A stretch of 64,000 nucleotides of DNA, taken from the NCBI GenBank assembly GCA_036377595.1, contig DASUYB010000006.1, positions 1 to 64,000 of the forward strand. The letters run 5' to 3'. The notes beneath the pieces were generated by a model. The model saw only the letters and a list, made by a program, of their open reading frames with translations, did no database searches and had not been told where the DNA came from. The stretch is from Longimicrobium sp. (GTDB taxonomy: Bacteria; Gemmatimonadota; Gemmatimonadetes; Longimicrobiales; Longimicrobiaceae). Below are positions 1-64,000 of this stretch, piece after piece; position 1 is the first letter of the stretch, and every line of letters begins with the position of its first letter. The translations under genes were made by a program, and so were the position numbers.

Positions 1-37
1 AGGCGCCGCGCCGAACCCTCGTCCGCACCACGCTCCG

Positions 38-122
38 GCGCCGACGAAGGATCTTGCCGAGGCCGCGAAGATGCCGGCGCGTCGCACTGATCTCGACGCA
101 GGTCGAGTAGATCCTTCGGGCG
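38..122. repeat. short inverted repeat related to repeat family A
   Basis: Left arm around 38-55 (ggcgcc..gaaggatct) pairs with the right arm around 109-122 (agatccttcgggcgcc). The arm motif GGCGCC-GA-G-ATCT is also the internal motif of the larger family A elements at 188-420 and 7391-7542, so this is probably a degenerate or minimal member. Nothing coding is visible in 1-187. Confidence 0.4.
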
Positions 123-187
123 CCGCAAGCATCGGTGGCGACGAGAGTTATACCAGCTGCCGGAATTTGATTGTGCATTCCGATAGG

Positions 188-420
188 TTGTCATTCCGAG
201 CGGCGCCGCTGCTCTGAGCCTTCAATCGCGCTGATGCCCGGCGGCGCCCGAGGAATCTATGGCCTGCGTCCGAGCGACAGGCGGCCTATGGCTCGGGAGC
301 CGGCCAGAGATTCCTCAGGCGCCAAGGCTTCGGCATGGAGGACAGAGCGGCGCAGCGCCTTCGGAATGACATTCCTTCCTTCCTCCAATGCACATCTGAT
401 CCGGAGATTCGGTATCAGTA
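188..420. repeat. dispersed palindromic repeat, family A copy 1
   Basis: The element begins with tgtcattccg (189-198) and has the inverse cggaatgaca at 362-371. Inside are a second inverted pair (gaggaatct..tggcc and ggcc..agattcctc). A tail at 372-420 carries cctccaatg and gattcggtatcag. The right half plus tail recurs in inverted orientation at 7391-7542, and the outer arms recur at 21424-21606. No transposase is present. It looks like a non-autonomous palindromic repeat (MITE/REP-like). Confidence 0.7.
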
Positions 421-499
421 TCGGGAGAGGCACTCTCGGCGCGAGATCACCTTCCCGTCTGCCGGCATCACCGCTCGTAGGGGATGCCTCGTCTTGTGG

Positions 500-754
500 T
501 CAGCCCGTGCACGTGCTGCCGCCGGGGCAGGAGTAGGTGTTGATGCACTGCTCGGCCGTGGGCTGGGCCAGACAGTATTCCGGGTATGCCGTGCACTCGT
601 AACCGTAGGTGCAGTACCAGTTGCGCGTGTACGGGCACACCTCGGGGTCGGTCCTGGGGAGGTGCCCCTGCACCGTGCCGCGCGCGTGCGTCGCCTGGCT
701 GGTTTCGAAGGTCTGGACGGAGAGCAGGTCGAGATTCAGCCGCAGCTTCTTCAT
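500..754 (-). CDS. Cys-rich pinensin-like precursor peptide
   Basis: An 84-residue peptide. The first ~20 residues (MKKLRLNLDLLSVQTFET) match the leader style of pinensin-type class I lanthipeptide precursors in Bacteroidota and Longimicrobium-like bacteria, followed by the frequent ARGTVQGH junction. The C-terminal half has seven Cys (40, 48, 54, 61, 70, 76, 82) among many Thr, Ser and Tyr, ending in GGSTCTG. The start is fixed by a GGGAGG ribosome site just upstream and by the leader shared with the peptide at 7668-8021. No LanB, LanC, protease or ABC exporter is in the window, so modification and export are unknown. It could instead be an unmodified disulfide-rich secreted peptide. Family assignment is by pattern only. 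Confidence 0.72.
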   Translation of the reverse strand: MKKLRLNLDLLSVQTFETSQATHARGTVQGHLPRTDPEVCPYTRNWYCTYGYECTAYPEYCLAQPTAEQCINTYSCPGGSTCTG

Positions 755-832
755 GGGACCTCCCGTGGTGGTGGTCTCGCGCGACGCGGAGGTGCTCGCG
801 CGCCACGATCCAGCAATCGGATCGCGACACAT

Positions 833-861
833 ATAGTGTTATATATCACCATATCACGCAA
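833..861 (-). promoter_or_regulatory. candidate promoter for the 500-754 peptide
   Basis: On the minus strand a TTGCGT box (856-861) and a CACTAT box (833-838) are separated by 17 bases, within an unusually AT-rich patch about 80 bases upstream of the peptide start. This is inferred from spacing and composition only. Confidence 0.35.
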
Positions 862-1002
862 GTCCTACAATCACACTTCGGCGAAATCCGTCCGGGCGCC
901 TGCTCCAACGCCGGGCGTATCCGGTCAGACCGGATCCAGCGGATTATACCGACTCCGGGATGGAGTATTGGTGCGTCCGACCCCAATTGCGTGCTGCCGC
1001 GG

Positions 1003-1073
1003 TGATAGATCCTTCGGCCTGTAAGCTCTTGCACAGACGCTGATTACGGTCTGGCCGGCCTCAGGATGACGTC
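1003..1073. repeat. dispersed ~70-bp repeat, family D copy 1
   Basis: It runs from gatagatccttcggcct to ggccggcctcaggatgacg. A near-identical block of the same length lies at 52903-52973, where it separates the gspC-like and gspD genes. The ends are well conserved and the centre is diverged, as in a palindromic or structured repeat. Confidence 0.65.
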
Positions 1074-1120
1074 GGCGTGGGGTTGGCTTGGGCGCAGCAT
1101 CCACATTCTCGGATTTCGTA

Positions 1121-1945
1121 TTACTCGGCCAGCGCCGCCTCGACGCGCGCCCGCAGCGCGCGGGCGCTCTGCAGCATCGTCGCCCGGAACCCCGCCATGT
1201 TCTGCTTCCCCCAGTACATGTCGGCCACGCCGTCGTACGCGTCGCGGTTGCCCAGGAACGCGTCGACGTCGAGCGGGAACGGCCGGCGGCGAGGGCTTGG
1301 CGGAAGGTAGAAAAGAGGGTCCGCCCGGGCGAGCGAGTCCAGGCGCTCCGGCGGCAGCAGCTCGAGGCCCTCGGAGAAGTCGAGGGCGCGCCTGAGCTGC
1401 TGCGACGACCGCACCCACACCTCCTCGGCGGCGAGCTGCTCGGTCGTCAGCATCCGGTTCTCCTCGAGATACGCGGTGACGGCGGAGCGCAGCGAGTAGT
1501 CGCGCAGGAGGGAGAGATCGCCCGTCGATACCAGCGCTTCCGCGGTGCCCAGGATGGGTCGGGGCGTCTCGTACCAGGTCGCGGTGATCGCCCAGACGAG
1601 CACCGAGTCCTTCGGCGGGCGCTCGGGCGTGAAGAACGCGTGCAGGAGCATGGTGCCCGCGCGGTCGCGGGGGCGGTGGATGGAGTCGTCCCGCATCACC
1701 ACCCGCTCGGTCTCGAGGAGATCGGCGCGGAGCTCGCGAAGGTACTCGCGCTCGCGGTCCCGGTCGGCCCGCGCGTTCACCCGGTTCTGGATGGCGAGCG
1801 CGATCAGGATCCCAGCCACCACGATCGTCAGCTCGGCCGCGAGCCAGCGGATGCGCTCCCACCCCCACTCGGCCAGGCGTGCCCCGGCGCGCACGCGGTG
1901 CGGCGGCTCTGTCCGCGGCGGATCAGGCTCGACGGCAATCGTCAT
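1121..1945 (-). CDS. DUF6090-like membrane-anchored protein
   Basis: A 274-residue protein with one transmembrane segment around residues 36-52 (ELTIVVAGILIALAIQN), followed directly by a charged coiled segment rich in Arg, Asp and Glu. The pattern of a helix ending in an Asn-rich turn and then a long soluble helical domain is typical of DUF6090-type proteins, whose function is unknown. The soluble domain of about 200 residues has no catalytic motif I can name. It is a single gene between a repeat element and an empty 280-bp stretch. The ATG at 1943-1945 is the only start that leaves the membrane segment near the N terminus. Confidence 0.7.
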   Translation of the reverse strand: MTIAVEPDPPRTEPPHRVRAGARLAEWGWERIRWLAAELTIVVAGILIALAIQNRVNARADRDREREYLRELRADLLETERVVMRDDSIHRPRDRAGTMLLHAFFTPERPPKDSVLVWAITATWYETPRPILGTAEALVSTGDLSLLRDYSLRSAVTAYLEENRMLTTEQLAAEEVWVRSSQQLRRALDFSEGLELLPPERLDSLARADPLFYLPPSPRRRPFPLDVDAFLGNRDAYDGVADMYWGKQNMAGFRATMLQSARALRARVEAALAE

Positions 1946-2224
1946 GGAGACTCTACTGGCGAAGGAGGCCGCGCCCCACGAACGGGCGGCGGCGTCGAGG
2001 CCGGGACGAGGATGAAAGCGCGGAGAGGTTGATGGCGACCGGCACCATCGTGCGTGGACGATAGGCCCGGATGGCGGGATCTACAAGCAAACGATTGGCA
2101 CTTGGCGGAGTCCCGGCGCAGGTGGGGTGGGGCAGTGATGCCGCGGCGGTGCTCCACGAGATCGCGGCTGCCGGGATGTTTACGCGTGTGGATGTGGGGC
2201 GCAGTGGTCGTTCAGTGTCTCGTC

Positions 2225-2824
2225 CTACCGGCCGACCCGGGGATAGGTGCGGAACAGGTAGTCGGTCTCCCGCGCTTTTTCGTGGCAGCCCGCGCAGCCT
2301 TCCAGCCGGCCTCTCGTCGCCGTCGCCCTGGAGCCGAGTGTGACGAAGCCGTACTCCCAGTCACCGCCGCGGCGATCGTACCCGGCCGCGCGCTTGATCA
2401 TCACCCCGTACGCCTGCAGCGGCCCCGAGGCCGAGGCGTCGTTGTACTTCTCCTTGACCACCACCGCGCCGGCCGGCAGCGGCCTGCCCTCGCGATACGC
2501 ATCGATCGCGTTCGGGCTCACCCGCACCACGATCGTATGATGCGCGTGTGGGCTGCTGGGGCTGGCCGCCCGTGTCCTCGCATCGCCCGCGGGAAGCGCG
2601 ACGCAGAGCATCGACAGTTCTCGACTGACTCGAACGGGCTTCTCCGTCACCCGCGGCCACGTGGCGAAGACGGCCGGTTCTACGAGCGCGGGAGCGGTGC
2701 CGGCCGAGGCAGGCGCGTGGCATCCGGCCAGGATCGCGGCGACGAGTCCGCAAGCGAGCGCACGCGTGCGTCCTGCCACACCTCCGCGGCGGCCGATGCT
2801 TCGTGTGTCGATGCCGTCTTCCAT
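2225..2824 (-). CDS. cytochrome P460 family lipoprotein
   Basis: A 199-residue protein with a lipoprotein-type signal (hydrophobic stretch ending ILAGC, Cys35). The C-terminal haem motif is CAGCH at residues 177-181, followed by DYLF. The segments YGVMIKRAAGYD and GDWEYGFV before the haem site are characteristic of P460 domains. Known P460 proteins carry a cross-linked c-type haem and oxidise hydroxylamine or bind NO. Whether this one has the Lys cross-link cannot be told from sequence alone. It is probably anchored in the periplasm or on the outer surface. The stop is TAG at 2225-2227. The neighbours do not indicate a pathway. Confidence 0.8.
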   Translation of the reverse strand: MEDGIDTRSIGRRGGVAGRTRALACGLVAAILAGCHAPASAGTAPALVEPAVFATWPRVTEKPVRVSRELSMLCVALPAGDARTRAASPSSPHAHHTIVVRVSPNAIDAYREGRPLPAGAVVVKEKYNDASASGPLQAYGVMIKRAAGYDRRGGDWEYGFVTLGSRATATRGRLEGCAGCHEKARETDYLFRTYPRVGR

Positions 2825-2960
2825 GGGTGCCGGAGCTCTGGTGCGTTTGTGAACGTGCGTATCTCAAGAACGTGTGATCATCCCCGGGCAGGACGTCGAT
2901 CTGCAGCATCTGCACCGTGATCTGCCACAGGAACCGTCCCTGGGTTTCGACCGGCGCTCA

Positions 2961-3356
2961 TCACCGGGGACGGCCGAAGAAGAGGACGTAGCCGTCAGCA
3001 TCCTTCAGCTCGAACCCACGCAAGCCGTCATCCGTGTCCTTCAGCGGCTCGGAGAACTCGACATCGCGCGACGCAAATTCAGCCGCCAGCGCATCGGGAT
3101 CCGGGACGTCGACGTAAGCGTCCCAGCGGGCGACGCCCTGTTTGACGTCCCGCGTGTAATTCGGCACTGGATCTACGCCGACGTCCTTGAGCAGGATCAT
3201 CCCCCCGCCCCTGCTGACGATGCCGAAGAAGGGGTCGCCGGCAGGCCCCTCGAAGATGACCTCGAATCCAAGCCGGTCCCGGTAGAACGAAAGCGCCGAC
3301 TGCAGGGACCTTACGATGAAGAACGGCGAGATGCTGGAAATCTCTGCCTGTGTCAT
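2961..3356 (-). CDS. VOC family (glyoxalase/bleomycin resistance-like) protein
   Basis: A 131-residue single vicinal-oxygen-chelate unit with the paired beta-alpha-beta-beta-beta halves. The first half begins SISPFFIVRSLQSALSFYRD and the second contains GFELKDADGYVLFFGRP, the usual terminal strand. Such proteins form dimers that bind a divalent metal and may be glyoxalases, dioxygenases or drug-binding proteins. The substrate is not predictable. A second, unrelated-looking VOC protein lies just downstream at 3417-3806 on the same strand, 60 bases away, so both may share a transcript. Confidence 0.85.
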   Translation of the reverse strand: MTQAEISSISPFFIVRSLQSALSFYRDRLGFEVIFEGPAGDPFFGIVSRGGGMILLKDVGVDPVPNYTRDVKQGVARWDAYVDVPDPDALAAEFASRDVEFSEPLKDTDDGLRGFELKDADGYVLFFGRPR

Positions 3357-3416
3357 GTGGACCCCCTTGGAGGTTTTCGTCCAAGCCGCTCCACCCGGGC
3401 CGCCCGCGCAGCCTGG

Positions 3417-3806
3417 TCAGGCCGCGGAGAGTGCGCTGATCGTGACGTAGTAGCCGTCGGGGTCGCGGAGTGAGAACTCGTCGGTTCCCGTGTTCGGGTT
3501 CAGATGGGGCTCCTCTTCGAAACGGGGGACGAGCGTGCGCGCCCGCTGCAGGGCCGCATCGAAATCATCGACGCGAAAGAACAGGAGGAGGCCATTGCCG
3601 GGCGTCGCGTGCCCGGGGCTCATCAACGTCGGATGCTCATGGGCGCCCCACGCGTGGAGGCACAGCAGGACGGTCCCATCCGCGTCGAGGATCTGCGCGA
3701 AGTGGGGATGGGCGGGCGGCGTCTCCGGCTGGCCGAACAGCGACTGGTACCATCTGCAGCTGCCAGGCACGTCGCCCACCCCGATGATCGTCCACGTGCG
3801 CTTCAT
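3417..3806 (-). CDS. VOC family protein, two-gene operon with nucleotidyltransferase
   Basis: A 129-residue VOC-fold protein starting MKRTWTIIGVGDV. It has an SCRWYQSLFG helix, a central HFAQILDADGTVLLC strand pair and the closing motif FSLRDPDGYYVTIS. The start ATG overlaps the stop of the upstream nucleotidyltransferase as ATGA (3803-3806), so the two are translationally coupled. Function is unknown; the coupling suggests both act on the same small molecule or a resistance substrate, but this is inference. Confidence 0.85.
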   Translation of the reverse strand: MKRTWTIIGVGDVPGSCRWYQSLFGQPETPPAHPHFAQILDADGTVLLCLHAWGAHEHPTLMSPGHATPGNGLLLFFRVDDFDAALQRARTLVPRFEEEPHLNPNTGTDEFSLRDPDGYYVTISALSAA

Positions 3807-4579
3807 CGCGATTCCTCCGGCGGCGGCTGCTTGGCCAGCGCACGCGCGATCTCGTCCACCCACAGGCCCAGCGCGCTCGCCTGCGCCGGCGGCCGCGTGA
3901 ACGCGTCGCCGAGGGCGTCGAGACCCGCCATCGCCAGCAGGCGCTTTTCGTTCAGCGCCCACTGGCCGCGCTCGCAGAGCCGCGCGTGCGCCTCCTCCAT
4001 GGCCGCCTTCGCCGCCTGCCCGGCCGCCCCGGCGACGTTCCCGCGCGCGGCGTGCATTCGCGCGTAGTCGAGGCTGAAGTCGCGCGCGAAGCGCCATCGC
4101 GGCGGCGCGGTCTCGGCGAGCCGGGGCGGGACGGCACCGACCGCGGGAAGCTCGCCGGCGAGCAGCCGGCCCGACGCGAGCTCGCCCGCGAGGAGGTAGG
4201 TCGGCACGCCCGCCAGGTAGCCGAGCAGCAGGTCCACCTCGAACACGCCGGCCTCGGCTTGCCGCGTCCAGTGCAGCGCCACGTCGAGGTCGCGCAGGAT
4301 CAGGTCGACCTCGACGCCCCCGACCTGGAGCCACGCGCCGCCGTTCATGATGCGCCCCCAGGCGCCCGGCGGGTGCACCTCCCCGTAAGCTTCGAGCGTG
4401 CCGAGCTCGATCGAGCCGCGGTAGTAGACCGTGAGGTCCCAGTCGCTCCCGCCGTCCGCGTCGCCTGCCGCGCGCGAGCCCGCGAGCGCCACCGCCGTGG
4501 CCCCCGGAAGCGCCGCGAGCACCTCGGCGAGCTCGCGCACGGACTCAGGAAGCGGCGGCGCGTCAGGATGCAGCGTCAT
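3803..4579 (-). CDS. nucleotidyltransferase-fold protein (aminoglycoside adenylyltransferase-like)
   Basis: A 258-residue protein with the polymerase-beta signature near the N terminus: AGSRAAGDADGGSDWDL, where GS and the D-x-D pair bind metal and nucleotide, plus a third acidic site in VEVDLIL. The C-terminal half is helical, as in KNTase/ANT-type enzymes and DUF4037-like proteins. I chose the ATG at 4579 because AGGAG lies just upstream and about 13 residues precede the fold. An in-frame ATG at 4606 is the alternative. It may transfer a nucleotide to a small molecule or belong to the minimal NTase families. The coupled VOC gene downstream makes a resistance or detoxification role possible. 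Confidence 0.7.
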   Translation of the reverse strand: MTLHPDAPPLPESVRELAEVLAALPGATAVALAGSRAAGDADGGSDWDLTVYYRGSIELGTLEAYGEVHPPGAWGRIMNGGAWLQVGGVEVDLILRDLDVALHWTRQAEAGVFEVDLLLGYLAGVPTYLLAGELASGRLLAGELPAVGAVPPRLAETAPPRWRFARDFSLDYARMHAARGNVAGAAGQAAKAAMEEAHARLCERGQWALNEKRLLAMAGLDALGDAFTRPPAQASALGLWVDEIARALAKQPPPEESR

Positions 4580-4723
4580 GTCTCCTGGGTCGACTGATGC
4601 GATCATCCCTCGTTCCGATCCGCGCGATAGTGCGTGACCGCCGAATGCCACAAGGGTCAAGCGTTCGAGGTGAGCGCGCAAGACTGGCGAAGGCCGAGCG
4701 CATCGGTCCTCCATCCCCCTAGC

Positions 4724-5164
4724 TCACCGCGCGAGCGCGCTGGCGTGCGAGGCCACCATCAGCCAGCGGCCGCGGATCCGGGACATGACCAGCGTCGCGC
4801 GGAACGCGCCGCTCGCGTCCGTGGCGCCCATCCTCGCCTGCACGACGACGCGCGCCGTGGCGACCGCGGCCGTGCCGTACACCCGCACGACGATCTCGTC
4901 GTAGCGCGCCGAGGTGTAGTGGAGCTGCCCCGAGCGCATGGGGGCCAGGCGCTGCGCCTTGGTCTGGATGGCCCCCGATGGCGCGACGAAGGTGTAGTCG
5001 TCGCTCGTGAGCCGGTCGAGAAGATCGGCGTCGTTCTGGTCGAACGACGCCGCCACCTGCTCCACGACGCGCCGCACGGCCACGGAGTCGGGCTCGGCGC
5101 TGCGCTGGCAGGCGGCGGTGCAGGGGAGCGTAAGGGCGAGAGCGAGGACGAGTGCAGTGCGCAT
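4724..5164 (-). CDS. NTF2-like (DUF4440-type) lipoprotein
   Basis: A 146-residue protein. The N terminus MRTALVLALALTLPCTAAC is a lipoprotein signal with Cys19, and a GGAG site precedes the ATG. The rest is one cone-shaped NTF2-like domain: an initial helix (VRRVVEQVAASFDQNDADLLDRL), the DDYTFVAPSG strand, and a closing strand containing RGRWLMVASHAS. NTF2-like lipoproteins are mostly uncharacterised. Two further members occur in this window at 41737-42210 and 42609-43067. Confidence 0.8.
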   Translation of the reverse strand: MRTALVLALALTLPCTAACQRSAEPDSVAVRRVVEQVAASFDQNDADLLDRLTSDDYTFVAPSGAIQTKAQRLAPMRSGQLHYTSARYDEIVVRVYGTAAVATARVVVQARMGATDASGAFRATLVMSRIRGRWLMVASHASALAR

Positions 5165-5198
5165 GTTCGGCTCCGGGTGAGGGGTAGGGACGCGAAAA

Positions 5199-5237
5199 GG
5201 CGGAATCCCTGGTCGCAAGGCGACCAGGGATTCCGCC
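5199..5237 (-). terminator. rho-independent terminator downstream of the cold-shock gene
   Basis: A perfect 16-bp stem (ggcggaatccctggtcgc and its complement) with a tiny loop, followed on the minus strand by cctttt. It lies about 120 bases past the cold-shock gene stop and ahead of the 4724-5164 gene. Confidence 0.75.
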
Positions 5238-5355
5238 AGTGATCACGCCGGGCGCATGCACCTCTCGAGGAGGCCCCTATGGCCGGCGTGTTCGATTCAG
5301 TTGTCTGCTGGCAAGGTAGGATCGCGCGGGCGCAGCCGTCAACGTTCGAGCCGCT

Positions 5356-5562
5356 TCAGGAGATTCTGATCACGTTCTTCGCCTGAAGCCCCTTCGGGCC
5401 CTCGACCACCTCGAAACTGACGCGGTCGCCTTCGTTGAGAGTCCTGTGTCCCTCCGCGATGATCGATGCGTGATGGACGAAGACGTCCGCGCCCCGCTCA
5501 CGCACGATGAACCCGTAGCCCTTCGCATCGTTGTACCACTTCACGGTACCGATCTCCGACAT
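5356..5562 (-). CDS. cold-shock domain protein (CspA family)
   Basis: A 68-residue single cold-shock OB-fold, the standard length. RNP1 is KGYGFI (residues 14-19) and RNP2 is VFVHH (27-31), with the start GTVKWYNDAKGYGF and the closing GPKGLQAKNV typical of the family. It binds single-stranded RNA or DNA and acts as an RNA chaperone. A strong GGAGG site precedes the ATG, and a terminator follows at 5199-5237, so it is probably monocistronic. Confidence 0.95.
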   Translation of the reverse strand: MSEIGTVKWYNDAKGYGFIVRERGADVFVHHASIIAEGHRTLNEGDRVSFEVVEGPKGLQAKNVIRIS

Positions 5563-5679
5563 GGCGGTGCCCTCCTTTCCATGCGATGGTGCGGCGGCTG
5601 GCCGCGTGACATGGACTGGCGATCAACACGCGGCGCCGCGAGTGGGCTCCGCGGCTGCCGGTGTCCCTGTCCGAACTCG

Positions 5680-7098
5680 TCACGGCTTGCGCAGAGATTT
5701 GGCGATGACGCTGCCCAGGGGCGTGGGATTGGGGTCGTTCTGGTGCTTCACGGCCTCGACCGCCCACTTCTCCAGGCGCACGCGGTCCTTCTGGAAGATC
5801 ATCATGTGCGTCGAGCCGCCGAATTCGAAGTGGCCGATCTCGGTGCCGCGGGTGATCGCCACGGGGTCGGCGCCTTCCCCGACGATGAAGGTGCTCGGCT
5901 CGATCACGCACGTCGACACCTCCACCATGCCGATGCAGATCAGCGCCACGTAGCCGGCGGTCTCGTGGTGGAAGATGAAGATGGCGCGGGCCGCCACGTG
6001 CCCGAGGTACGGCTGCGACTCGGTGCCCTCCCAGGTGCCCTGGTCCTCGCCCTGCCCCGGGCGCTGCGCGAAGTAGGTGCCGGGCTGCACCCACGAGCAC
6101 ACCAGCGTTCCGTCCAGCGGGGCCTTCCAGCGGTGGTAGTGCGTGGCGGAGAGGAAGCCCTGGTAGATCTGGCCGCCCTCGAAGAGCCTGGCCCACTGCC
6201 GCTGCCCGCCGAACAGGTCGAGCAGGGAGTAGTCGTTGTCCTTCACCCAGAACTTGCTCTCCAGCCTCACGTCGTTCCGGTACTCCCAGGGGGTGGTTTC
6301 GCAGCCGATGTTGATGTCGACCTTGGGATCACCCTTGAAGGGGCGCGCGCCGGGGACGAACTGCCGGATGAAGAACGAGTTCCACGAGTCGAAGCCGTAT
6401 CCCGGCGCCCTGGGATCGTGGACCATCTGGTCCCACACACCCTTCTTGTGGGCCTCCCTGGAGATCCAGGAGCCGGGCTTCTCGGGATCCGAGATGTCGA
6501 GCTTGTCGAGCGAGGCGCTGCCCTTGAGGAAGGTGTTCCAGGCGTCGAGGACCTTCTTGAACTGCTGGTTGAACGCCTTGTCGTGGAACAGCGCCAGGCC
6601 GGCCTCCGTGGCCATCGACACCGCCAGGAACCCGTTCATCGGCGTGCCCACCTGGGCCGTGGTGTTGAACGACGGCGAGGTGGTGATGATCTCGTTGAGG
6701 ATCTCGAAGAAGGCGTCGAACCCCTCGATCCAGAGCACGTCGCCGTCGCCCTTGATCTCCTTGCGGGTCTTCTCGTCGAGGCCGCAGACGAAGTCGTTGG
6801 CCTGCTCGATCATCCAGTTGATCCACATGCGGTAGACGCTGTTGGCGACCACCCACTGCTTGAACTCCTGCATCACGGGCTGCAGCGGGGCCAGCGTGCC
6901 GGCCTTCCGCTTCGCCGCGATGTGGTCGCGCAGCGGGATGAGATACTTCGCCGTGGCCCACACGCGGTTGGGCACCCAGAAGCCCATCTGCACGGGACCG
7001 GCGTTTTCGAGCGTGAGCAGCGGGCTGGCGCCCACGACGGCTCCGACCTTGACCTTCCGCTGCGGCTTGGACGGGGTACGGCGGGTAGACTGGGCCAT
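5680..7098 (-). CDS. PsiD-like phosphatidylserine decarboxylase family protein
   Basis: A 472-residue pyruvoyl-dependent decarboxylase of the large type. The N-terminal ~200 residues resemble the helical PF12588 domain found in fungal PSD-like enzymes such as the tryptophan decarboxylase PsiD. The catalytic domain has THYHRWKAPLDGTLV (substrate-pocket His) and GHFEFGGST, in which Ser429 should be the self-cleavage site that becomes the pyruvoyl group; classical PSD has LGST here. It lacks the hydrophobic membrane segment of bacterial Psd and has no signal peptide, so it is probably cytosolic. A GAGGAG site precedes the ATG. The substrate may be an aromatic amino acid rather than phosphatidylserine. 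Confidence 0.85.
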   Translation of the reverse strand: MAQSTRRTPSKPQRKVKVGAVVGASPLLTLENAGPVQMGFWVPNRVWATAKYLIPLRDHIAAKRKAGTLAPLQPVMQEFKQWVVANSVYRMWINWMIEQANDFVCGLDEKTRKEIKGDGDVLWIEGFDAFFEILNEIITTSPSFNTTAQVGTPMNGFLAVSMATEAGLALFHDKAFNQQFKKVLDAWNTFLKGSASLDKLDISDPEKPGSWISREAHKKGVWDQMVHDPRAPGYGFDSWNSFFIRQFVPGARPFKGDPKVDINIGCETTPWEYRNDVRLESKFWVKDNDYSLLDLFGGQRQWARLFEGGQIYQGFLSATHYHRWKAPLDGTLVCSWVQPGTYFAQRPGQGEDQGTWEGTESQPYLGHVAARAIFIFHHETAGYVALICIGMVEVSTCVIEPSTFIVGEGADPVAITRGTEIGHFEFGGSTHMMIFQKDRVRLEKWAVEAVKHQNDPNPTPLGSVIAKSLRKP

Positions 7099-7390
7099 GG
7101 GATCTCCTCATCTGTGGCGGGCGAACATCAACGAAGGCCGAGTTCCCACGGCCGAGCGGAAGGGGGGCGACGCTGGATCAGTGCTGGAGGGGTGATCGGC
7201 GGGCAGAGTTTCGCGCCGGCGAGCGCCTGATGCCCGGCTTCAGCGGCATCGTTCGAGCCATCCGGCCAGTTCCCGGCAAACCGTTGCGAGACAGGAAGAT
7301 CCGCGACAGGTAACTAGGCCTGGCCACATCGTCCCAGTAACGAGATGTTACATCGCTGCAACGCGCCAAGCTGGGTTTTGCAGACAGACG

Positions 7391-7542
7391 TAATACCGAA
7401 TCTTCGGATCAACTGTTGGATTGGAGGAAAAGAAATGTCATTCCGAAGGCGCTGCGCCGCTTTGTCCTCCAGACCGAAGCCGTGGCGCCTGAGGAATCTG
7501 TGGCCGGCTCCCGAGCCACAGGCCGCCTGTCGCTCGGACGCA
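7391..7542. repeat. dispersed palindromic repeat, family A copy 2 (inverted)
   Basis: This is the reverse complement of about 255-420, including the tail (taataccgaatct, ggattggagga) and the core from tgtcattccgaagg to gaggaatctgtggcc. Similarity stops abruptly after cgctcggacgca. The rest of 7099-7667 holds no convincing gene; only this element and the hairpin after it are recognisable. Confidence 0.7.
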
Positions 7543-7555
7543 TGCGACCCGTGCG

Positions 7556-7600
7556 CAGAAAACGGAGAACTGCGGCCAGGTGCAGTTCTCCGTTTTTCCG
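7556..7600 (-). terminator. rho-independent terminator of the 7668-8021 peptide gene
   Basis: A 15-bp perfect stem, aaaacggagaactgc (7559-7573) with its complement at 7582-7596. T-rich flanks on both strands mean it could work in either direction. It lies 70 bases beyond the peptide stop. Confidence 0.7.
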
Positions 7601-7667
7601 CGTTACCGCGTGAACTGGCAGTGGTTGCTACCGCCCGCCCGAATGTGGTCCGGGCGGGGCGCCTGCG

Positions 7668-8021
7668 TCACTTATTACAGCCCGCGCCGCACGTCTCAAC
7701 GCCGCCGCACTGCGTGACGGGGCCGGCCGAGACCTTGTCGCAGCCGGCGCCGCACGTCTCGACGCCGCCGCACTGCGTAACAGGACCGGCCGAGACCTTG
7801 TCGCAGCCGGCGCCGCACGTCTGGATGCCGCCGCACTGCGTGGGACCGCCGGCCGTCACCCGGCAGCCCTCGCCGCACGTGTGGACGCCGCCGCACTGCG
7901 TGGCACCCCCCTCGGAGACGTTGTCGCCCGCGCCTTGCACGGTGCCTCCCCAGTGTTCCAGCCCCGAGGTCTGGAAGGAGTCCACCTCGAGCGCGTCCAG
8001 GCTCAGCCTCAGCTTCTTCAT
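7668..8021 (-). CDS. precursor-like peptide with four tandem Cys-rich repeats
   Basis: A 117-residue peptide. Residues 1-30 are the same leader type as the 500-754 peptide (MKKLRLSLDALEVDSFQTS, then GGTVQG). Residues 41-117 are four near-identical units of 20-21 residues, each TQCGG(V/I)xTCGxGC followed by a spacer such as DKVSAGPV; the last is truncated at CNK. Each unit has three Cys, 12 in all. The start has a GGGAGAAG site. A dedicated terminator lies downstream. The repeats suggest either a multi-core modified peptide cut into several products or a repetitive metal- or disulfide-based structure. No processing enzymes are nearby. Confidence 0.75.
   Translation of the reverse strand: MKKLRLSLDALEVDSFQTSGLEHWGGTVQGAGDNVSEGGATQCGGVHTCGEGCRVTAGGPTQCGGIQTCGAGCDKVSAGPVTQCGGVETCGAGCDKVSAGPVTQCGGVETCGAGCNK
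7671..7901 (-). repeat. tandem 63-bp coding repeat (3.7 units)
   Basis: Four units within the peptide gene. The two 3'-most units differ at only a few of 63 bases, while the first unit (encoding GEGCRVTAGGP) is more diverged. This is the pattern expected from recent expansion by unequal crossing-over at the 3' end. Confidence 0.85.
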
Positions 8022-8545
8022 GATCTTCTCCCGATTGAGGGGGTGAATGTGGCACCGCCGGTCGGCACGTCGCGCGGGGATGGCACGGGATACGTACCCG
8101 TTCCTTCTGACTCGCCCGGACGACTCGGTGCACTGTGCCGCGGTGGCATTGTTTGATCCACGTAGGGGAGTTCACGTAAGGTCTTCAATGATGGGAACAT
8201 CCGACGGGTGGGGAGGAGGTTGAGCCACAATCACCTGCGCAATGTTGCGTTACGTGTCTGCAACGAATCGTGGCGCAAGGCTCTTCGCCAGCAGACAGCA
8301 TCACGCGCAGGAGCGCTCGAGTCGGAGTGGCCCTGCCACTTGTTTCTGATCGCTGCGGACGGAGCGCGGTGAGTCGCGGAACGGGTGCGCCGGGTCACGA
8401 GGATCGAAGGCCACGATGCCCTAGCAGCCGAAGAACCCCGCGCCCGCCGCCGCCGCGGAGCCCGCCTACACCGATCATCAACCAGTAGCACAGCCGCTGG
8501 TGGGAGGTGCGCGACCCAGCGGTGGCACTTGGCGGCATTGTTTCT
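8022..8545. other. intergenic stretch without a recognisable gene
   Basis: It holds the 5' region of the repeat-peptide gene. The small open frames here have no ribosome site or protein-like composition. Base composition begins to fall toward the lower-GC island that follows. Confidence 0.5.
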
Positions 8546-8737
8546 TCACCAGCCCTTCTTCACAGAATAGATGCTAAGAGCAAGTCCGACGAGGAAAACC
8601 ACTACACACGGACCTCTCAGCACGAAATCCACGTCCGGTGCGGATGCGGTAGAGCCATCGCGTCCCATACCCACGAAATTGCAAAGTATGCCGATAACCG
8701 TAATAACCGGACCTACCAGCCGAATGAGGGTACGCAT
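8546..8737 (-). CDS. small two-helix membrane protein
   Basis: A 63-residue protein starting MRTLIRLVGPVITVIGIL, with two hydrophobic helices (about 5-22 and 41-57) and a short polar loop between. It ends YSVKKGW. The ribosome site is weak. It lies 74 bases after the two-domain protein at 8812-9846 on the same strand and shares its lower GC. Function is unknown; it could be a membrane partner of the upstream gene. Confidence 0.5.
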   Translation of the reverse strand: MRTLIRLVGPVITVIGILCNFVGMGRDGSTASAPDVDFVLRGPCVVVFLVGLALSIYSVKKGW

Positions 8738-8811
8738 GGTCGTCTCTGGGCTCTGGTGAAGAACTGCTGGCGGCAAAAGCGGGTTGCGGTGCAAAGCCGC
8801 TGACCCGGCTT

Positions 8812-9846
8812 CTACTGGGGCAGCGGATAAGGCTTGCTTTTCTTGTCGCTCCACAGGTAATCGAAATGTGCGCTGAAGCTGTGCTGCGCTCCTGAAAGTC
8901 GGGCATCGAGGAGAAACGCACAGTTGTCTCGGCTTCTTCCGGTTGCGGAGACGACACATACAAGAATTTCGTCATCAAAGTAGAAGGCGATTTGAGTTGG
9001 GAAATCGTCATATATGCGTATCTGAACGCGGTCTTCGAATTTGTGCAGGGCAAAACGGACGCTTTTAAGGTTTGTATCAAGCTCCTCGCGGTACAATGCG
9101 ATGTTATCGGCAAACCCGACTTGCCCACCACGATAGTTCACGAAAACGCTCTGTGGATTCAGTGTAAGCAGGCGCAGTTGAAGGCTTGGCCGCTGATTCA
9201 TCCTCTCGACGAGTTGCTGAAGATAGTCGGTTGCTACTGTGACCAAGTTAGTCTGAAGAATGTCGATGCGTTCAGTCGCGGCCAGGATGCGGGCACGAAT
9301 GTTGGCTTCATTGCGGGTCGCGAAGTAATCGATCTGCGCCGCGTGGCGGTGGCGACGCGCGGCAACCTCCTCCCGGATCATGTCCAGATGCTGAGCAATC
9401 GCGCCAGGGAGTTCACCCAGTCGTCCCGGGGAGTAGCGGACCGTGATATAGCCTGCAAGGTCTGTTGGAACATCTTTTCGGTCTTGACAGATCAGGACAA
9501 CTGCGATTCCGAACCCCTTTGCAATCCCAGTCTCGTAAAGTACGTTCGGGTTTTGCCCCGTCAGGTCAGCAATGCAGAAATCGGATCGACGTAACCGGGT
9601 AACAACGTGCTCGTGCAGGTCAGCCCTGCTGATGGTTCCCGTGTCAGCACGAGAGACGTGGATCGGCATACTTGGCTTGATAGTCGAAAGCGTCATGAGC
9701 GCGTCATATACCTCATCGTTATCAACCTCAGTTCCACTTGAATCGATCTTTTTGCCAAATGGCTGAATGACGAAGCATGTCATGGGTTCTGTATCTGCTT
9801 CATCAGGCGAGAATTGGAATGGGGCGAGAGATGCTGGCGTCTTCAT
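8812..9846 (-). CDS. nucleotide-hydrolase/TIR-like plus PLD-like two-domain protein
   Basis: A 344-residue protein. Residues 22-150 form a Rossmann-like unit with FVIQPFG (25-31), RADLHEHV (from 75) and IADLTGQNPNVLYETG (92-107). This layout is shared by nucleoside 2-deoxyribosyltransferase and TIR-like NAD-hydrolase domains, the Glu in YETG being the catalytic candidate. Residues ~165-340 resemble PLD-like domains found beside such effectors, beginning with a FATRNEANIRARILAATE helix and ending FSAHFDYLWSD. I see no HKD catalytic pair, so this half may be a sensor rather than a nuclease. ATG 9846 was chosen; ATG 9783 is possible. GC is clearly lower than the flanks. It could be an anti-phage effector, but that is inference. 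Confidence 0.7.
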   Translation of the reverse strand: MKTPASLAPFQFSPDEADTEPMTCFVIQPFGKKIDSSGTEVDNDEVYDALMTLSTIKPSMPIHVSRADTGTISRADLHEHVVTRLRRSDFCIADLTGQNPNVLYETGIAKGFGIAVVLICQDRKDVPTDLAGYITVRYSPGRLGELPGAIAQHLDMIREEVAARRHRHAAQIDYFATRNEANIRARILAATERIDILQTNLVTVATDYLQQLVERMNQRPSLQLRLLTLNPQSVFVNYRGGQVGFADNIALYREELDTNLKSVRFALHKFEDRVQIRIYDDFPTQIAFYFDDEILVCVVSATGRSRDNCAFLLDARLSGAQHSFSAHFDYLWSDKKSKPYPLPQ

Positions 9847-10061
9847 ACTGAGCCTATGAAATTTTTCTGATGGTGAGGAGGAGACGCCCGGGGATCGCGT
9901 GCGAACGGGCGCTGCGTTCGTTCTGAGGTTCTGTGTGATGCCCGAAGCCAAGGTGGAACGCGAGAGGCTTTTCGGCTTAGGACGAGAAAATCGTGAGGGT
10001 GCGTCATTCGTTTCACAAGCAAACGTTCGGCGGAGTTCACTGAATCGTTCACCGCACAGCG

Positions 10062-10325
10062 CAAGTCCCGCTTCCTGCGTCACCACCGGCCTGCTATTCT
10101 GACGCGACAACCCTCCCGGCGCTCCGCGCGCCGGGCTTCGTTTCGGGACCGGAATTCGGACCACAAGGGGAGCCCGTGAGCGACGACCCGCTCTGGTACA
10201 AGGACGCCGTCTTCTACGAGCTGCACGTCAAGGCCTTCCAGGACTCCAACGGCGACGGCATCGGCGACTCCAACGGCCTCATCCAGCGCTTGGACTATGG
10301 GCACGAGCTGGCCGTCGACTTCAGG
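10062..10325 (+). repeat. direct duplication of the treS 5' region, copy 1
   Basis: Matches 11027-11287, from cccgcttcctgc through the promoter-proximal sequence (ggcgctccg..gccgggcttcgtttcgg) and the GTG start into codon ~50 of treS. The coding portion is almost identical. Similarity ends around 10325, inside the stop of the membrane gene at 10321-10851. Confidence 0.85.
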
Positions 10326-10355
10326 GCCGCATCAAAGACTTGCGTCGACGCGTGA
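10176..10355 (+). pseudogene. truncated 5' fragment of treS
   Basis: Begins with the same GTG and the residues [20 protein letters not shown] as the intact treS at 11137. After about 50 codons it diverges and stops at TGA 10353-10355. It covers only the first strand and helix of the GH13 barrel, so it cannot be an enzyme. It is a by-product of the duplication that brackets the 10321-10851 gene. Confidence 0.85.
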
Positions 10356-10851
10356 CGACTGCAATGCCGAGGAGTGCGAGTCCCATGAGTCTCAGCACCC
10401 ACCCAAACAAATCTAAACCACCTCTGGGGTCGAGGCCGGGGCCAACCGCAATATACTCACGCATCTGCCGGTCAACCTCCACGGATATCAGGCCCGAGAT
10501 AAGCAAAAGTAATAAGCCTGTCCCCGCTATCTTCAGTCGCTTAGCGATGGTGATCCCAGCAGGATTTACATCGTTAGAACTATGACGAAGGAATCGTAAT
10601 GCGAGCACGACACCTGTAACGAACAGCGCACCGAGAACGGCACTGAGGATCAGCCGAACAGGGGGTGACGGTGGAGCAGGTCCCTCTGGTTCGCGAGAAA
10701 AAATCCAAAATGTAGCGATCGGTATGGCGACGAGCCACGCAAACTTCGCCCAAGTGGGAAATGGTTCGTTTGCATCAGCCCGATCAAACGGCGGAGGGGT
10801 TGAGCTCTTCGGATTCCTAGCGCTCACCTGTTGTTCCTCCAATAGACCCAC
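10321..10851 (-). CDS. hypothetical four-helix membrane protein
   Basis: A 176-residue protein with a polar, Pro-rich N terminus of ~34 residues and four hydrophobic segments: [46 protein letters not shown] and [16 protein letters not shown]. It ends RRRKSLMRP. The stop codon (10321-10323) and the last residues fall in or at the edge of the duplicated treS fragment, so its 3' end was set by the rearrangement. GC is lower than the flanks. I recognise no family. Together with 8546-8737 and 8812-9846 it may form an acquired cassette. Confidence 0.6.
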
Positions 10852-11026
10852 ATTGTCGCTAGCTTGCCCAGCAGTTCATGCTCTGCCTCAACTCCACTTC
10901 AACAAATTGCTTGCGACAATATGGGAAGCAAGGAAACATGCTGTCGCTCCGGAACTCTCGGGAACTCAGTGGATGCATGCCAGCATATGGAGATAGGGGA
11001 AACTCGCACCCGCTTGTCACCTCTAT

Positions 11027-11287
11027 CCAAGGCCCGCTTCCTGCAGCGCCGCCCGCGCGCTATTCTGACGCACACACCTCCCGGCGCTCCGGCGCCGGGC
11101 TTCGTTTCGGACCGGATCATCATCTTCGAGGAGCCCGTGAGCGACGACCCGCTCTGGTACAAGGACGCCGTCTTCTACGAGCTGCACGTCAAGGCCTTCC
11201 AGGACTCCAACGGCGACGGCATCGGCGACTTCAACGGCCTCATCCAGCGGCTGGACTACGTGCAGGAGCTGGGCGTCGACGTCATCT
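11027..11287 (+). repeat. direct duplication of the treS 5' region, copy 2
   Basis: The intact counterpart of 10062-10325. It contains the presumptive treS promoter/leader, the ribosome site GAGGAG and codons 1 to about 50. The two copies flank roughly 700 bases of lower-GC DNA carrying the membrane gene 10321-10851. Confidence 0.85.
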
Positions 11288-14200
11288 GGCTCCTCCCCTA
11301 CTACCCGAGCCCCCTGCGCGACGACGGGTACGACATCGCCGACTACTGGAACATCCACCCCAGCTACGGCACCGTCGACGACTTCACCCGCTTCATGGAG
11401 GAGGCGCACCGCCGCGGGCTGAAGGTCATCTCCGACCTGGTCCTCAACCACACCTCCAGCGACCACCCCTGGTTCCAGCGCGCGCGCCGGGCGCCGAAGG
11501 GAAGCCCCGAGCGCGACTGGTACGTGTGGAGCGACAGCGACGAGCTGTACCGCGAGGCGCGCATCATCTTCACCGACACCGAGCCCAGCAACTGGACGTG
11601 GGACCCGGTGGCCGGGCAGTACTACTGGCACCGCTTCTTCGCCCACCAGCCGGACCTGAACTGGGACAACCCGGCGGTGAAGGAGAAGATGTTCGAGGTG
11701 ATGGAGTTCTGGCTGGACCACGGGCTCGACGGCTTCCGCGCCGACGCGGTGCCGTACCTGATCGAGCGCGAGGGCACCATCTGCGAGAACCTGTCCGAGA
11801 CGCACGACATCCTGAAGGAGTTCCGCGTCCGGCTGGACTCGAAATACCGCGGCCGAATCCTCCTGGCGGAGGCGAACCAGTGGCCCGACGACGTGCGGCC
11901 GTATTTCGGCGACGGCGACGAGTTCCACATGGCGTTCCACTTTCCGCTGATGCCGCGGATCTTCATGGCCGTGCGCCAGGGGATCCGCAAGCCGATCGTG
12001 GAGATCATCCAGCGCACCCCGGACATCCCCGGGAACTGCCAGTGGTGCATGTTCCTGCGCAACCATGACGAGCTCACGCTCGAGATGGTGACCGACGACG
12101 AGCGCGACTACATGTACCGCGAGTACGCGCAGGATTCGCGGATGCGCATCAATCTCGGGATCAGGAGACGTCTCGCGCCGCTGATGGACAACGACCGGCG
12201 CAAGATCGAGCTGCTGAACTCCATCCTCTTCACCATGCCCGGCTCGCCGATCATCTACTACGGCGACGAGATCGGGATGGGCGACAACATCTGGCTGGGC
12301 GACCGCGACGGCGTGCGCACGCCGATGCAGTGGACGCCCGACCGCAACGCCGGCTTCAGCCGCGCCGAGGCGCCGCGGCTGTACCTCCCCGCCATCGCGG
12401 ACTCCGTCTACGGCTTCCAGGCGATCAACGTCGAGGCGCAGCAGAAGTCGCCCTTCTCGCTGCTGAACTGGATGCGGCGGCTGATCCGGGTGCGGAAGCA
12501 GCACCATGCCTTCGGCCGCGGCTCCATCACCTTCCTGGAGCCGGAGAACCCCCACGTCCTGGTCTACATCCGCGAGCACGAGGAGGACGCGATCCTCGTG
12601 GTCAACAACCTCTCCGGCGCGGCGCAGGCCGTCCGTCTCGACCTCGCGCGCTTCGCCGGCCGCGTCCCCGTCGAGCTGCTGGGGGAGACGGAGTTCCTGC
12701 CGATCGACGAGACGCCGTACGCGCTGACGCTGAGTCCCTACGGCTTCTTCTGGTTCGCGCTGCGCACGTCGCGCACGCCCGAGGAGCTGGAGCTGCACCC
12801 CGAGCTGGCGCGCGAGTGGGCCGAGCAGGACACCGCGATCCTGGAGAGCCCGGCGTCGGTGGCGGGGATCATCGACGCGCTGCCGCACGACTGGCTCTAC
12901 CGCCAGCGCTGGTTCCGCGGCAAGGCTCGCGAGGTGGCGCGGGTGGAGCTGGCCGACCACGCGGTCCTCCGCCCCGAGCGCGCGCCGCACGTCCTGGTCG
13001 CCCGCGTTCGCGTGCGCTACCGCGAGGGCGAGCCGGACGTCTACCTCCTTCCCGTCTCGCTGCGGCCGACCACGGCGCCGGGGGTGGAGGCGGAGGCGAT
13101 CCTCTCGCACGCCACGGAGCGGGGCGACGTGCGCGTCTACGACGCGCTGCTGGACCGGCGCGTGGCGGGATCGCTCCTCGACCTGGTCCTTTCCGAGCGC
13201 ACCATCTCCGGCGTGAACGGGCGCTTCAGCGGCTGCACCACCTCCAGCGCGGGCGACCGCACGGTGCGGGGCCCGGCGCGGCCGATGGGCGCGGAGCAGA
13301 GCAACACCTCGATCGTCTTCGGCGAGGAGTACGTGCTGAAGATCTTCCGCAAGCTGGAAGGGGGGATGAACCCCGACCTGGAGGTCACCCGCCACCTGGT
13401 GGAGAAGGCCGGCTTCCGCTCGCTTCCCGAGCTGGCGGGGTGGATCGAGTACGAGGGGACGGACGGGGTGAAGTCCGCCGTGGCCGGCCTCTTCCGCTAC
13501 GTCGACAACCGGGGTGACGCGTGGAGCGTGGCGCTCCGCGCGATGGACCGCTTCCTGGGCGCGGCCAGCCGCAGCGCCGCCGATCCCGACACGCCGACGG
13601 GGCGCGACGCGCTCTACCGCATGGCGGGTGACTTCTTCCCCGCCGTGCGGCGGCTGGGACAGACGACGGCGCGCCTCCACCTGGCCCTGGCGAAGGAGAC
13701 GGACGATCCCGCGTTCGCGCCGGAGCCGGTGCGGCACGACGACGTGCGGCGCTGGGCGGACGGCTTCCGCCGGCAGGTGGACGGCGTGCTGGGCGAGCTG
13801 TCGCGGCGGCTGGATGCGCTTCCCGGCTCGTTCCCGCGCGAGATCCAGGGGCGGCTGGCGCAGGTGGTGCGGGCGGCCAACGACCTGCGGCTGCGCGGCG
13901 AGGACCTGGAGCTGCTGGCCGACACCGGCAGCGTGAAGGTGCGCATCCACGGCGACTACCACCTGGGCCAGGTGCTGCGCGGCGCGCACCCCGCGCCCGA
14001 CGGCAACGAGTGGTACGTGATCGACTTCGAGGGCGAGCCCGCGCGTCCCCTCGAAGAGCGGCGGGCGAAGTACTCCGCGCTGCGCGACGTGGCGGGGATG
14101 CTGCGCTCGTTCGACTACGCCGTCCGCCTGTCGCTCCACGGATTGAAGATCGACGACCTGGCGGTGCGGATGTCGGTGGAGCGCTGGGCCGAGGCGTGGC

Positions 14201-14418
14201 GGGCGGAGGTGCGCTCGCTCTTCATCTCCGCCTACCGCGAGACGCTGGGAGATTCGCCCGTCGTCCCCAGCGACCTGAACGCGACCCTGCGCGCGCTGGC
14301 GGTGTTCGAGCTGGAGAAGGCGGTCTATGAGCTGGGATACGAGATGAACAACCGTCCCGAGTGGGTGTGGGTGCCGCTGCACGGCGTGCTGGCCATCGCG
14401 GGGGAGGGCGCCGCGTGA
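11137..14418 (+). CDS. treS: trehalose synthase / maltokinase fusion
   Basis: 1093 residues, the usual size of the TreS-maltokinase fusion. The N-terminal GH13 part (~1-550) interconverts maltose and trehalose. It has ISDLVLNHT, the nucleophile in GFRADAV (Asp203), the acid/base in LLAEANQW (Glu245) and FLRNHDE (Asp311). The C-terminal part (~600-1093) is a Pep2-type maltokinase: QRWFRGKAR entry, [19 protein letters not shown] for ATP, catalytic [11 protein letters not shown] (His938, Asp940) and VIDFEGEP. Together they convert trehalose to maltose-1-phosphate. I use GTG 11137 because GAGGAG precedes it and the GH13 barrel begins at once. The stop overlaps the next GTG start (GTGA). Confidence 0.95.
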
Positions 14419-15761
14419 CGCCGCCGCTCATCTACAACCTCTTCCCCCGCCTGGTCGGCCCGGCCACGCGCTGGCCCGAGCACGCCGCCCGCGCCGCGGC
14501 CATGGGGTTCGACTGGCTCTATCTCAACCCCTGGCAGTATCCCGGCTTCTCGGGGAGCCTGTACGCCATCAAGGACTACCGGCGGCTGAACCCGCTCTTC
14601 GTGCCCCCCGGCGCCGACCCCGCGTCGCTGGAGCCGCTACGCGACGCGCTGCAGAAGATCCGCGACCAGCGGCTGAAGCCGGTGATGGACCTGGTCGTCA
14701 ACCACACGTCGAAGGACAGCCCGCTCATCCAGCAGCACCCCGAGTGGTACCGGTGGGGGGATGACGGACAGGTGCGCTCGCCCTTCGTGCGCGACCCCGA
14801 CGACCCGTCGAAGATCACCGTCTGGGGCGACCTGGCGGACATGGACAACATGCCGGCGCACGGCCGCGAGGCGCAGTGGGCGTACTGGGCGGAGATCGTG
14901 CGCGAGGCGGTGGAGCTCGGGTTCCGCGGCTTCCGCTGCGACGCCGCGTACAAGGTGCCGGCGGCGCTCTGGCGGCACCTGATCGAGGCGGCGCGGTCGG
15001 TCGATCCCGATGTCGTCTTCTTCGCGGAGACGCTGGGGGCGCCGGTGGAGGACGTGGCGCAGCTGGCGGGCGCGGGGTTCGACTACTTCTTCAACTCGTC
15101 GAAGTGGTGGAACTTCAGCGAGCCGTGGGCGCTGGACCAGCACGAGGTGTTCAGGCACGCGGCGCCCTCCATCGCCTTCCCCGAGTCGCACGACACCGCG
15201 CGGCTGGCGGAGGAGACGAACGGGGACGAGGCCGTGCAGCGCCAGCGCTACGCCTTCGCGGCGGCGTTCAGCGCGGGGGTGATGATGCCCGTGGGCTACG
15301 AGTTCGGCTTCCGCACGCAGATGGACGTGGTGAAGACGATGCCGGGCGACTGGGAGCGGCGGTGGATGGACCTGCGCGGCTTCATCGCCCGGGTGAACGC
15401 GCTGAAGAAGCAGCACCCGGTGCTGCAGGGCGAGGGCGTGCTGCGCGCCCCGCGCGGGATCCGGGAGGACACGCTGGTGCTGGAGCGCCGCGCCTCGGAC
15501 GCGCCCGCCGCGGCGAAGGGGTGGATCCTGGTCAACAAGGTGTGGGCGGAGCCGCGCGAGGTGCGGCTGGTGGACATCGCCGTCGACGCGCTGGCGCCCG
15601 GCTACCGCCTGTTCCGCGTCTGCCGCGACGGCGCGCCGCACACCGGCGAGCCCGTGCGCGAGACCATCTCGCTCAGCCGCGCGGAGGTGGCCTACGTCCT
15701 CCCCGAGCTGACCTCGTCGGCCGCCGTGCCTGCATCGCCGCCGCCGGTGCTGGAGGAGTAG
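14415..15761 (+). CDS. alpha-amylase family (GH13) enzyme of unknown specificity
   Basis: 448 residues starting at GTG 14415, which overlaps the treS stop, so the two are translationally coupled. The four GH13 motifs are intact: [18 protein letters not shown] (nucleophile Asp), VFFAETLG (acid/base Glu) and FPESHD (transition-state Asp). It lacks the N-terminal domains of GlgE and of branching enzyme and has only a short C-terminal strand domain. With maltokinase next door, a maltosyltransferase-like or alpha-glucan hydrolase role feeding the trehalose/maltose-1-phosphate route is likely, but specificity cannot be read from the motifs. Confidence 0.88.
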
Positions 15762-15800
15762 GCGCCGCGCCAGCCTTTCCGCGTGCTTCGCCGGCATCGG

Positions 15801-15865
15801 GACGGGCGGCTGAAGCCGCGGCTGGAAAGTTGGAAAGCCTCGCAAACTGCGCGAGGCTTCACGAG
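15801..15865. repeat. dispersed repeat, family C copy 1
   Basis: Starts gacgggcggctgaagccgcg, then gctggaa..ttgg, then an inverted pair aagcctcgc / gcgaggctt. It is followed by ~200 bases without a gene before the ORF at 16064. Other copies are at 16638-16690, 21251-21390 and 50004-50075. Confidence 0.65.
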
Positions 15866-16063
15866 CAGGTGGGAGGGCGGGGGCGCGGACTGCCGTCGTC
15901 GGCGCCTCATCCCCCCTCCCTGAATCGACAATGCGCGCACCCTGGTCGAGGCCATGCGCTCGCTGCGCGCCCGCCGCCTTAAAGGATCGTTGACACGTTC
16001 AAGGACGCGGGGCATCTTCCGCTTGCAGGGTTGCTTTGGGGACAATCAATTGCGAAGGCCACA

Positions 16064-16450
16064 ATGTCTCAGCGCACGGACCGCATCGTTACGCTCAGCG
16101 GGCTTCTGATCACCATCGCAGGCATCATCGTCTCCGTTACGGTACCAGAAGTGCGGCGCTACTTCGGTCTGGATGGTTCAGGAGCGCAGCCGGCCACCGG
16201 TGGGTACAATCCAGAGGTGCCGGCCTTTCAGGATTCCACCGACACCGCCGTGACGCCGGCTCCCGCGCAGATCGGTGCCAGCTTTGCGCGCGATGAGCCG
16301 ACAGACACGATGGCGGTGGACGTGGTGGTGCCGGCGATTGTCGCGCCGACAGACACCGTGGTGGAGTCGTCGACGACTGTGGATAATCCGGCGCGGCTTT
16401 TCATCCCTGATTCCGTGACCAGCACCTTCCGGAATAAATATCGGCAGTAA
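16064..16450 (+). CDS. small N-terminally anchored protein, unknown
   Basis: A 128-residue protein with one membrane helix near the N terminus (IVTLSGLLITIAGIIVSVTV), followed by an extended low-complexity region rich in Thr, Asp, Ala, Pro and Val (motifs TDTAVTP, TDTMAV, TDTVVE). It ends STFRNKYRQ. A GAAGG site precedes the chosen ATG. The soluble part looks disordered and exposed outside the cytoplasm. I recognise no domain. It is convergent with the histidine kinase gene. Confidence 0.6.
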   Translation: MSQRTDRIVTLSGLLITIAGIIVSVTVPEVRRYFGLDGSGAQPATGGYNPEVPAFQDSTDTAVTPAPAQIGASFARDEPTDTMAVDVVVPAIVAPTDTVVESSTTVDNPARLFIPDSVTSTFRNKYRQ

Positions 16451-16637
16451 AGCCGGGTTAGCCCGGTGCGCGCCGTCTTGCGCAACCGGCACTCATCATC
16501 TGGTCTCGCTCCTCCTCGGCACTCGCGCGTCGTTCAGAGTTCGAACCCCCGCCCCCGCTTGCGGGCGCCTGGAGGCGCTCCGCCGCTTCGCCGGCTCGCT
16601 CCCCGAGCCGCGGGAGTAGCGCGGCGATCGGCCCCGC

Positions 16638-16690
16638 AGCCTGCGAAGCAGGCTTCCCGATGTTCCAGCCGCGGCTTCAGCTGCCCGTCG
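16638..16690. repeat. dispersed repeat, family C copy 2 (inverted)
   Basis: Contains cagcctgcgaagcaggctt then ttccagccgcggcttcagct, the reverse complement of the core of the 21251-21390 copy. It sits just past the 3' end of the histidine kinase gene. Confidence 0.65.
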
Positions 16691-16703
16691 CGCAGGCCGC
16701 GGC

Positions 16704-18440
16704 TCAGGACGTCGCCTGCTCCGCCGCCTCGCGGAAGGCGCCGAGGGAGAGGGTGGCCGCGCGGTTCAGCAGGCGGCGCACGACGGGGAGCGCATCGTCC
16801 ACCGCGCGGCTGCCGGCCAGCTCGCGCGCGGCGTTCAGCGCGGTCTCCACCTCCTCGCCCAGCACCTCGTACTCGCGCCGCACCTCCATCTCCCCCCACC
16901 CCAGCCGGTGGCGCTGGCGGCCGTGGCGGATGGCCAGCAGCCGCTGCACGTCGTCGGCGTCCTTCGCGATCCCCCGCGAATCCTCTCCGTCTTCCTCCAG
17001 CACCACCAGCACCGAGGAGAGGTCGGTCACCAGCGTCACCAGGTGGTCCTCGATCTCGCTGCGCGTGTGCCCGCGCGCGCTGGGGGTGCCCGCGTCCACG
17101 CGCAGCCGCTCGCCGTAGCCGCGCAGGATCAGCGGCGCCGCGGAGGCCAGGTGCTGCCCGATCTGCGTGAGCGATCCCCCGGGCCGCGGCTGCGGCGCGC
17201 CGGCCGCGTCGGGCTGCGGCTGCGTCCGCGGAAGCCAGAGGGTGAAGGTGGAGCCCGTGCCCGCGCGGCTGCGCACCGTCAGGTCGCCGCCCATCAGCCG
17301 CGCCAGGCGGCGGGAGATGGCCAGCCCCAGCCCGGTGCCCTGGTGCGCGCGGGTCAGCGCGTTGTCGACCTGGATGAAGGGCTCGAACACCGCCGCCAGC
17401 CGGTCGGCGGGGATGCCGATCCCCGTGTCGTCCACGCGCACGCAGGTCCACGGGCCGGGGCCGCGCAGCTCCGCCTCGGGGTCGGGCTCGCCGCAGCCGC
17501 AGGTGACGCGTACGGTGCCGCCGGGGTCGGTGAACTTGATGGCGTTCCCCAGCAGGTTCACCAGGATCTGGTGCACCCGCATCTCGTCGCCCCAGTACGT
17601 GGCTTCGGGATCGCACTCCACCTCGAGCCGGATCCGCCGCGCCTCGGCCTGCGGGCGCAGCAGCCCCGCCGCCGCCTCGGCCGCCTCGGCGGCGTTCCCG
17701 CTCCCCGCGGCCACGGCCATCCGCCCCGCCTCGACGCGCGCGAAGTCCAGCACGTCCTCGATCAGCGCCAGCAGGTGGCGGCCGCTGGCGCGCACCCGGT
17801 CCAGGTAGCCGCGCTGCCCCTCGGTCAGCGGGCCCTGCACCTCCAGGTCCAGCAGGTCGGCGTAGCCCAGGATGGCGTTGATGGGGGTGCGGATCTCGTG
17901 CGACATCGTCGCCAGGAAGCGGCTCTTCTCCGCGTTGGCCGACTCGGCCGCGCGCAGCGCCTGCCGCAGCCGCTCTTCCACCGCGTTGCGCTCGCTCAGG
18001 TCCTGCGTGACCTTGCTGAACCCCACCAGCTCGCCGTCGCGCCGCAGCGCGGTCAGCACCACCCGGGCGGGGAAGGTGCCGCGGATCTTCGCCCGCCGCA
18101 TTCCCTCGCCGATGTACTCGCCCGTCTCGGCGGCGGTTGCCAGGTGCTCCTCGGCCGTGCCGTCTTCCGCGCCGTTGGGGGGATAGAGGAAGCTCAGGTG
18201 GCGTCCCACCACCTCGTCCGGCGTGAACTCCTTGATCCGCTGCGCGCCCTCGCCCCAGTGGGTGATGACCCCGTCGGGATCCATCAGGAAGATGGCGTAG
18301 TCGTGGACGCGCTCCACCAGCAGGTGGTACTGGGCCTCCTTGGCCTCGCGCGTCCGCTGCCGCACGTTCTCCTCCTCGTCGGAGAGCCGCGCCGGGCCGC
18401 CGTTTCCGTTCGCCATCCCCTGTGCCGAGCCGCCGTCCAT
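16704..18440 (-). CDS. PAS-domain sensor histidine kinase (orphan, cytoplasmic)
   Basis: 578 residues with no membrane segment. The PAS domain (~35-150) includes YAIFLMDPDGVITHWG and GFSKVTQDLSER. The HisKA segment ATMSHEIRTP has the phospho-acceptor His181. The HATPase contains the N box (ILVNLLGNAIKF), G1 DDTGIGIP and G2 GTGLGLAISRRLARLMGG. An extra C-terminal region of ~170 residues is helical and of unknown role, resembling a sensor or regulatory appendage. No response regulator is adjacent, so it is an orphan kinase. The start is ATG 18440, with ATG 18416 as an alternative. It sits divergently from malQ within the alpha-glucan region. Confidence 0.9.
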   Translation of the reverse strand: MDGGSAQGMANGNGGPARLSDEEENVRQRTREAKEAQYHLLVERVHDYAIFLMDPDGVITHWGEGAQRIKEFTPDEVVGRHLSFLYPPNGAEDGTAEEHLATAAETGEYIGEGMRRAKIRGTFPARVVLTALRRDGELVGFSKVTQDLSERNAVEERLRQALRAAESANAEKSRFLATMSHEIRTPINAILGYADLLDLEVQGPLTEGQRGYLDRVRASGRHLLALIEDVLDFARVEAGRMAVAAGSGNAAEAAEAAAGLLRPQAEARRIRLEVECDPEATYWGDEMRVHQILVNLLGNAIKFTDPGGTVRVTCGCGEPDPEAELRGPGPWTCVRVDDTGIGIPADRLAAVFEPFIQVDNALTRAHQGTGLGLAISRRLARLMGGDLTVRSRAGTGSTFTLWLPRTQPQPDAAGAPQPRPGGSLTQIGQHLASAAPLILRGYGERLRVDAGTPSARGHTRSEIEDHLVTLVTDLSSVLVVLEEDGEDSRGIAKDADDVQRLLAIRHGRQRHRLGWGEMEVRREYEVLGEEVETALNAARELAGSRAVDDALPVVRRLLNRAATLSLGAFREAAEQATS

Positions 18441-18829
18441 GGTCGTTCGCGTTCCCGCATGAAGTCCGTCCGCGCGCGGGCGCCCCGCGCGCGCCCCTCA
18501 AGTACAAGCTGCATGCCAGCTTGCACGGCCAGCGAGATGGCACCGATCTTTCATTTGGACAACGATCCGCCCTCCGCGCCACGGCACGGGGCTGGACGCG
18601 CGGGCGGCGCGCCGGTACGATGCTCCGCCGCTCGCCATCGCCCGTCGGATGGATGGGGGATCGCGTCGCCTCCACCCCCGGATCGGGCGCGGATTCTGCA
18701 GCCGGGAGGCGCCCCGTCCGCTCCCGCGGCGTGCCTTCGACGGGCTCGCCGCGACACCGCCGTCCGCCAGCTCCGGATTCGTCCATCGCCATGATCCACA
18801 AGCCGCGTTCGCGCGTCACGAGCGAAGCG

Positions 18830-18891
18830 AGCCCGTCCCTCCCCCGGTCGGTTCTGGGGGAGGGACAGGTGCGCAGCGCCAGGGAGAGGGC
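18830..18891. repeat. GC-rich palindrome, family B member
   Basis: cgtccctcccccggt pairs with ctgggggagggac, followed by a gcgcagcgccagggagaggg tail. This matches the style of the other family B elements. The surrounding 18441-18993 intergenic region has nothing else recognisable except the malQ ribosome site. Confidence 0.5.
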
Positions 18892-18993
18892 GCGCCGCGG
18901 CGCCGGCCGTCCCGTGCGGACCTCCATCGGCTCGATGGCGTCATCCGCCGGGAACCCCATCTCCCTCGCCTTCCGTGCCCGGAGCGCGGGGGG

Positions 18994-20511
18994 ATGGTGA
19001 AGGTCACGGGCGAGCGCCGCAGCGGCGTGCTGCTGCATCCCACCTCGCTCCCCGGCGACGGCGGCGGCGACCTGGGCGCGCAGGCGTACCGCTTCGCCGA
19101 CTGGCTGGCGCTGGCCGGGCAGACGCTCTGGCAGCTCCTCCCCCTCGTGGCCGTGGGGGACGGGGGATCGCCATACAACGGGCTGTCGGCGTTCGCGGGG
19201 AACGTCCTCCTCCTTTCCCCCGACCTGCTGGTGGAGGACGCGCTGCTCGACGAGGACGAGGCGCGCGCGCCGGCGCTCGACCCCGACTCGGCGGACTTCG
19301 CGGGGGCGGGGCGGTGGAAGGACGGGCTGCTGCGCCGCGCCCACGCCGCGTTCGGCGCCGCCGCGTCGCCCGGCCTGCGCGCGGGGTTCGCGGAGTACGT
19401 GGAGCGGCACCGCGAGTGGCTGGACGACTGGACGCTCTTCCGCGCGCTGCGCGACGAGCATGGCGCGCCGTGGACGCGCTGGCCCGAACCGCTCCGCCGG
19501 CGCGACCCGGACGCCATCGCCGGCGCGCGCGACCGGCTGGCGCACGAGGTGGAGCGGCACGCGCTGGCGCAGTTCCTGTTCGACCGGCAGTGGGGCGAGC
19601 TGCGGCGCTACGCCAACGGCCGCGGCATCTTCGTCGTCGGCGACGTGCCCATCTTCGTGGCCCACGACAGCGCCGACGTGTGGGCGCACCCGGAGATCTT
19701 CGAGCTGGACGGGGACGGGCGGCCGACGGTGGTCAGCGGCGTGCCGCCCGACTACTTCAGCGAGACGGGGCAGCGCTGGGGCAATCCCCTCTACCGCTGG
19801 GAGGTGCTGGAGCGCGACGGCTACGCGTGGTGGACCGCGCGCTTCCGGCGCACGCTGGAGATGGTGGACGTGGCGCGGATCGACCACTTCCGCGGCTTCG
19901 AGAGCTACTGGGAGGTGCCGGCCGCGGAGAAGACGGCGCTGAACGGGAGATGGCTTCCCGGCCCGGGGACCCGGCTGTTCGAGGCGGTGGAGAGGGAGCT
20001 CGGCCCGCTCCCGCTGATCGCCGAGGACCTGGGGATCATCACCCCCGCGGTCGAGGCGCTGCGCGACGAGCTGGGCTTCCCGGGGATGCGCGTCCTCCAG
20101 TTCGCGTTCGGCGGCGGCGATCCCGGGAATCCCCATCTCCCGGAGAACTATCCGCGCGAGGCGGTGGCGTACACGGGAACGCACGACAACAACACCGCGC
20201 TCGGCTGGTGGCGCGACGAGGCCTCGCGCGGCGAGCGGGCGGCGCTGGCCGAGCTGGCGGGGGATGGAGATGCGGGCGAGGTGGGGTGGCGGATGATCGA
20301 GACCGTGCTGGCGTCGAACGCCGACCTGGCCGTCGTCCCCCTGCAGGACGTGCTGGGACTGGGGAGCGAGGCGCGGATGAACACGCCGGGTTCGGTCAGC
20401 GGCGACTGGCGCTGGCGCTTCCGCGAGGGGGCGCTGACGCGCGAGCTGGCCGCGCGCCTGAGGGACATCACCGCGCGCACCGGGAGGCTGCATGGCGAAG
20501 AGCGGCGCTGA
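18994..20511 (+). CDS. malQ: 4-alpha-glucanotransferase
   Basis: 505 residues, the normal length of a GH77 amylomaltase. The start begins GVLLHPTSLPGDGGGDLG. Catalytic landmarks are VARIDHFRGFESYW (nucleophile Asp), LIAEDLGIITP (acid/base Glu) and YTGTHDNNT (Asp). The 250s-loop region PPDYFSETGQRWGNPLY is typical. It transfers glucan chains between maltodextrins in the cytoplasm. ATG 18994 lies directly behind a strong G-rich ribosome site; the upstream in-frame reading is not protein-like. The 3' end overlaps the next gene by 20 bases. Confidence 0.95.
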   Translation: MVKVTGERRSGVLLHPTSLPGDGGGDLGAQAYRFADWLALAGQTLWQLLPLVAVGDGGSPYNGLSAFAGNVLLLSPDLLVEDALLDEDEARAPALDPDSADFAGAGRWKDGLLRRAHAAFGAAASPGLRAGFAEYVERHREWLDDWTLFRALRDEHGAPWTRWPEPLRRRDPDAIAGARDRLAHEVERHALAQFLFDRQWGELRRYANGRGIFVVGDVPIFVAHDSADVWAHPEIFELDGDGRPTVVSGVPPDYFSETGQRWGNPLYRWEVLERDGYAWWTARFRRTLEMVDVARIDHFRGFESYWEVPAAEKTALNGRWLPGPGTRLFEAVERELGPLPLIAEDLGIITPAVEALRDELGFPGMRVLQFAFGGGDPGNPHLPENYPREAVAYTGTHDNNTALGWWRDEASRGERAALAELAGDGDAGEVGWRMIETVLASNADLAVVPLQDVLGLGSEARMNTPGSVSGDWRWRFREGALTRELAARLRDITARTGRLHGEERR

Positions 20512-21223
20512 GGCGGGCGGCGGCCCCGTCGCGTTCGTCTCCGGCGGGGCGGGGAACCTGGGCCGCGCCGTCACCCGCGCGTTCCTCGAGGCGGGGTGGC
20601 GCGTCACCGTGGCGATGCATCACACCGACGCGAAGAACGCGCTCGACGAGCTGAAGGCGGCGCACGCGTCACGCATCTCCACCTGCCTCCTCGATCTGAC
20701 GACGGAGCGCGGCGCCGACTCCGCCATCCGCCAGACGGTGCAGTGGGGTGGGAGATTGGACGCGGTGGCGCACGTGATGGGCGCGTGGCACGGCGGCCCG
20801 AAAGTGGGCGACACCGCGCTGGGCGTGTGGGAGGGGATGATGGCGGTGAACCTCACCAGCGGCTTCCTGCTGGCGAACGCGGCGATCCCGCGGATGCTGG
20901 AGGGCGGCGGCGGGTCGATCGTGTTCGTCTCCAGCCGCGCGGCGCGCGAGCAGCGCGCGGGGAACGGCGCCTACGCGGTCAGCAAGGCGGGGCTGATCGT
21001 GCTGGCCGAGACCATCGCCGAGGAGTATCGGGAGAAGGGGATCCGCGCGAACTGCGTCCTCCCCGGCACCATCGACACTCCCGCCAACCGCCGCGCCATG
21101 CCGGATGCGGATGCCTCGAAGTGGACGCAGCCGGAGGAGATCGCGCGCGTGATCCTCTTCCTCGCCTCCCCCGAATCCGCCCCCGTCAACGGCGCCGCCG
21201 TCCCCGTCTATGGCCGCAGCTGA
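20492..21223 (+). CDS. short-chain dehydrogenase/reductase
   Basis: 243 residues with the SDR nucleotide-binding motif VSGGAGNLGRAV near the N terminus, the AHVMGAW segment replacing NNAG, and the catalytic Ser plus YAVSK pair (SSRAAREQRAG...YAVSK). The PGTIDTP and LASPESAPVNGAAVPVYG endings are typical of classical SDRs. Cofactor preference is unclear. It overlaps malQ by 20 bases, implying co-transcription, although no glucan-linked reaction is evident. Confidence 0.9.
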   Translation: MAKSGAEAGGGPVAFVSGGAGNLGRAVTRAFLEAGWRVTVAMHHTDAKNALDELKAAHASRISTCLLDLTTERGADSAIRQTVQWGGRLDAVAHVMGAWHGGPKVGDTALGVWEGMMAVNLTSGFLLANAAIPRMLEGGGGSIVFVSSRAAREQRAGNGAYAVSKAGLIVLAETIAEEYREKGIRANCVLPGTIDTPANRRAMPDADASKWTQPEEIARVILFLASPESAPVNGAAVPVYGRS

Positions 21224-21250
21224 CGCAGGTCGGTGGAGACGGGCATCGTG

Positions 21251-21390
21251 ACGGGCGGGTGAACCCGCGGCTGGAACATTGGGAAGCCTGCTTCGCAGGC
21301 TGCGAATCAGATGCGAATGAAGCCTCGCGCGGTTTGCGAGGCTTTTCGTAGTTGTGTAGCCGAGGCGCCGCGGCTTCAGCCGCCCGTCAG
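21251..21390. repeat. dispersed repeat, family C copy 3 (double)
   Basis: acgggcgggtgaacccgcgg, gctggaacattgggaagcctgc and the hairpin cctgcttcgcagg are followed by a second hairpin (gcctcgcgcggtttgcgaggc) with a T-run. It ends with the inverse of the first arm (gccgcggcttcagccgcccgt). The whole element is a composite palindrome just after the SDR gene and may also act as a terminator. Confidence 0.65.
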
Positions 21391-21423
21391 GGAGTATTTG
21401 TCAGCCCGTCCGCCCGCCAAATC

Positions 21424-21606
21424 TGTCATTCCGAGGGCGGCCAGACCGGAACCGCGGCCGCTCGAATGCCTGCAGCCCGAGAATCTTTGGCCAGCGTCCG
21501 CGCGAATGCCCCGTTTCGGCCTGGACGCCAGCCAGAGATTCCTCGACCGCCGCAGGCATTCGGAGTGGAGCGCGGCATCCGTCGGGCGGCGGCGCTCGGA
21601 ATGACA
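21424..21606. repeat. dispersed palindromic repeat, family A copy 3
   Basis: Outer arms tgtcattccgag (from 21424) and ctcggaatgaca (to 21606), with inner arms gagaatctttggcc and gccagagattcctc. The central part is diverged from copy 1, but architecture and length (183 bases) match its core. Confidence 0.7.
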
Positions 21607-21709
21607 TGCCTCTGTTGATCTGATCAGATTTTTCTTGCTCCCGCGCGCGTCCCGCCTCATAAATCCGTCCGTCTCCTGCAGGACCGTACACCCAGAGCGG
21701 AGGTGGCGG

Positions 21710-21943
21710 ATGGATCCCGAACAGGTACAGGCGTTGACGTCGCTGGGAATGCTGGGCGCGCTGGTGATGATGGTGCTGTCGATCGTGATCGTGCTGATCC
21801 CGGCGTGGAAGATCGTGAGCAAGGCGGGGTACTCGGGCGCGCTGTCGCTCCTCCTTTTCATCCCCATCGTGGGATTCATCGCGATCTACGTGTTCGCGTT
21901 CGCCGACTGGCCCGTGCTGCGGCGCGGCAGGCAGTCGTCGTAG
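21710..21943 (+). CDS. small two-helix membrane protein
   Basis: A 77-residue protein with a GGAGG ribosome site six bases before the ATG. There are two hydrophobic segments (about 14-33 and 44-66, MMVLSIVIVLIPAWKIV and LLLFIPIVGFIAIYVFAF) joined by SKAGYSGA, and a short basic tail. The G-x-S-G turn between helices is common in small DUF-type membrane proteins related to YtxH/DUF805-like families, but I cannot name the family. A strong terminator follows. Confidence 0.7.
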   Translation: MDPEQVQALTSLGMLGALVMMVLSIVIVLIPAWKIVSKAGYSGALSLLLFIPIVGFIAIYVFAFADWPVLRRGRQSS

Positions 21944-21965
21944 TCACCCTCCATCTCCCCAACGC

Positions 21966-22000
21966 GAAGCCCCCGCCCGGCGATCCGGGCGGGGGCTTCG
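21966..22000. terminator. bidirectional intrinsic terminator between convergent genes
   Basis: A perfect stem, gaagcccccgcccgg and its complement around gat, closing the convergent pair 21710-21943 (+) and 22018-22473 (-). Confidence 0.8.
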
Positions 22001-22017
22001 TCGTGCGCGGAGAATCG

Positions 22018-22473
22018 TCAATGCACGGTGACGTCCGTCTCCAGCCGCACGCCGTCGGGGCGCAGAATGCTGGGATCGTGCGAACCCTCCAGCGTGTTCA
22101 CGTGGTGCACGCGGAGATGGTAGGTGCCCGGCGGCACGTCGCGCACGAGCGCGGCGTAGCCCAGCAGCACCGCCAGGTCGTTGCACCCGGTCCGCACGTT
22201 GTCCCGCAGCTCCAGCTCGAACACCACCCGGTCTCCCTGGCGGTGCGCGGTGGCGCGCGGCTCGTCGCACCCGCCGATGCCGAAGAATCCCTCGATCACG
22301 ATGGTGCCCGCGGCGTTGCTCGTGGCGGTGAAGGCCGGCGGCTCGAAGGGGTCGATGGCGCGGAGGCCGAGGTCCACCGCCAGCGCGGTGCTCCCGGTCG
22401 AATCTCCGCACGCGGCGAGCAGGGCGAGCGATACGGCGGCCGCGGCGGCGCGCAGGGTGGATGCGAGTCTCAT
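22018..22473 (-). CDS. lipoprotein, unknown
   Basis: A 151-residue protein with a lipoprotein signal (SLALLAACGDSTG, Cys22). The mature part is a single beta-rich domain with two Cys (in IGGCDEP and RTGCND) that could form a disulfide. VPPGTYHLRVHHVN near the end is a typical transthyretin-like or immunoglobulin-like strand. It is the last gene of a three-gene minus-strand group (23138, 22481, 22018) of exported proteins, starting 8 bases after the preceding stop. Confidence 0.7.
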   Translation of the reverse strand: MRLASTLRAAAAAVSLALLAACGDSTGSTALAVDLGLRAIDPFEPPAFTATSNAAGTIVIEGFFGIGGCDEPRATAHRQGDRVVFELELRDNVRTGCNDLAVLLGYAALVRDVPPGTYHLRVHHVNTLEGSHDPSILRPDGVRLETDVTVH

Positions 22474-22480
22474 CGCCGGA

Positions 22481-23101
22481 TCAGAAGTGGAGCAGGGGAA
22501 CCACCTGCACTCCCGCGCCCCAGCGCGAGCCGGCGCTGTCCTCGCCGTGGCTCCAGAGCGTGACCGCCTCGACCGCCACGGGAAAGCCCCGCGCGACGCG
22601 GACCACCCGCCCGAGCGCCACCCCCGCCGCCAGGCCCGCCTCGTGGCTGATGTCCGCGCGCTCCACGCTGGAGGCGCCGACCAGGTAGATGGGGAAGGCG
22701 TGGCGACCCAGGCCGATCCCCGGGCGGACGTACACCTGCTCCGGGTCGCCCACCTGCACCGAGGCCAGCAGCGACACGGTGTTGATCACCTCCGGGCGGC
22801 GGTTGACCTGGGTGGCGCCGAAATCGTTGATCACGGAGATGTCGGAGGTGCGCGGCTGCTCGTCGCCCAGGCCGTGCACGCCCACCTCCAGCACCGCCGC
22901 CAGCGAGCGGGAGAAGCCCCACCCCACGCGCCCGTGCAGCACCGGGCTCACGCGGTGGTTGCCGGCGTCGGGGTCGTTGATGGAGCCCATCCCTACGCCC
23001 ACGCCCACGAACGGCCCGGCCTGCGCCCGCGCGCCCGCGGCGGAGATCGCGGCGGCGGCCAGCGCCACGGCGGCCGCGCGGAAGAGGATCGAACGCGTCA
23101 T
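22481..23101 (-). CDS. outer-membrane beta-barrel-like protein
   Basis: A 206-residue protein with a cleavable signal (ending AGARAQA). The rest alternates hydrophobic and polar residues in barrel style: GPFVGVGVGMGS, LHGRVGWGFSRSLAAVLEVGV and VYVRPGIGLGRHAF. It ends with an aromatic C terminus (VPLLHF), the usual signal for outer-membrane insertion. It is a paralogue of the next gene upstream (23138-23764), with the same order of motifs, so a local duplication is likely. Function is unknown. Confidence 0.75.
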   Translation of the reverse strand: MTRSILFRAAAVALAAAAISAAGARAQAGPFVGVGVGMGSINDPDAGNHRVSPVLHGRVGWGFSRSLAAVLEVGVHGLGDEQPRTSDISVINDFGATQVNRRPEVINTVSLLASVQVGDPEQVYVRPGIGLGRHAFPIYLVGASSVERADISHEAGLAAGVALGRVVRVARGFPVAVEAVTLWSHGEDSAGSRWGAGVQVVPLLHF

Positions 23102-23137
23102 CTCGAAAAATCCCTGCGGAAGGTTCCCATCGCCGCC

Positions 23138-23764
23138 TCAGAAGTGGAAGTCGTGCACGACCTGCAGCCCCGTGGACCAGCGCGGGCGGGTGCTGTCCTC
23201 GCCCTGCGTCCACACGGCGATCCCCTCCACGTTCAGCGGGAAGCCGGGGATCAGGCGCACCTGCCGCCCCGCGGCCACGCCCGCCGCCAGCCCGGTCTCG
23301 AAGCCGGTGCCGGCGACCATCTGGTCGTTGCCGACCGGCGTCAGTTTGTCGTATGCATGCCGCGCCACGCCGACGCCGGGGCGCACGTAGAAGGTAGCCG
23401 GGTCGCCCACCTGCAGCGAGGCCATCACCCACTCGGTCTGCAGCTTGATCGCGCGCGGCGCCGGAACCGGCGGCCCGATGTCGGGGATGGACTGGTCCAC
23501 CACCTTCAGGCTGCCGATGGCGTTGGCGCCGGCCTCCACCACCAGGCTGAGCGACGGCGTGAACGCCCACCCCGCGCGCAGGTGCAGCGCCGGGCTGATG
23601 TGCGACGCGTCGTTCCCCGGCTCGGCCGTCCTCCCCAGCCCCGCGCCCACGCCCACGAAGAACCCGCGCGGCCCGGCGGCCTGCGCGCGCCCCTGCGAAG
23701 GAATGGCCGCGGCGAGCGCGGCTGCCGTCAGGAGAATCGCGGATCGTACGTGGGTGATGCGCAT
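23138..23764 (-). CDS. outer-membrane beta-barrel-like protein, paralogue
   Basis: A 208-residue protein with signal peptide MRITHVRSAILLTAAALAAA cut after GRAQA. The barrel strands match 22481-23101: FFVGVGAGLGR, LRAGWAFTPSLSLVVEAGA, FYVRPGVGVARHAY, and an ending WSTGLQVVHDFHF. I chose ATG 23764 because it places the signal peptide at the N terminus, although no clear ribosome site precedes it. The first gene of the exported trio; its promoter lies in the AT-richer gap before the metalloprotease. Confidence 0.72.
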   Translation of the reverse strand: MRITHVRSAILLTAAALAAAIPSQGRAQAAGPRGFFVGVGAGLGRTAEPGNDASHISPALHLRAGWAFTPSLSLVVEAGANAIGSLKVVDQSIPDIGPPVPAPRAIKLQTEWVMASLQVGDPATFYVRPGVGVARHAYDKLTPVGNDQMVAGTGFETGLAAGVAAGRQVRLIPGFPLNVEGIAVWTQGEDSTRPRWSTGLQVVHDFHF

Positions 23765-24163
23765 GTGGGTATCGCTCGAAGGAGGGAGACGGGAGACTTG
23801 GGGTGGGGCCCGGCCGTCCGGCGGGCCGACCGTAAGAACGCGCGAGCGGGAACGGACGTGACTCACGGTGCCGGGTCGCGGAGGAGATTCCCAACGCCGA
23901 CCGGATTGCGTCAGATAAACATGCGATTGTAACGGGCAATCACGTTCGTCGTCTTTTCACGATCTCCCGCAAGGCAGCAAAGCAAACGCCTCAGGTTGGT
24001 GCGCGCCGCCCCGCCTTGCATCGCCCGGAAACCATCAGTTTGTCGACAGAAAATCTCCAAAAACAAATGGTTTCAACGAGTTCCGGGCCGTGGAGCGCTC
24101 CGGCCCGGGGCGTGCCATGCACGGACCCGCTCTCTCACCCCACCCACATTCCGGAGTACGCAG

Positions 24164-25438
24164 ATGAAAGCAAGGCTCGCGCTGGTCCTGCTCGCATCCC
24201 TCGGCGCCGCCGCCTGCCGCGGCGCCGACGACATCACCCCCGCAGCCCCGGGCGACATGAGCGCCGCCGGCCAGCAGGACCTGCTCACCCTCGTCCCCAC
24301 GCCCAGCCTCGACCGCGCGCAGTCGGGCCGGCTGGGCGCCGTGCAGGTGCGGCCGACCTCCGCCGAGGTGCACCTGGCGCGCATCGCCGCGGCTCCCGCC
24401 TCCATGCTGCGGCTGGGGAGCGTGGTCCGCCTGGGCCTGGCGCCGGGGCTGCAGGTGGTGGCCGACGGGCAGAACGCGGTTCAGCGCTCCGCCAACGACA
24501 TCTCGTGGTCCGGCCCGATCCGTGGCGGCCACGGGTGGGTGCAGGCCGTGCTGATGAACGGCGAGCTGACCGCCACCGTGACCATCGGCGAGACGAAGTA
24601 CGCCATCGAGCCGGTGGGCAACGGGCTGCACGCGGTGACGAAGATCGACCAGGCCGGCTTCCCCTCGGAGCACACCCCCGACAACCCCAGCGGCGCGCTG
24701 ATCAGCAACACGCTCGACCGCGCCGTCGGCGCGATCCAGGCGTCGCGCTCCGACGCCGTCAGCGCGGCCGCGCTCAGCACCATCAACGTGATGGTGGTCT
24801 ACACCGCCTCGGCGGCGACGCGGGCCGGCAACATCACCAGCAAGATCCAGCTGGCGGTGGACGAGACCAACCAGTCGTACGCGAACAGCGGGATCAGCAT
24901 CAACTTCAACCGCGTGTACACCGGCCAGGTCACCTACACCGAGAACGGGACCTTCTCGCAGCACGTGAGCCGCCTGATGGGCACCACCGATGGCTACATG
25001 GACAACGTGCACTCGCTGCGGAACACCTACGCGGCCGACCTGGTGATGCTGGTGGTGAACGACACCGAGGCGTGCGGCCAGGCCGCGGCCATCAACGCCA
25101 CCGCCACCTCGGCCTTCGCGGTTGCGGACCAGAGCTGCATCACCGGCTACTACTCGTTCGCCCACGAGCTGGGGCACCTGCAGGGCGCCCGGCACGACCG
25201 CTTCGTGGACGGCACGCTCACCCCGTACCAGTACGGCCACGGCTTCATCCCGTCGACCAAGAACTGGCGGACGATCATGGCCTACGGGAACAACTGCGCC
25301 AACTGCACGCGCATCCAGTGGTGGAGCAACCCGCTCAAGACCTACCCCTCCACGGGCCAGGTGATGGGCACTGCCACCTACGAGGACAACGCCCGCGTGC
25401 TGAACCTCACGGCGCCCACCGTGGCGGCCTTCCGGTAA
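24164..25438 (+). CDS. secreted metzincin zinc metalloprotease
   Basis: A 424-residue protein with a lipoprotein-like signal (LVLLASLGAAACRG, Cys19). A pro-region of ~190 residues precedes the catalytic domain, which begins INVMVVYTASAATRAG. The zinc motif HELGHLQGARHD supplies three His and the catalytic Glu. The Met-turn is TIMAYGNNC. This layout is the reprolysin-like M12B/M72 type. It should be exported and auto-activated. Several Cys near the Met-turn (CANC) may stabilise it. It is monocistronic, with a strong terminator 30 bases after the stop. Confidence 0.9.
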   Translation: MKARLALVLLASLGAAACRGADDITPAAPGDMSAAGQQDLLTLVPTPSLDRAQSGRLGAVQVRPTSAEVHLARIAAAPASMLRLGSVVRLGLAPGLQVVADGQNAVQRSANDISWSGPIRGGHGWVQAVLMNGELTATVTIGETKYAIEPVGNGLHAVTKIDQAGFPSEHTPDNPSGALISNTLDRAVGAIQASRSDAVSAAALSTINVMVVYTASAATRAGNITSKIQLAVDETNQSYANSGISINFNRVYTGQVTYTENGTFSQHVSRLMGTTDGYMDNVHSLRNTYAADLVMLVVNDTEACGQAAAINATATSAFAVADQSCITGYYSFAHELGHLQGARHDRFVDGTLTPYQYGHGFIPSTKNWRTIMAYGNNCANCTRIQWWSNPLKTYPSTGQVMGTATYEDNARVLNLTAPTVAAFR

Positions 25439-25468
25439 GCTTCGGGGCAGGGAGATGGAATGGGAGAA

Positions 25469-25504
25469 GGGCGGGGCCGCCGCGGCGGCCCCGCCCTCTC
25501 TTTT
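25469..25504 (+). terminator. rho-independent terminator of the metalloprotease gene
   Basis: A perfect stem, agggcggggccgc and its complement, followed by ctctctttt. Confidence 0.9.
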
Positions 25505-25529
25505 GCGCTTCGACCGCGGCGACGCGACG

Positions 25530-26309
25530 TCACGCGGGCTGCGGCGCCCGCTGCGGCAGAGCGTCCTTGAGGATGGCCTCGCCCTTCACCAGCCACGACA
25601 CGCCGAACGCAACGATCGCCACCGCCTCGCCCCAGAACACGAAGCTCGTCGCCCGCTCGACGTCGTCGCCCAGGAAGAGCTTGCCGGCCGCGATCAGGAC
25701 GAGGCAGAGAACGATGATGACCCCGCAGGCCACGTAGACGCGGTTGCGCTGCTTCTTCTCGGGCGTGGGGTGCGGCTCGGACTTCGTGAAGAGGAAGATC
25801 GACATCACCGCCAGGATCACGAAGAACATCGTCGCCGCGCCGAAGTGGATGTAGCCGACCAGAGTGGGGTCGGGTGCGTTCGGCCCCGAGAAGAGGGTCA
25901 CGGAATCGGGAGCGGGAATGCCGGTGTCGGTGGCCTCGCGCGACGCCTCCCAAGTCGGGAACAGGGCGACGAGGAGCGCGGCGAATCCCGCCAGGTTCGC
26001 GAGCAGGTTGTCGATGCGCTGGTAGCCGTTGTAGCAGATCAGGAATATGCCGACCGCGAACAGGCTGCCGACGAACACATCGCGCATCCCCGTGTGGAAG
26101 TAGGCGCTGATCGAGAGCTCGATCAGCTCCCGGCGTGCCGGCGTGGCGTGCAGGGCCAGCGCATCGCGCAGGTTCTCGCCTGCCACGAGGACGAACGGCA
26201 GCGCGATGCCGATGAATCCAATCGCCCGCCGCAGTGTCAGGAAATGCAGCACCTGGGCCGGCAGCGGCTCTCGCAATTTGCTCGCAGCGTGCGCAATCGT
26301 GCTTGCCAT
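25530..26309 (-). CDS. multi-pass membrane protein, unknown (DUF998-like pattern)
   Basis: A 259-residue protein with six or seven hydrophobic segments. The conserved block is SISAYFHTGMRDVFVGSLFA followed by ICYNGYQRIDN. That His/Asp-containing motif at the second or third helix recurs in uncharacterised bacterial membrane proteins with DUF998-like topology. No transport or enzymatic motif is apparent. It is a single gene, with a family B palindrome upstream at 26427-26500. Confidence 0.7.
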   Translation of the reverse strand: MASTIAHAASKLREPLPAQVLHFLTLRRAIGFIGIALPFVLVAGENLRDALALHATPARRELIELSISAYFHTGMRDVFVGSLFAVGIFLICYNGYQRIDNLLANLAGFAALLVALFPTWEASREATDTGIPAPDSVTLFSGPNAPDPTLVGYIHFGAATMFFVILAVMSIFLFTKSEPHPTPEKKQRNRVYVACGVIIVLCLVLIAAGKLFLGDDVERATSFVFWGEAVAIVAFGVSWLVKGEAILKDALPQRAPQPA

Positions 26310-26426
26310 AAGACGCTCCCCATGGAAGGGTGTGGCTGTGCAAAGGGCACGATATCCAGTCTATGCTGCATGCGGGGGCGGACAAGAAAACGTTTGTCCG
26401 AACCGGAGCGGCCGGTCCCGCGATAA

Positions 26427-26500
26427 ATTCTCCCCTCCACCGCTCCGCTCCTGCGGAGCGGTGGAGGGGCTGGGGGAGGGGGCCAGCCGCGGCGGGGCAG
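26427..26500. repeat. GC-rich palindrome, family B copy
   Basis: attctcccctccaccgctcc pairs with ggagcggtggagggg, then the family tail ctgggggagggggccagccg. The same tail occurs at 50139-50203, 54784-54941 and 58829-58890. Confidence 0.7.
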
Positions 26501-26518
26501 GATGTCATCCGGTCGAAT

Positions 26519-26567
26519 GAGATCGGCCCCGCCCGGATGCATCCGGGCGAGGCCGATCTCGTCTTTT
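26519..26567. terminator. strong hairpin between 25530-26309 and the E1 gene
   Basis: gagatcggcc(c/t)cgcccgg stem with a gatgcat loop. The T-run (gtctttt) lies on the plus-strand side, while both flanking genes are on the minus strand, so its terminator polarity is unusual. It may still end E1 transcription as a stable hairpin. Confidence 0.6.
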
Positions 26568-26588
26568 CGGGCGATCAGGACCGGGCGG

Positions 26589-28721
26589 TCAGAACGCCTT
26601 CACCTGCTCGATGGCCTTGAGGACGTCCTCGGGCTCGGGGAGGATGGCGCGCTCCACCTGCGGCGCGTAGGCCACCCACGTGTCGAGCGAGGCCACGCGC
26701 TTCACCGGCGCGTCGAGCCAGGGGAAGAGCTCGTCGGCGATGCGCGCCACGATCTCGCTCCCGATCCCCCAGCTGAGCGAGTCCTCGTGCGCCACGATCA
26801 CGCGGTTGGTGCGCTTCACGCTCTCGGCGATCGAGTCCATGTCGAACGGGCTGAGCGTGCGCAGGTCGATCACCTCGGTGCTGATCCCCAGCTGCTCCTC
26901 GGCCATCTTCGCGGCCACGACGGAGCGCTGCACCAGCGCGCCGCAGGCCACCACGGTGACGTCGGTCCCCGGGCGCACCGTGCGCGCCTTGCCGAAGGGG
27001 ATCATGAAGTTGGGGCCCGGATACACGCCCTTGTTGTAGACCTGGCGGTAGAGGTGCTTGTGCTCCAGGAAGAGCACCGGGTCCTCGCAGCGGATGGCCG
27101 TGCGCAGCAGCCCGGCCGCGTCCATCGCCGTGGCGGGGAGGACGACGCGGAGCCCGGGGCAGTGCGCGAAGATCGACTCGCCGGTCTGCGAGTGGTAGAT
27201 GGCGCCGCCCTTCAGGTAGCCGCCGTAGGTCACGCGGATGACCACCGGGCTGGCGTAGGTGTTGTTCGAGCGGTAGCGCATGGTGGCCAGCTCGTCGCGG
27301 ATCTGCATCATCGCCGGCCAGATGTAGTCGAAGAACTGGATCTCGACCACGGGCTTGAGCCCCCGCACCGCCATCCCCACCGCGCGCCCCACGATGTTGG
27401 CCTCGGCGAGCGGCGAGTTGAACACCCGCGTGCCGCCGAACTCGCGCTGCAGGCCGGCGGTCACCTTGAACACGCCGCCCTTCCCCTTCACCTCCTCCAG
27501 GATCTCCTCGCGGCTGCAGTCGGCCACGTCCTCGCCGAAGACCACGATGCGCGGGTCGCGCCGCATCTCGTCGCGCAGCGTGGCGTTGATCAGGTCGACC
27601 ATCGTGGTCTCGTTCCCGCTGAAGCGCGGGTCGTCCTCGGTGTCGAACTGCTCGGCCGTGGGGTCCACGTCGGGCGAGAAGAGGTAGCGCATGGCCGTCG
27701 ACGGGTCGGGCTGCGGCGATGCCAGCGCCTCGTCGGTGGCGCGCTGGATCTCGGCCACGACCTCGGCCTCGATCTGCTTGAGATCGTCCTCGGTCGCGTA
27801 GCCCAGCTGCTGGAGGAGCGCGGAGCAGCGCACGATCGGGTCGCGCTTCTGCTCCTCGGTGCGCATCGCGTCGGTCTTGTAGAACTTCTCGTCGTCGCTC
27901 AGCGAGTGGCTGTACGGGCGGATGACCTTCGCATGGACGAGGGCCGGCCCCCTGCGCTGGCGGCAGTGCTCCACCGCGCGGCCGATCACCTCGTAGCTGT
28001 CGACCACGTCGGTGCCGTCGCAGGTCTGGATGAACAGGTTGGGGAAGCCGGTCACCAGCTTGCTGATGCTGCCCCCCGCGGTGTTGACCTCCACGGGAAC
28101 GGAGATGGCGTACTCGTTGTCCTCCACGATGTAGAGGACGGGGAGCTTGAGGTTGCACGCCGAGTTCAGGCTCTCCCAGAACTCGCCCTCGCTGGTCGTG
28201 CCGTCGCCGGTGGTCACCCACACGATCTCGTCGTCACCCGCGTGGGTGATCTCCACCAGCGGGTCGCCGACCCGCTTCGCGCGGATGCCGGCCTCGGCGG
28301 TGCCCACGGCCTGCAGGAACTGCGTGCCCGTGGGGCTCGAGGTGCTGACGATGTTCAGCGCCGGGTGGCCCCAGTGGCTGGGCATCTGCCGCCCGCCGCT
28401 GCCGACGTCGGCCTCGGCGCCCACGGCCTGCAGCAGCTGCTCGAGCGCCGTCATCCCCACGGCCAGGCAGAAGGCGCGGTCGCGGTAGTAGAAGTAGAAC
28501 CAGTCGTGGCCGGGCTTCGCGTGCGCGGCCGCGGCCACCTGCACACCCTCGTGGCCGGCGCCGGAGATCTGGAAGAAGATCTTGTTCTGCTGCTTGAGCT
28601 GGATCTCCTTGTCGTCCAGCCGCCGCGCCAGGAGCATGGTGCGGTAGAAGCCGAGCAGGGTGTCGCGGTCCAGGGTGGTGGCCGGCTCCGCCGTGGGCTT
28701 CCTGCGGGTCGTCGTCGCCAT
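26589..28721 (-). CDS. 2-oxoacid dehydrogenase E1, fused alpha and beta subunits
   Basis: 710 residues. The N-terminal half is E1-alpha, with the thiamine diphosphate motif starting [11 protein letters not shown] (GDG at 172-174) and ending in [10 protein letters not shown]. The C-terminal half is E1-beta, from [19 protein letters not shown] through [18 protein letters not shown] to [11 protein letters not shown]. The sequence resembles branched-chain (2-oxoisovalerate) or generic 2-oxoacid E1 more than pyruvate E1. It decarboxylates the 2-oxoacid and passes the acyl group to E2 lipoyl domains; no E2 or E3 gene is near. ATG 28721 was chosen because MATTTRRKP starts the conserved protein. Confidence 0.93.
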
Positions 28722-28904
28722 GTGTCTGCCGATGCTGAATTCGTTCAGAGACCGGCCAAATTCGGCGCGGTCTTTCACTGTGTCCGGGTCGAGAATGGTA
28801 CCAACATACCCCGCGTGCAGGTCCGGGGCCAGTGCGGGAGATCCAGCCTGTGGACACCCCGCACCGGGTCGGGAAAGGAGTGGAACGTGGCTGTGCGCTG
28901 GAGT

Positions 28905-30556
28905 CTACCAGCTTCCCGACAGGAAGGCCGACGCCTGCGCCGGAGTCGCGCGTACGAGCGCGACAGCCGGCTGACCGGTGCAGGATGCTGGCTCGCCCAG
29001 GCCGATGCGTGTCCGCTGGGCCTGTTCGGCGCCGGAGCATTGCGGCTTGAAATTCACCACCACGGACTCGGTCCGCTGGCAACAGGGCGAGCCGATGGTA
29101 ACGGTGTAAGTGGTGGAAGACGAAATCGTACCCCCGGGATGCGTCACTGTCGGTTGCGCGACGTTCGGATTGCTCAGGTGCGTCGTCGGCGACCAGGCAT
29201 AGGTGTAGCCCGGGATGCCCGGCCGGCCGATCACCGCGCTCTGCGAGCCGCCCGGGCATACCGTCACCGGCGGCGTGCCGGTGATGAACGCGCCGGTGAG
29301 CAGCCTTCTCGCGTAGAGTTGGTCCTTGCCCGACGGCTTGTAGCGGGTCCACGCGGTGATGGCGAGCCCCGATGAGAGCCCGATCCAAGGGTTCTCGTTG
29401 GATAAACCTGTACTCGAACTCACCTGGTAGTCGGGGAAGGCAACATCGTCGTAGGCATACTCCCGGACCATGATCGGCCCGGTGGCAGACTGGGTGTAAA
29501 CGAGGGCATACTGTCCACACCGATTGGAGGACACCTGATAGATCGTTTTTGAGCCCGAATTGTTCAGGACGAACTGGGGTGGGCCGACGGGATTCCCGTT
29601 GTTGTCGTAGTGCCTGAAGTAGTAGTCCACGCCACCGGAAAGGCTCTTCTGCGAGGTCAGCACCGCGAAGAAGCCGGTGGGCTTGTAGATCAGCGCCTCG
29701 CCCCCCAGCTGACCGACATTGGTGCCTACGGTGATGGTGGACCCCTTAGGGACCCCGTTTGCCTGGTACCGCCGAACGTACTCCGTCGTCTGAACGGTTG
29801 GGTCTCCGCGGCGGTAGCTCACGATGAATTCGCCGGTGCAGAGAACGGCGATCATCGGGTCGCGCCCTCCCGATGGATCGACGGTGATTCGCGGGAGAAG
29901 CTGGGCACCTGCCGAGTTGAACTTCTGGACGTAGACCACCGGTATGGGAGATTGGAACGAGGTGTACGCGCGGTAGACGATGAGGAAATCACCATTGGGC
30001 ATCGCGGCGATCTTCGGGTCCACGCCGTAATCGAACTGCTGCGGCGAGCCGACCGAGAGGCCCGCGGCCGAATATCGCTGGAAGAAGAGCTGGTGGCTGA
30101 TATGAGATGGGATGCGCTCGCATTGTAGATGTACCGATCATACACAACCACGAAGGTGCCGTCGTCGTTTACCGCTGTCTCAATGTCGCTGTAAAGGCCG
30201 TTCGTGCTCGGTGAAACGAGAATCTGTCCGGCCACGGGATCTCCCGCTTGGTCGAAGGGCCGGGTGTAGAGCATACAGCTAAAGCCGTTGCACAGGGTAC
30301 CCGATGGATCTGGTGCGGGCTTATCTCCCCAGACGACCACGTAACGGGAGTTCGCGGCCACCCCGATACCTCGAACGAAGCCGTAGCTGGCGGCGCTATT
30401 CACCAGGTGCTCCCCGCAGCCGGGTGTGCACATGACGGTGATCGAGACCAGCGCGCCCGCAAACCATCGCCTGGCAGCCGGGCGTGTGAAGGCAGCCGGG
30501 CGCGATCGAGGGAAGCCGCATAGGTGGTGGGGGAGGTGCATGTTGAACCGGGCCAT
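28905..30556 (-). pseudogene. frameshifted lipoprotein with C-terminal PKD-like domain
   Basis: The reading frame starts at ATG 30556 (GGAG site) with MARFNMHLPHHL. It has a lipoprotein signal ending TVMCTPGC and runs to about VVVYDRYIYNASASHLIS near 30105. A one-frame change is then needed to continue with HQLFFQRYSAAG..FDYGVDPKIAAMPNGDFLIVYR to the TAG at 28905. The total length, 1652 bases, is not a multiple of three. The body has repeated blade-like strands (GDFLIVYRAY, GEFIVSYRRG), and the end carries a PKD/SprB-like segment starting CPGGSQSAVI and containing YAWSPTTHLS. It is either a real pseudogene or a sequencing error. It would be an exported, surface-exposed protein of ~550 residues. 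Confidence 0.75.
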
Positions 30557-30678
30557 GACGGGTCTCCATGAAGGGGGAAGATGAACTGCCGGCCATAGAA
30601 GTAGTGAAAGATCGTCGCGCAGCGGCAGCACCGCAATAAAGACGTTTCCGCCGCAGGAGGGCGATCTGGTCGCTCGCC

Positions 30679-31611
30679 TCAGGGGTCGGAGGCTCGTGCT
30701 GCACCGCGGCGCCGGGAGGCCGCCACCACGATGGACAACACCACCGCCAGCGCCACGAACGCCAGCCAGCCGTCCACCAGCTTCCTCGTCCCCCAGAACA
30801 CCGGGTCCACGCCGGGGACGCCCTTGGTGAGGAAGCCGTAGAACTTGAGCCAGAAGATCCAGCCGGCGTGGATGCCGATGGAGGTCAGGATGTCGCCGGT
30901 GAAGTGGTAGGCGAGGCCCAGGACCACGCCCGCCAGCGTCAGGTTCAGCAGCGCGGGGACGAGGCCGCCCGGCTGCGCCATCCCCGCCAGCATCGAGGGG
31001 AGCACGCGCAGGCCGGAGAGCCAGTCGATCACCGGCGGATTGGCGGGGCGCGCCATGAAGTGCACGACGGCGTAGATCAAGCTGCTGGCCACCAGCGCGG
31101 CGCCCCACGGCATCGCCCGGCGCAGCCCGCCGAAGATGGCGCCGCGGAAGAGCAGCTCCTCCATGACCGCCACCACCAGCGCCGTGGCCAGCGCGCCGGC
31201 GAACTGCGCGGCCAGCTGCCCCGGCGTGCGCGCGAGGTTCAGCGCCCGCCCACCGCCCGCGATCGCCACCGCGCACACGGCGGCGAGGGAGAAGAATCCC
31301 AGCGCGAAGCCGACCGCGACCCGTCTCCAGCGGATGTTGCGCGGGTCGAGCCCCACGTCCGCCCAGCGCCGGATCCCCGACGCGCGGACGTAGAAGGGGA
31401 TGCCGGCGAGCGCCGCCAGCAGCAGCGCGCGGTTCACCACGCGCGCGAAGAGCGTGCGCGCGAGCCCCGTTCCCGGCGCGACGGCCTGCAGCGCATGGTA
31501 CAGCCACGGCGCCAGCAGCGCGCCGCCGATGAAGACGAAAACGAGGAAGCCGATCAGCGCCAGGATCGGCCGTCCGTCCCCCTCTCGGCGCGCGTCGATC
31601 GACGTCGTCAC
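30679..31611 (-). CDS. CPBP family intramembrane metalloprotease
   Basis: A 310-residue multi-pass membrane protein of the CPBP/Abi (Rce1-like) family. Motif 1 is VMEELLFRG (EE-x3-R), motif 2 is VVHFMARP and motif 3 is SIGIHAGWIFW, which together bind the catalytic metal. Such proteins cleave membrane-linked peptides or act in bacteriocin self-immunity. It starts at GTG 31611, overlapping the DinB stop as GTGA, so the two are translationally coupled. The substrate is unknown. The N-terminal ~25 residues are cytoplasmic. Confidence 0.88.
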   Translation of the reverse strand: MTTSIDARREGDGRPILALIGFLVFVFIGGALLAPWLYHALQAVAPGTGLARTLFARVVNRALLLAALAGIPFYVRASGIRRWADVGLDPRNIRWRRVAVGFALGFFSLAAVCAVAIAGGGRALNLARTPGQLAAQFAGALATALVVAVMEELLFRGAIFGGLRRAMPWGAALVASSLIYAVVHFMARPANPPVIDWLSGLRVLPSMLAGMAQPGGLVPALLNLTLAGVVLGLAYHFTGDILTSIGIHAGWIFWLKFYGFLTKGVPGVDPVFWGTRKLVDGWLAFVALAVVLSIVVAASRRRGAARASDP

Positions 31612-32078
31612 TTGATGGCGCCCGGGTGGCCGAGCAGGCGGCGGAGGATGCTGATCTGCCCGACGTGGTACAGCTCGTGGCCCAGCATCAGCGCCAGCCG
31701 CTGGCCGAGCGGGCCGCCGCGCCCGGTCTCCTCCGCCAGCCGCTCCGGCGTCATCTCCGCGAACCCGTCCGACAGCGCCGCGCGCGCCCGCTCCATCGCC
31801 TCCAGCAGCTGGTCCAGCGGCACGGCGCCGTCCCCGTCCGTCACCGGCGCGCTGCCGCGGTCGTAGCGCGCGTCGAGCTCCGCGCCCCACACCGGCCCGC
31901 GTCCCATCAGCCGCAGCATGTGGTTGCGGTGCGTGACGATGTGGCCGAGCATCCAGTTCACGCAGTTCCCGCCGCCGGGCGGCTGCGCCAGCGCGTCGTC
32001 GTGCGTCAGTCCGTTGAGATTGGCCTGGGCGGCGCGGGTCTCGAAGGCAAGCATCGCCTGCAGGAGCGCGGATTCCAC
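31608..32078 (-). CDS. DinB family protein
   Basis: A 156-residue four-helix bundle of the DinB/YfiT type. The metal-binding His residues are in NWMLGHIVTHRNHM and in LMLGHELYHVGQI, the usual pair of sites. Members include thiol-S-transferases (bacillithiol and mycothiol dependent) and many uncharacterised proteins. It is coupled to the CPBP protease downstream. The start is ATG 32078. Confidence 0.85.
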   Translation of the reverse strand: MESALLQAMLAFETRAAQANLNGLTHDDALAQPPGGGNCVNWMLGHIVTHRNHMLRLMGRGPVWGAELDARYDRGSAPVTDGDGAVPLDQLLEAMERARAALSDGFAEMTPERLAEETGRGGPLGQRLALMLGHELYHVGQISILRRLLGHPGAIK

Positions 32079-32156
32079 GGAATCGCCTCACGGGGATTGG
32101 GTTCGGAGATGCGGCCGGAGCGGCGGACATCTTACCATCCCCGCGCCGCTTCCGTA

Positions 32157-33281
32157 ATGTTTCCCACGCATCGCGAAGGCTCGGCGGGAGATGTCCCGGC
32201 GGCCTCCCGGCGATTTTTCTTGTGTCCCCCTGCAAGGCGGGTCCATATTTCGTCCGATCCCACCGCAACCGAAGCCGCGCCGTCCCCCCGCGCCCCGGCC
32301 GCCGCGGAGGTTGCGCGCGGCGTATGGCGCGTCACCACGCCCATGCCCGGCCGCCCGCCCGAGGTGCACGCGTACCTCGCGGACCTGGGCGAGGGGAGAT
32401 GGATGCTGGTGGACGGGGGACTGGGGACGGACGACGCGTGGGCCGCGCTCGAGGCCGGCGTCGCCTCCATCGCCGGGGGATGGGACGCCGTCGCGGTGCA
32501 CGTGGTGACGCACATGCACATGGACCACGTCGGCTTGGCCGCCCGCGTCCGCGCAACGACCGGCGCGCCGGTGCTGATGGGAAGGCTGGACGCGGAGCGG
32601 ATGGAGCACGCGGCCGCGCATCCCGAGGAAGAGGCGGAATACCGCCGCGACCTGTTCCGCCGCTGCGGCGCGTCCGCGGAGTGGATCGACGCGGTGGAGA
32701 GCGGCCGCGCGAGCGCCCAGTCCCTCGCGCCGCCGGTGACGGTCGACGCGACGCTGGACGGCGACGAGGGCGACGTCCCCGGCGCGGACGGGTGGAGATA
32801 CGCGTGGACGCCGGGGCACACCGCGGGGCACGTCTCCCTGCATCGCCCCGCCGACGGCTTGGTGATCGCGGGCGACGCGGTGCTTCCGCGCATCACCCCC
32901 ACCCTGGGGGTGAACCGCCAGCGCGCGGACCCGGTGGGCGATTACGTCGCGGCGCTGGGACGGCTGGAGGCGCTCCGGCCGCGCATCGTCCTCCCCGGCC
33001 ACGGCGACCCCGTGGCGGACGACGGCGCCCGCCTCCGCGAGCTTATCGCCGCCGCCGAGGGCGAGACGGAGACGGTCGCGTCCCTCGTCTCCGGCGAGCC
33101 GGCGAGCGTTTGGGAGATCGTGGACCGGCGCTGGCCGGGGCGCGAGATGGGCGCGGGAACGCGGATGCTGGCGCTGCGCGAGACGCGCGCGCACCTGGAC
33201 CGTCTCGCGGCGATGCGGCGGGTGGCGCGCGAGGACGGCGCGGAGGGGGCGGACCGCTTCCGCCGCGCGCCGGCGGGGTGA
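32157..33281 (+). CDS. MBL-fold metallohydrolase
   Basis: The domain begins VARGVWRVTTPMPGRPPEVHAYLADLG. The metal motifs are THMHMDHVG (HxHxDH), GHTAGHVSL, GDAVL and LPGHGDPV, all consistent with a di-zinc hydrolase. A C-terminal winged-helix-like segment (VWEIVDRRWPG..ALRETRAHLDRL) is typical of LACTB2/YqjP-like members that act on thioesters or RNA. ATG 32157 gives 374 residues, but the first ~45 look weak and no ribosome site precedes it, so the true start may be later, such as a non-ATG codon or ATG 32342. Confidence 0.85.
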   Translation: MFPTHREGSAGDVPAASRRFFLCPPARRVHISSDPTATEAAPSPRAPAAAEVARGVWRVTTPMPGRPPEVHAYLADLGEGRWMLVDGGLGTDDAWAALEAGVASIAGGWDAVAVHVVTHMHMDHVGLAARVRATTGAPVLMGRLDAERMEHAAAHPEEEAEYRRDLFRRCGASAEWIDAVESGRASAQSLAPPVTVDATLDGDEGDVPGADGWRYAWTPGHTAGHVSLHRPADGLVIAGDAVLPRITPTLGVNRQRADPVGDYVAALGRLEALRPRIVLPGHGDPVADDGARLRELIAAAEGETETVASLVSGEPASVWEIVDRRWPGREMGAGTRMLALRETRAHLDRLAAMRRVAREDGAEGADRFRRAPAG

Positions 33282-33300
33282 CACACCAACGAAGGGGCCC

Positions 33301-33705
33301 ATGGTACAGAAGATCTTCCTGCTGCTGCTGCTCTGCGTGGCCGCGGTCGTGCTGGTGCCTTCGCTGCGCGAGCGCGTGTGGCCGAAGGTGCAGCCGGCAC
33401 TGAACCCGCTGTACGAATGGAGCGCCAAGACCCGCGTCAACGAGATCCGCGACCTGGTCAAGCGTGCCGACGCCATCGGCCACCCGGTGCCCGCCGGCGC
33501 CGGGTTCGCGGCCTTCGTGGACCGCGAGGACATGCAGCAGAACGCGTCGGAGGACCCCTGGGGCATGCCGTACTACATCGTGTTCAGCGGCACCTCGTTC
33601 CAGGTGGGCTCGGCGGGGAAGGACCGGCAGGCGGGAACGGCCGACGACATCCTCTCCAACCCCGACGCCATCACCCACGCACCCGAGGGCGGACGGCGCT
33701 TCTGA
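33301..33705 (+). CDS. membrane-anchored protein with pseudopilin-like C-terminal region
   Basis: A 134-residue protein. The N-terminal helix is FLLLLLLCVAAVVLV, without a prepilin cleavage site. A polar helix follows, then EDPWGMPYYIVFSGTSFQVGSAGKDRQAGTADDI. That combination (DPWG..Y.., then GSAGxDxxxGTxDDI) is the calcium-loop region of GspG-type major pseudopilins. The leader is missing, so this is not a standard pseudopilin, but it may be a derived relative. It starts at ATG 33301 after GAAGGGG. coaE begins 60 bases later, possibly in the same operon. Confidence 0.65.
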   Translation: MVQKIFLLLLLCVAAVVLVPSLRERVWPKVQPALNPLYEWSAKTRVNEIRDLVKRADAIGHPVPAGAGFAAFVDREDMQQNASEDPWGMPYYIVFSGTSFQVGSAGKDRQAGTADDILSNPDAITHAPEGGRRF

Positions 33706-33765
33706 GGAGACGGATCGGACGCGGAGAATGAGATCTCGAACCGTGAGAGGGAGGGCGGGGGACGC

Positions 33766-34380
33766 ATGCTGAAGGTGGGGCTTACCGGCAACATCGCCGC
33801 GGGGAAGAGCACCGTGGCCAACGTGTGGCGCTCGCTGGGCGGCACCATCATCGACGCCGACGAGCTGGCGCGGCGCGCGGTGGACCCGGGGACGCCGGCG
33901 TTCGCCGCCATCGCCGCGGAGTGGAGCGAGGTGGTGGAGCCGGGCGGGGGGCTGGACCGCGCGGCGCTGCGCCGCATCGTGTTCGCCGACCCCGGCGCGC
34001 GCGAGCGGCTGGAGCAGATCGTGCACCCGGCCGTGGCCGCGCTGCGCGGCGAGCTGTACGCCGAGGCCGAGGCGAGGGGCGAGCGCGTGATCGTGGCCGA
34101 CATCCCCCTGCTGTTCGAAGTGGGGCTGGTGGACGAGTTCGACGTCGTCGTGCTGGTGGACGCGCCCGAGGAGGTCCGCCTCGTCCGCCTGGTCGGCGAT
34201 CGCGGGCTGGACCCCGAGGAGGCGCGCCGGATGATCGCCGCGCAGATGCCGGCCGAGCTGAAGCGCGCGCGCGCCGACTACGTGGTCGAGAACACCGGCT
34301 CGCTGGGCGAGGTGGAGCGCCGCGCGCGCGACGTGTGGCTGGAGCTGCAGCTGCGCGCGGCGGAGCGGGCGCGTGGCTGA
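33766..34380 (+). CDS. coaE: dephospho-CoA kinase
   Basis: A 204-residue P-loop kinase. Walker A is GLTGNIAAGKST (4-16 region). IIDADELARRAVDPG is the substrate-binding segment, followed by IVHPAV, VIVADIPLLFEVGL and DAPEEVRLVRL..RDGL-like lid residues. It phosphorylates dephospho-CoA in the last step of CoA synthesis, in the cytoplasm. The stop overlaps the PHP gene by 8 bases. Confidence 0.95.
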   Translation: MLKVGLTGNIAAGKSTVANVWRSLGGTIIDADELARRAVDPGTPAFAAIAAEWSEVVEPGGGLDRAALRRIVFADPGARERLEQIVHPAVAALRGELYAEAEARGERVIVADIPLLFEVGLVDEFDVVVLVDAPEEVRLVRLVGDRGLDPEEARRMIAAQMPAELKRARADYVVENTGSLGEVERRARDVWLELQLRAAERARG

Positions 34381-35041
34381 GCCGCGCCGCCTGCGGGTGG
34401 AGATGCACTGCCACACCCGCGCATCGAAGGACTCGCTGAACCCCTACGAAGGCATCCTGCGGGCCATGGACGCCGCCGGCATCGACCGGCTGGTGGTGAC
34501 CGACCACGACCGCATCGACGGCGCCTTCCGCCTCCGCGACCTCGCGCCCGACCGCATCATCGTGGGCGAGGAGGTGCGGACGGGGGAGGGGCCGGACCTG
34601 ATCGGCATCTTCCTGACCGAGCTGATCCCCAAGTACACGCCGATGCGCGAGACCTGCGAGCGGATCCGCGCGCAGGGCGGCGTCGTCTACGTCCCCCACC
34701 CCTTCGACAAGCGGCGGCGCGGCGGCGGCGAGCTGCTGGACGGGATCGCGGATCTCGTCGACGTGGTGGAGGCGCACAACGCGCGCACCTTCAAGCCCGG
34801 GATCAACGCGCTGGGCGAGGCGTGGGCGCACGAGCACGGCAAGCTGCTGGGCGCCGGCAGCGACGCCCACACGCTGGGCGAGATCGGCACCGCCTACGTC
34901 GAGGTGCCGCCCTTCGAGCACACCCGCGACTCCTTCCTGGGCGCGCTGGCCAGCGCCACGCTGGTGCGCGGCACCTCGCCCTTCCGCGTCACCGTCTGGT
35001 CCAGCTACGCTACCCTGCGCAAGAAGATCGTGCCGGAGTAG
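34373..35041 (+). CDS. PHP-domain phosphoesterase
   Basis: 222 residues starting at GTG 34373 inside the end of coaE. The metal-binding motifs are EMHCHTRAS (HxH), VTDHDRI, PHPFDKRR and GAGSDAHTLGEIG. This matches the single-domain PHP phosphatase/nucleosidase group (RNase AM or 3'5'-nucleotide phosphatase relatives). It is most likely a phosphoesterase acting on nucleotides or sugar phosphates. Coupling to coaE suggests co-expression only. Confidence 0.85.
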   Translation: MAEPRRLRVEMHCHTRASKDSLNPYEGILRAMDAAGIDRLVVTDHDRIDGAFRLRDLAPDRIIVGEEVRTGEGPDLIGIFLTELIPKYTPMRETCERIRAQGGVVYVPHPFDKRRRGGGELLDGIADLVDVVEAHNARTFKPGINALGEAWAHEHGKLLGAGSDAHTLGEIGTAYVEVPPFEHTRDSFLGALASATLVRGTSPFRVTVWSSYATLRKKIVPE

Positions 35042-35269
35042 CACCCTTTCATTTTCAGGTCCTTTCAGCAAATTCCATCCGTCTGTCGTATGGGCAGATG
35101 TACATCGAATCACGTCGTACCAATCCTGGAAAATTACAGGCCTCACGCGGAGACGCGGAGAACTTCTACCTAGTCTCCTCCCCGTGCGTGAGCACCTATC
35201 CTTTCCGCATCCGCCCTCAGATGGGCGCAAGCACGTCTCATGGCTCAACCCACAGGCATGGAGGCGATC

Positions 35270-36535
35270 ATGTTCAGCCCGACCAGGCGCAGCGCCGGCC
35301 CCACCGATCTCGATGAGCTGCAGCAGTACGTCAACGCGTTCAGCCGCTCGTCCGATCGCGCGCGATGGGCACTCTACGTGGTTGTCATCGCGACTGCCCT
35401 GATCGGAATCGCGAACTGGAACGTCCAGGAATGGGGGTGGCCCCGGCGGCGGATGGACAAATGGTTTCCCGATTCCGCGGTCACCCGTGCGCAGTCCGCG
35501 ACGCCGGCTCCCGGACGCACCCCCGCCTCCTCCCAGGCCGCAACGGTGCATGACAGGTTCCTCGAAATCCGCAACGAAGAGTACGTGCGGCAGTTCGCGT
35601 CCAGAGCGCTTCTGCCCTCGTCGCCGATTCCCGGGGTTTACATCGATGTCAACGACATGGGCGTGCTCGGAGGAGGTGCGCTCGTGCTGCTCATGTGGGT
35701 GCTCGTCCTCTGCCTGGACCGCGAGCACGAGAACCTGTATCTGGCACTGTACAAGGTCCGGCGTCTTTGCGACGAACACCCGCCTGAGGCCTCGCCGCAC
35801 CCGGGCGACACACCGGCAAACCTGCTGTACCATGCGCTGGCCATGGGCCAGGTCCTGAGCTCTCCGCCCACGCTGGCGCAGTGGGGGCGCCGCGCGCTCT
35901 TTCACAGGATCTGGATCGTGTTCTTCTTCCCCGCCCTGATCTATGGCTGGCTCGTGATCACGAACTTGCAGACGGGAGATGTGGCCCTGAAATACCAGGC
36001 CCCGGTCTTCCGTTTGGCGGTGGTTCAGGTGGTGCTGGGCGTGCTGATCGTCTCCTTTTCTGTGCACGCATCCCTCACCACGCGCGCAATGGGCCAGCGG
36101 TGGGAGAGGATGTTTTTCAGGATCAACCCGCGGCGGAGGATGGTCTCGCCGATGAGCGGCGCCGACTGGCTCAGGCTCCGCTGGCCGTGGCTCCGGCGGC
36201 GCTCGGAGGAGCAGGGGAAGCTCATCACCGAGCTCGTGGACACGATCGAGAAGGCGAAGCCGGAGACGATCCGCCGGACCGGCACCACGCCCACGATCAC
36301 GCACGTCGAACGGGTGCCGGGGTCGGTGCTCGGGCGCTCCGAGAGAGTGATCCATCGGGGCAACATGGAGCGGATGACGCGGATCATCGAGCGGCAGGGG
36401 GTCAAGCTCGCCCGGAAGTGGTGCGAGGACAACGAGGTCGAGTTCGTCGGGCTCAGGAACTTCAACAAGGTGCTGAACCGCTTCGACGGCAGCCGCTGGG
36501 AAGTAGCCGGAAAGTGGACCTTCCGGTATCGGTGA
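35270..36535 (+). CDS. hypothetical four-helix membrane protein with cytoplasmic domain
   Basis: A 421-residue protein, with a GGAGG site six bases before ATG 35270. Membrane segments lie near residues 35-50 (LYVVVIATALIGIANW), 135-150 (VLLMWVLVLCL), 215-235 (IVFFFPALIYGWLVI) and 255-275 (LAVVQVVLGVLIVSF). A soluble region between segments 1 and 2 and a long basic C-terminal region follow, with IERQGVKLARKWCEDNE and FDGSRWEVAGKW. I recognise no family. It is a single gene with slightly lower GC than its neighbours. Confidence 0.65.
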   Translation: MFSPTRRSAGPTDLDELQQYVNAFSRSSDRARWALYVVVIATALIGIANWNVQEWGWPRRRMDKWFPDSAVTRAQSATPAPGRTPASSQAATVHDRFLEIRNEEYVRQFASRALLPSSPIPGVYIDVNDMGVLGGGALVLLMWVLVLCLDREHENLYLALYKVRRLCDEHPPEASPHPGDTPANLLYHALAMGQVLSSPPTLAQWGRRALFHRIWIVFFFPALIYGWLVITNLQTGDVALKYQAPVFRLAVVQVVLGVLIVSFSVHASLTTRAMGQRWERMFFRINPRRRMVSPMSGADWLRLRWPWLRRRSEEQGKLITELVDTIEKAKPETIRRTGTTPTITHVERVPGSVLGRSERVIHRGNMERMTRIIERQGVKLARKWCEDNEVEFVGLRNFNKVLNRFDGSRWEVAGKWTFRYR

Positions 36536-36621
36536 ACCGCTCCTCCGTCGTTCGAGGGTTCGTTTTTCGATAGCTTGGTCGATCGCGCTGGAGACCCATC
36601 CGAAACCTGGCCTGCTCGCCG

Positions 36622-37386
36622 TTGAGAATCCTTACCTGGAACTGCTGCCGCGGGCCGTTCGCGGCGAAGACCGACCTCCTGCGCGCGCTGGCGCCGGACA
36701 TCGCCGTGGTGCAGGAGTGCGCGCGGCCGGCCGAGGAGTCGCACCGCCTGCGCTGGGTGGGCGACAACCCGCGGCAGGGCGTGGCGGTGATGGGGGGCGA
36801 CGGCTGGTCCGTCGAGCCGATCGCGGTGGCGGCGGAGACGAAGAAGTGGATCGTCCCGTTCCGCGTCAGCGGGCCGGTGGATTTCACCCTGGTGGCCGTA
36901 TGGGCGCTGCCGGACCGGAGCAGCTACTCGCGCATGGTCTGCCACGGGATCGACGCGCTGTCGGACCTCGTCTCCAGCGGCCCCACGGTGGTGACGGGCG
37001 ACTTCAACGCGAACCCCGTCTTCGACGGCAAGCGCAGGGACTGGACGTACGCCACCATCGAGGCGCGGCTGCACGCGCACGAGCTGGCGAGCGCATACCA
37101 CGAGTTCCACCGCGAGGCGCCGGGCGAGGAGTCGCGCGCCACGTACTACCACATGTGGCGGCGCGACCTCGCCTATCACCTCGACTACTGCTTCGTCCCG
37201 CGCGCGTGGCTGCCTCGCATCGCGGACGTCGGCGTCGGCTCGTACGAGGCGTGGGAGGGGCGCAGCGACCACCGGCCGGTGATCATCGATCTCGGGGGAA
37301 GCGGGATGGACCGCGTCGGCGCCGAATCCGAAGAAGATCCGACGGTCTCCGCCCCGGCGCCGCGGCCGGGCCGACGAAACACTTGA
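36622..37386 (+). CDS. endonuclease/exonuclease/phosphatase family protein
   Basis: 254 residues. The EEP fold is shown by LTWNCCRGPF at the N terminus, VVQECAR (Glu), TGDFNANP (catalytic Asp and Asn) and GRSDHRPVIID (Asp-His pair). There is no signal peptide, so it may be a cytoplasmic nuclease or phosphodiesterase. The start appears to be TTG 36622, directly followed by the first strand; no ATG is available before the conserved residues. The C-terminal ~25 residues are a disordered tail. Confidence 0.85.
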   Translation: MRILTWNCCRGPFAAKTDLLRALAPDIAVVQECARPAEESHRLRWVGDNPRQGVAVMGGDGWSVEPIAVAAETKKWIVPFRVSGPVDFTLVAVWALPDRSSYSRMVCHGIDALSDLVSSGPTVVTGDFNANPVFDGKRRDWTYATIEARLHAHELASAYHEFHREAPGEESRATYYHMWRRDLAYHLDYCFVPRAWLPRIADVGVGSYEAWEGRSDHRPVIIDLGGSGMDRVGAESEEDPTVSAPAPRPGRRNT

Positions 37387-37500
37387 TGGGGGAAGCGCGC
37401 GGGCTAGATTGCGCACGGCGCGCAATTCGCATGCAAGGACGCCAGAGAGGCGCCGCACGGTCGCGTTCGCCACTCGCCTTCATCCAGGGAGGAGCCACCC

Positions 37501-37890
37501 ATGAAGCTTCCCCGCCTCGTCTACGGCGGCGCTGCCCCGGCCTCGCTCCAACGTGCCTCGCGGTGGATGCCCGCCCCCGCGCCCGGCGTGGTGCCGCAGA
37601 CGTGCGAGCAGGGGTGCACGTGCATGACCACGCACGCCGCCGACCTGAACCCGTACCGCTACCAGCCGTGCAGGTCGACCGTCCCCAACCAGCAGTGCAT
37701 GTGTCTGCGGAGCCGGGACGGGGCGTTCACCTGCGCCGACGCCGAGTCGATGCAGGCCTACCTCGCGCTGCACAACGGTGCGAACCCGGATGGCTGGGGC
37801 CTGGCCAACGGCTACGTCTGCCGGGTGGAGCTGGACGACCGGGTTCGCGATCCCATCCTGGTCGGCACCCCCATCTACGTCAACAACTGA
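37501..37890 (+). CDS. small Cys-rich protein, unknown
   Basis: A 129-residue protein with a strong GGGAGGAG site before the ATG. It has nine Cys, several clustered as CEQGCTCM, CMCLRS and FTCADAES, and no clear signal peptide; the N terminus MKLPRLVYGG is polar. It ends DPILVGTPIYVNN. The Cys spacing suggests disulfides or metal binding. It could be a secreted or precursor-like peptide, but its leader does not match the MKKLRL peptides. No family recognised. Confidence 0.6.
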   Translation: MKLPRLVYGGAAPASLQRASRWMPAPAPGVVPQTCEQGCTCMTTHAADLNPYRYQPCRSTVPNQQCMCLRSRDGAFTCADAESMQAYLALHNGANPDGWGLANGYVCRVELDDRVRDPILVGTPIYVNN

Positions 37891-38132
37891 TCCGGCCGCA
37901 ACGGGAGCCGACTCGGCGCGAGGTCGGTCTCGTCGCCAGCCGCAGGACACGCGGAGAAGAACCGGACGGCGCGGCGAAGCTCTGCGCTTCCTCCGGCACT
38001 TCTCCATTCCTCCGCGTACGCCCCTTCCTTTCCTCCGTCGTCCGCCGCGAACGCCGTGCGGTTTCCGATGGAAGCGGTGCGCGCTACCTTCGTCGCTCCA
38101 CATCCACCGAAGTCTGCTGAGATGGAACGACG

Positions 38133-40076
38133 ATGACGGACTACGGCACTTCCTCACGACGCGAGGCCCCGGTGGACCTCGCGTCGGTGTTTCTGGGGCC
38201 CAAGGCGGAGAACGCCGACGTGTTCGAGCGGCTGCTGCTGGAGGCCGTGCGCGACCACGTGTTCTGGCGCCGCAACTTCCACCCCGAAGATGGCTTCGAG
38301 GTCACCGAGGCGCGCAAGCGCACGCCGGCCTACGAGCGCTCCATCACCACCCTGGCGCAGGAGCTGATGGGGTTGCTGGGCGAGCTGAAGGCCGGCGTGC
38401 CCTTCTTCAGCCCGCGCTACATCGGGCACATGTCGAGCGACCTGACGATGGCCAGCCTCGTCGGGTACTTCGCCACCCTGCTGTACAACCCCAACAACGT
38501 GGCCGCCGAGGCCAGCCCGGTGACCACGCGCATGGAGCTGGAGGTGGCCGACCAGCTGGCGCGGATGATCGGCTACGATCCCCCGCGCCACTGGGGCCAC
38601 CTCACCTCCGGCGGCACCGTCGCCAACTTCGAGGCGCTCTGGGTCGCCCGGAACGTGAAGTATCTCCCCGTCGCGGTGCGCTGGGCCGCGGACGAGCTGA
38701 GTCTCGCCGACGTGGGCGTGCGCCTTCCCGCCGGCGGCGGCGCGGACCTGCGCGCGATGGACCTCTGGCAGCTGCTCAACGTCACGCCGACGGACGCGCT
38801 GGACCTGGTCGAGCACTTCCGCGAGCGCGTGGGCGACCCGAACGCCGCCGCGGCGGCGGTGACGCGGCACTCGCTTGCCGGGCTCGGCTACCAGGAGTTC
38901 GGCCGCCGCCTGGCCGCGCAGTTCGGCGACTCGCTGCCGGCCGCGGCGGTGCTGGTGCCGTCGACCGCGCACTACTCGTGGGAGAAGATCTGCCGCGCCC
39001 TGGGGATCGGCGGGGCGCAGCTGGTGCACGTGCCCGTCGACCGCCGCTTCCGCATGGACCCCGACGCGCTGCGGGCGGGGCTCGCGACGCTGGCGGAGAG
39101 TCGGCAGCCGGTGATCGCCTGCATCTCGGTGATCGGGACCACGGAGGAAAGCGCCGTCGACCGGCTCGACCTCGTGGCCGAGGTGCGGGACGAGGCGGCG
39201 CGGCGGCACGGGGTGGCGTTCCATCTCCATGCCGACGCGGCGTGGGGCGGCTATGCGGCGTCGATCACGCTGGGCGCCGACGGCGAGCGGCGCAGCTACG
39301 AGCAGGCGCTGGCCGACTACGCGCCCGAGCCGTGGCCCGAGGAGGGCGTGTACCGCGCGCTGGCGGCGCTGGGGCGCACCGACTCGGTCACCATCGATCC
39401 GCACAAGCTGGGGTTCGTGCCCTACCCGGCGGGCGCGGTCAGCTTCCGCGACGTGCGCGTGCGCGACCTGGTGGCGGTGGAGGCGCCGTACGTGTTCCAC
39501 GAGGGCGGGAACGCGGCGTCGTACATCGGCCGCTTCATCCTCGAGGGCAGCAAGCCCGGCGCGGCGGCCGCGGCGGTGTGGATGAGCCACAAGGTTCTGC
39601 CGCTGGACGCGCGCGGATATGGCCGCCTGGTGGGCGAGACGGCGCGCGGCGCGCACCTCCTGCACCGCCGCATCTCCGCGGGCGACTGGGCGCCGTTCCG
39701 GCTGGTGCCGCTCCCCGAGCCCGACCTCAACATCGTCTGCTTCGCGGTGGGCCACCCGTCGCTGGCCACGCTGGAGGAGACGAACGCGCTGGCGGACCGC
39801 GTCTACGGCGCCATGAGCGTGGCGGCCGGGCGGTCGGCGCGCGACCTGGAGTACGTGGTGACGAAGACGGTGCTGCGCGCGCACGAATACGGACGCGCCG
39901 CGGAGCCCATCGTGCGCGCGCTCGGCTTCACCTTCGACGACTACGAGCGCGCGGGCGGCGTGGCGGTGATCCGCTGCACGGTGATGGATCCGTTCTTCGC
40001 GGCGGGGCGGGGGAGGGAGGACTTCGTGGCCGGCTTCGCGCGCGCCCTCCGCAGGGTTCTGGAGCAGGTTCTCTGA
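38133..40076 (+). CDS. group II PLP-dependent amino acid decarboxylase
   Basis: 647 residues. Type I-fold motifs are HLTSGGTVANFEALWVAR, the Asp of HLHADAAWGGY and the PLP lysine in TIDPHKLGF (Lys425), followed by VPYPAGAVSFRD. The FSPRYIGHM segment near the N terminus is typical of tyrosine/glutamate-type group II enzymes (TyrDC/MfnA and Gad relatives). The product would be an amine such as tyramine, or an aminosulfonate. No antiporter is adjacent, so acid resistance is not implied. An inverted repeat and a terminator follow. Confidence 0.92.
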   Translation: MTDYGTSSRREAPVDLASVFLGPKAENADVFERLLLEAVRDHVFWRRNFHPEDGFEVTEARKRTPAYERSITTLAQELMGLLGELKAGVPFFSPRYIGHMSSDLTMASLVGYFATLLYNPNNVAAEASPVTTRMELEVADQLARMIGYDPPRHWGHLTSGGTVANFEALWVARNVKYLPVAVRWAADELSLADVGVRLPAGGGADLRAMDLWQLLNVTPTDALDLVEHFRERVGDPNAAAAAVTRHSLAGLGYQEFGRRLAAQFGDSLPAAAVLVPSTAHYSWEKICRALGIGGAQLVHVPVDRRFRMDPDALRAGLATLAESRQPVIACISVIGTTEESAVDRLDLVAEVRDEAARRHGVAFHLHADAAWGGYAASITLGADGERRSYEQALADYAPEPWPEEGVYRALAALGRTDSVTIDPHKLGFVPYPAGAVSFRDVRVRDLVAVEAPYVFHEGGNAASYIGRFILEGSKPGAAAAAVWMSHKVLPLDARGYGRLVGETARGAHLLHRRISAGDWAPFRLVPLPEPDLNIVCFAVGHPSLATLEETNALADRVYGAMSVAAGRSARDLEYVVTKTVLRAHEYGRAAEPIVRALGFTFDDYERAGGVAVIRCTVMDPFFAAGRGREDFVAGFARALRRVLEQVL

Positions 40077-40087
40077 AAAGAATGGGC

Positions 40088-40154
40088 TCACGCAGAGTCA
40101 GCAGAGTCAGCAGTTGAACTGCAGTTTACTGCTGACCCTGCTAACTCTGCGTGA
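40088..40154. repeat. long inverted repeat, family E copy 1
   Basis: tcacgcagagtcagcagagt..cagcagt and its near-perfect complement are separated by ~13 bases. Each arm is built from a direct repeat (agagtcagc twice). The right arm recurs at 42479-42508. It could act as a terminator for the decarboxylase gene. Confidence 0.8.
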
Positions 40155-40187
40155 GGCAATTCTGTTTGGATGGGTGGAATAGAAACG

Positions 40188-40216
40188 GCGGCCGCACCAC
40201 GCACGGGTGCGGCCGC
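40188..40216 (-). terminator. intrinsic terminator after 40239-40613
   Basis: gcggccgcacc hairpin with a cacgcac loop, followed on the minus strand by a T-rich run (gtttctatt). Confidence 0.7.
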
Positions 40217-40238
40217 CGCTCCTTCTGTCCCCTGTCCC

Positions 40239-40613
40239 CTACGACTCGTCCTCGCGGGCGGCGCGCAGGTACTCGGCCAGCGAGGCGGGCGTCAGGTTCG
40301 AGAGCTGGCGCACGATGTCGGCGATCTGCTCGGCGACGGGGGCCTTCGGGTCGCGCGTCAGCTCGTCGTCGAAGTCGAAGGCGGCGGGCTCGTCGTCTTC
40401 CTCGTCCTCCTCGGGCGGCGAGGTGAGGTCGAGCCCGCTCAGCGGCTGGAACACCAGCGTCACGCCGAGCGCCGAAGGCTCGTCCTCGCCGGGGAAGATC
40501 TCCGCCTCGGCCAGGTACATCTGCCCGCCCTCCTCGAACAGCCGGAAGCCGAACACCACCCCGTCGACTTCCTCGCTCTCGCCGTGATCGTGCGCATGGT
40601 CGTGATCCGTCAT
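40239..40613 (-). CDS. very acidic hypothetical protein
   Basis: A 124-residue protein beginning MTDHDHAHDHGES, a His/Asp-rich stretch. A small strand-rich segment follows (VVFGFRLFEEGGQMYLAEAEIFPGE), then a run of Asp and Glu (PPEEDEEDDEPAAFDFDDE), and an amphipathic helical end (IADIVRQLSNLTPASLAEYLRAA). A GAGAGG site precedes the ATG. The His-rich N terminus might bind a metal. No family recognised. It is convergent with the PLP decarboxylase. Confidence 0.7.
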   Translation of the reverse strand: MTDHDHAHDHGESEEVDGVVFGFRLFEEGGQMYLAEAEIFPGEDEPSALGVTLVFQPLSGLDLTSPPEEDEEDDEPAAFDFDDELTRDPKAPVAEQIADIVRQLSNLTPASLAEYLRAAREDES

Positions 40614-40859
40614 CCCGTCCTCTCCCGGCTTGTAGTCCACGTGCGCAGGCCGCCCCGGGCCTGGGGCCACCAAGATAGCCGCTCCCGCCTCGGTCCGTAA
40701 GGCGCGTCCGGGTCCTTCATCTTCCGGGCCAAAACATCAGGGGACAGGGCACGGGGGACAGGGAACAGGGGAGACGAACGGACAGGTGCGCGGCATCCCC
40801 CGTCCGCTTATCGTCCCCCGCAGTGGTGGGGATGGCGATCTCGAATCGGGAGACGGGGG

Positions 40860-41720
40860 ATGGAGCACTGGATCTGCACGACGTGCGGGACGCAGCACGC
40901 CGCGTCGGAGACGCCACCGGCGCGCTGCGAGATCTGCACCGACGAGCGGCAGTACGTGAACCCGCAGGGGCAGCAGTGGACCACGCTGGCGCGCCTCCGC
41001 CGCACGCACCGCAACACCGTGCGCATGGAGGGCGAGGGGCTGATGGGGATCGGGATGGAGCCGGCGTTCGGCATCGAGCAGCGCGCCATCCTGGTCCGCG
41101 CGCCGGGCGGCAACGTGCTGTGGGACTGCATCTCGCTGCTCGACGACGCGCTGGTGGAGATGATCCGCGGCATCGGCGGCCTGCGCGCCGTCGCCATCTC
41201 CCACCCGCACTACTACACGTCGATGGTCGAGTGGGCGCGCGCGTTCGGCTGCCCCGTCCTCCTCCACGCCGACGACCGCGAGTGGGTGATGCGCTCCGAT
41301 CCGTCGATCGAATTCTGGGAGGGGGAGACGAAGGCGCTGGGCGACGGGCTGACGCTGGTGCGCTGCGGCGGCCACTTCCCCGGCGCGTGCGTCCTGCACG
41401 TGGCACGGGGCGACGGCGCGCTGCTGACGGGCGACACGCTCAACGTGCGGCCGGATTTCCGGCACGTGAGCTTCATGTACTCGTTCCCGAACCTCGTCCC
41501 GCTCTCCGCCGCCGAGGTGCGCCACATCGCGGACGTGCTGGAGCCGTACCCCTTCGCCGATGTCCACGCCGCGTGGTGGGGGATGGTGATCCGCGGCGAC
41601 GGCAAGGAGGCGGTGCGCCGCTCCGCCGAGCGCTACATCGCCCACCTCGAGGGCTGCGCGCGGGCCGATGCTCCGGCCGATGCTCCGGCCGATGCCCGCG
41701 CGATCGGGAGCGATTCGTGA
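40860..41720 (+). CDS. MBL-fold protein with N-terminal rubredoxin-like zinc ribbon
   Basis: 286 residues. The first ~30 form a four-Cys ribbon, WICTTCGTQH followed by PARCEICTDERQYV, where the spacing CxxC-x13-CxxC suggests a zinc or iron knot. The rest is MBL-like, with ISHPHYYTSMVEWA, HADDREWV, RCGGHFPGA, LLTGDTLNV and HAAWWGMVI. The usual HxHxDH motif is degraded to HPHYY, so the active site is altered. It may bind metal through the remaining His and Asp residues. A C-terminal Ala/Asp-rich tail carries a short tandem repeat (APADAPAD). Function unknown. Confidence 0.8.
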   Translation: MEHWICTTCGTQHAASETPPARCEICTDERQYVNPQGQQWTTLARLRRTHRNTVRMEGEGLMGIGMEPAFGIEQRAILVRAPGGNVLWDCISLLDDALVEMIRGIGGLRAVAISHPHYYTSMVEWARAFGCPVLLHADDREWVMRSDPSIEFWEGETKALGDGLTLVRCGGHFPGACVLHVARGDGALLTGDTLNVRPDFRHVSFMYSFPNLVPLSAAEVRHIADVLEPYPFADVHAAWWGMVIRGDGKEAVRRSAERYIAHLEGCARADAPADAPADARAIGSDS

Positions 41721-41736
41721 GCGGATGCCCGGTCGC

Positions 41737-42210
41737 CTACGGTCGCTGCGGCGCGACGGACTCGTCTTCCAGGCGGATCATCCACCGGCCGTCGCGGCGC
41801 AGCAGGAGGCCGGTGTAGGACATCTGGATGGTGCGGTCGGGAAGTCCCCAGTCGAAGAGCCCGGTCACCACGACCGCGTCCGGACCGGCGGCCTCGTACG
41901 AAAGGTCGCGCCAGGCGAAGCTCGCCGGCGGCTGCCAGCGGCCGCGGTAGATGGCGATGATGGAATCCGTGGGGAGCAGCTTCTTTCGCCCGTTTCCCAC
42001 GAAATACACGCCGCGCGGATCGTAGCGGGCGATGATGGCGTCTCGGCGGCCCTGGGCCAGGTCCGCGGCGTACTCCCGCATGAACGCCTCCGTCTCGGAC
42101 ACCAGCGCCGCCGCCGCGGCGCGCTCCGTTGCCGGTGTGCGCACGTGGACGGCGCAGGCCCCGAGCGCGAGCAGGACCAGCGGTGCGAATCTGCGCGGCA
42201 GACGGCGCAT
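41737..42210 (-). CDS. NTF2-like (DUF4440-type) lipoprotein
   Basis: A 157-residue protein starting MRRLPRRFAPLVLLALGAC, with a lipoprotein Cys at about residue 19. The NTF2-like cone is shown by FMREYAADLAQGRRDAIIARYDPRGVYFVG at the start and GLLLRRDGRWMIRLEDES at the end. It may be a surface or periplasmic scaffold or a small-ligand enzyme. The region upstream, 42211-42608, holds the family E palindromes, so its promoter must lie among them. Confidence 0.75.
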   Translation of the reverse strand: MRRLPRRFAPLVLLALGACAVHVRTPATERAAAAALVSETEAFMREYAADLAQGRRDAIIARYDPRGVYFVGNGRKKLLPTDSIIAIYRGRWQPPASFAWRDLSYEAAGPDAVVVTGLFDWGLPDRTIQMSYTGLLLRRDGRWMIRLEDESVAPQRP

Positions 42211-42345
42211 CGGTTCGTCTCCGGGGTGGGCGTGGCGGAACGGCGAGATCCCACACAAACTCACGCGCCCATCCTGCACACGCCAGATCGGCCGTGCCCG
42301 TTTCGAGGATTCAGTCTGGATCCTGATTTTCCTGAACCAGAGAAT

Positions 42346-42425
42346 CTCACACGGAGGAAACGGAGGTAACGGAGGAACTGCGATCGCGTTTAGTTCCTCC
42401 GTTACCTCCGTTCCCTCCGTGTGAG
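42346..42425. repeat. long near-perfect inverted repeat, family E-like
   Basis: ctcacacggaggaaacggagg and the following taacggaggaact form one arm of ~34 bases; the complement begins after gcgatcgcgtt. Each arm contains a direct repeat of acggagg(t/a)aa. It lies between the divergent genes 41737-42210 and 42609-43067, so it is not a simple terminator. Confidence 0.8.
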
Positions 42426-42478
42426 TCACTCTTCAAGGATGTCAGAATGCACACTGAATCCTCGATTCTGGATCAGTT

Positions 42479-42508
42479 CTCTGCTGACCCTGCTGACTCT
42501 GCGTGATC
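42479..42508. repeat. family E half-element
   Basis: tctgctgaccctgctgactc then tgcgtga nearly matches the right arm of the palindrome at 40088-40154, but here the left arm is missing. Confidence 0.65.
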
Positions 42509-42608
42509 CCCAAAAGGGAGACTTCTCCCGCACGGCAATCCGCGCGGGCGCGACGGACGTAGAATCGCGTGTGTGGCTCATCATCCCCCCGTCCGAAGGA
42601 GGCCCGAA

Positions 42609-43067
42609 GTGCGCGCGATCTTCCTTTCCCTCGTCCTGCTCGCCACCCTGGGCTCCGCCGCCGCGGCGCAGGACCCCGCGACCGACGTCCAGCCGCGGCT
42701 CCTCTCCACGCTGCGGCAGATCAACGACGCCTTCGCCCGGCACGACGCGGCGGCCGTGCGGCGGATGCTGGCGGACGGCTTCACCTCCACCGAGTCGGGC
42801 GGCAGGGTGTTCGACGCCGAGCAGGTGGCCGGACGCGCGGCCAACAATCCGCCCGACCTCGTCGTGCGCGAGGAGATACTGGAGCCGTCGACCACGGTGA
42901 GCGCGAGCGGCGACAGCGCGACCATGCGCTACCGCAGCGTGCTGGCCGTCGAGCAGGCCGGCCGCTCGCTCGGCACGCAGCGCGCGTGGGCCACGGCCCA
43001 CTTCGTCCGTCGCGGCGGCGAGTGGCTGCTGGCGGCCATGCGCATGGAGCCGGACGAGGGGTCGTGA
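42609..43067 (+). CDS. secreted NTF2-like (DUF4440-type) protein
   Basis: A 152-residue protein starting at GTG 42609, seven bases after GGAGG. The signal peptide is FLSLVLLATLGSAAAAQ. The domain has the helix LLSTLRQINDAFARHDAAAV, the strand DGFTSTESGGRVFD and the final RRGGEWLLAAMRME. It is divergent from its paralogue 41737-42210 across the palindrome at 42346-42425. Enzymatic activity is not evident. Confidence 0.8.
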   Translation: MRAIFLSLVLLATLGSAAAAQDPATDVQPRLLSTLRQINDAFARHDAAAVRRMLADGFTSTESGGRVFDAEQVAGRAANNPPDLVVREEILEPSTTVSASGDSATMRYRSVLAVEQAGRSLGTQRAWATAHFVRRGGEWLLAAMRMEPDEGS

Positions 43068-43079
43068 GCCCGCCGGTGG

Positions 43080-44102
43080 ATGGCGCCGCCGGGTTGCGCG
43101 GGTGTCGCCGCCGCCCGATCATCCCGGCCCGCTCCCTCCATCGACGACGGAAGGTTGACGATTCGCATCCGGACCCGTGGCGAGGCGGCGCGCGTCTACA
43201 TCGCGCTGCTGCTCGTGCAGATCTTCTTCGGCGTGCTGCCGATCGTGGTTAAGGTGGTGCTGCGCGAGCTGTCCAGCCCCGCGCTGGCCCTCCTCCGCGT
43301 CACCGGCGCCGCGCTCCTCTTCCGCGTCCTGCACGCCCTGCTCGTCCGCGAGCGCATCCGCGACCGGCGCGACTACTGGATGCTGGCGGCGTACGCGGTG
43401 TTCGGGGTGATGCTGAACCAGATCCTCTACATCACCGCGCTCTCGCTCACCACCGCCACGGCGGCGCAGACGATGGTGACCGCCGGGCCCGCCATCACCC
43501 TGCTGATCGCCATCCTGGCGCGGAAGGAGACCGCCACGCGCCTGAAGTGGGCGGGGATCGCGGTGGCCGGCGCGGGCGCGCTCTGGCTCGTCGGCGCCGG
43601 CGCGGCGACGGGCGGGATGCTGGGGAACCTGCTCGCGCTGGCGAACGTGGCCGCGTACAGCGTCTACCTGGTGATCTCGCGCGGGCTGCTGCGGAAGTAC
43701 GACGCGCTCACCGTCATCACCTGGGTGTTCACCTTCGGCGCGCTGGGGATGCTGCCGTGGGGGATCGCGCCGCTGGCGCGCGAGGTGGCGGGGATGCGCG
43801 CGGAGACGTGGGCGGCCGTCGCCTTCATCGTGGCGCTGCCCACGGTGGGCGCGTACTGGCTGAACGTGTTCGCGCTCAAGCGGGTGGAGTCGAGCGTCGT
43901 CTCCGTCTTCGTCTACCTGCAGCCGGTGCTCACCGCGGCGGTGGCCGTGCCCGTGCTGCACGAGCGCGTGTCGCCGCGGCTGATCCCGGCCGCGCTGCTG
44001 ATCTTCGCCGGGGTCACGCTGACGGTGCTGGAGGGCCGCCGCGAGCGCCTGCGCCGCGGCGAGCTCCCCTCGCCCGCGGAGCAGGAGATGGTGGAGCCCT
44101 GA
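43080..44102 (+). CDS. EamA family (DMT superfamily) transporter
   Basis: 340 residues from ATG 43080. Ten hydrophobic helices are arranged in two EamA repeats: the first from VYIALLLVQIFFGVLPIVVK to LLIAILARKE, the second from LLALANVAAYSVYLVISR to LLIFAGVTLTVLEG. Conserved ALSLTTATAAQTM and FVYLQPVLTAAVAVPVLHE support drug/metabolite exporters of this superfamily. The start is uncertain: TTG 43155 also lies ahead of the first helix. The substrate is unknown. Confidence 0.85.
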   Translation: MAPPGCAGVAAARSSRPAPSIDDGRLTIRIRTRGEAARVYIALLLVQIFFGVLPIVVKVVLRELSSPALALLRVTGAALLFRVLHALLVRERIRDRRDYWMLAAYAVFGVMLNQILYITALSLTTATAAQTMVTAGPAITLLIAILARKETATRLKWAGIAVAGAGALWLVGAGAATGGMLGNLLALANVAAYSVYLVISRGLLRKYDALTVITWVFTFGALGMLPWGIAPLAREVAGMRAETWAAVAFIVALPTVGAYWLNVFALKRVESSVVSVFVYLQPVLTAAVAVPVLHERVSPRLIPAALLIFAGVTLTVLEGRRERLRRGELPSPAEQEMVEP

Positions 44103-44588
44103 GCGCGGCGTGAGGATTGACGCCACGCGTCGAAGTCTCCATAAAATGGACGATCGAACGTACACTGCAGGAATGAATCATCTGCTACAAAAAAGAGGAC
44201 CAGCCTTGATCGGAAATTGAGCTGTGATTGTCACCAATTGTGCGACAGCGTAAATAGAGGTCATAACGTTCCTTCTGCGTGATCGAATCCCCTCCACATA
44301 CAAACGTTCCTTCCGCAATCGTTTACAAGTGGATCTGTAGACAAAGTGCTGGGGGTGGCGTGTTCGGCAAACCTTCCTTAGCTTCGGTCTGCCGCTCCGA
44401 AACGTGTCCGATCCGGCGCAACCCGAAACTGTGTTCTGATACGCGGACGGGCGGCTTCAGTCGAACTTACGGACAAACGCATGTTTGCTGAGACGCAGGG
44501 TGTGGACACCGTCCACCCGCGTCGTCCAACCCCACCACGGATCCGCGCACGGCGCATTTTGCGCCGCCGCGCGATCGGGAGGTGCAGC
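44103..44588. other. AT-richer intergenic region upstream of the YVTN-T2SS operon
   Basis: Clearly lower GC than its flanks, with runs such as aaaaaagagg and taaatagagg. It probably holds the promoter of the 46-kb-region secretion operon. The short frames here are not protein-like. A fragment resembling family C (gacgggcggcttcagtc) lies near 44446-44462. Confidence 0.5.
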
Positions 44589-46649
44589 TTGCGCCCGTTC
44601 AGGAACGTCGCCGTCGTCATCTCCGCCGCCGTGCTGTCCGCGCGTCCCCTCGCCGCGCAGGACCCGCACGCCGGCCACGCCGCCCATGCGGACACCTCCG
44701 CGCCCCGGGCCGGCGCTCCGTCCGCACATTCCCCCGCAACCGGCCACGCCGCGCACGCCGCGGCGCGGCCCGCGTCCACGCGCGCCGACGCCACGGCGGT
44801 GCGCGTGCTCCGCGCCGAGGTCGTCGCCCGCGGCGAGGGCGGCGGCGCGGCGGTGCAGGGCGGCGAGACGGAGCTGCGCGTGCGCGTCACCGACCCCGCC
44901 ACGGGGCAGCCGGTCTCGCGCCTCCTGCCCTCCGCGTGGATCGACGTGCGGCGGTCGGCGGGCGCCACGACGCAGCGCGAGTGCGAGCAGCGCATCGGCG
45001 CGCTGAACGAGAGCGCGATGATGGTGAAGCACGGACAGATCTCCCTGGCCACGCCGGTGGAGGACCTGAACGGGCACGTGCTGGCCGTGCTCGCGCGGCA
45101 GCCGGTGGTCGCCGTGATCGACCCGCTGAAGGGGTTCGGGCGCACGCGCCTGCTGGCCGCCGTCCCCCTCCCCGCGCCGGGCGCCGACTGGGCGTCGACG
45201 CCGGACGACCGCCTCCTCTTCGTCTCCATCCCCGACAGCGGGGTGGTGGCGGTGATCGACACGCACGACTGGAAGGTGCGCGCGCGCATCCCCGCCGGCA
45301 CGCGTCCGATGCGCGTGGCGATGCAGCCCGGCGGGCGCCGCGTGTGGGTGTCGACCGAGGGCGCCGAGCCGGGCGTGGCGGTGATCGACGCGGAGCGGCT
45401 GGAGGTCGTCTCGCGCTTGGCCGCCGGCGCGGGGCCGCACGCGATCGCCTTCTCCGACGACGGCGCGCTGGCGTTCGTAACGGCACGCGGCGCGGGGACG
45501 GTGACCATCGCGGACGCGGCGAGCGCGCGGGTGGCGGTGGTGGTGCGCACGGGCGACGCGCCGGTGGACGTGGCCTGGTCGCCCACGCTGCGCCAGGCCT
45601 TCGTCGCCAACCAGGGCGACGGGACGGTCGCCGTGATCGATCCCGCGCGCGGCGCGATGGTCGGCCGCATCCAGTTCGCGCCGGGGATCGCCTCCATCCG
45701 CTTCGCGCCGGAGGCGGCGGACGCGCACGCCGCGCACGGCGATGCCGACGCGGGGCCGCGGCCGGGCGGGCGGCTGGCCTTCATCGTCAATCCCCGCGCG
45801 GGGACGCTGGAGCTGTACGACGCGGTGACCCGGCGCAGCCTGCGCTCGCTGAGCGGGGCCGCGCAGGTGGACCAGGTCACCTTCACCTCCTCTTTCGCGT
45901 ACGTGCGCGCCGCGGGAACGCCGCAGGTGGCGATGATCCCCCTCGCCAACCCCACCGCGGGGGCCACGGGCGCGCACGACGCCTTCCCCGCGGGCGACCG
46001 GGCGCCGGGCGCGGTGGGCGACTCGATCGGCGACGTGCTCGTGGCCCAGCCGGGGATGCACGACGCGGTGTACGTCGCCAATCCCGCGGAGCGGATGGTC
46101 TACAGCTACCACTACATGGAGGGGATGCCCGTCCCCCACGGCGGGCTGACGACGTACGAGTACGTTCCCCGCGCGGTGCGCGCCGTCAGCCGCCGGCTGC
46201 GCGAGACCGAGCCCGGCGTGTACGCGGCCACCGTGCGGCTGGAGGACGCGGGCGACTACGACCTGGTGCTGCGCAGCGCCGACCCGCACGTCGTCGGCTG
46301 CTACGGCTTCCGCATCGCCGCCGACCCGAACCGCCCGGCGGGGGAGACGCTGACCGTGGAGGCGGCAGACCCGGCGCGGAAGCTCCCCGTGGGCCCCGCG
46401 ACGGTGCGGCTGAAGCTGGTCGGCCCCGGCGGCGCGCCGGTGGACGGCGTGGGCGACGTGCGGGTGACGCTGGCCGCGCCCGGCGGATGGCAGCGCCGGG
46501 TGGACGCGCGCGCGGCGGGCGGCGGCGTATACGAGGCGGCGGTGGAGGTCCCCGCGCCGGGGCTGTACGCCGCGGCGGTCGACATCCCCTCGCTGGGGGT
46601 GACGTCGCGCGGGCGGCGGCCGCTGTACTTCCAAGCCGAGGCCCGGTGA
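44589..46649 (+). CDS. secreted His-rich YVTN beta-propeller protein, coupled to gspE
   Basis: 686 residues from TTG 44589, preceded by GGGAGG at good spacing and opening on a clean signal peptide (RPFRNVAVVISAAVLSARPLAAQ). Directly after it is a His-rich segment (DPHAGHAAHADTSAP and further HSPATGHAAHAA). The middle is a seven-bladed YncE/cytochrome-d1-like propeller: GVVAVIDTHDWKVRARIPAG, PMRVAMQPGGRRVWVSTEG and VAVIDPARGAMVGRIQF. The last ~150 residues are two immunoglobulin/FixH-like beta domains. The stop overlaps the gspE GTG as GTGA. The role is unknown; the His-rich part and propeller point to extracytoplasmic metal or redox work. ATG 44481 is an alternative start, but it would bury the signal. 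Confidence 0.82.
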   Translation: MRPFRNVAVVISAAVLSARPLAAQDPHAGHAAHADTSAPRAGAPSAHSPATGHAAHAAARPASTRADATAVRVLRAEVVARGEGGGAAVQGGETELRVRVTDPATGQPVSRLLPSAWIDVRRSAGATTQRECEQRIGALNESAMMVKHGQISLATPVEDLNGHVLAVLARQPVVAVIDPLKGFGRTRLLAAVPLPAPGADWASTPDDRLLFVSIPDSGVVAVIDTHDWKVRARIPAGTRPMRVAMQPGGRRVWVSTEGAEPGVAVIDAERLEVVSRLAAGAGPHAIAFSDDGALAFVTARGAGTVTIADAASARVAVVVRTGDAPVDVAWSPTLRQAFVANQGDGTVAVIDPARGAMVGRIQFAPGIASIRFAPEAADAHAAHGDADAGPRPGGRLAFIVNPRAGTLELYDAVTRRSLRSLSGAAQVDQVTFTSSFAYVRAAGTPQVAMIPLANPTAGATGAHDAFPAGDRAPGAVGDSIGDVLVAQPGMHDAVYVANPAERMVYSYHYMEGMPVPHGGLTTYEYVPRAVRAVSRRLRETEPGVYAATVRLEDAGDYDLVLRSADPHVVGCYGFRIAADPNRPAGETLTVEAADPARKLPVGPATVRLKLVGPGGAPVDGVGDVRVTLAAPGGWQRRVDARAAGGGVYEAAVEVPAPGLYAAAVDIPSLGVTSRGRRPLYFQAEAR

Positions 46650-48139
46650 TCGCCCCGCTCGCCGCGGCCAGCGGCCCGGTGCGCGCGGACGAGCTTCCCG
46701 CGCAGGACTTCCTCGAGGACGCCCGCCTCCTCCCCCGCGAGCGGGCCGGGGGACGGCTGCGCGTGGCCTTCTCCGGCCGCCCCGATCCCCAGGCCGTCGC
46801 CGAGCTGGAGGTGCTGTTCGGCCTTCCCGTGGAGCTGGAGCCGGTGGCCGAGGCCGAGCTGCTGGACGAGATCCGCCGCGCCTGCGGCCAGCCCACCGCC
46901 GCGTCCTTCGCCGCCGGGCTGGGCGTCGACGGGGTGGTATCGACGGGAGATGCCGATCTCGTCGCGCACGACCTGGAGGAGATCGCCAACCAGGCGCCCG
47001 TCGTCCGTCTCGTCAATCTCCTCCTCGCCGAGGCGGTCGAGGCGGGCGCCAGCGACGTCCACCTCGAGGCCGAAGCGCGGGCGATGCGGGTGCGCTACCG
47101 CGTAGACGGCGTGCTGCAGGACGCGCCGTCGCCGCCTCCCCATCTCCGCGCCGCCGTGGTCAGCCGGCTGAAGATCATGGCCGAGCTCGACATCGCCGAG
47201 CGACGGATGCCGCAGGACGGCCGCGTGCGGCTGCGCACGGCCGAGCGCGAGCTGGACGTGCGCGTCTCCACGCTGCCGACGCTGCACGGCGAGTCCGTCG
47301 TCCTGCGCCTGCTGGACGTGGAGGGGCAGCGCTTCGACCTGGCCGGACTGGGGATGGCGGACGACACGCTGGCCGCGCTCCTGGGCTTCGCGGCGCGGCC
47401 GCACGGCGTGCTGCTGTCGACGGGGCCGACGGGGAGCGGGAAGACGACCACGCTGTACGCGCTGCTGGAGCGCATCCGCACCGGCGGCGAGAAGATCGTC
47501 TCGGTCGAGGACCCGGTGGAGTACGAGCTCCCCGGCGTGGCCCAGGTCCCCGTCCACGCGCGGCTGGGGCTCACCTTCGCGCGGGCGCTGCGCTCGATCC
47601 TGCGGCAGGACCCCGACGTCCTCCTCGTCGGCGAGATGCGCGACCCGGAGACGGCGGAGATCTGCATCCAGGCCGCGCTCACCGGCCACCTCGTCCTCTC
47701 CACCCTGCACACCAACGACGCGCCCGGCGCGCTGACCCGGCTCGTGGACCTGGGCGTTCCCGACTACCTGGTCGCGTCGACGGTGCAGGCGGTGCTCGCC
47801 CAGCGCCTGGTCCGCCGTGTCTGCCCCGCCTGCGCGGAGGCGGTGGCACCGGATTCCGCGGTGGCGCGGGAGATGGCGGCGGCGGGGTTCGCCGCGGACC
47901 GGGTGCTCCGGGGGCGTGGCTGCGGGGCGTGCCGGGGGACGGGATATCGAGGAAGGACGGGGATCCACGAGTTGCTGACGGTGGACGACGGCCTGCGCGC
48001 GGAGCTCCTCCGCGCGCCGGGGACGGACGGGCTGCGGCGCGTCGCCCTCGCGGGGGGGATGCGGCCGCTGCGCGCGGACGGCTGGCGGCAGGTGGCCGCC
48101 GGCGTCACCACACCCCAGGAAGTGCTGAGGGTTGCATGA
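46646..48139 (+). CDS. gspE: type II secretion ATPase GspE
   Basis: 497 residues from GTG 46646. A short N-terminal GspE-N domain precedes the ATPase. Walker A is GPTGSGKTTT (Lys266), the Asp box is VSVEDPVEYELPGV, Walker B is DVLLVGEMRDPETA, and the His box is LSTLHTNDAPGAL. A zinc tetracysteine of two CxxC pairs (CPAC and CGAC) follows. It powers pseudopilus assembly from the cytoplasmic face. It is translationally coupled at both ends (YVTN gene upstream, gspG ATGA downstream). Confidence 0.95.
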   Translation: MIAPLAAASGPVRADELPAQDFLEDARLLPRERAGGRLRVAFSGRPDPQAVAELEVLFGLPVELEPVAEAELLDEIRRACGQPTAASFAAGLGVDGVVSTGDADLVAHDLEEIANQAPVVRLVNLLLAEAVEAGASDVHLEAEARAMRVRYRVDGVLQDAPSPPPHLRAAVVSRLKIMAELDIAERRMPQDGRVRLRTAERELDVRVSTLPTLHGESVVLRLLDVEGQRFDLAGLGMADDTLAALLGFAARPHGVLLSTGPTGSGKTTTLYALLERIRTGGEKIVSVEDPVEYELPGVAQVPVHARLGLTFARALRSILRQDPDVLLVGEMRDPETAEICIQAALTGHLVLSTLHTNDAPGALTRLVDLGVPDYLVASTVQAVLAQRLVRRVCPACAEAVAPDSAVAREMAAAGFAADRVLRGRGCGACRGTGYRGRTGIHELLTVDDGLRAELLRAPGTDGLRRVALAGGMRPLRADGWRQVAAGVTTPQEVLRVA

Positions 48140-48783
48140 AGATGGACCGGCTGGAGCTGTCCGAGATCGTGGAGCGCATCCTGTCCGCGCCGCCGCGCCC
48201 CGCCCACGCCATCGCCGCCGAGCGCAGGGCGCACCTCGACGCGGAGCCGTCCCCCGAACCCGGGCGCAGGGCGCAGCTCGACGCGGAGCCATCCCCCGAC
48301 CCCGAACCCGGGCCGCAGGCGCCGCACGGCCGCCACTGGCCCGCCGCGCTCCGGCAGCGCCGGCCGCTGATGGGCTTCACCCTGATCGAGGTGCTGGTGG
48401 TGATCGTGGTGATCACCGTTCTCGCCACCCTCGTCGCACCCAACGTCTTCCGCCACGTGGGCGGCGCGAAGGAGGCGACCGCGAAGACGCAGCTGGAGAT
48501 GCTGGGCTCGGCGGTGGACGCGTACCGGCTGGACAACGACGAGTATCCCACCACCGAGCAGGGGCTGGCCGCGTTGCGCGCCCGCCCCGCCGCCGGCCCG
48601 GCGCCGCGCAACTGGCGGGGGCCGTATCTCCGCCGCGACGTGCCGCTGGACCCGTGGGGGCGCCCCTACCTCTACCGCAGCCCGGGCGCGGCGAACCCCG
48701 AGGGCTACGACCTGCTGACGCTGGGCCGCGACGGCCGCGAGGGCGGCGACGGCGAGGACGCCGACGTGCTGGGGTGGAAGTAG
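48136..48783 (+). CDS. gspG: major pseudopilin GspG with an unusually long leader
   Basis: 215 residues from ATG 48136, overlapping the gspE stop. The prepilin site is near residue 78 (RRPLMG/FTLIEVLVV), so the leader is ~78 residues instead of the usual 5-10. It carries a tandem repeat (RRAHLDAEPSPEPG then RRAQLDAEPSPDPEPG). The mature part is standard: hydrophobic helix, KTQLEMLGSAVDAYRLDNDEYPTTEQGL, then DPWGRPYLYRSPG and a GREGGDGEDADVLGWK calcium loop. ATG 48369, just before FTLIE, would give a leader too short for the peptidase. Without GspG no pseudopilus forms. Confidence 0.9.
   Translation: MKMDRLELSEIVERILSAPPRPAHAIAAERRAHLDAEPSPEPGRRAQLDAEPSPDPEPGPQAPHGRHWPAALRQRRPLMGFTLIEVLVVIVVITVLATLVAPNVFRHVGGAKEATAKTQLEMLGSAVDAYRLDNDEYPTTEQGLAALRARPAAGPAPRNWRGPYLRRDVPLDPWGRPYLYRSPGAANPEGYDLLTLGRDGREGGDGEDADVLGWK
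48223..48312 (+). repeat. tandem coding repeat in the GspG leader
   Basis: Two units of 42 and 48 bases, starting cgcagggcgca(c/g)ctcgacg and ending cccgaacccggg. The second has six extra bases. Near-identity implies a recent duplication. Confidence 0.85.
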
Positions 48784-48788
48784 CCGCC

Positions 48789-50000
48789 ATGCCCGCCTTC
48801 GCCTGGCGCGCCGCGACGTCCGCGGGCCGCACCGTCCGCGGCGTGGAGGACGGCGACACCGCCGCCGCCGTGGAGCGGCGCCTGGGCGAGCGCGGGCTGT
48901 TCGCGCTGGAGGTGTCGCCCGCGACGGCGGCGGCGCGCGCGGAGGAACGGCCGCGCGCGGCGTTCCGCGGCCGGCGCGCGGACGTGGCGGAGGCGGTCCG
49001 GTATCTCGCGACGCTGCTGGAGGCGGGCTTTCCGCTGGACCGCGCGCTGGCCGCCGTCAGCCGCGTGGTCGCCCGGCGCGACGTGGCGGCGGCGGTGCTG
49101 GAGGTGCGCGACCGGGTGCGCGGCGGCGCGCGGCTGGACGAGGCGATGGCCGCGCACCCGTCCGTCTTCCCGCGCTTCGCGGTGGGGATGGTGCGCGCCG
49201 GCGAGCGCGGCGGGACGCTGGCGCCGGCGCTGGACCGGCTGGCGGGACAGATGGAGCGCGACCTGGCGCTGCGCTCGAGACTGGCCTCGGCGATGGTCTA
49301 TCCCGCCGTCGTCGCCGCGGCGGGGGCGGGCGCGCTGGGGGTGCTGTTCGCGTGGGTGCTGCCGCGCTTCGTGGCCCTGCTGGCCGACACCGGCTCCGCC
49401 ATCCCCCGCTCCACGCAGCTGCTGCTGGACGCGGGGAAGTTCGCCGCCGCGTGGTGGTGGGCGCTCCTCCTCGCGCCGCTGGTGGTCGCGGCGGTCGTGG
49501 CGGGGGTGCGCTCGTCGGACGAGGGGCGCGCGGGGGTCGACCGGGTGCTGCTCTCGATCCCGATCGTCGGGGGACTGCGGCGGCGTGCGGCGGCGGCGCG
49601 GCTGGCACGGACGCTGGCGGCGCTGCTGGAGAGCGGGCTGCCGATCCTGGGCGCGCTGGAGGTGGCCGCCGCCAGCCACGGCGACGCCGCCGTCGCCGGC
49701 GAGGTGCTGCGCGCCCGCGAGGACGTGCGCGCCGGCGACCGGCTGGCGGCGGCGCTGCGGCGGAGCCCCGCCTTCCCCTTCCTCTTCGTGCAGATGGTCG
49801 AAGTCGGGGAAGACGCCGGGCGATTGCCGGAGATGCTGGAGCGCGCCGCCGCCGCGATGGAGGGCGAGCTGGAGCGCGGGCTGGACCGGCTCCTCCGCCT
49901 GGTCGAGCCGGTGATGATCGTGTTCTTCGGCGTGCTCGTCGGACTCGTCGCGCTTTCGCTCCTGCAAGCGATCTACGGCATCCGGCCGGAGGGGCTGTGA
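48789..50000 (+). CDS. gspF: type II secretion inner-membrane protein GspF
   Basis: 403 residues starting MPAFAWRAATSAGRTVRG, the usual GspF opening. It contains two T2SSF helical domains (RYLATLLEAGFPLDRALAAV and LARTLAALLESGLPILGALE) and three membrane segments (around 170-190, 220-245 and the final VMIVFFGVLVGLVALSLLQAIYGI). It forms the central platform that couples GspE to the pseudopilus. It starts 5 bases after the gspG stop. Confidence 0.93.
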   Translation: MPAFAWRAATSAGRTVRGVEDGDTAAAVERRLGERGLFALEVSPATAAARAEERPRAAFRGRRADVAEAVRYLATLLEAGFPLDRALAAVSRVVARRDVAAAVLEVRDRVRGGARLDEAMAAHPSVFPRFAVGMVRAGERGGTLAPALDRLAGQMERDLALRSRLASAMVYPAVVAAAGAGALGVLFAWVLPRFVALLADTGSAIPRSTQLLLDAGKFAAAWWWALLLAPLVVAAVVAGVRSSDEGRAGVDRVLLSIPIVGGLRRRAAAARLARTLAALLESGLPILGALEVAAASHGDAAVAGEVLRAREDVRAGDRLAAALRRSPAFPFLFVQMVEVGEDAGRLPEMLERAAAAMEGELERGLDRLLRLVEPVMIVFFGVLVGLVALSLLQAIYGIRPEGL

Positions 50001-50003
50001 GGC

Positions 50004-50075
50004 GGACGGGCGGTTGAAACCGCGGCACCGCGGCAACAACGGCCCGAAGTCCGCCTTCGCGGACTCTCGAGGCGG
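50004..50075. repeat. dispersed repeat, family C-like copy 4
   Basis: acgggcggttgaaaccgcgg opens it, then gaagtccgccttcgcggact forms a hairpin. It lies in the 261-base gap between gspF and gspL. Confidence 0.6.
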
Positions 50076-50138
50076 GCATTCGTGTGGGACCGCGTCCGCC
50101 GGTGCAGGCCATAACGACAGTCGTTTGCACGTAGACGA

Positions 50139-50203
50139 AGTTCTCCCCCGCCCCTGCGAAGCGGGGGAGGGGGGCGGGGGGAGGGGGCCAGCCGCGGTCG
50201 CGA
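50139..50203. repeat. GC-rich palindrome, family B copy
   Basis: gttctcccccgcccctgcga pairs with gcgggggagggg, then the tail ggggggagggggccagccgc. It is the second repeat in the same gspF-gspL gap, directly after the family C copy. Confidence 0.7.
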
Positions 50204-50261
50204 AGATGTCGGTAATTCGCACCAATGCAGCAATGCAGGTACGCAGTAACGGAGTGATGTA

Positions 50262-51671
50262 ATGATGAGCGGACCCCGACCCACACGCGGGTTCCACATT
50301 CGCCCCGCGCGCCTGGCGCTGGCGCTGGCGCCCGACCACCTGGTGGCGGTGCGGCTGCGCGGGCTGCTGGCGCCGCGGCCGGCCGAGGTGCTGTCGTGCC
50401 CGCTGGCGCCCCCCGAGGTGGACGGCTGGCCGGCGCTGGAAGAGGCGCTGCGCGACCTGTCGCGCGAGCTCGGCGTGGCGCGCGGCACCGTCGACGTCGC
50501 GCTGCTGCGGCGGCTGGCGCACGCGCGCGTCCTGCCGCTGCCGCCCGTGCGCCGCGGCGAGCTGGCCGCACTGGTCCGCCGCGGGGCGCGCCGCCACTTC
50601 GCGGTGCGCGACGAGGCGCTGGTGGCCGACGCCGTGCGCCTCCCCCTCCCCCACGCGGGCACGCTCGCACCGGCGCTGGCGGCGTGCGCGCCGGCCGCGC
50701 TCGCGGAGACCATCGCCGCGGCGTGCGCGGCGGCGGGGTTCCGCGTGGGGACGATGGTGCCCGCCGCGGCGGCGCTGGCGGCGGGCGTCCGCGCGCTCGT
50801 TCCCTCCGCGCGCTTCGGGCGCACCGCCGTCGTCGCCTGCACCGCGGCCGGGCCCGAGCTGCTGATGCTGGCGGCGGGGCAGCCCGCGCGCATCCAGCCC
50901 CTCGCCGCGTCCACATCTCCCGAATCCCCCACGCTTTCCGACCGCGTCCTCGCCGCGCTGCATGGGGACGAGGAGCTGGCGGCGTGCACCGTCGTCGCCG
51001 TCTGCGGGGCCGAGGACGGCGCGGCGGAGGTGCGCGAGGCGCTGATGGACGACGAGCGCTTCGCCGGGCGCGTCGCATCTTCCCACGCGCTGAAGCGGCT
51101 TCCCGCCGAGGCGGTGATCGCGCTCGGCGCCGCGCGCGCGGGCGGCTCGGCGCCCGCGCTCCTTCCCGAATCCATCCTCGTCTCCCGAACCAGATCCGCG
51201 AAGCGGCGGGCGATCGCCTTCTCCGCCGCGTCCGCCGTGCTGCTCGCGTCCGCCGGGGCGATGCACCTGGACGGCGTGCGGCGCGAGGTGGCGGCGGTGG
51301 AGGCGCGGCGGCGGGAGATCCGCGAGCCGGTGGGCGACGCGCTGGAGGCGCGCGCGGCCGTGGAGCGCGTCCGCGGACGGCTGACGACGCTGGCCGCGCT
51401 CGAGGCCGCGTCGCCCGCGTGGACGGGCGAGATCGCCGCGCTGGCCCGCGCGCTCCCCGACTCGGCGCATCTCCGCACGCTGACCGCGGACTCGGCGGGG
51501 ATGCGGCTGGCGGGGGTGGCGCGCTCCGCATCCGCCGTCGTCCCCGCGCTGGAGGCCAGCCGCCGCTTCGAGCGCGTCTCCCTGGCCGCGCCCGTCCGCT
51601 GGGAGCAGGGCGACGCCGGCGAGCGCTTCGACGTGGCCGCCTTCCGCGCGCCGCAGGGGAGGCAGAGATGA
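50262..51671 (+). CDS. gspL: GspL-like (PilM/PilN-type) secretion protein
   Basis: 469 residues. The N-terminal ~290 residues have the actin-like/PilM-style alternation (LALALAPDHLVAVRLRG; GRTAVVACTAAGPELLMLAAG), a single membrane helix near 314-330 (AIAFSAASAVLLASAGAM), and a C-terminal ferredoxin-like GspL/PilN periplasmic domain with LRTLTADSAGMRLAGVARS. It links GspE to the membrane platform. Assignment is by position and architecture more than by sequence identity. The stop overlaps gspM. Confidence 0.78.
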   Translation: MMSGPRPTRGFHIRPARLALALAPDHLVAVRLRGLLAPRPAEVLSCPLAPPEVDGWPALEEALRDLSRELGVARGTVDVALLRRLAHARVLPLPPVRRGELAALVRRGARRHFAVRDEALVADAVRLPLPHAGTLAPALAACAPAALAETIAAACAAAGFRVGTMVPAAAALAAGVRALVPSARFGRTAVVACTAAGPELLMLAAGQPARIQPLAASTSPESPTLSDRVLAALHGDEELAACTVVAVCGAEDGAAEVREALMDDERFAGRVASSHALKRLPAEAVIALGAARAGGSAPALLPESILVSRTRSAKRRAIAFSAASAVLLASAGAMHLDGVRREVAAVEARRREIREPVGDALEARAAVERVRGRLTTLAALEAASPAWTGEIAALARALPDSAHLRTLTADSAGMRLAGVARSASAVVPALEASRRFERVSLAAPVRWEQGDAGERFDVAAFRAPQGRQR

Positions 51672-52327
51672 GCCGCATCTCCATCACCCCGCGCGACCGC
51701 AAGGCGATCACGGTCGGCGCGGCCATCCTCGTTCCCGGGCTGATCTGGGCGTTCGCCGTCTCCCCGTATCTCCATGCCCTGCGGTCGGCCGAGTCGAAGC
51801 TGGGAGACGAGCGGCGGCTGCTGCGGCGCGAGCTGGAGCTGCTGGCCGAGGCCAGGGGCTATCCCGCCGCCTTCGCAGACGGGGCGAAAAAGCTGCTCGC
51901 CGTCGCGCCGCGGCTGACGGGGGGCGACGACGACGCGGCGGCGGGGGCGGCGGTCGCGGGCTACGTCCGCCGCCTGGCGCAGATGGGCGGCGCCAACGTC
52001 ACCCGCGTGGACCCCGCGCCCGTGCGCGACGCCGGCGGCGGCATCACCGCGCTCCCCGTCGCCGTGACGGGAGAGGCCGACCTGGAGGGGGTGATGAACC
52101 TCCTGCAGCTGCTGGAGACCGGCCCCAAGCTGGTGCGCGTGGACGAGCTGAAGATCGAGGCGCAGGACGGCCCCGTGGCCGCCGGCGCGGCGTACGCCCC
52201 CACGCCCTTCTTCGTCGCGGCGGGCGGGGGGAGCGAGGTGATCCGCTTCTCCTTCACCGCGACGGGATACACGCTGGCGACGGGGAAGCCCGTCCCCGCG
52301 GCGGACAGCGCGGAGGCGGGGCGATGA
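51668..52327 (+). CDS. gspM: GspM-like secretion protein
   Basis: 219 residues, ATG 51668 overlapping the gspL stop. The N-terminal membrane helix is ITVGAAILVPGLIWAFAVSPY, followed by a coiled coil (LRSAESKLGDERRLLRRELELLAEARG) and a periplasmic ferredoxin-like domain (GYVRRLAQMGGANVTRVDP). This is the GspM/PilO pattern. It stabilises GspL. It overlaps gspC by four bases (ATGA). Confidence 0.78.
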   Translation: MSRISITPRDRKAITVGAAILVPGLIWAFAVSPYLHALRSAESKLGDERRLLRRELELLAEARGYPAAFADGAKKLLAVAPRLTGGDDDAAAGAAVAGYVRRLAQMGGANVTRVDPAPVRDAGGGITALPVAVTGEADLEGVMNLLQLLETGPKLVRVDELKIEAQDGPVAAGAAYAPTPFFVAAGGGSEVIRFSFTATGYTLATGKPVPAADSAEAGR

Positions 52328-52848
52328 GCGCGCTGGCGCGGTGGACGCTCGCGGCGCGCGTCGCGGCCGCGGCGCTGGCGGGATCGGCGGCGCTGGCGGT
52401 GACGACCTTCGCCGCGTGGCGCCAGGTGGAGCCGCTCCCGCCCGCCCCGCGCGCGGAGAAGATCGCGGCGATGCCCGAGGTGCGCGTCCCCCGGCGCGAC
52501 GCGTCGGACGGCGTCGTCCTCGCCGCCGTCGCGCGCGACCCCTTCCGCGCGGACCGCAGGCGGCCGCCGGGGCGCTACCGCATGCCCGGCGAGCCGGCGC
52601 CCGCGCCCGTCGACGCGCCGCAGCTTCCCGTCACCCAGCCGCCGCCCGTGTACGCCTACCGCCTCCTCGGCACCGTCGTGCTGGAGAGCGGCGGGCTGGC
52701 GGCGCTGGCCGGGCCCTCGGGCGAGGGGAAGATCGTCAGGCTCGGGCAGCAGATCGACCAGTTCCGGCTGGTGCGCGTGACCCCCGGGAGCGCCACCCTG
52801 GCCGGAAGCGACACCACCCTCGTCCTGCGCACCGGAGGCTCGGAGTGA
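52324..52848 (+). CDS. gspC: GspC/PilP-like secretion protein
   Basis: 174 residues with an N-terminal membrane helix (AARVAAAALAGSAALAVTTFAA) and a Pro-rich linker containing RDPFRADRR. A small HR-type beta domain follows, with YRLLGTVVLESGGLAALAGP, KIVRLGQQIDQFRLVRVTPGSATL and LRTGG. The beta domain normally binds the secretin N-domain. No PDZ domain is present, so it is shorter than classical GspC. Confidence 0.75.
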   Translation: MSALARWTLAARVAAAALAGSAALAVTTFAAWRQVEPLPPAPRAEKIAAMPEVRVPRRDASDGVVLAAVARDPFRADRRRPPGRYRMPGEPAPAPVDAPQLPVTQPPPVYAYRLLGTVVLESGGLAALAGPSGEGKIVRLGQQIDQFRLVRVTPGSATLAGSDTTLVLRTGGSE

Positions 52849-52902
52849 ACCCCAACGCGGCTGGAGATCCGGTGCGTCTCGCCCGCTCTCGTGCTGAGCC
52901 AG

Positions 52903-52973
52903 CGATAGATCCTTCGGCCTGCAGGCTACGGCGCCGACGCAGCTTGCGGTCTGGCCGGCCTCAGGATGACGTC
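52903..52973. repeat. dispersed ~70-bp repeat, family D copy 2
   Basis: The same block as 1003-1073, with identical ends. It sits in the 170-base gap between gspC and gspD, in an otherwise tightly packed operon, so it was probably inserted there. Confidence 0.7.
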
Positions 52974-53018
52974 CATCGGGACGCCGTGCGGTGCACCTGC
53001 CGGACACCCGGATTCAGG

Positions 53019-54758
53019 ATGATGCGGATCCTGGTCGCCGCCGCGGCCACCGCGCTCCTGGCGGCGCCGCACCTGTACGCGCAGCAGCAGCCCGCGGGCG
53101 TGGTGCGCACCCCGGGCGGCGTGCAGGTGGACTTCCAGAACACCGACATGCGCCTGGTGGTCGCCGCGCTGGCGGACGCGGCGGGGCTGAACGTGGTGTA
53201 TGGCGACCTGCCGCAGAAGGCGGTGACGCTGCGCACCAGCACCCCCGTTCCCCTCGCCCAGGTGCGCGTGTACCTGAGCTCGCTGCTGCAGGCCAACGAC
53301 CTGGAGCTGAAGGACGAGGGAAGCGGACTGCTGCGCATCGTTCCCCGCGCGGGGTCGGCGCAGGCGGTCGCGCAGCCGCAGGCGCAGCAGGCGTACGCGG
53401 GGCCGCAGGACGGCTCGGTGCGCGTGTTCGTGTACCGCCTGCGCCACGCCCCGGCCGAGGACATGGCGCGCAGCATCGGCGCGCTCTTCGGCATCGGCGA
53501 CGGCGGCGTGGCGGCGCACCCCGACCGCGCGCAGTCGCTGACCGAGCAGCTGCGCGGCCAGTCGCTCGACGCCAACGGCGACCCGCGCGTGCCCCGCCCG
53601 CAGGCGGGGCTGAACGCGGGGCTGCAGGGGCAGGTGCAGGTGTTCGCCGACTCGCGCACCAACGCGCTGCTGATCCGCGCCACGCCGGCCGATTACGAGA
53701 CGCTGCGGCAGGCAATCGAGCAGCTCGACACGCGCCCGCTGCAGGTGATGATCGAGGTGCTGATCGCCGAGGTGCGGCGCAACAGCCAGTTCGGGCTGGG
53801 GATCGACGTGCGCGTTCCCCAGCACGAGATCAACGACAACGGCACCTCCATCGGCGGCGAGCTGGTGGGCGGGACGGCGGGCGACGTGGCGCTGCGCATC
53901 CTCAAGCTGGGCAACGTCGAGGCGAACGTCATCATCCACGCGCTGGCCGCCAGCGGCGACGTCACCATCCTCTCCCGCCCCGTCATCCTGGCGCAGAACA
54001 ACGAGGCGGCGCGCATCCTGGTGGGCGACCAGCGGCCGTTCATCCAGATCTCCCGCTCGTTCCCCACCGACAACGCCGCGCGCGACCAGGTGATCCAGTA
54101 CCGCGACGTGGGCACCCAGCTCACCATCCGCCCCACGGTCAACCCCGACGGCTACGTGACCCTTTCCGTGCTGCAGGAGGTGAGCAATGCGACGAACGAG
54201 ACGCAGTTCGGCGCGCCGATCATCTCCACGCGCGAGGCCGAGACGCGGCTGCTGGTGAAGGACGGCCACACGGTGGTGATCGGCGGGCTGATCGACCACC
54301 AGCGCGACAGCAACAACTCGGGCGTCCCCCTGCTGAAGGACATCCCCCTGATCGGCGGGCTCTTCCGCTCCACCAGCCGGCAGAAGACGTCGACGGAGCT
54401 GTTCCTCTTCCTGATTCCCCACGTGCTGTACAGCGACGAGGACGTGGACGGCGCCACGCGGCGGGTGCGCGAGCGCACGGAGCGGCTGGACCGCGCGCTC
54501 CCGGACAGCATCCCGCTGTTCTGGAAGGAGAGCCAGGACACCACCGCCGCCCCCGTCGGCACTCCCACCGGCCGCCGGACGAGACCGATCGTCGCGCCGG
54601 CGCCGGCCGCGCCGCCGCCCGCGCAGCCGCAGCCCGTGGCGCCGTCGCCTGCGCCGGAGCAGCCTGCGCAGCCGCAGCCGCCCGCGCCGCAGGGCGGGGG
54701 GACGGCGCCGGAGTCGGACGCGGAGGACGTGATGGCGAGCGAGAGGCGCGGGCGATGA
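53019..54758 (+). CDS. gspD: type II secretion outer-membrane secretin GspD
   Basis: 579 residues from ATG 53019 (ATG 53022 is equivalent). The signal peptide is MRILVAAAATALLAAPHLYAQ. The N domains begin VQVDFQNTDMRLVVAALADAAGLNVVYG, with repeats such as VFADSRTNALLIRATPADYETLRQAIEQLD. The secretin core includes VMIEVLIAEVRRN, SRPVILAQNNEAARILVGDQ, VGTQLTIRPTVNPDGYVTL and VVIGGLIDHQRD followed by GVPLLKDIPLIGGLFR. A Pro/Gln-rich tail of ~70 residues ends it. It forms the export channel in the outer membrane. Confidence 0.95.
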   Translation: MMRILVAAAATALLAAPHLYAQQQPAGVVRTPGGVQVDFQNTDMRLVVAALADAAGLNVVYGDLPQKAVTLRTSTPVPLAQVRVYLSSLLQANDLELKDEGSGLLRIVPRAGSAQAVAQPQAQQAYAGPQDGSVRVFVYRLRHAPAEDMARSIGALFGIGDGGVAAHPDRAQSLTEQLRGQSLDANGDPRVPRPQAGLNAGLQGQVQVFADSRTNALLIRATPADYETLRQAIEQLDTRPLQVMIEVLIAEVRRNSQFGLGIDVRVPQHEINDNGTSIGGELVGGTAGDVALRILKLGNVEANVIIHALAASGDVTILSRPVILAQNNEAARILVGDQRPFIQISRSFPTDNAARDQVIQYRDVGTQLTIRPTVNPDGYVTLSVLQEVSNATNETQFGAPIISTREAETRLLVKDGHTVVIGGLIDHQRDSNNSGVPLLKDIPLIGGLFRSTSRQKTSTELFLFLIPHVLYSDEDVDGATRRVRERTERLDRALPDSIPLFWKESQDTTAAPVGTPTGRRTRPIVAPAPAAPPPAQPQPVAPSPAPEQPAQPQPPAPQGGGTAPESDAEDVMASERRGR

Positions 54759-55411
54759 GAGCGGTGTGGGCGCCGCCGGGGTTCCCCCCCACCCCCGGCC
54801 CCTCCCCCACGAGGGGGGAGGGATGGGGGAGGGGAGACCTCAGCGCGGCAGCTGGATTCGGCGCTGAGTTCCCCCCCGCCCCCGCGAAGCGGGGGAGGGG
54901 GCCGGGGGGAGGGGGCCGCCCGCGGCCGCGCACAGGGTCGCTCAGCAGTCCGAACCCTTTCCGCACGCTGAGTGGTTCCTACGGCTTCACGCTGCTGGAG
55001 ATGATGGTGGTGATGGCGATGCTGGCCATCGCGGCGGCGGTGGCCGTCCCCGCGCTGCGGCCGCCCCGCGAGCGCAGCGCCGGCGCGGCCGCCGACAGCC
55101 TGCTGCACGTCCTGGCCCGCGCGCGGGCGGATGCGGCGGCGCGCGGCGTCCCGGTCCGCGTGGAGGTGCGCGCGGGCGACGGCGCCTTCTCGGTGACGGC
55201 CGACGCGGACGGCGGCGCGCGCGACACGCTGGGCTCCGGCGTGCTCCCGCTCCCCGCGGACGGAAGGGTGATGGCGATGGGGAGCGCGGCGCGGGTCGGC
55301 TTCGACGCCACCGGCCGCGCCCGCGCCGACCGGATGCTCGTGACGGGGGAAGGAGGAGGGATTGAGATCGTGGTCGATGCGTGGAGCGGCGCCGCGCGCG
55401 CGGCTCGCTGA
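54755..55411 (+). CDS. gspH: minor pseudopilin GspH whose leader contains a family B palindrome
   Basis: 218 residues from ATG 54755, overlapping the gspD stop. The prepilin site is SYG/FTLLEMMVVMAM near residue 77. Residues ~7-60 of the leader (PPGFPPTPGPSPTRGEGWGR and onward) are an in-frame translation of the family B repeat. The mature part has the H/I/J-type hydrophobic helix and a beta-rich pseudopilin domain (AARGVPVRVEVRAGDGAFSVTADADGG). Either the start lies downstream (a rare non-ATG codon near 54960) or the repeat is really translated and then cut away with the leader. Confidence 0.82.
   Translation: MRAVWAPPGFPPTPGPSPTRGEGWGRGDLSAAAGFGAEFPPAPAKRGRGPGGGGRPRPRTGSLSSPNPFRTLSGSYGFTLLEMMVVMAMLAIAAAVAVPALRPPRERSAGAAADSLLHVLARARADAAARGVPVRVEVRAGDGAFSVTADADGGARDTLGSGVLPLPADGRVMAMGSAARVGFDATGRARADRMLVTGEGGGIEIVVDAWSGAARAAR
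54784..54941. repeat. two adjacent family B palindromes inside gspH
   Basis: The first unit pairs ggcccctcccccac with gggggagggatggggg-type sequence. The second is cccccccgcccccgcgaagc with its complement, followed by the tail ggggggagggggccg. Together they occupy the 5' part of gspH without breaking the frame. Confidence 0.75.
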
Positions 55412-55820
55412 CCGCGGCGGGTTCACGCTGATCGAGGCGGTCGTCGCGCTGCTGATCGTCGCGCTGGCGCTGGTGCCGCTCCTCGGCGCCGCGCGGCAGG
55501 CGCTCCGGTCCGAAGCGAGGGTCGGCCCCGCCCGCGAGGCCGTCGCGCTGGCGGAGATGCGGATGGAGGAGCTGTCGCTGCTCCCGGTGGACTCGCTGGC
55601 CGCGTATCTGTCCCCGCGCGCGGAACGGTTCCCGGCGCCGTACGGCCGCTTCATCTGGCACGCGCTCCTGCGCGGCGAGACGGAGTCGCCCGCGCTGGTC
55701 CGCGCCGCGGTGGTGGTCGACTGGACCGGCGGCAGCTACTCGCTGGAGACGACCTTCCATCGCACCGACATGCTGCCGGAGTTCAACTCGATGGCGGGGA
55801 TGCCGTCGGCGGCACCGTGA
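55362..55820 (+). CDS. gspI: minor pseudopilin GspI
   Basis: 152 residues from TTG 55362 (GGAGGAGGG just upstream); ATG 55377 is an alternative. It overlaps gspH by 50 bases. The prepilin site is DRGG/FTLIEAVVALLIVALALV, with the conserved Glu. A short beta domain follows, with ALAEMRMEELSLLPVDSL, as usual for GspI. It forms the tip complex with J and K. Confidence 0.88.
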   Translation: MRSWSMRGAAPRARLADRGGFTLIEAVVALLIVALALVPLLGAARQALRSEARVGPAREAVALAEMRMEELSLLPVDSLAAYLSPRAERFPAPYGRFIWHALLRGETESPALVRAAVVVDWTGGSYSLETTFHRTDMLPEFNSMAGMPSAAP

Positions 55821-55865
55821 AGCATCGGCGCCGGGAGGACGCATCCTGCCCGCCCCGGCGCGGAG

Positions 55866-55920
55866 GCCCCCTCCCCCGGCCCTCCCCCGCTGCGCGGGGG
55901 AGGGGGGAACTCAGCGCAGA
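55866..55920. repeat. GC-rich palindrome, family B copy (inverted)
   Basis: gccccctcccccggccctcc plus cccgctgcgcgggggagggg and ggaactcagcgcag, the reverse orientation of the other copies. It separates gspI and gspJ. Confidence 0.7.
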
Positions 55921-55955
55921 GGCTTGATCCTGCGTACGGATTACTGGCTTACCCG

Positions 55956-56690
55956 ATGACGAACCATCTCCGTTCGCAGTACGGTTTTACCCTCGTCGAA
56001 GTGCTCGTCGCCCTCGTTGTCGCGGGGGCGGTGTCGGCGGCGGCGTACGGCGTGGTGGGGGCGATGGCGGAGTCGCGGCGGGCGGCGGAGCGCGCGAGAG
56101 AGGCGGCGCTCCCCGGCGCGGGCGCGCGCCAGACGCTGCAGGAGTGGGTGCGCGCCGCGGCGCTCTTCGACGGCGGCGGCCCGTTGGCGGGCGCGGACCG
56201 GCGCGCGGCGGGCGTCCCGCGCGACGAGCTGGCCTTCGCGGTGGAGGACGGCGGCGCGCTGCGGCCGGGGCCGCGCCGCATCCGGCTGTGGATCGGCCGC
56301 TCCACCCTGGGGCCGTCGGGGCTGCTGGCCGAGGTGTCCGCGCTCGGCCCCCGCCCCGAGCCGGCGGAGACGCTCGTGGTGGCGCGCGCGGCGGGTGGGC
56401 TGGACGTGCGGTATCGCGTCACCATCCGCGAGCGGCAGGTGTGGCTGGACGCGTGGGCGTCGGACTCCGTCCTCCCCGAGGCGGTGGAGCTCCGGGTGAC
56501 GCCCGCGCAGGAGATCGCGGCCGACCCGCGGATGGGCGGCTTTCCCGGCCTGCTGCAACTTCCGCTGCGCGTGCCGCTCAGGCCCGGGCTGCAGACCCTG
56601 ACTGGAGGAACCGATGCGCGTGGGCCGGCGGGGATTCGCGCTGGTTGCGGTGCTGTGGGCGCTGGTGCTGGCTGCGGCCCTGGCCGCTGA
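55956..56690 (+). CDS. gspJ: minor pseudopilin GspJ
   Basis: 244 residues. Prepilin site SQYG/FTLVEVLVALVVAGAVSA near the N terminus, a normal 9-residue leader. The long GspJ-type beta domain contains RDELAFAVEDGGALRPGPRRIRLWI. It overlaps gspK by 77 bases, and its last ~25 residues, in the overlap, are low-complexity and Gly/Ala rich. Confidence 0.85.
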   Translation: MTNHLRSQYGFTLVEVLVALVVAGAVSAAAYGVVGAMAESRRAAERAREAALPGAGARQTLQEWVRAAALFDGGGPLAGADRRAAGVPRDELAFAVEDGGALRPGPRRIRLWIGRSTLGPSGLLAEVSALGPRPEPAETLVVARAAGGLDVRYRVTIRERQVWLDAWASDSVLPEAVELRVTPAQEIAADPRMGGFPGLLQLPLRVPLRPGLQTLTGGTDARGPAGIRAGCGAVGAGAGCGPGR

Positions 56691-57522
56691 CCTGCACGCC
56701 GGCGCGCGCGGCGACCTGCGCGGCGCCAGTGCCGCCCGCGACGCCGCCCGCGCCCGCTGGGCCGCGCGCGGCGGGCTGGCCCACGCCGAGGAGTCGCTCC
56801 GCGCGCGCCTCTCCGCCGCCTCCGCGCCGCCGCCCACCGACACGCTCGTGGTGGCCGCGGAGACGCTGGACTACGACGGCGTCGCGGTGCGGGTGACGGT
56901 GACCGACGCGCGCGCCCGGCTCCAGCTCAACCTGGCCACCGCCGCCGAGCTCCGCGCGCTGGCCTCAGCCGTGGGGATGTCGTCCGACCAGGCCTACGCC
57001 TTCGCCTACGCGGTGACGGGATGGCGGGTGAGCCGCGGCCCGCGGTGGATGGCTGCGCCGGAGGACACGCTGGCGCCGGCGCTCCGTCCCCCCGCGGGCG
57101 CCTTCCGCGCGGTCGAGGAGCTGCGCGAAGTGCCCGGCGTGACCCCCGCGGCGTACCGCGCGCTGGCGCCGCTCCTCAGCGTGGCGGGCGACGGGCGGGT
57201 GAACCTGAACTCCGCGCCGGCGGCGGTGCTGCTGACGCTGCCGGGGTTCGGTCCCGACGCGGTGCGCGCGGTGGTGGAGCGGCGGCGCGCGGCGCCCTTC
57301 CTCGGCGCGTACGAGGTCGTCGCCGCGCTCCCGGTGCTGTCGCGCGAGCGGGTGCAGGACCGCATGGCCGAGCTGCTCGCGCGCGCCGCCTTCGCCCCGC
57401 ACCACGCCGAGGTGCGCGTGGAGGCGCGGGGCGCGGGGCCGGCCGAGCGGGCGCGGATCCGCGCGGTGGCGGTGCTGGCCGGCGGCCGCCTGGCGCCGCT
57501 GGCGGAGATCGAGGAACGCTGA
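56614..57522 (+). CDS. gspK: minor pseudopilin GspK
   Basis: 302 residues. Prepilin-like start [21 protein letters not shown], with no Glu at +5, as is usual for GspK. The large helical domain includes [37 protein letters not shown] and [22 protein letters not shown] (the helix-hairpin-helix typical of GspK). It caps the pseudopilus tip. It is the last structural gene of the operon. Confidence 0.9.
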
Positions 57523-57550
57523 AGCAGACGGGAACCATCGCCCTTCCCCT

Positions 57551-58621
57551 TTGATCGAGAAGATGCGGGAGCCCAGCCGTCCCATCGTCCCCTTCCGGAG
57601 CGCCGGCAGCGCCGCGGCGACCGCGCGCGTGCTTTCCGCGCCGGCCGCGGCGCCGCGCGAGGCCGCGGACGGCGCGTTCCTGGGGCGCAGCCCGCGCGTG
57701 CTGGCGGCGCTCGAGGTGGCGCGGCTGGTGGCCGACAGCACCGCCACCGTGCTGGTGCAGGGCGAGAGCGGAACGGGAAAGGAGCTGCTGGCCCGCATCG
57801 TCCACGAGCACAGCCGGCGCGCGCGCGGGCCGTTCGTGGCGGTGAACTGCGCGGCCATCCCCGAGACGCTGCTGGAGAGCGAGCTGTTCGGGCACGAGCG
57901 CGGCGCCTTCACCGGCGCGGCGTCGCGGCGGCTGGGGCGCTTCGAGCGGGCCAGCGGCGGCACGCTCTTCCTGGACGAGGTGGGCGACATGAGCCCCACC
58001 ATGCAGGCCAAGATCCTGCGCGTGCTGCAGGAGCACGAGATCGAGCGCGTGGGCGGCGACACCCCCGTGCGCGTGGACGTGCGCGTGGTGGCGGCGACGA
58101 ACCGCGACCTCGAGGCGGAGGCGGCCGCCGGCCGCTTCCGCGAAGACCTGTACTACCGGCTGGCCGTGGTCGTCGTCCAGCTTCCCGCGCTGCGCGACCG
58201 AGGCGACGACGTGGACCTGCTGGCGCGGCGCTTCCTGGAGACCTTCGCCGCCGAGCACGGGCGCCCGGTGCGCGGCGTGTCGCCCGACGCGGCGGCGCGG
58301 CTGCGCGCGTACACCTGGCCGGGGAACGTGCGGCAGCTGCGCAACGTGATGGAGCGCGCGGTGCTGATGGCCGACGGCGAGGTGCTGCGTGCCGAGCACC
58401 TCGCCCCCGAGGTGCTGGCGGCCACCGCCGCGCCCGAGCCCGACGGCGACGGCCGCTTCCTTCCGCTGCGCGAGCTGGAGCGCCGCCACATCCGCCGCGC
58501 GCTGGACCTGTCCGGCGGCAACCTGGGCGACACCGCGCGGATGCTGGGCATCCACCGCAACACCCTGCGCCAGAAGCTCCGCCAGCTCGACGGCCGCAAG
58601 CCCGGCGACTCGGCCGTCTAG
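57551..58621 (+). CDS. sigma-54-dependent transcriptional activator without receiver domain
   Basis: 356 residues from TTG 57551 (ATG 57563 is the alternative). The AAA+ domain has Walker A GESGTGKE, the sigma-54 loop GAFTGA (118-123), Walker [13 protein letters not shown] and [11 protein letters not shown] Fis-type helix-turn-helix ends it ([21 protein letters not shown]). The N-terminal ~45 residues are not a response-regulator or GAF domain, so activity is probably set by expression or a partner protein (PspF-like). It lies 28 bases after gspK and is likely co-transcribed with the secretion operon or controls it. Confidence 0.9.
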
Positions 58622-58828
58622 GCAATCTCGAAAGATAACCGCGGGATTCGGGCGTGTTGGGCGCTTAGACGCCCAAACGGGCTGCGCGCGCCGTAGGCCA
58701 CGATACTACTGTGGCCAACGGCGCCGGGCCCCGCCGCGCCCGCCATCCGCCCGCGACGACGCATCGGTGCGCGCGCGGCGGGTCCCGGCCCTCCGGGCGC
58801 GCATCCCTCACGCGAAGTCCCGCCCCGC

Positions 58829-58890
58829 GCTGAGTTCTCCCCTCCCCTGCGCAGCGGGGAGGGGCCGGGGGAGGGGGCCAGCCTCCGCCG
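58829..58890. repeat. GC-rich palindrome, family B copy
   Basis: tgagttctcccctcccctgc pairs with gcagcggggagggg, then the common tail gggggagggggccagcc. Confidence 0.7.
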
Positions 58891-58902
58891 CCCGCGCGAG
58901 TG

Positions 58903-58965
58903 TCCTCACCCCTACCCCTCCCGGTACGGGAGGGGTGGCGAGCCTGGGCGAGCCGGGGAGGGCGC
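58903..58965. repeat. related GC-rich palindrome
   Basis: cacccctacccctcccggta pairs with tacgggaggggtggcgag, then gcctgggcgagccggggagg. It is adjacent to the 58829 copy but of a different subfamily. Confidence 0.55.
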
Positions 58966-59600
58966 AATGCCGCGGCACACTCCGATCCTTCATCATCATC
59001 CGAAAATTATCTCTTTTGTAGCGATATCCGGTCATTCCCCGGTCATCCGTCCGCGCGGACGACGGCCCTCCCGTCCCGGAGGCGCGGCGGCAATGTCGGC
59101 GCCGTCCATTCGCCCGTCATCGGGATGCGCGCCGCGGCTCCATCCATTCGGAATCCGGAGACGCGAATGTGCTGCTAATTCTTTATCACATCTCGATTTC
59201 CCACCTTGATGGCCCCACCCTTCTTCACCCTCACGCTCTCCCCCGATACACAGATCCTGTGCCTGCGACGGCGCCCGTGCACATGATCTGTGCATGATCG
59301 CCGCGTCAACGAAATGTCACATCGCGGCCCATCCTGCTCATCGTCAACAACTTGTCGTAAAACATCAGTTTGGAACACGGGTTGCCTTTGCGCGCCGCCG
59401 GACCCTCCCGCGCACCGGCACCCGCGCGCCAGCCCGGCTCCCGCTCGTGCAGCCGACCCGGCGTGCCGCGCCGTCCGCATCCCGCGCCACCACGCGCGCG
59501 CGGACGCGCGCCGCCCGGAGCCCGCGTGCCGCCGCGCGTGCCGGAGCGCGGGGGGCCCTACCCGGCTGCAACCCACACATCACCGGCAGGACGGACGCCC

Positions 59601-62600
59601 ATGCGACGAGCTCCCCAACCCCTGCCGCCGTGGCGCGGCGCGGCACGCCTGGCACTGGCGCTGCTGCTCGCGCTCGCGGGGGCCGTTCCCCTCCACGCCC
59701 AGTGCACGCGCACCAAGATCGCCAAGGTCGTGGCGCTGGAGCAGTTCATCTGGTACAACCGCCTGGGCGCCAACGCGCCCGACGCGCTGCTCTTCGCGCT
59801 GGAGCAGGACGTGGTGTCCAGCAGCGGCGGCGCCGCCACGACCGGCGACGCGCGGCTGCGCGACGGCCGGCGTCCGCGCCCGGTGGTGCTGCGCGTGAAC
59901 GCGGGCGAGTGCCTGCGGATCACGCTCCGGAACCTGCTGTCGCCGCAGAACGGCACGCACCCCGACACCACCCGCGCCGTCTCCATCCACGTGGTGGGGA
60001 TGCAGCTGGTGAACACCATCTCCGACGACGGCAGCGCCGTGCAGGCCAACCCCTCGTCGCTGGTGGAGCCGGGGAGCTCCATCACCTACACGCTGTTCGC
60101 CGAGAAGGAGGGCACCTACCTCCTGCATTCGGCCGCGCAGATGACCGGCGGCGAGGGCGACGGCGGGCAGATCGGCCGCGGGCTGTTCGGCGCGGTGAAC
60201 GTGGAGCCGCCCGGCGCCGAGTACTACCGCAGCCAGGTGACCGCCGAGGACATGCGGCTGGCCTCGCTCGACGCCTCGGGGAACCCGCAGTTCGTCAACG
60301 GCTACCCGAAGATCGACTACACCAGGCGCTACCTGTCCGGCCCGCTGAGCGGCCGCCCGATCCTGAACATGCTCAAGGGCGACACCATCGTGTGGTCGGA
60401 CATCAGCGCCATCATCACCGGCCCCAACCGCGGGAACTTCGCCGCCACGGCGTATCCCAACCCCGGGGTGCCCGTCTATCCGCAGCGGCTGAAGCCCTTC
60501 CGCGAGCACACGGTGATCTTCCACGACGAGGTGGGGCTGGTGCAGGCGTTCAACCCCATCTTCGACAGCACCACCTTCAAGCACACGCTGCACGGCGGGC
60601 GCGACGCCTTCGCCATCAACTACGGCACCGGCGGGATCGGCGCCGAGATCCTGGCCAACCGCTTCGGGCTGGGCCCCATGTGGCGGTGCAACGACTGCAA
60701 GTTCGAGGAGTTCTTCCTTTCCTCGTGGGCGGTCGGCGACCCCGCCATGGTGGTCGACATCCCCGCGGCGGCCGACTTCGACCCGGCGCATCCGCCGGCG
60801 CCGGGGCCGCGGGCGACGAAGGCGCTCTATCCCGACGACCCGTCGAACGTGTTCCACAGCTACGTGAACGACCACGTGAAGATCCGCAACCTTCACGCGG
60901 GGCCCAAGGAGCACCACATCTTCCACCTGCACGCGCACCAGTGGATCAACACGCCGAACGACTCGCTCTCCAACTACAAGGACAGCCAGGCGATCGGACC
61001 GGGCGCGGGCTTCACCTACGAGATCACCTACGGCGGCGGCGGCAACCGCAACGACACGCCGGGCGACGCCATCTTCCACTGCCACTTCTATCCCCACTTC
61101 GCGCAGGGGATGTGGGGGCTGTGGCGCAACCACGACGTGTTCGAGGGGGGCACGGTGCTGGGCACCGACGGCCGCCCCGCCCCGGGAAGCCGCGCGCTTC
61201 CCGACGGCGAGATCGCCGCGGGGACGCCGATCCCCGCCGTCGTCCCCATCCCCACCTACGCGCTGGCGCCGCTCCCGGCCGACAGCATGAAGGGGTATCC
61301 CTTCTACATCCCCGGCGTGGCCGGGCACCGGCCGCCGCAGCCGCCGCTGGACCTGGCGTGGGACGGCGGGCTGAAGCGCCACGTGGTCACCGGCGGGGTC
61401 AGCACCTTCCCGGCGCTGAACACCCGTGACTTCAGCAAGCACGACTCGCTGCTGACCGTCAACTTCCTCCCCGACACGGGCACCGTGGACGAGCGCGTGG
61501 CCATGCGCTTCCACGCGCGGCTGGGGTACCCGGGCCCCATCGCCGACAGCTGGCTGACCACGGGAACGTTCGAGACCAACGGCCTGCCGCCTACCTGGGG
61601 CGCGCCCTTCGCCGACCCCTGCGGGATCCGCGGGGTGCGCATGGGCGACTCGCTGGACTACAAGGCGGCCTCGTTCCAGATCACCGCCTTCTACAACAAG
61701 GCCAACTGGTCGTTCAGCCAGCACCGCATGTTCGGCCTGTGGGCCGACGTCAACGCCTTCATCGCGCAGACGAAGGCGCCCGAGCCGTTCTTCTTCCGCG
61801 CGCGCAACGGCTCGTGCCTGACCTACCACCTGGTGAACCTGATCCCGGCCGAGTACAACGTCGACGACTTCCAGGTGCAGACGCCCACCGACATCATCGG
61901 GCAGCACATCCACCTGGTGAAGTTCGACGTGACCTCGTCCGACGGCGCCGCCAACGGGTGGAACTACGAGGACGGCGCGCTGAGCCCCGACGCGGTGCGC
62001 GAGGTCATCCGCGCTATCCGCAGGCAGAACGGGTGCACCGGGCTCAACTCGGGAGATGCCAGGGACGGGACGAACGCCTGCCCCGTGGCCAGGTACCACC
62101 CCTACTCGGGCTTCCAGGGCAACCCCGCCTGGCTGGGGGCGCAGGAGAACATCCAGCGCTGGTGGGTGGACCCCGTCCCGCGCGGCGGCGGGAAGGCCAC
62201 GCCGCTCCCCACCATCTTCACGCACGACCACTTCGGGCCCAGCACGCACCAGCAGGTGGGGCTGTACGCCGGGCTGCTTCCCGAAGACTCGGGGACGGTG
62301 TGGCGCGACCCGGAGACGCTGGCGACGTTCGGCGGGCGCTTCGACGGCGGGCCGACCAGCTGGCGCGCCGACATCCTCTACACGGCCACCCCCAACCGCT
62401 CGTACCGCGAGTTCGGCATCCAGATCGCCGACTTCTCGCTCGCCTACGGCGCGGAAGGGTTCGTGGGGAACCTGGGCCGCACGCCGCCCATCAACCCCCC
62501 CGGCCGCGACGACGTGGGGCTGCCCTACCTGCTGCGCCCGCCGTTCGCGCGGGGCACCGGCGTGTGCCCCAACGGGATGTCGGCGGCGCTGGGGTGCCCC

Positions 62601-64000
62601 GAGATCATCTCCGCCGACGACCCGGGGATGATGCTGATCAACTACCGCAACGAGCCGGTGGCCCTGCGCGTCCGCAACCCCACGGGGAACGCGCAGCCGG
62701 CGGACAGCACCGGCGACCTGTCGCTGGCGTACTGGAACCGCGTGGTGCGGCGCGACGCCCGGCTCAACACCTTCGGGCCCTACGGCCAGCGGGTGGGCGA
62801 GCAGCCGCGCGACCCCTTCACCCCGCTGCTGCGCACCTACGAGGACGACCGCATCCTGGTCCGCCTGCTGGTGGGGGCGCACGAGGAAGGGCACAACTGG
62901 GGGATCAACGGCACCCGCTGGCTGTTCGAGCGGCTGGCGCCCAACTCGGGCTTCCGCGCCAGCCAGATGGCGGGGATCAGCGAGTGGCACGAGTTCGCGC
63001 TCAGCCCGCTGATGTCCAACCGGCGCGACAGCGTGGCCGATTTCCACTACCGCGGCGGCAGCGCGGTGGACGACCAGTGGGTGGGGCAGTGGGGGATCAT
63101 CCGCGCCTACCGCACCCCGCGGAAGGACCTGGCGCGGCTCGACGACTTCCGCCCCGTCTCCAGCAGCCGCGACGCGGCCGAGAAGGACGCGGCCGCGGGG
63201 CGTCTGGCCACCGTCGACGGCTACAACTCGTTCACCGTCAAGACGCAGTTCCCGGTGCCCGACGACTCGACCACGTGGAAGGGGAGCGTGGCCACGGCCG
63301 ACGCCACCTCGCCGTCGAGCAGCGGCCCCGTGGCCACGCGGATGGCCACGGCGGTGGCCACCTCGTCCGACAGCGTGCAGGCGGGGTACGGCAACGACGC
63401 GCAGGGCGGGATCGACTACGACCAGTTCGAGTACGACCCCGACACCGGTACCGAGACCGTGCTCTCGACGGACCCGAACGCGGGGACCAAGTCGCTGTCG
63501 CCCACGGGGAACACGGTGGCGCCGGCCACCCAGAGCGGGGCCACGATGTCGATGTCGGCGGCCACCACCACCAGTACCACCGAGTACAAGAGCCAGCCCG
63601 GCTCGAGCAACGTGGGCTTCTGGGGGGTGTGTCCGCGGGTGGCGCCGCTGCGCCTGTTCGAGATCAGCGCCATCCCGGCGTCGAAGCTGCCGGGCGGGCG
63701 GCTGGTCTACAACCCGCGGACCACGAATGGCGGGCCGCTGTACGACCCGACGGCGGTGGTCTACGTGTACGACGCCGATCTCAGCAACGGCCAGCTCACG
63801 CGCAACCCCGAGCCGCTGGTGCTGCGCGCCAACGCGGGCGACTGCGTGCTGGTGCGGCTGCGCAACCGGCTGCCGAGCGTGCTGCCCGACACCAACGGGT
63901 TCAACACGCTGCCGATGATCGTGGACCAGTTCAACGCCAACCAGGTGCGCCCCTCGGCGCGCGTGGGGCTGCACGCGCAGCTGGTGTCGCTCGACGTGCA
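59601..64000 (+). CDS. giant secreted multicopper oxidase (MofA/MnxG-like), 3'-truncated by window
   Basis: One uninterrupted frame of 1466 codons from ATG 59601 to the window edge. A signal peptide ends PLHAQ, after residue 34. It is a chain of cupredoxin-like domains. The main copper site is HHIFHLHAHQW (His442, 444, 446) with FHCHFYPHFAQGMW (His493, Cys494, His495, His499, Met504). Later domains repeat similar motifs: GQHIHLVKFD (His769, 771), THDHFGPSTHQQ (875, 877, 883) and EEGHNWGING (His1098). The size and motif order recall MofA- and MnxG-type oxidases, some of which oxidise Mn(II). The neighbouring type II secretion operon and His-rich propeller protein make export and metal oxidation plausible; this is inference. 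Confidence 0.9.
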   Translation, partial: MRRAPQPLPPWRGAARLALALLLALAGAVPLHAQCTRTKIAKVVALEQFIWYNRLGANAPDALLFALEQDVVSSSGGAATTGDARLRDGRRPRPVVLRVNAGECLRITLRNLLSPQNGTHPDTTRAVSIHVVGMQLVNTISDDGSAVQANPSSLVEPGSSITYTLFAEKEGTYLLHSAAQMTGGEGDGGQIGRGLFGAVNVEPPGAEYYRSQVTAEDMRLASLDASGNPQFVNGYPKIDYTRRYLSGPLSGRPILNMLKGDTIVWSDISAIITGPNRGNFAATAYPNPGVPVYPQRLKPFREHTVIFHDEVGLVQAFNPIFDSTTFKHTLHGGRDAFAINYGTGGIGAEILANRFGLGPMWRCNDCKFEEFFLSSWAVGDPAMVVDIPAAADFDPAHPPAPGPRATKALYPDDPSNVFHSYVNDHVKIRNLHAGPKEHHIFHLHAHQWINTPNDSLSNYKDSQAIGPGAGFTYEITYGGGGNRNDTPGDAIFHCHFYPHFAQGMWGLWRNHDVFEGGTVLGTDGRPAPGSRALPDGEIAAGTPIPAVVPIPTYALAPLPADSMKGYPFYIPGVAGHRPPQPPLDLAWDGGLKRHVVTGGVSTFPALNTRDFSKHDSLLTVNFLPDTGTVDERVAMRFHARLGYPGPIADSWLTTGTFETNGLPPTWGAPFADPCGIRGVRMGDSLDYKAASFQITAFYNKANWSFSQHRMFGLWADVNAFIAQTKAPEPFFFRARNGSCLTYHLVNLIPAEYNVDDFQVQTPTDIIGQHIHLVKFDVTSSDGAANGWNYEDGALSPDAVREVIRAIRRQNGCTGLNSGDARDGTNACPVARYHPYSGFQGNPAWLGAQENIQRWWVDPVPRGGGKATPLPTIFTHDHFGPSTHQQVGLYAGLLPEDSGTVWRDPETLATFGGRFDGGPTSWRADILYTATPNRSYREFGIQIADFSLAYGAEGFVGNLGRTPPINPPGRDDVGLPYLLRPPFARGTGVCPNGMSAALGCPEIISADDPGMMLINYRNEPVALRVRNPTGNAQPADSTGDLSLAYWNRVVRRDARLNTFGPYGQRVGEQPRDPFTPLLRTYEDDRILVRLLVGAHEEGHNWGINGTRWLFERLAPNSGFRASQMAGISEWHEFALSPLMSNRRDSVADFHYRGGSAVDDQWVGQWGIIRAYRTPRKDLARLDDFRPVSSSRDAAEKDAAAGRLATVDGYNSFTVKTQFPVPDDSTTWKGSVATADATSPSSSGPVATRMATAVATSSDSVQAGYGNDAQGGIDYDQFEYDPDTGTETVLSTDPNAGTKSLSPTGNTVAPATQSGATMSMSAATTTSTTEYKSQPGSSNVGFWGVCPRVAPLRLFEISAIPASKLPGGRLVYNPRTTNGGPLYDPTAVVYVYDADLSNGQLTRNPEPLVLRANAGDCVLVRLRNRLPSVLPDTNGFNTLPMIVDQFNANQVRPSARVGLHAQLVSLDV

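What the first reader, a model, noticed from the sequence alone, without database searches (positions are those of the whole stretch)
7668..8021. Repetitive 12-Cys precursor peptide with four tandem CGG-x2-TCGxGC units
A pinensin-like leader is attached not to one core but to four near-identical 20-21-residue units with three Cys each. The 3' units are almost identical at DNA level, so copy number is probably evolving. This could be a multi-core modified peptide, or a repetitive metal-binding or structural peptide. I know of no described example with this repeat.
Basis: partly seen in the sequence, partly recalled or inferred. Interest (0 to 1): 0.75.

Follow-up and report, generated by a model that had tools for sequence, protein, structure and literature searches.

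The report
Four-repeat lanthipeptide precursor without nearby enzymes
This small gene most likely encodes a peptide made of four near-identical blocks that distant enzymes in the same bacterium stitch into sulfur-bridged rings, and it is one of at least 150 precursors in this genome sharing the same recognition tag, more than the largest set I found reported for one genome.

Summary
Window 7668-8021 (-) encodes 117 aa: a pinensin-like leader, then four 18-aa units, [ST]-x4-T-[QK]-C-GG-x2-TCGxGC, spaced 20, 21 and 21 aa, with three Cys each.

It is not an orphan. The same leader heads at least 150 Cys-rich ORFs in this genome (none in reversed or shuffled controls) and occurs in exactly the 10 of 21 same-family genomes that encode a LanB dehydratase. 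In this genome's C103 cluster, about ten such ORFs lie beside split LanB, LanC and an ABC exporter; four related genomes have leader ORFs beside LanC. Across 131 paralogues, Ser/Thr sits five residues before Cys far more often than in shuffles. In all 16 units of five homologues (3 or 4 units per gene), three Ser/Thr and three Cys never vary. An acidobacterial class V-like lanthipeptide cluster carries the same unit many times.

Best reading: a standalone multi-unit class I lanthipeptide precursor, modified in trans by LanB/LanC. The repeat architecture and family size look new; the chemistry would be known. Ring formation, leader removal, cleavage between units, expression and activity are untested. 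The target scores below NCBI's pinensin cut-off; one paralogue passes.

The parts
7668..8021 (-). Repeat precursor gene, 117 aa, 12 Cys
   Evidence: Intact ORF; five homologous genes in four genomes; silent-only changes between units 3 and 4
7932..8021 (-). Leader region, residues 1-30 (MKKLRLSLDALEVDSFQTSGLEHWGGTVQG)
   Evidence: Matches the leader profile at 4e-14; exact cleavage site not known
7863..7916 (-). Unit 1, residues 36-53, SEGGATQCGGVHTCGEGC
7803..7856 (-). Unit 2, residues 56-73, TAGGPTQCGGIQTCGAGC
7740..7793 (-). Unit 3, residues 77-94, SAGPVTQCGGVETCGAGC
7677..7730 (-). Unit 4, residues 98-115, identical peptide to unit 3
8025..8032 (-). Probable ribosome-binding site GGGAGAAG
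   Evidence: Read from sequence; similar purine-rich sites precede the homologues
7634..7658 (-). GC-rich hairpin just after the stop
   Evidence: Sequence recurs with changes downstream of all five homologues; predicted stem
7559..7596 (-). Terminator-like hairpin followed by TTTT
   Evidence: Conserved in five homologues; 126-nt 3' region folds with z -6.6; the simple terminator scan did not list it
500..754 (-). Second precursor of the same leader family in the window, 84 aa, different Cys-rich core; family member, not part of the repeat peptide
   Evidence: Leader profile E 7.7e-15

Best explanation
The gene encodes a class I (LanB/LanC-type) lanthipeptide precursor with a tandem-repeat core. 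SHOWN from sequence: the leader is shared by at least 150 ORFs of this genome, co-occurs with LanB across genomes and lies inside LanB/LanC clusters; each unit keeps three Ser/Thr and three Cys; the gene stands alone with a ribosome-binding site and a conserved terminator-like hairpin. INFERRED: the leader is recognised in trans by genome-encoded LanB and LanC, most likely the split LanB plus LanC on contig C103 that lies among the same leaders. LanB dehydrates Ser/Thr and LanC closes thioether bridges. If each Ser/Thr precedes its Cys by at least three residues within one unit, only one pattern fits: S/T1 to C8, T6 to C14, T13 to C18, giving three overlapping rings per unit and twelve in all. 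The leader is then removed near GTVQG and the product exported. I think it somewhat likelier (about 60:40) that the four units stay joined than that they are cut into monomers. The biological role is not known; a secreted bioactive peptide is most likely by analogy.
For: Leader profile: 152 ORFs at E<=0.01 (139 at <=1e-5) in fetched regions, none in reversed or shuffled sequence; 150 of 150 scored candidates pass at E<=1e-4 genome-wide. Leader and LanB present in exactly the same 10 of 21 genomes. About ten leader ORFs beside LanB-N, LanB-C, LanC, ABC exporter and HlyD on C103; leader ORFs beside LanC in G011, G001, G007, G017. Ser/Thr enriched at -5 (z 13.6) and -1 (z 18.9) from Cys in 131 cores. 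Ser/Thr and Cys positions invariant in 16 units, position 1 switching only between Ser and Thr. Same unit in a class V-like lanthipeptide cluster of another phylum. No YcaO, no HopA1 in this genome.
Against: No enzyme gene in the neighbourhood of the target; modification is not observed. The target scores 12.3 bits against the pinensin leader model, cut-off 24. Co-occurrence is over related genomes, so the 1 in 352,716 figure overstates independence. Ser/Thr and Cys are also common in disulfide peptides. The strongest offset is -1, which cannot itself be a ring and is only explained as part of the (S/T)Cxx(S/T)C pattern. S/T1-C8 and T6-C14 spacings (7 and 8) are not enriched in the family.
Confidence: 0.75

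Rival explanations
1. Unmodified secreted Cys-rich repeat peptide, held by disulfides or binding metal through its 12 Cys, with the N-terminal part acting only as an export signal.
For: Regular CGG-x2-TCGxGC spacing; no modification enzyme nearby; no experiment excludes it.
Against: Leader present only where LanB is and found inside LanB/LanC clusters; Ser/Thr positions are as fixed as Cys; family-wide Ser/Thr offset signal; no confident fold (pLDDT 36, weak evidence with five sequences).
Confidence: 0.12
2. A different modified peptide: azole-containing or radical-SAM (sactipeptide or ranthipeptide) product.
For: Weak match to heterocycloanthracin family TIGR03601 (19.6 bits, cut-off 35); one SPASM protein in the genome on contig C17.
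Against: No YcaO in the genome; the SPASM gene is not near this gene; the TIGR03601 match is below cut-off and likely compositional; leaders sit beside LanB/LanC.
Confidence: 0.05
3. Relic or unexpressed copy that is never processed.
For: No sigma-70-like promoter found (such scans are weak in this phylum); no conserved neighbours.
Against: Six of six differences between units 3 and 4 are silent; intact frame, ribosome-binding site and conserved 3' hairpins in five homologues.
Confidence: 0.07
4. Lanthipeptide precursor as proposed, but cut between units into 20-21-residue monomers (true multi-core) rather than kept whole.
For: Near-identical units and variable copy number resemble multi-core precursors of other peptide classes (general knowledge).
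Against: Linkers (RV, DKV, QV, QP) share no cleavage motif; GG inside units is not conserved and would lie within a predicted ring.
Confidence: 0.3

Closest known systems
Pinensin family class I lanthipeptides (NF038180; family I 17 in PMC7268733)
   Same: Related leader (one paralogue passes the model, 14 of 22 match weakly); LanB split into two proteins plus LanC (pinensin split reported in PMC7268733).
   Different: Target below the cut-off; long four-unit core with 12 Cys; gene far from the enzymes; different phylum from the Bacteroidetes pinensins.
Prochlorosins (ProcA/ProcM, SyncA/SyncM)
   Same: Many scattered precursors with a conserved leader and variable cores served by few enzymes; highest count per genome in PMC10783134 is 83.
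   Different: Class II synthetase and unrelated leader; here class I LanB/LanC and at least 150 precursors.
Class V lanthipeptides (APH-fold kinase, HopA1-like protein)
   Same: Acidobacterial contig L078 places nearly the same unit, in many copies, beside APH, HopA1-LanC and ABC genes.
   Different: No HopA1 in the window's genome; no pinensin-like leader seen in the L078 precursor.
Multi-core precursors of other peptide classes (for example graspetides, cyanobactins; general knowledge)
   Same: One leader followed by repeated cores.
   Different: Other chemistries; recognised cleavage sites between cores, not seen here.

Membership tests
Class I lanthipeptide | LanB and LanC encoded in the genome | tested here: met
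   Three LanB-type and three LanC-type loci; LanB-N and LanB-C split on C103
Class I lanthipeptide | Precursor leader shared with precursors encoded beside LanB/LanC | tested here: met
   Same leader profile hits the target and about ten ORFs in the C103 cluster, and ORFs beside LanC in four relatives
Class I lanthipeptide | Precursor gene clustered with its enzymes | tested here: not met
   No LanB or LanC on contig C6; so the claim is modification in trans
Class I lanthipeptide | Lanthionine or methyllanthionine in the product | not testable with these tools
   Needs MS or NMR
Pinensin family (NF038180) | Leader scores at or above the curated cut-off of 24 bits | tested here: not met
   Target 12.3 bits; paralogue L045:7186-7413 passes at 28.0
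Heterocycloanthracin (TIGR03601) and azole peptides | Score above cut-off and YcaO in the genome | tested here: not met
   19.6 bits against 35; no YcaO
Class V lanthipeptide | HopA1-like and APH-fold partner proteins | tested here: not met
   No HopA1 in this genome
Sactipeptide or ranthipeptide | SPASM radical SAM enzyme beside the precursor | tested here: not met
   Only SPASM hit is on contig C17, the target is on C6; action in trans not excluded

The most novel reading that the evidence does not exclude
A single genome runs at least 150 scattered class I lanthipeptide precursors through a few LanB/LanC enzymes, a class I counterpart of the prochlorosins, and this member is a chain of four three-ring modules that stays whole as a twelve-ring product, its module also used by a class V-type system in another phylum.
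Probability: 0.35. Interest if true: 0.8.

Novelty: new variant of a known kind. Interest (0 to 1): 0.62.

Why it matters
If true, a little-studied bacterial family holds a very large natural library of class I lanthipeptides served by few enzymes, which makes LanB/LanC substrate tolerance directly testable and useful for engineering. The repeat peptide would show how a lanthipeptide can grow by adding whole ring modules. The same module in class I and class V-like settings would let two dehydration chemistries be compared on one core.

Tried and rejected
Heterocycloanthracin: below cut-off and no YcaO. Class V machinery in this genome: no HopA1. Dispersed repeat downstream of both window precursors as part of the system: copies elsewhere show no fixed distance to precursors. 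Conserved neighbours: DNA similarity to the homologues is confined to about 7549-8067; tblastx was swamped by spurious GC-rich matches. AlphaFold gave no usable model. Leader dN/dS rests on too few changes to interpret (0.5-3.7). A search around the L078 genome's relatives could not be centred. Literature searches found no description of this family in Gemmatimonadota, but only open-licence papers are held.

Full report
OBSERVATION. The ORF at 7668-8021 (-) is real and has the four units described. Each unit is 18 residues, [ST]-x4-T-[QK]-C-G-G-[VI]-x-T-C-G-x-G-C, starting at residues 36, 56, 77 and 98. Units 3 and 4 with their linkers (21 aa) are identical in protein and differ at six silent bases of 63, which suggests that the peptide itself is under selection. 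A purine-rich ribosome-binding site precedes the ATG, and two hairpins follow the stop, the second terminator-like; both recur in the homologues.

HOMOLOGUES. Among 21 genomes of the same family, three others carry the repeat peptide (G011 twice, G014, G001), each with three units. In 395 genomes drawn from the phylum, only the same four genomes match at E<=1e-10. DNA similarity is confined to the gene and its 3' hairpins, so the gene appears to persist or move as a cassette (inference). In all 16 units the three Ser/Thr and three Cys never vary; position 1 switches only between Ser (11) and Thr (5), as expected if a dehydratable residue is needed there.

LEADER FAMILY. A profile of 73 leaders found 152 ORFs at E<=0.01 in 48 fetched regions of this genome, 139 at E<=1e-5, and none in reversed or shuffled sequence. 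The regions were chosen because the target protein matched there, so this is not a full count; the whole-genome search scored only 150 of 382 candidates, and all 150 passed at E<=1e-4. Leaders are 49% identical on average between random pairs and cores 31% (the core value is inflated by Cys- and Thr-rich composition). This peptide is the only one found with a clear long tandem array.

ENZYMES. The genome has LanB (PF04738) on C98, C103 and C1, and LanC (PF05147) on C103, C98 and C145. C103 holds LanB-N and LanB-C as separate ORFs, LanC, about ten leader-family ORFs, an ABC exporter and an HlyD protein. The C103 LanC keeps WCHG and CHG, which I take to be the zinc-ligand motifs (assignment from general knowledge of NisC). 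In G011, G001, G007 and G017 leader ORFs also lie near LanC; none were found in the fetched stretches of G014, G009 and G011 C4. The leader family and LanB occur in exactly the same 10 of 21 genomes, whereas LanC also occurs in three LanB-less genomes. One over C(21,10) is 2.8e-6, but related genomes are not independent.

CORE GRAMMAR. In 131 cores, Ser/Thr is enriched five residues before Cys (39%, z 13.6) and one before (42%, z 18.9), and Cys four from Cys, with depletion at -2 to -4. This is the pattern (S/T)Cxx(S/T)C, compatible with i to i+5 thioethers; T13-C18 of the unit has that spacing. The -1 signal may follow from the same pattern. The other two bridges proposed for the unit follow only by exclusion: T6 and C8 are too close, and T13 can reach only C18 if each Ser/Thr precedes its Cys within one unit.

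INDEPENDENT CASE. A contig scan found one further relative, L078, from a MAG labelled Thermoanaerobaculum: a 415-aa ORF with many copies of nearly the same unit, beside an ABC exporter, an APH-fold kinase (PF01636) and a HopA1-LanC fusion (PF17914 and PF05147). That is a class V-like lanthipeptide arrangement and supports the unit as a lanthipeptide core. The same MAG also encodes LanB proteins elsewhere, so which enzyme acts there is unproven. The window's genome has no HopA1.

ALTERNATIVES. No YcaO argues against azoles; the one SPASM protein is not linked to this gene. AlphaFold gave pLDDT 36 with a five-sequence alignment, compatible with an unstructured precursor but not excluding a metal-bound form. 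Linkers between units share no cleavage motif, so I favour a product kept whole, at about 60:40.

KNOWN OR NEW. NCBI's pinensin leader model matches 14 of 22 paralogues at E<1, and one of ten scanned singly passes its cut-off, so automated annotation may already label a few. The target does not pass, and I do not file it as a pinensin. Prochlorosins offer the closest way of working; the highest count per genome in PMC10783134 is 83. PMC7268733 describes Bacteroidetes class I leaders and the split LanB of pinensin, and does not mention this phylum. PMC11251773 mentions one class III peptide with a repeated 15-mer. I found no report of this repeat or of this scale, within open-licence papers only.

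Noticed in passing
window 262-415 and 7393-7545: A dispersed repeat (90% identity, opposite orientations) lies just downstream of both precursor genes in the window; more copies occur in L041, L035, L046, L057 and others, without a fixed distance to precursors.
   Followed up: partly
window 10176-10355: Short ORF repeats the N-terminus of the large alpha-amylase-family protein at 10864-14418 ([31 protein letters not shown]...), apparently a partial duplication.
   Followed up: no
window 8812-10164 (-): Neighbouring 450-aa protein with weak, below cut-off matches to nucleoside 2-deoxyribosyltransferase and DUF5919.
   Followed up: no
L017 (G000 contig C20, 11.7 kb): 22 leader-family ORFs packed in one 11.7-kb contig.
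   Followed up: no
L065:13654-14400 (G000 contig C98): Precursor-like ORFs with a diverged leader and (S/T)xxC repeats (CSNCSDCSNC...) inside a second LanB/LanC region.
   Followed up: no
L078:77-6439: Class V-like lanthipeptide cluster in a MAG labelled Thermoanaerobaculum: ABC exporter, 415-aa precursor with many TxGGxTxCGGxxTCG units, APH kinase, HopA1-LanC fusion.
   Followed up: partly

Follow-up and report, generated by a model that had tools for sequence, protein, structure and literature searches.

A probable secreted metal oxidase of the MnxG superfamily encoded downstream of a type II secretion gene cluster in Longimicrobium sp.

Mn(II) oxidation shapes the cycling of metals and of carbon. 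One of the closest described relatives of the enzyme presented here is MnxG of Bacillus sp. PL-12, which works together with the subunits MnxE and MnxF (passages of PMC5622069). The six-domain architecture was described in 2013. In a published survey, every bacterial six-domain protein examined carries its only type-1 copper in domain 2 and has its trinuclear site where domains 2 and 3 meet; in ceruloplasmin, domains 2, 4 and 6 each hold a type-1 site, and the trinuclear one is shared by domains 1 and 6 (PMC3600357). MofA of Leptothrix and OmpB of Geobacter are likewise large secreted multicopper oxidases, a likeness that we draw by description only. Work on the Pseudomonas Xcm/Xcp systems has reportedly dealt with export of the Mn-oxidising factor. 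In excerpts of the respective papers, mofB and mofC are described as partners of mofA (PMC8218464), and sigma-54 promoters are reported for mnxG and mcoA of P. putida (PMC11930936).

The window analysed here comprises 64,000 nucleotides of a Longimicrobium sp. contig, and all genes and sites described below lie on its plus strand. The frame starting at the ATG at 59601 stays open to the window end (59601..64000; 1,466 amino acids, the minimum length given in the earlier note) and, when followed further, ends with a stop at contig position 65066, which gives a protein of 1,821 amino acids. Residues 1-34 (59601..59702) form a probable Sec signal peptide, judged by eye from a hydrophobic stretch and an AxA-like site. 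A minus-strand open frame of 1,464 amino acids was dismissed as a shadow of the GC-rich oxidase gene, as our searches returned homologues for the plus frame only, and a paralogous duplication within the genome was rejected with a single full copy of the oxidase found.

The earlier reading of this protein as a very large multicopper oxidase related to MnxG is borne out. Its best NCBIfam family is MnxG (NF041487; 1,247 bits over four stretches), and the best solved structure is that of Bacillus MnxG (9bxa, the Mnx H340A complex), both by sequence (E 2.5e-89) and by structure, where residues 35-1185 are matched (Foldseek E 7.5e-56; VIA Z 23.2 over 783 residues, rmsd 2.9) and ceruloplasmin comes next. 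The Bacillus protein, which is 32% identical over the 783 structurally aligned residues, shares the six-domain plan, the motif order C-D-A-B and the type-1 histidine (H340, here H499), but is shorter (1,227 as compared to 1,821 amino acids). However, the oxidase remains far below the curated equivalog cut-off of 3,100 bits, which is passed by the controls from P. putida (locus L088; 3,893 bits) and Aromatoleum (3,155 bits); relatives from Gemmatimonadota (L111), Methanoperedens and Geobacter fall below it as well (1,421-1,625 bits). On sequence grounds this places the protein in the MnxG superfamily of six-domain multicopper oxidases as a sister lineage to the MnxG equivalog, and its substrate is one that we infer. 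Pseudomonas MnxG, although on a separate branch of the tree, has in common with it the superfamily, the size class, a propeller neighbour, a sigma-54 promoter and T2SS genes less than 10 kb away.

The internal duplication of a cupredoxin module that the earlier note had suspected takes the form of three homologous two-domain units rather than one pair (hhalign E between units 3.3e-16, 3.9e-30 and 3.4e-35), direct homology between domains 1 and 2 or 3 and 4 being undetected by hhalign. Such two-domain units are also found in ceruloplasmin, which has three, and in the two-domain laccases, each unit resembling a small laccase; a model of the C-terminal unit of the homologue L037 matches 9bxa and then two-domain laccases. 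At the boundary of domains 4 and 5 lies a low-complexity Ser/Thr/Ala linker (63177..63614) containing a GYG...FEYDP module. The same module occurs in small lipoproteins, which were found only in relatives carrying the oxidase.

All copper motifs that had been claimed, at residues 440-505, 769/771, 875/877/883 and 1098, are present. By alignment to 9bxa and across the family, all but the last resolve into motifs C, D, A and B, in this order along the protein, of one type-1 plus trinuclear site; domain 2 is predicted to harbour the only type-1 copper, and the trinuclear cluster to lie at the junction of domains 2 and 3. Motif C (residues 437-448, 60909..60944), with HIFHLH at residues 439-444, is predicted to supply the type-1 ligand His439 and the trinuclear ligands His442 and His444, and motif D (residues 493-505, 61077..61115), with HCHFYPHFAQGM at residues 493-504, the trinuclear ligands His493 and His495 and the type-1 ligands Cys494, His499 and Met504; His499 corresponds to position 340 in 9bxa, the residue replaced in the H340A mutant. 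In domain 3, QHIH at residues 768-771 belongs to motif A (residues 768-775, 61902..61925; His769 and His771) and HDH at 875-877, followed by H883, to motif B (residues 874-885, 62220..62255; His875 and His877), all four being putative trinuclear ligands. The 12 predicted ligands are identical in 93/93 aligned family members, and the motifs are thus not due to chance; since motifs C and D served to find most of the relatives, only the conservation of residues 769, 771, 875 and 877 is independent of selection. For this alignment 9 of 102 family frames (fragments, duplicates and two antisense frames) were removed, and L007 was replaced by P0001.

Upstream of the oxidase and on the same strand lies a gene cluster that opens with a YncE/YVTN-type beta-propeller protein carrying a C-terminal YtkA-like domain (44481..46649; Pfam YNCE 3e-9, YtkA 4e-9). 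Its gene overlaps that of the T2SS ATPase GspE (46646..48139; T2SSE 2.8e-130), which is followed by the major pseudopilin GspG (48136..48783; T2SSG 5.7e-37), GspF (48789..50000; T2SSF 2.1e-56), a GspL/PilN-like, a GspM-like and a small GspC-like protein (50262..52848; PilN 4e-8, T2SSM_b 4e-9), the last of which (52324-52848) has no Pfam match and is assigned by position only, the secretin GspD (53019..54758; Secretin 5.7e-47), and GspH/I/J-like minor pseudopilins with GspK (55001..57522; T2SSK_1st 2e-7 for GspK, prepilin-type GFTLxE starts by eye for the others). A sigma-54-dependent activator comes next (57551..58621), with an AAA+ domain and a Fis-type helix-turn-helix (Sigma54_activat 6.8e-72, HTH_8 1.8e-13) and, as judged by Pfam, no receiver domain. 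Propeller homologues occur at 67 of 80 related loci; at 58 of these loci the homologue lies downstream of the multicopper oxidase gene, no more than 1.5 kb away. Of the ten neighbours examined with Pfam, none was recognised as a counterpart of mofB (prolyl isomerase) or mofC (cytochrome c), and a CorC-type transporter downstream was discarded as a partner (0/121 loci searched).

This GspG is the only T2SSG match detected in the genome. At E <1e-30, T2SSG was found in 7/7 nearby genomes with the oxidase as compared to 6/34 without it; in three genomes (G001, G006 and G018) the detected T2SSG lies on a different contig from the oxidase. The idea that the T2SS is exclusive to oxidase carriers was rejected, as T2SSG is common in the phylum, with a match in 112 of 298 genomes.

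A candidate sigma-54-type -24/-12 promoter, TGGAACACGGGTTGCC, precedes the oxidase gene at 59371..59386. A scan of the whole window by itself gave no excess of such sites (27 matches, shuffle mean 62); the pattern is informative only when upstream regions are compared. There its exact form, GGNAC-N5-TTGC, fixed after the site in the window had been seen, is present in 21 of the 91 upstream regions compared across the family, whereas shuffles lead one to expect 1.4 and the reverse strand has 0; two of the 93 regions, being shorter than 300 bases, were left out, and two of the 21 (L027 and L111) are identical.

We consider it likely that the protein is a secreted six-domain oxidase of Mn(II) or Fe(II) with one type-1 and one trinuclear site, exported by the T2SS and controlled by sigma-54. 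While the sequence, the domains, the ligand pattern and the gene cluster are established here, substrate, export route and regulation are our deductions. The signal peptide would take the protein out of the cytoplasm and the adjacent T2SS would carry it across the outer membrane, and the sigma-54 activator probably turns its gene on. The type-1 copper (His439, Cys494, His499, Met504) would accept electrons from an extracellular metal, in all likelihood Mn(II) but perhaps Fe(II), and pass them to the trinuclear cluster held by domains 2 and 3, where O2 would be reduced to water, domains 4-6 being presumably structural copies that carry no copper. But could these domains hold further copper centres, as the earlier note had suggested and as in ceruloplasmin with its three type-1 coppers? 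The three homologous units and the rank of ceruloplasmin as next structural match speak for this, as do histidine remnants in domains 4 and 6. However, motifs C and D in domain 2 and A and B in domain 3 jointly make up the ligands of a type-1 and a trinuclear site, one of each. In the hhalign pairs, the stretches of domains 4 and 6 that lie opposite the HCH of domain 2 are of the HYR or FRD type and contain no Cys, the type-1 positions are absent from these two domains as well, and the surveyed bacterial proteins cited above all have their single type-1 site in domain 2. We thus rejected multiple full sites, since the ligands are missing from the second and third of the repeated units, and regard additional centres as highly improbable. 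As for the surviving histidines, these are H1094, H1098, H1704 and H1706; the first two, in GAHEEGH (62880..62894), are what is left of motif C in domain 4, going by the hhalign comparison of domains 2 and 4.

As regards the substrate, the large clade of the oxidase takes in the anaerobes Methanoperedens, Geobacter and Jettenia, with further family members in Pelobacter and Desulfuromonadaceae, so that the use of Mn(II) and O2 should not be taken for granted. Fe(II) as the natural substrate of the same architecture, or a role like that proposed for Geobacter OmpB, in electron transfer outside the cell or in contact with minerals, would suit these relatives; moreover, excerpts of PMC5566968 describe OmpB as a MofA-homologous multicopper protein required for Fe(III) oxide reduction, and the title of a 2006 paper, as given in a reference entry of PMC3495685, has OmpB secreted by an atypical type II system. 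Yet the complete set of type-1 and trinuclear ligands speaks for an oxidase that reduces O2 and the nearest solved structure is that of a proven Mn oxidase, and we hold such a role to be rather unlikely. A large laccase-like enzyme acting on organics such as phenols or humics, which the resemblance of each unit to two-domain laccases might suggest, seems very improbable, as the whole-length match is to MnxG and not to laccases and the conserved neighbours are those of mnxG-type operons.

Six-domain oxidases of this kind are already known; what is newly detailed here is the upstream propeller, the T2SS operon, the sigma-54 activator, and the recurring sigma-54-type promoter of the oxidase gene. 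Our literature search on MnxG and Gemmatimonads found little, the portions of text examined assigning no mnxG to Gemmatimonadota, and in the literature searched no paper mentioned MnxG along with both type II secretion and multicopper oxidase, or along with a cryo-EM structure. If our preferred reading as a secreted metal oxidase is true, the tie between an MnxG-type oxidase, a T2SS operon, a propeller and a sigma-54 switch would point to metal oxidisers in Gemmatimonadota, and the conserved propeller neighbour is a concrete candidate for a partner gene. Tentatively, and with considerable doubt, we raise the possibility that in this phylum the oxidase has been inherited together with the propeller, the T2SS and its sigma-54 control as a single metal-oxidation export island, existing in two gene orders, and that the linker module shared with small lipoproteins serves to dock the enzyme on the cell surface or to anchor it there. 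Gene order varies, the oxidase being first in loci L078 and L111 and last in the genus of the window.

The + strand frame that opens with the ATG at 59601 stays open up to the end of the window. The window makes up the initial 64,000 bases of a contig 103,349 bases long, in a genome of 7.2 Mb and 208 contigs. Followed beyond the window, the frame reaches a stop that ends at 65066 and comprises 1,821 residues, which bears out the very large single frame claimed in the earlier note. We favour the ATG at 59601 because the start is signal-peptide-like and the nearest relatives begin similarly. The oxidase gene is also present in the same-genus genome G008 (contig C63) and in the Gemmatimonadetes isolate 0707_bin15 (locus L037).

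The oxidase adds a member to an enzyme kind that is already known, and its gene cluster is informative. A PDB sequence search returned Bacillus MnxG as sole match (9bxa, E 2.5e-89), and Pfam gave only two cupredoxin matches, both weak. On the NCBIfam MnxG model the protein scores 1,247 bits over four stretches, under the cut-off of 3,100, as do relatives from Gemmatimonadota (L111, 1,464), Methanoperedens (L042, 1,625) and Geobacter (L070, 1,421); as controls, the P. putida and Aromatoleum relatives reach 3,893 and 3,155. The cut-off thus sets the MnxG of Pseudomonas type apart from a broad sister group. The grouping in a FastTree phylogeny of 93 rows, in which the root is arbitrary and the deep forks are weak, agrees with this split: one group, well supported, unites the Pseudomonas and Aromatoleum sequences, and the second contains the window protein along with sequences from Gemmatimonadota, Acidobacteriota, Myxococcota, Methanoperedens, Geobacter and others. 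The copy number of the oxidase has grown in some genomes: copies occur three in tandem in genome G003 (C91; L008, L015, L022) as well as in Pseudomonas schmalbachii and P. jinjuensis (L082, L085), and genome G001 contains five (contigs C218, C285, C86, C69, C165). The same-family genome G019 (L014, L020, L026) carries a distant oxidase nearer to Bacillus MnxG (E 2.5e-115 to 9bxa for 969 aa). At L028 (G181) the C-terminal oxidase fragment runs in frame, across masked N bases, into a methyltransferase-like start, a join that is no real evidence of a fusion; a propeller-like gene follows.

An AlphaFold model of residues 35-1185 (pTM 0.86) matches 9bxa best (Foldseek E 7.5e-56; Z 23.2, rmsd 2.9 over 783 residues) and ceruloplasmin next. 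For the C-terminal unit, modelled in the homologue L037 (pTM 0.85), 9bxa is again the first match, followed by two-domain laccases. Profile comparison resolves three homologous two-domain units (1-2 vs 3-4, E 3.3e-16; 1-2 vs 5-6, E 3.9e-30; 3-4 vs 5-6, E 3.4e-35) and pairs odd domains with odd and even with even. 

In domain 2 the copper motifs read EHHIFHLHAHQW and HCHFYPHFAQGMW, and the domain 3 motifs QHIHLVKF and THDHFGPSTHQQ align to the corresponding His motifs of 9bxa. In the general multicopper oxidase scheme we take the motifs of these two domains to be C, D, A and B, which together would make up a single type-1 and a single trinuclear site. His499, the type-1 ligand, aligns to position 340 of 9bxa, which the title of that entry names as mutated, and by this alignment the ligand groups are predicted to cluster into one copper site. 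All 12 ligands are identical in 93 of 93 aligned rows, a count biased for motifs C and D by the selection of rows. The stretches aligned to the domain 2 motifs in domain 4 (HEEGHNWGINGTRW with FHYRGG) and domain 6 (ARNHVFVLHGHVW with LFRDQASFGFDFGIW) lack the Cys and its flanking His pair. Vasin and colleagues describe this arrangement of domains and copper site in 23 proteins from prokaryotes, 1,217-2,681 aa long, those of P. putida GB-1 and Leptothrix included (PMC3600357). Thus, of the earlier interpretation, internal duplication is upheld by the three homologous units, whereas domains 4 and 6 argue against several copper centres.

Upstream of the oxidase and on the same strand lies a gene for a YncE-type propeller (44481-46649), which overlaps gspE by four bases and is followed by a series encoding GspE, GspG, GspF, a GspL/PilN-like protein, GspM, a small protein, GspD, prepilin-like proteins, GspK and a sigma-54 activator. 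This order recurs in G003 and G014, and the Gemmatimonadota loci L078 and L111 show the order oxidase, propeller, gspE, gspG, gspF, gspD. Among the 80 loci that were retrieved by way of the family alignment, a propeller homologue is found in at least 67 (in at least 58 of these within 1.5 kb downstream of the oxidase), GspE, GspG and GspF in at least 21 each and a sigma-54 activator in at least 20, these being lower bounds because contig ends cut many loci. A figure legend also places a beta-propeller lactonase-family gene in the P. putida mnxG operon (PMC8218464). The single T2SSG match of the source genome, which has two secretins, is the one upstream of the oxidase. Seven of 41 near genomes contain a full-type oxidase, G019 being counted outside these, and T2SSG (E < 1e-30) is present in all seven vs 6 of the 34 others, G019 among them. 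Since T2SSG is common in the wider phylum (112 of 298 genomes), oxidase and type II secretion are linked by where their genes lie and not by exclusive co-occurrence. In 41 of the 80 loci a second protein family recurs some 3.5 kb downstream of the oxidase (flanks of L036-L115; representative L101:13366-15000); L037, L078 and L111, which are from Gemmatimonadota, showed no member of it.

A candidate promoter, TGGAACACGGGTTGCC, is located 230 bases upstream of the oxidase start codon. Of the 91 upstream regions from the family, 21 contain the exact sigma-54 pattern GGNAC-N5-TTGC, as compared to 1.4 in shuffles and none on the reverse strand; in the 13 Gemmatimonadota genes examined it is exact in seven and has one mismatch in six, among which the L023 site differs from the rest both in its distance and in its appearance. 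The promoters of P. putida mnxG and mcoA were predicted to be of the IHF/sigma-54 type and are Mn-activated in stationary phase (PMC11930936).

Beside the fold, ligand pattern, gene cluster and promoter motif, which are established here, we infer a secretion route, substrate and regulation: the oxidase would be exported via Sec and then pass through the type II system to oxidise Mn(II), possibly Fe(II), extracellularly at the type-1 copper, with O2 being reduced at one trinuclear cluster and expression probably under sigma-54 control. A role other than in Mn oxidation is kept in play because the family occurs in anaerobes and because of the OmpB literature (PMC5566968).

Finally, the oxidase linker contains a module, DSVxxGYGxxxxGGIxYExFEYDPxTGTE (63297-63530, residues ~1233-1310), that is also found in small proteins of G000 (C50:2944-3306; L021/L139), G001 (C57; L141) and G008 (C367; L143). 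The G000 and G001 proteins begin with a lipobox-like stretch, and a Pfam search of the one from G000 gave no match. Module matches occur in 5 of the 41 near genomes, all five with the oxidase and three of them with the separate small proteins.
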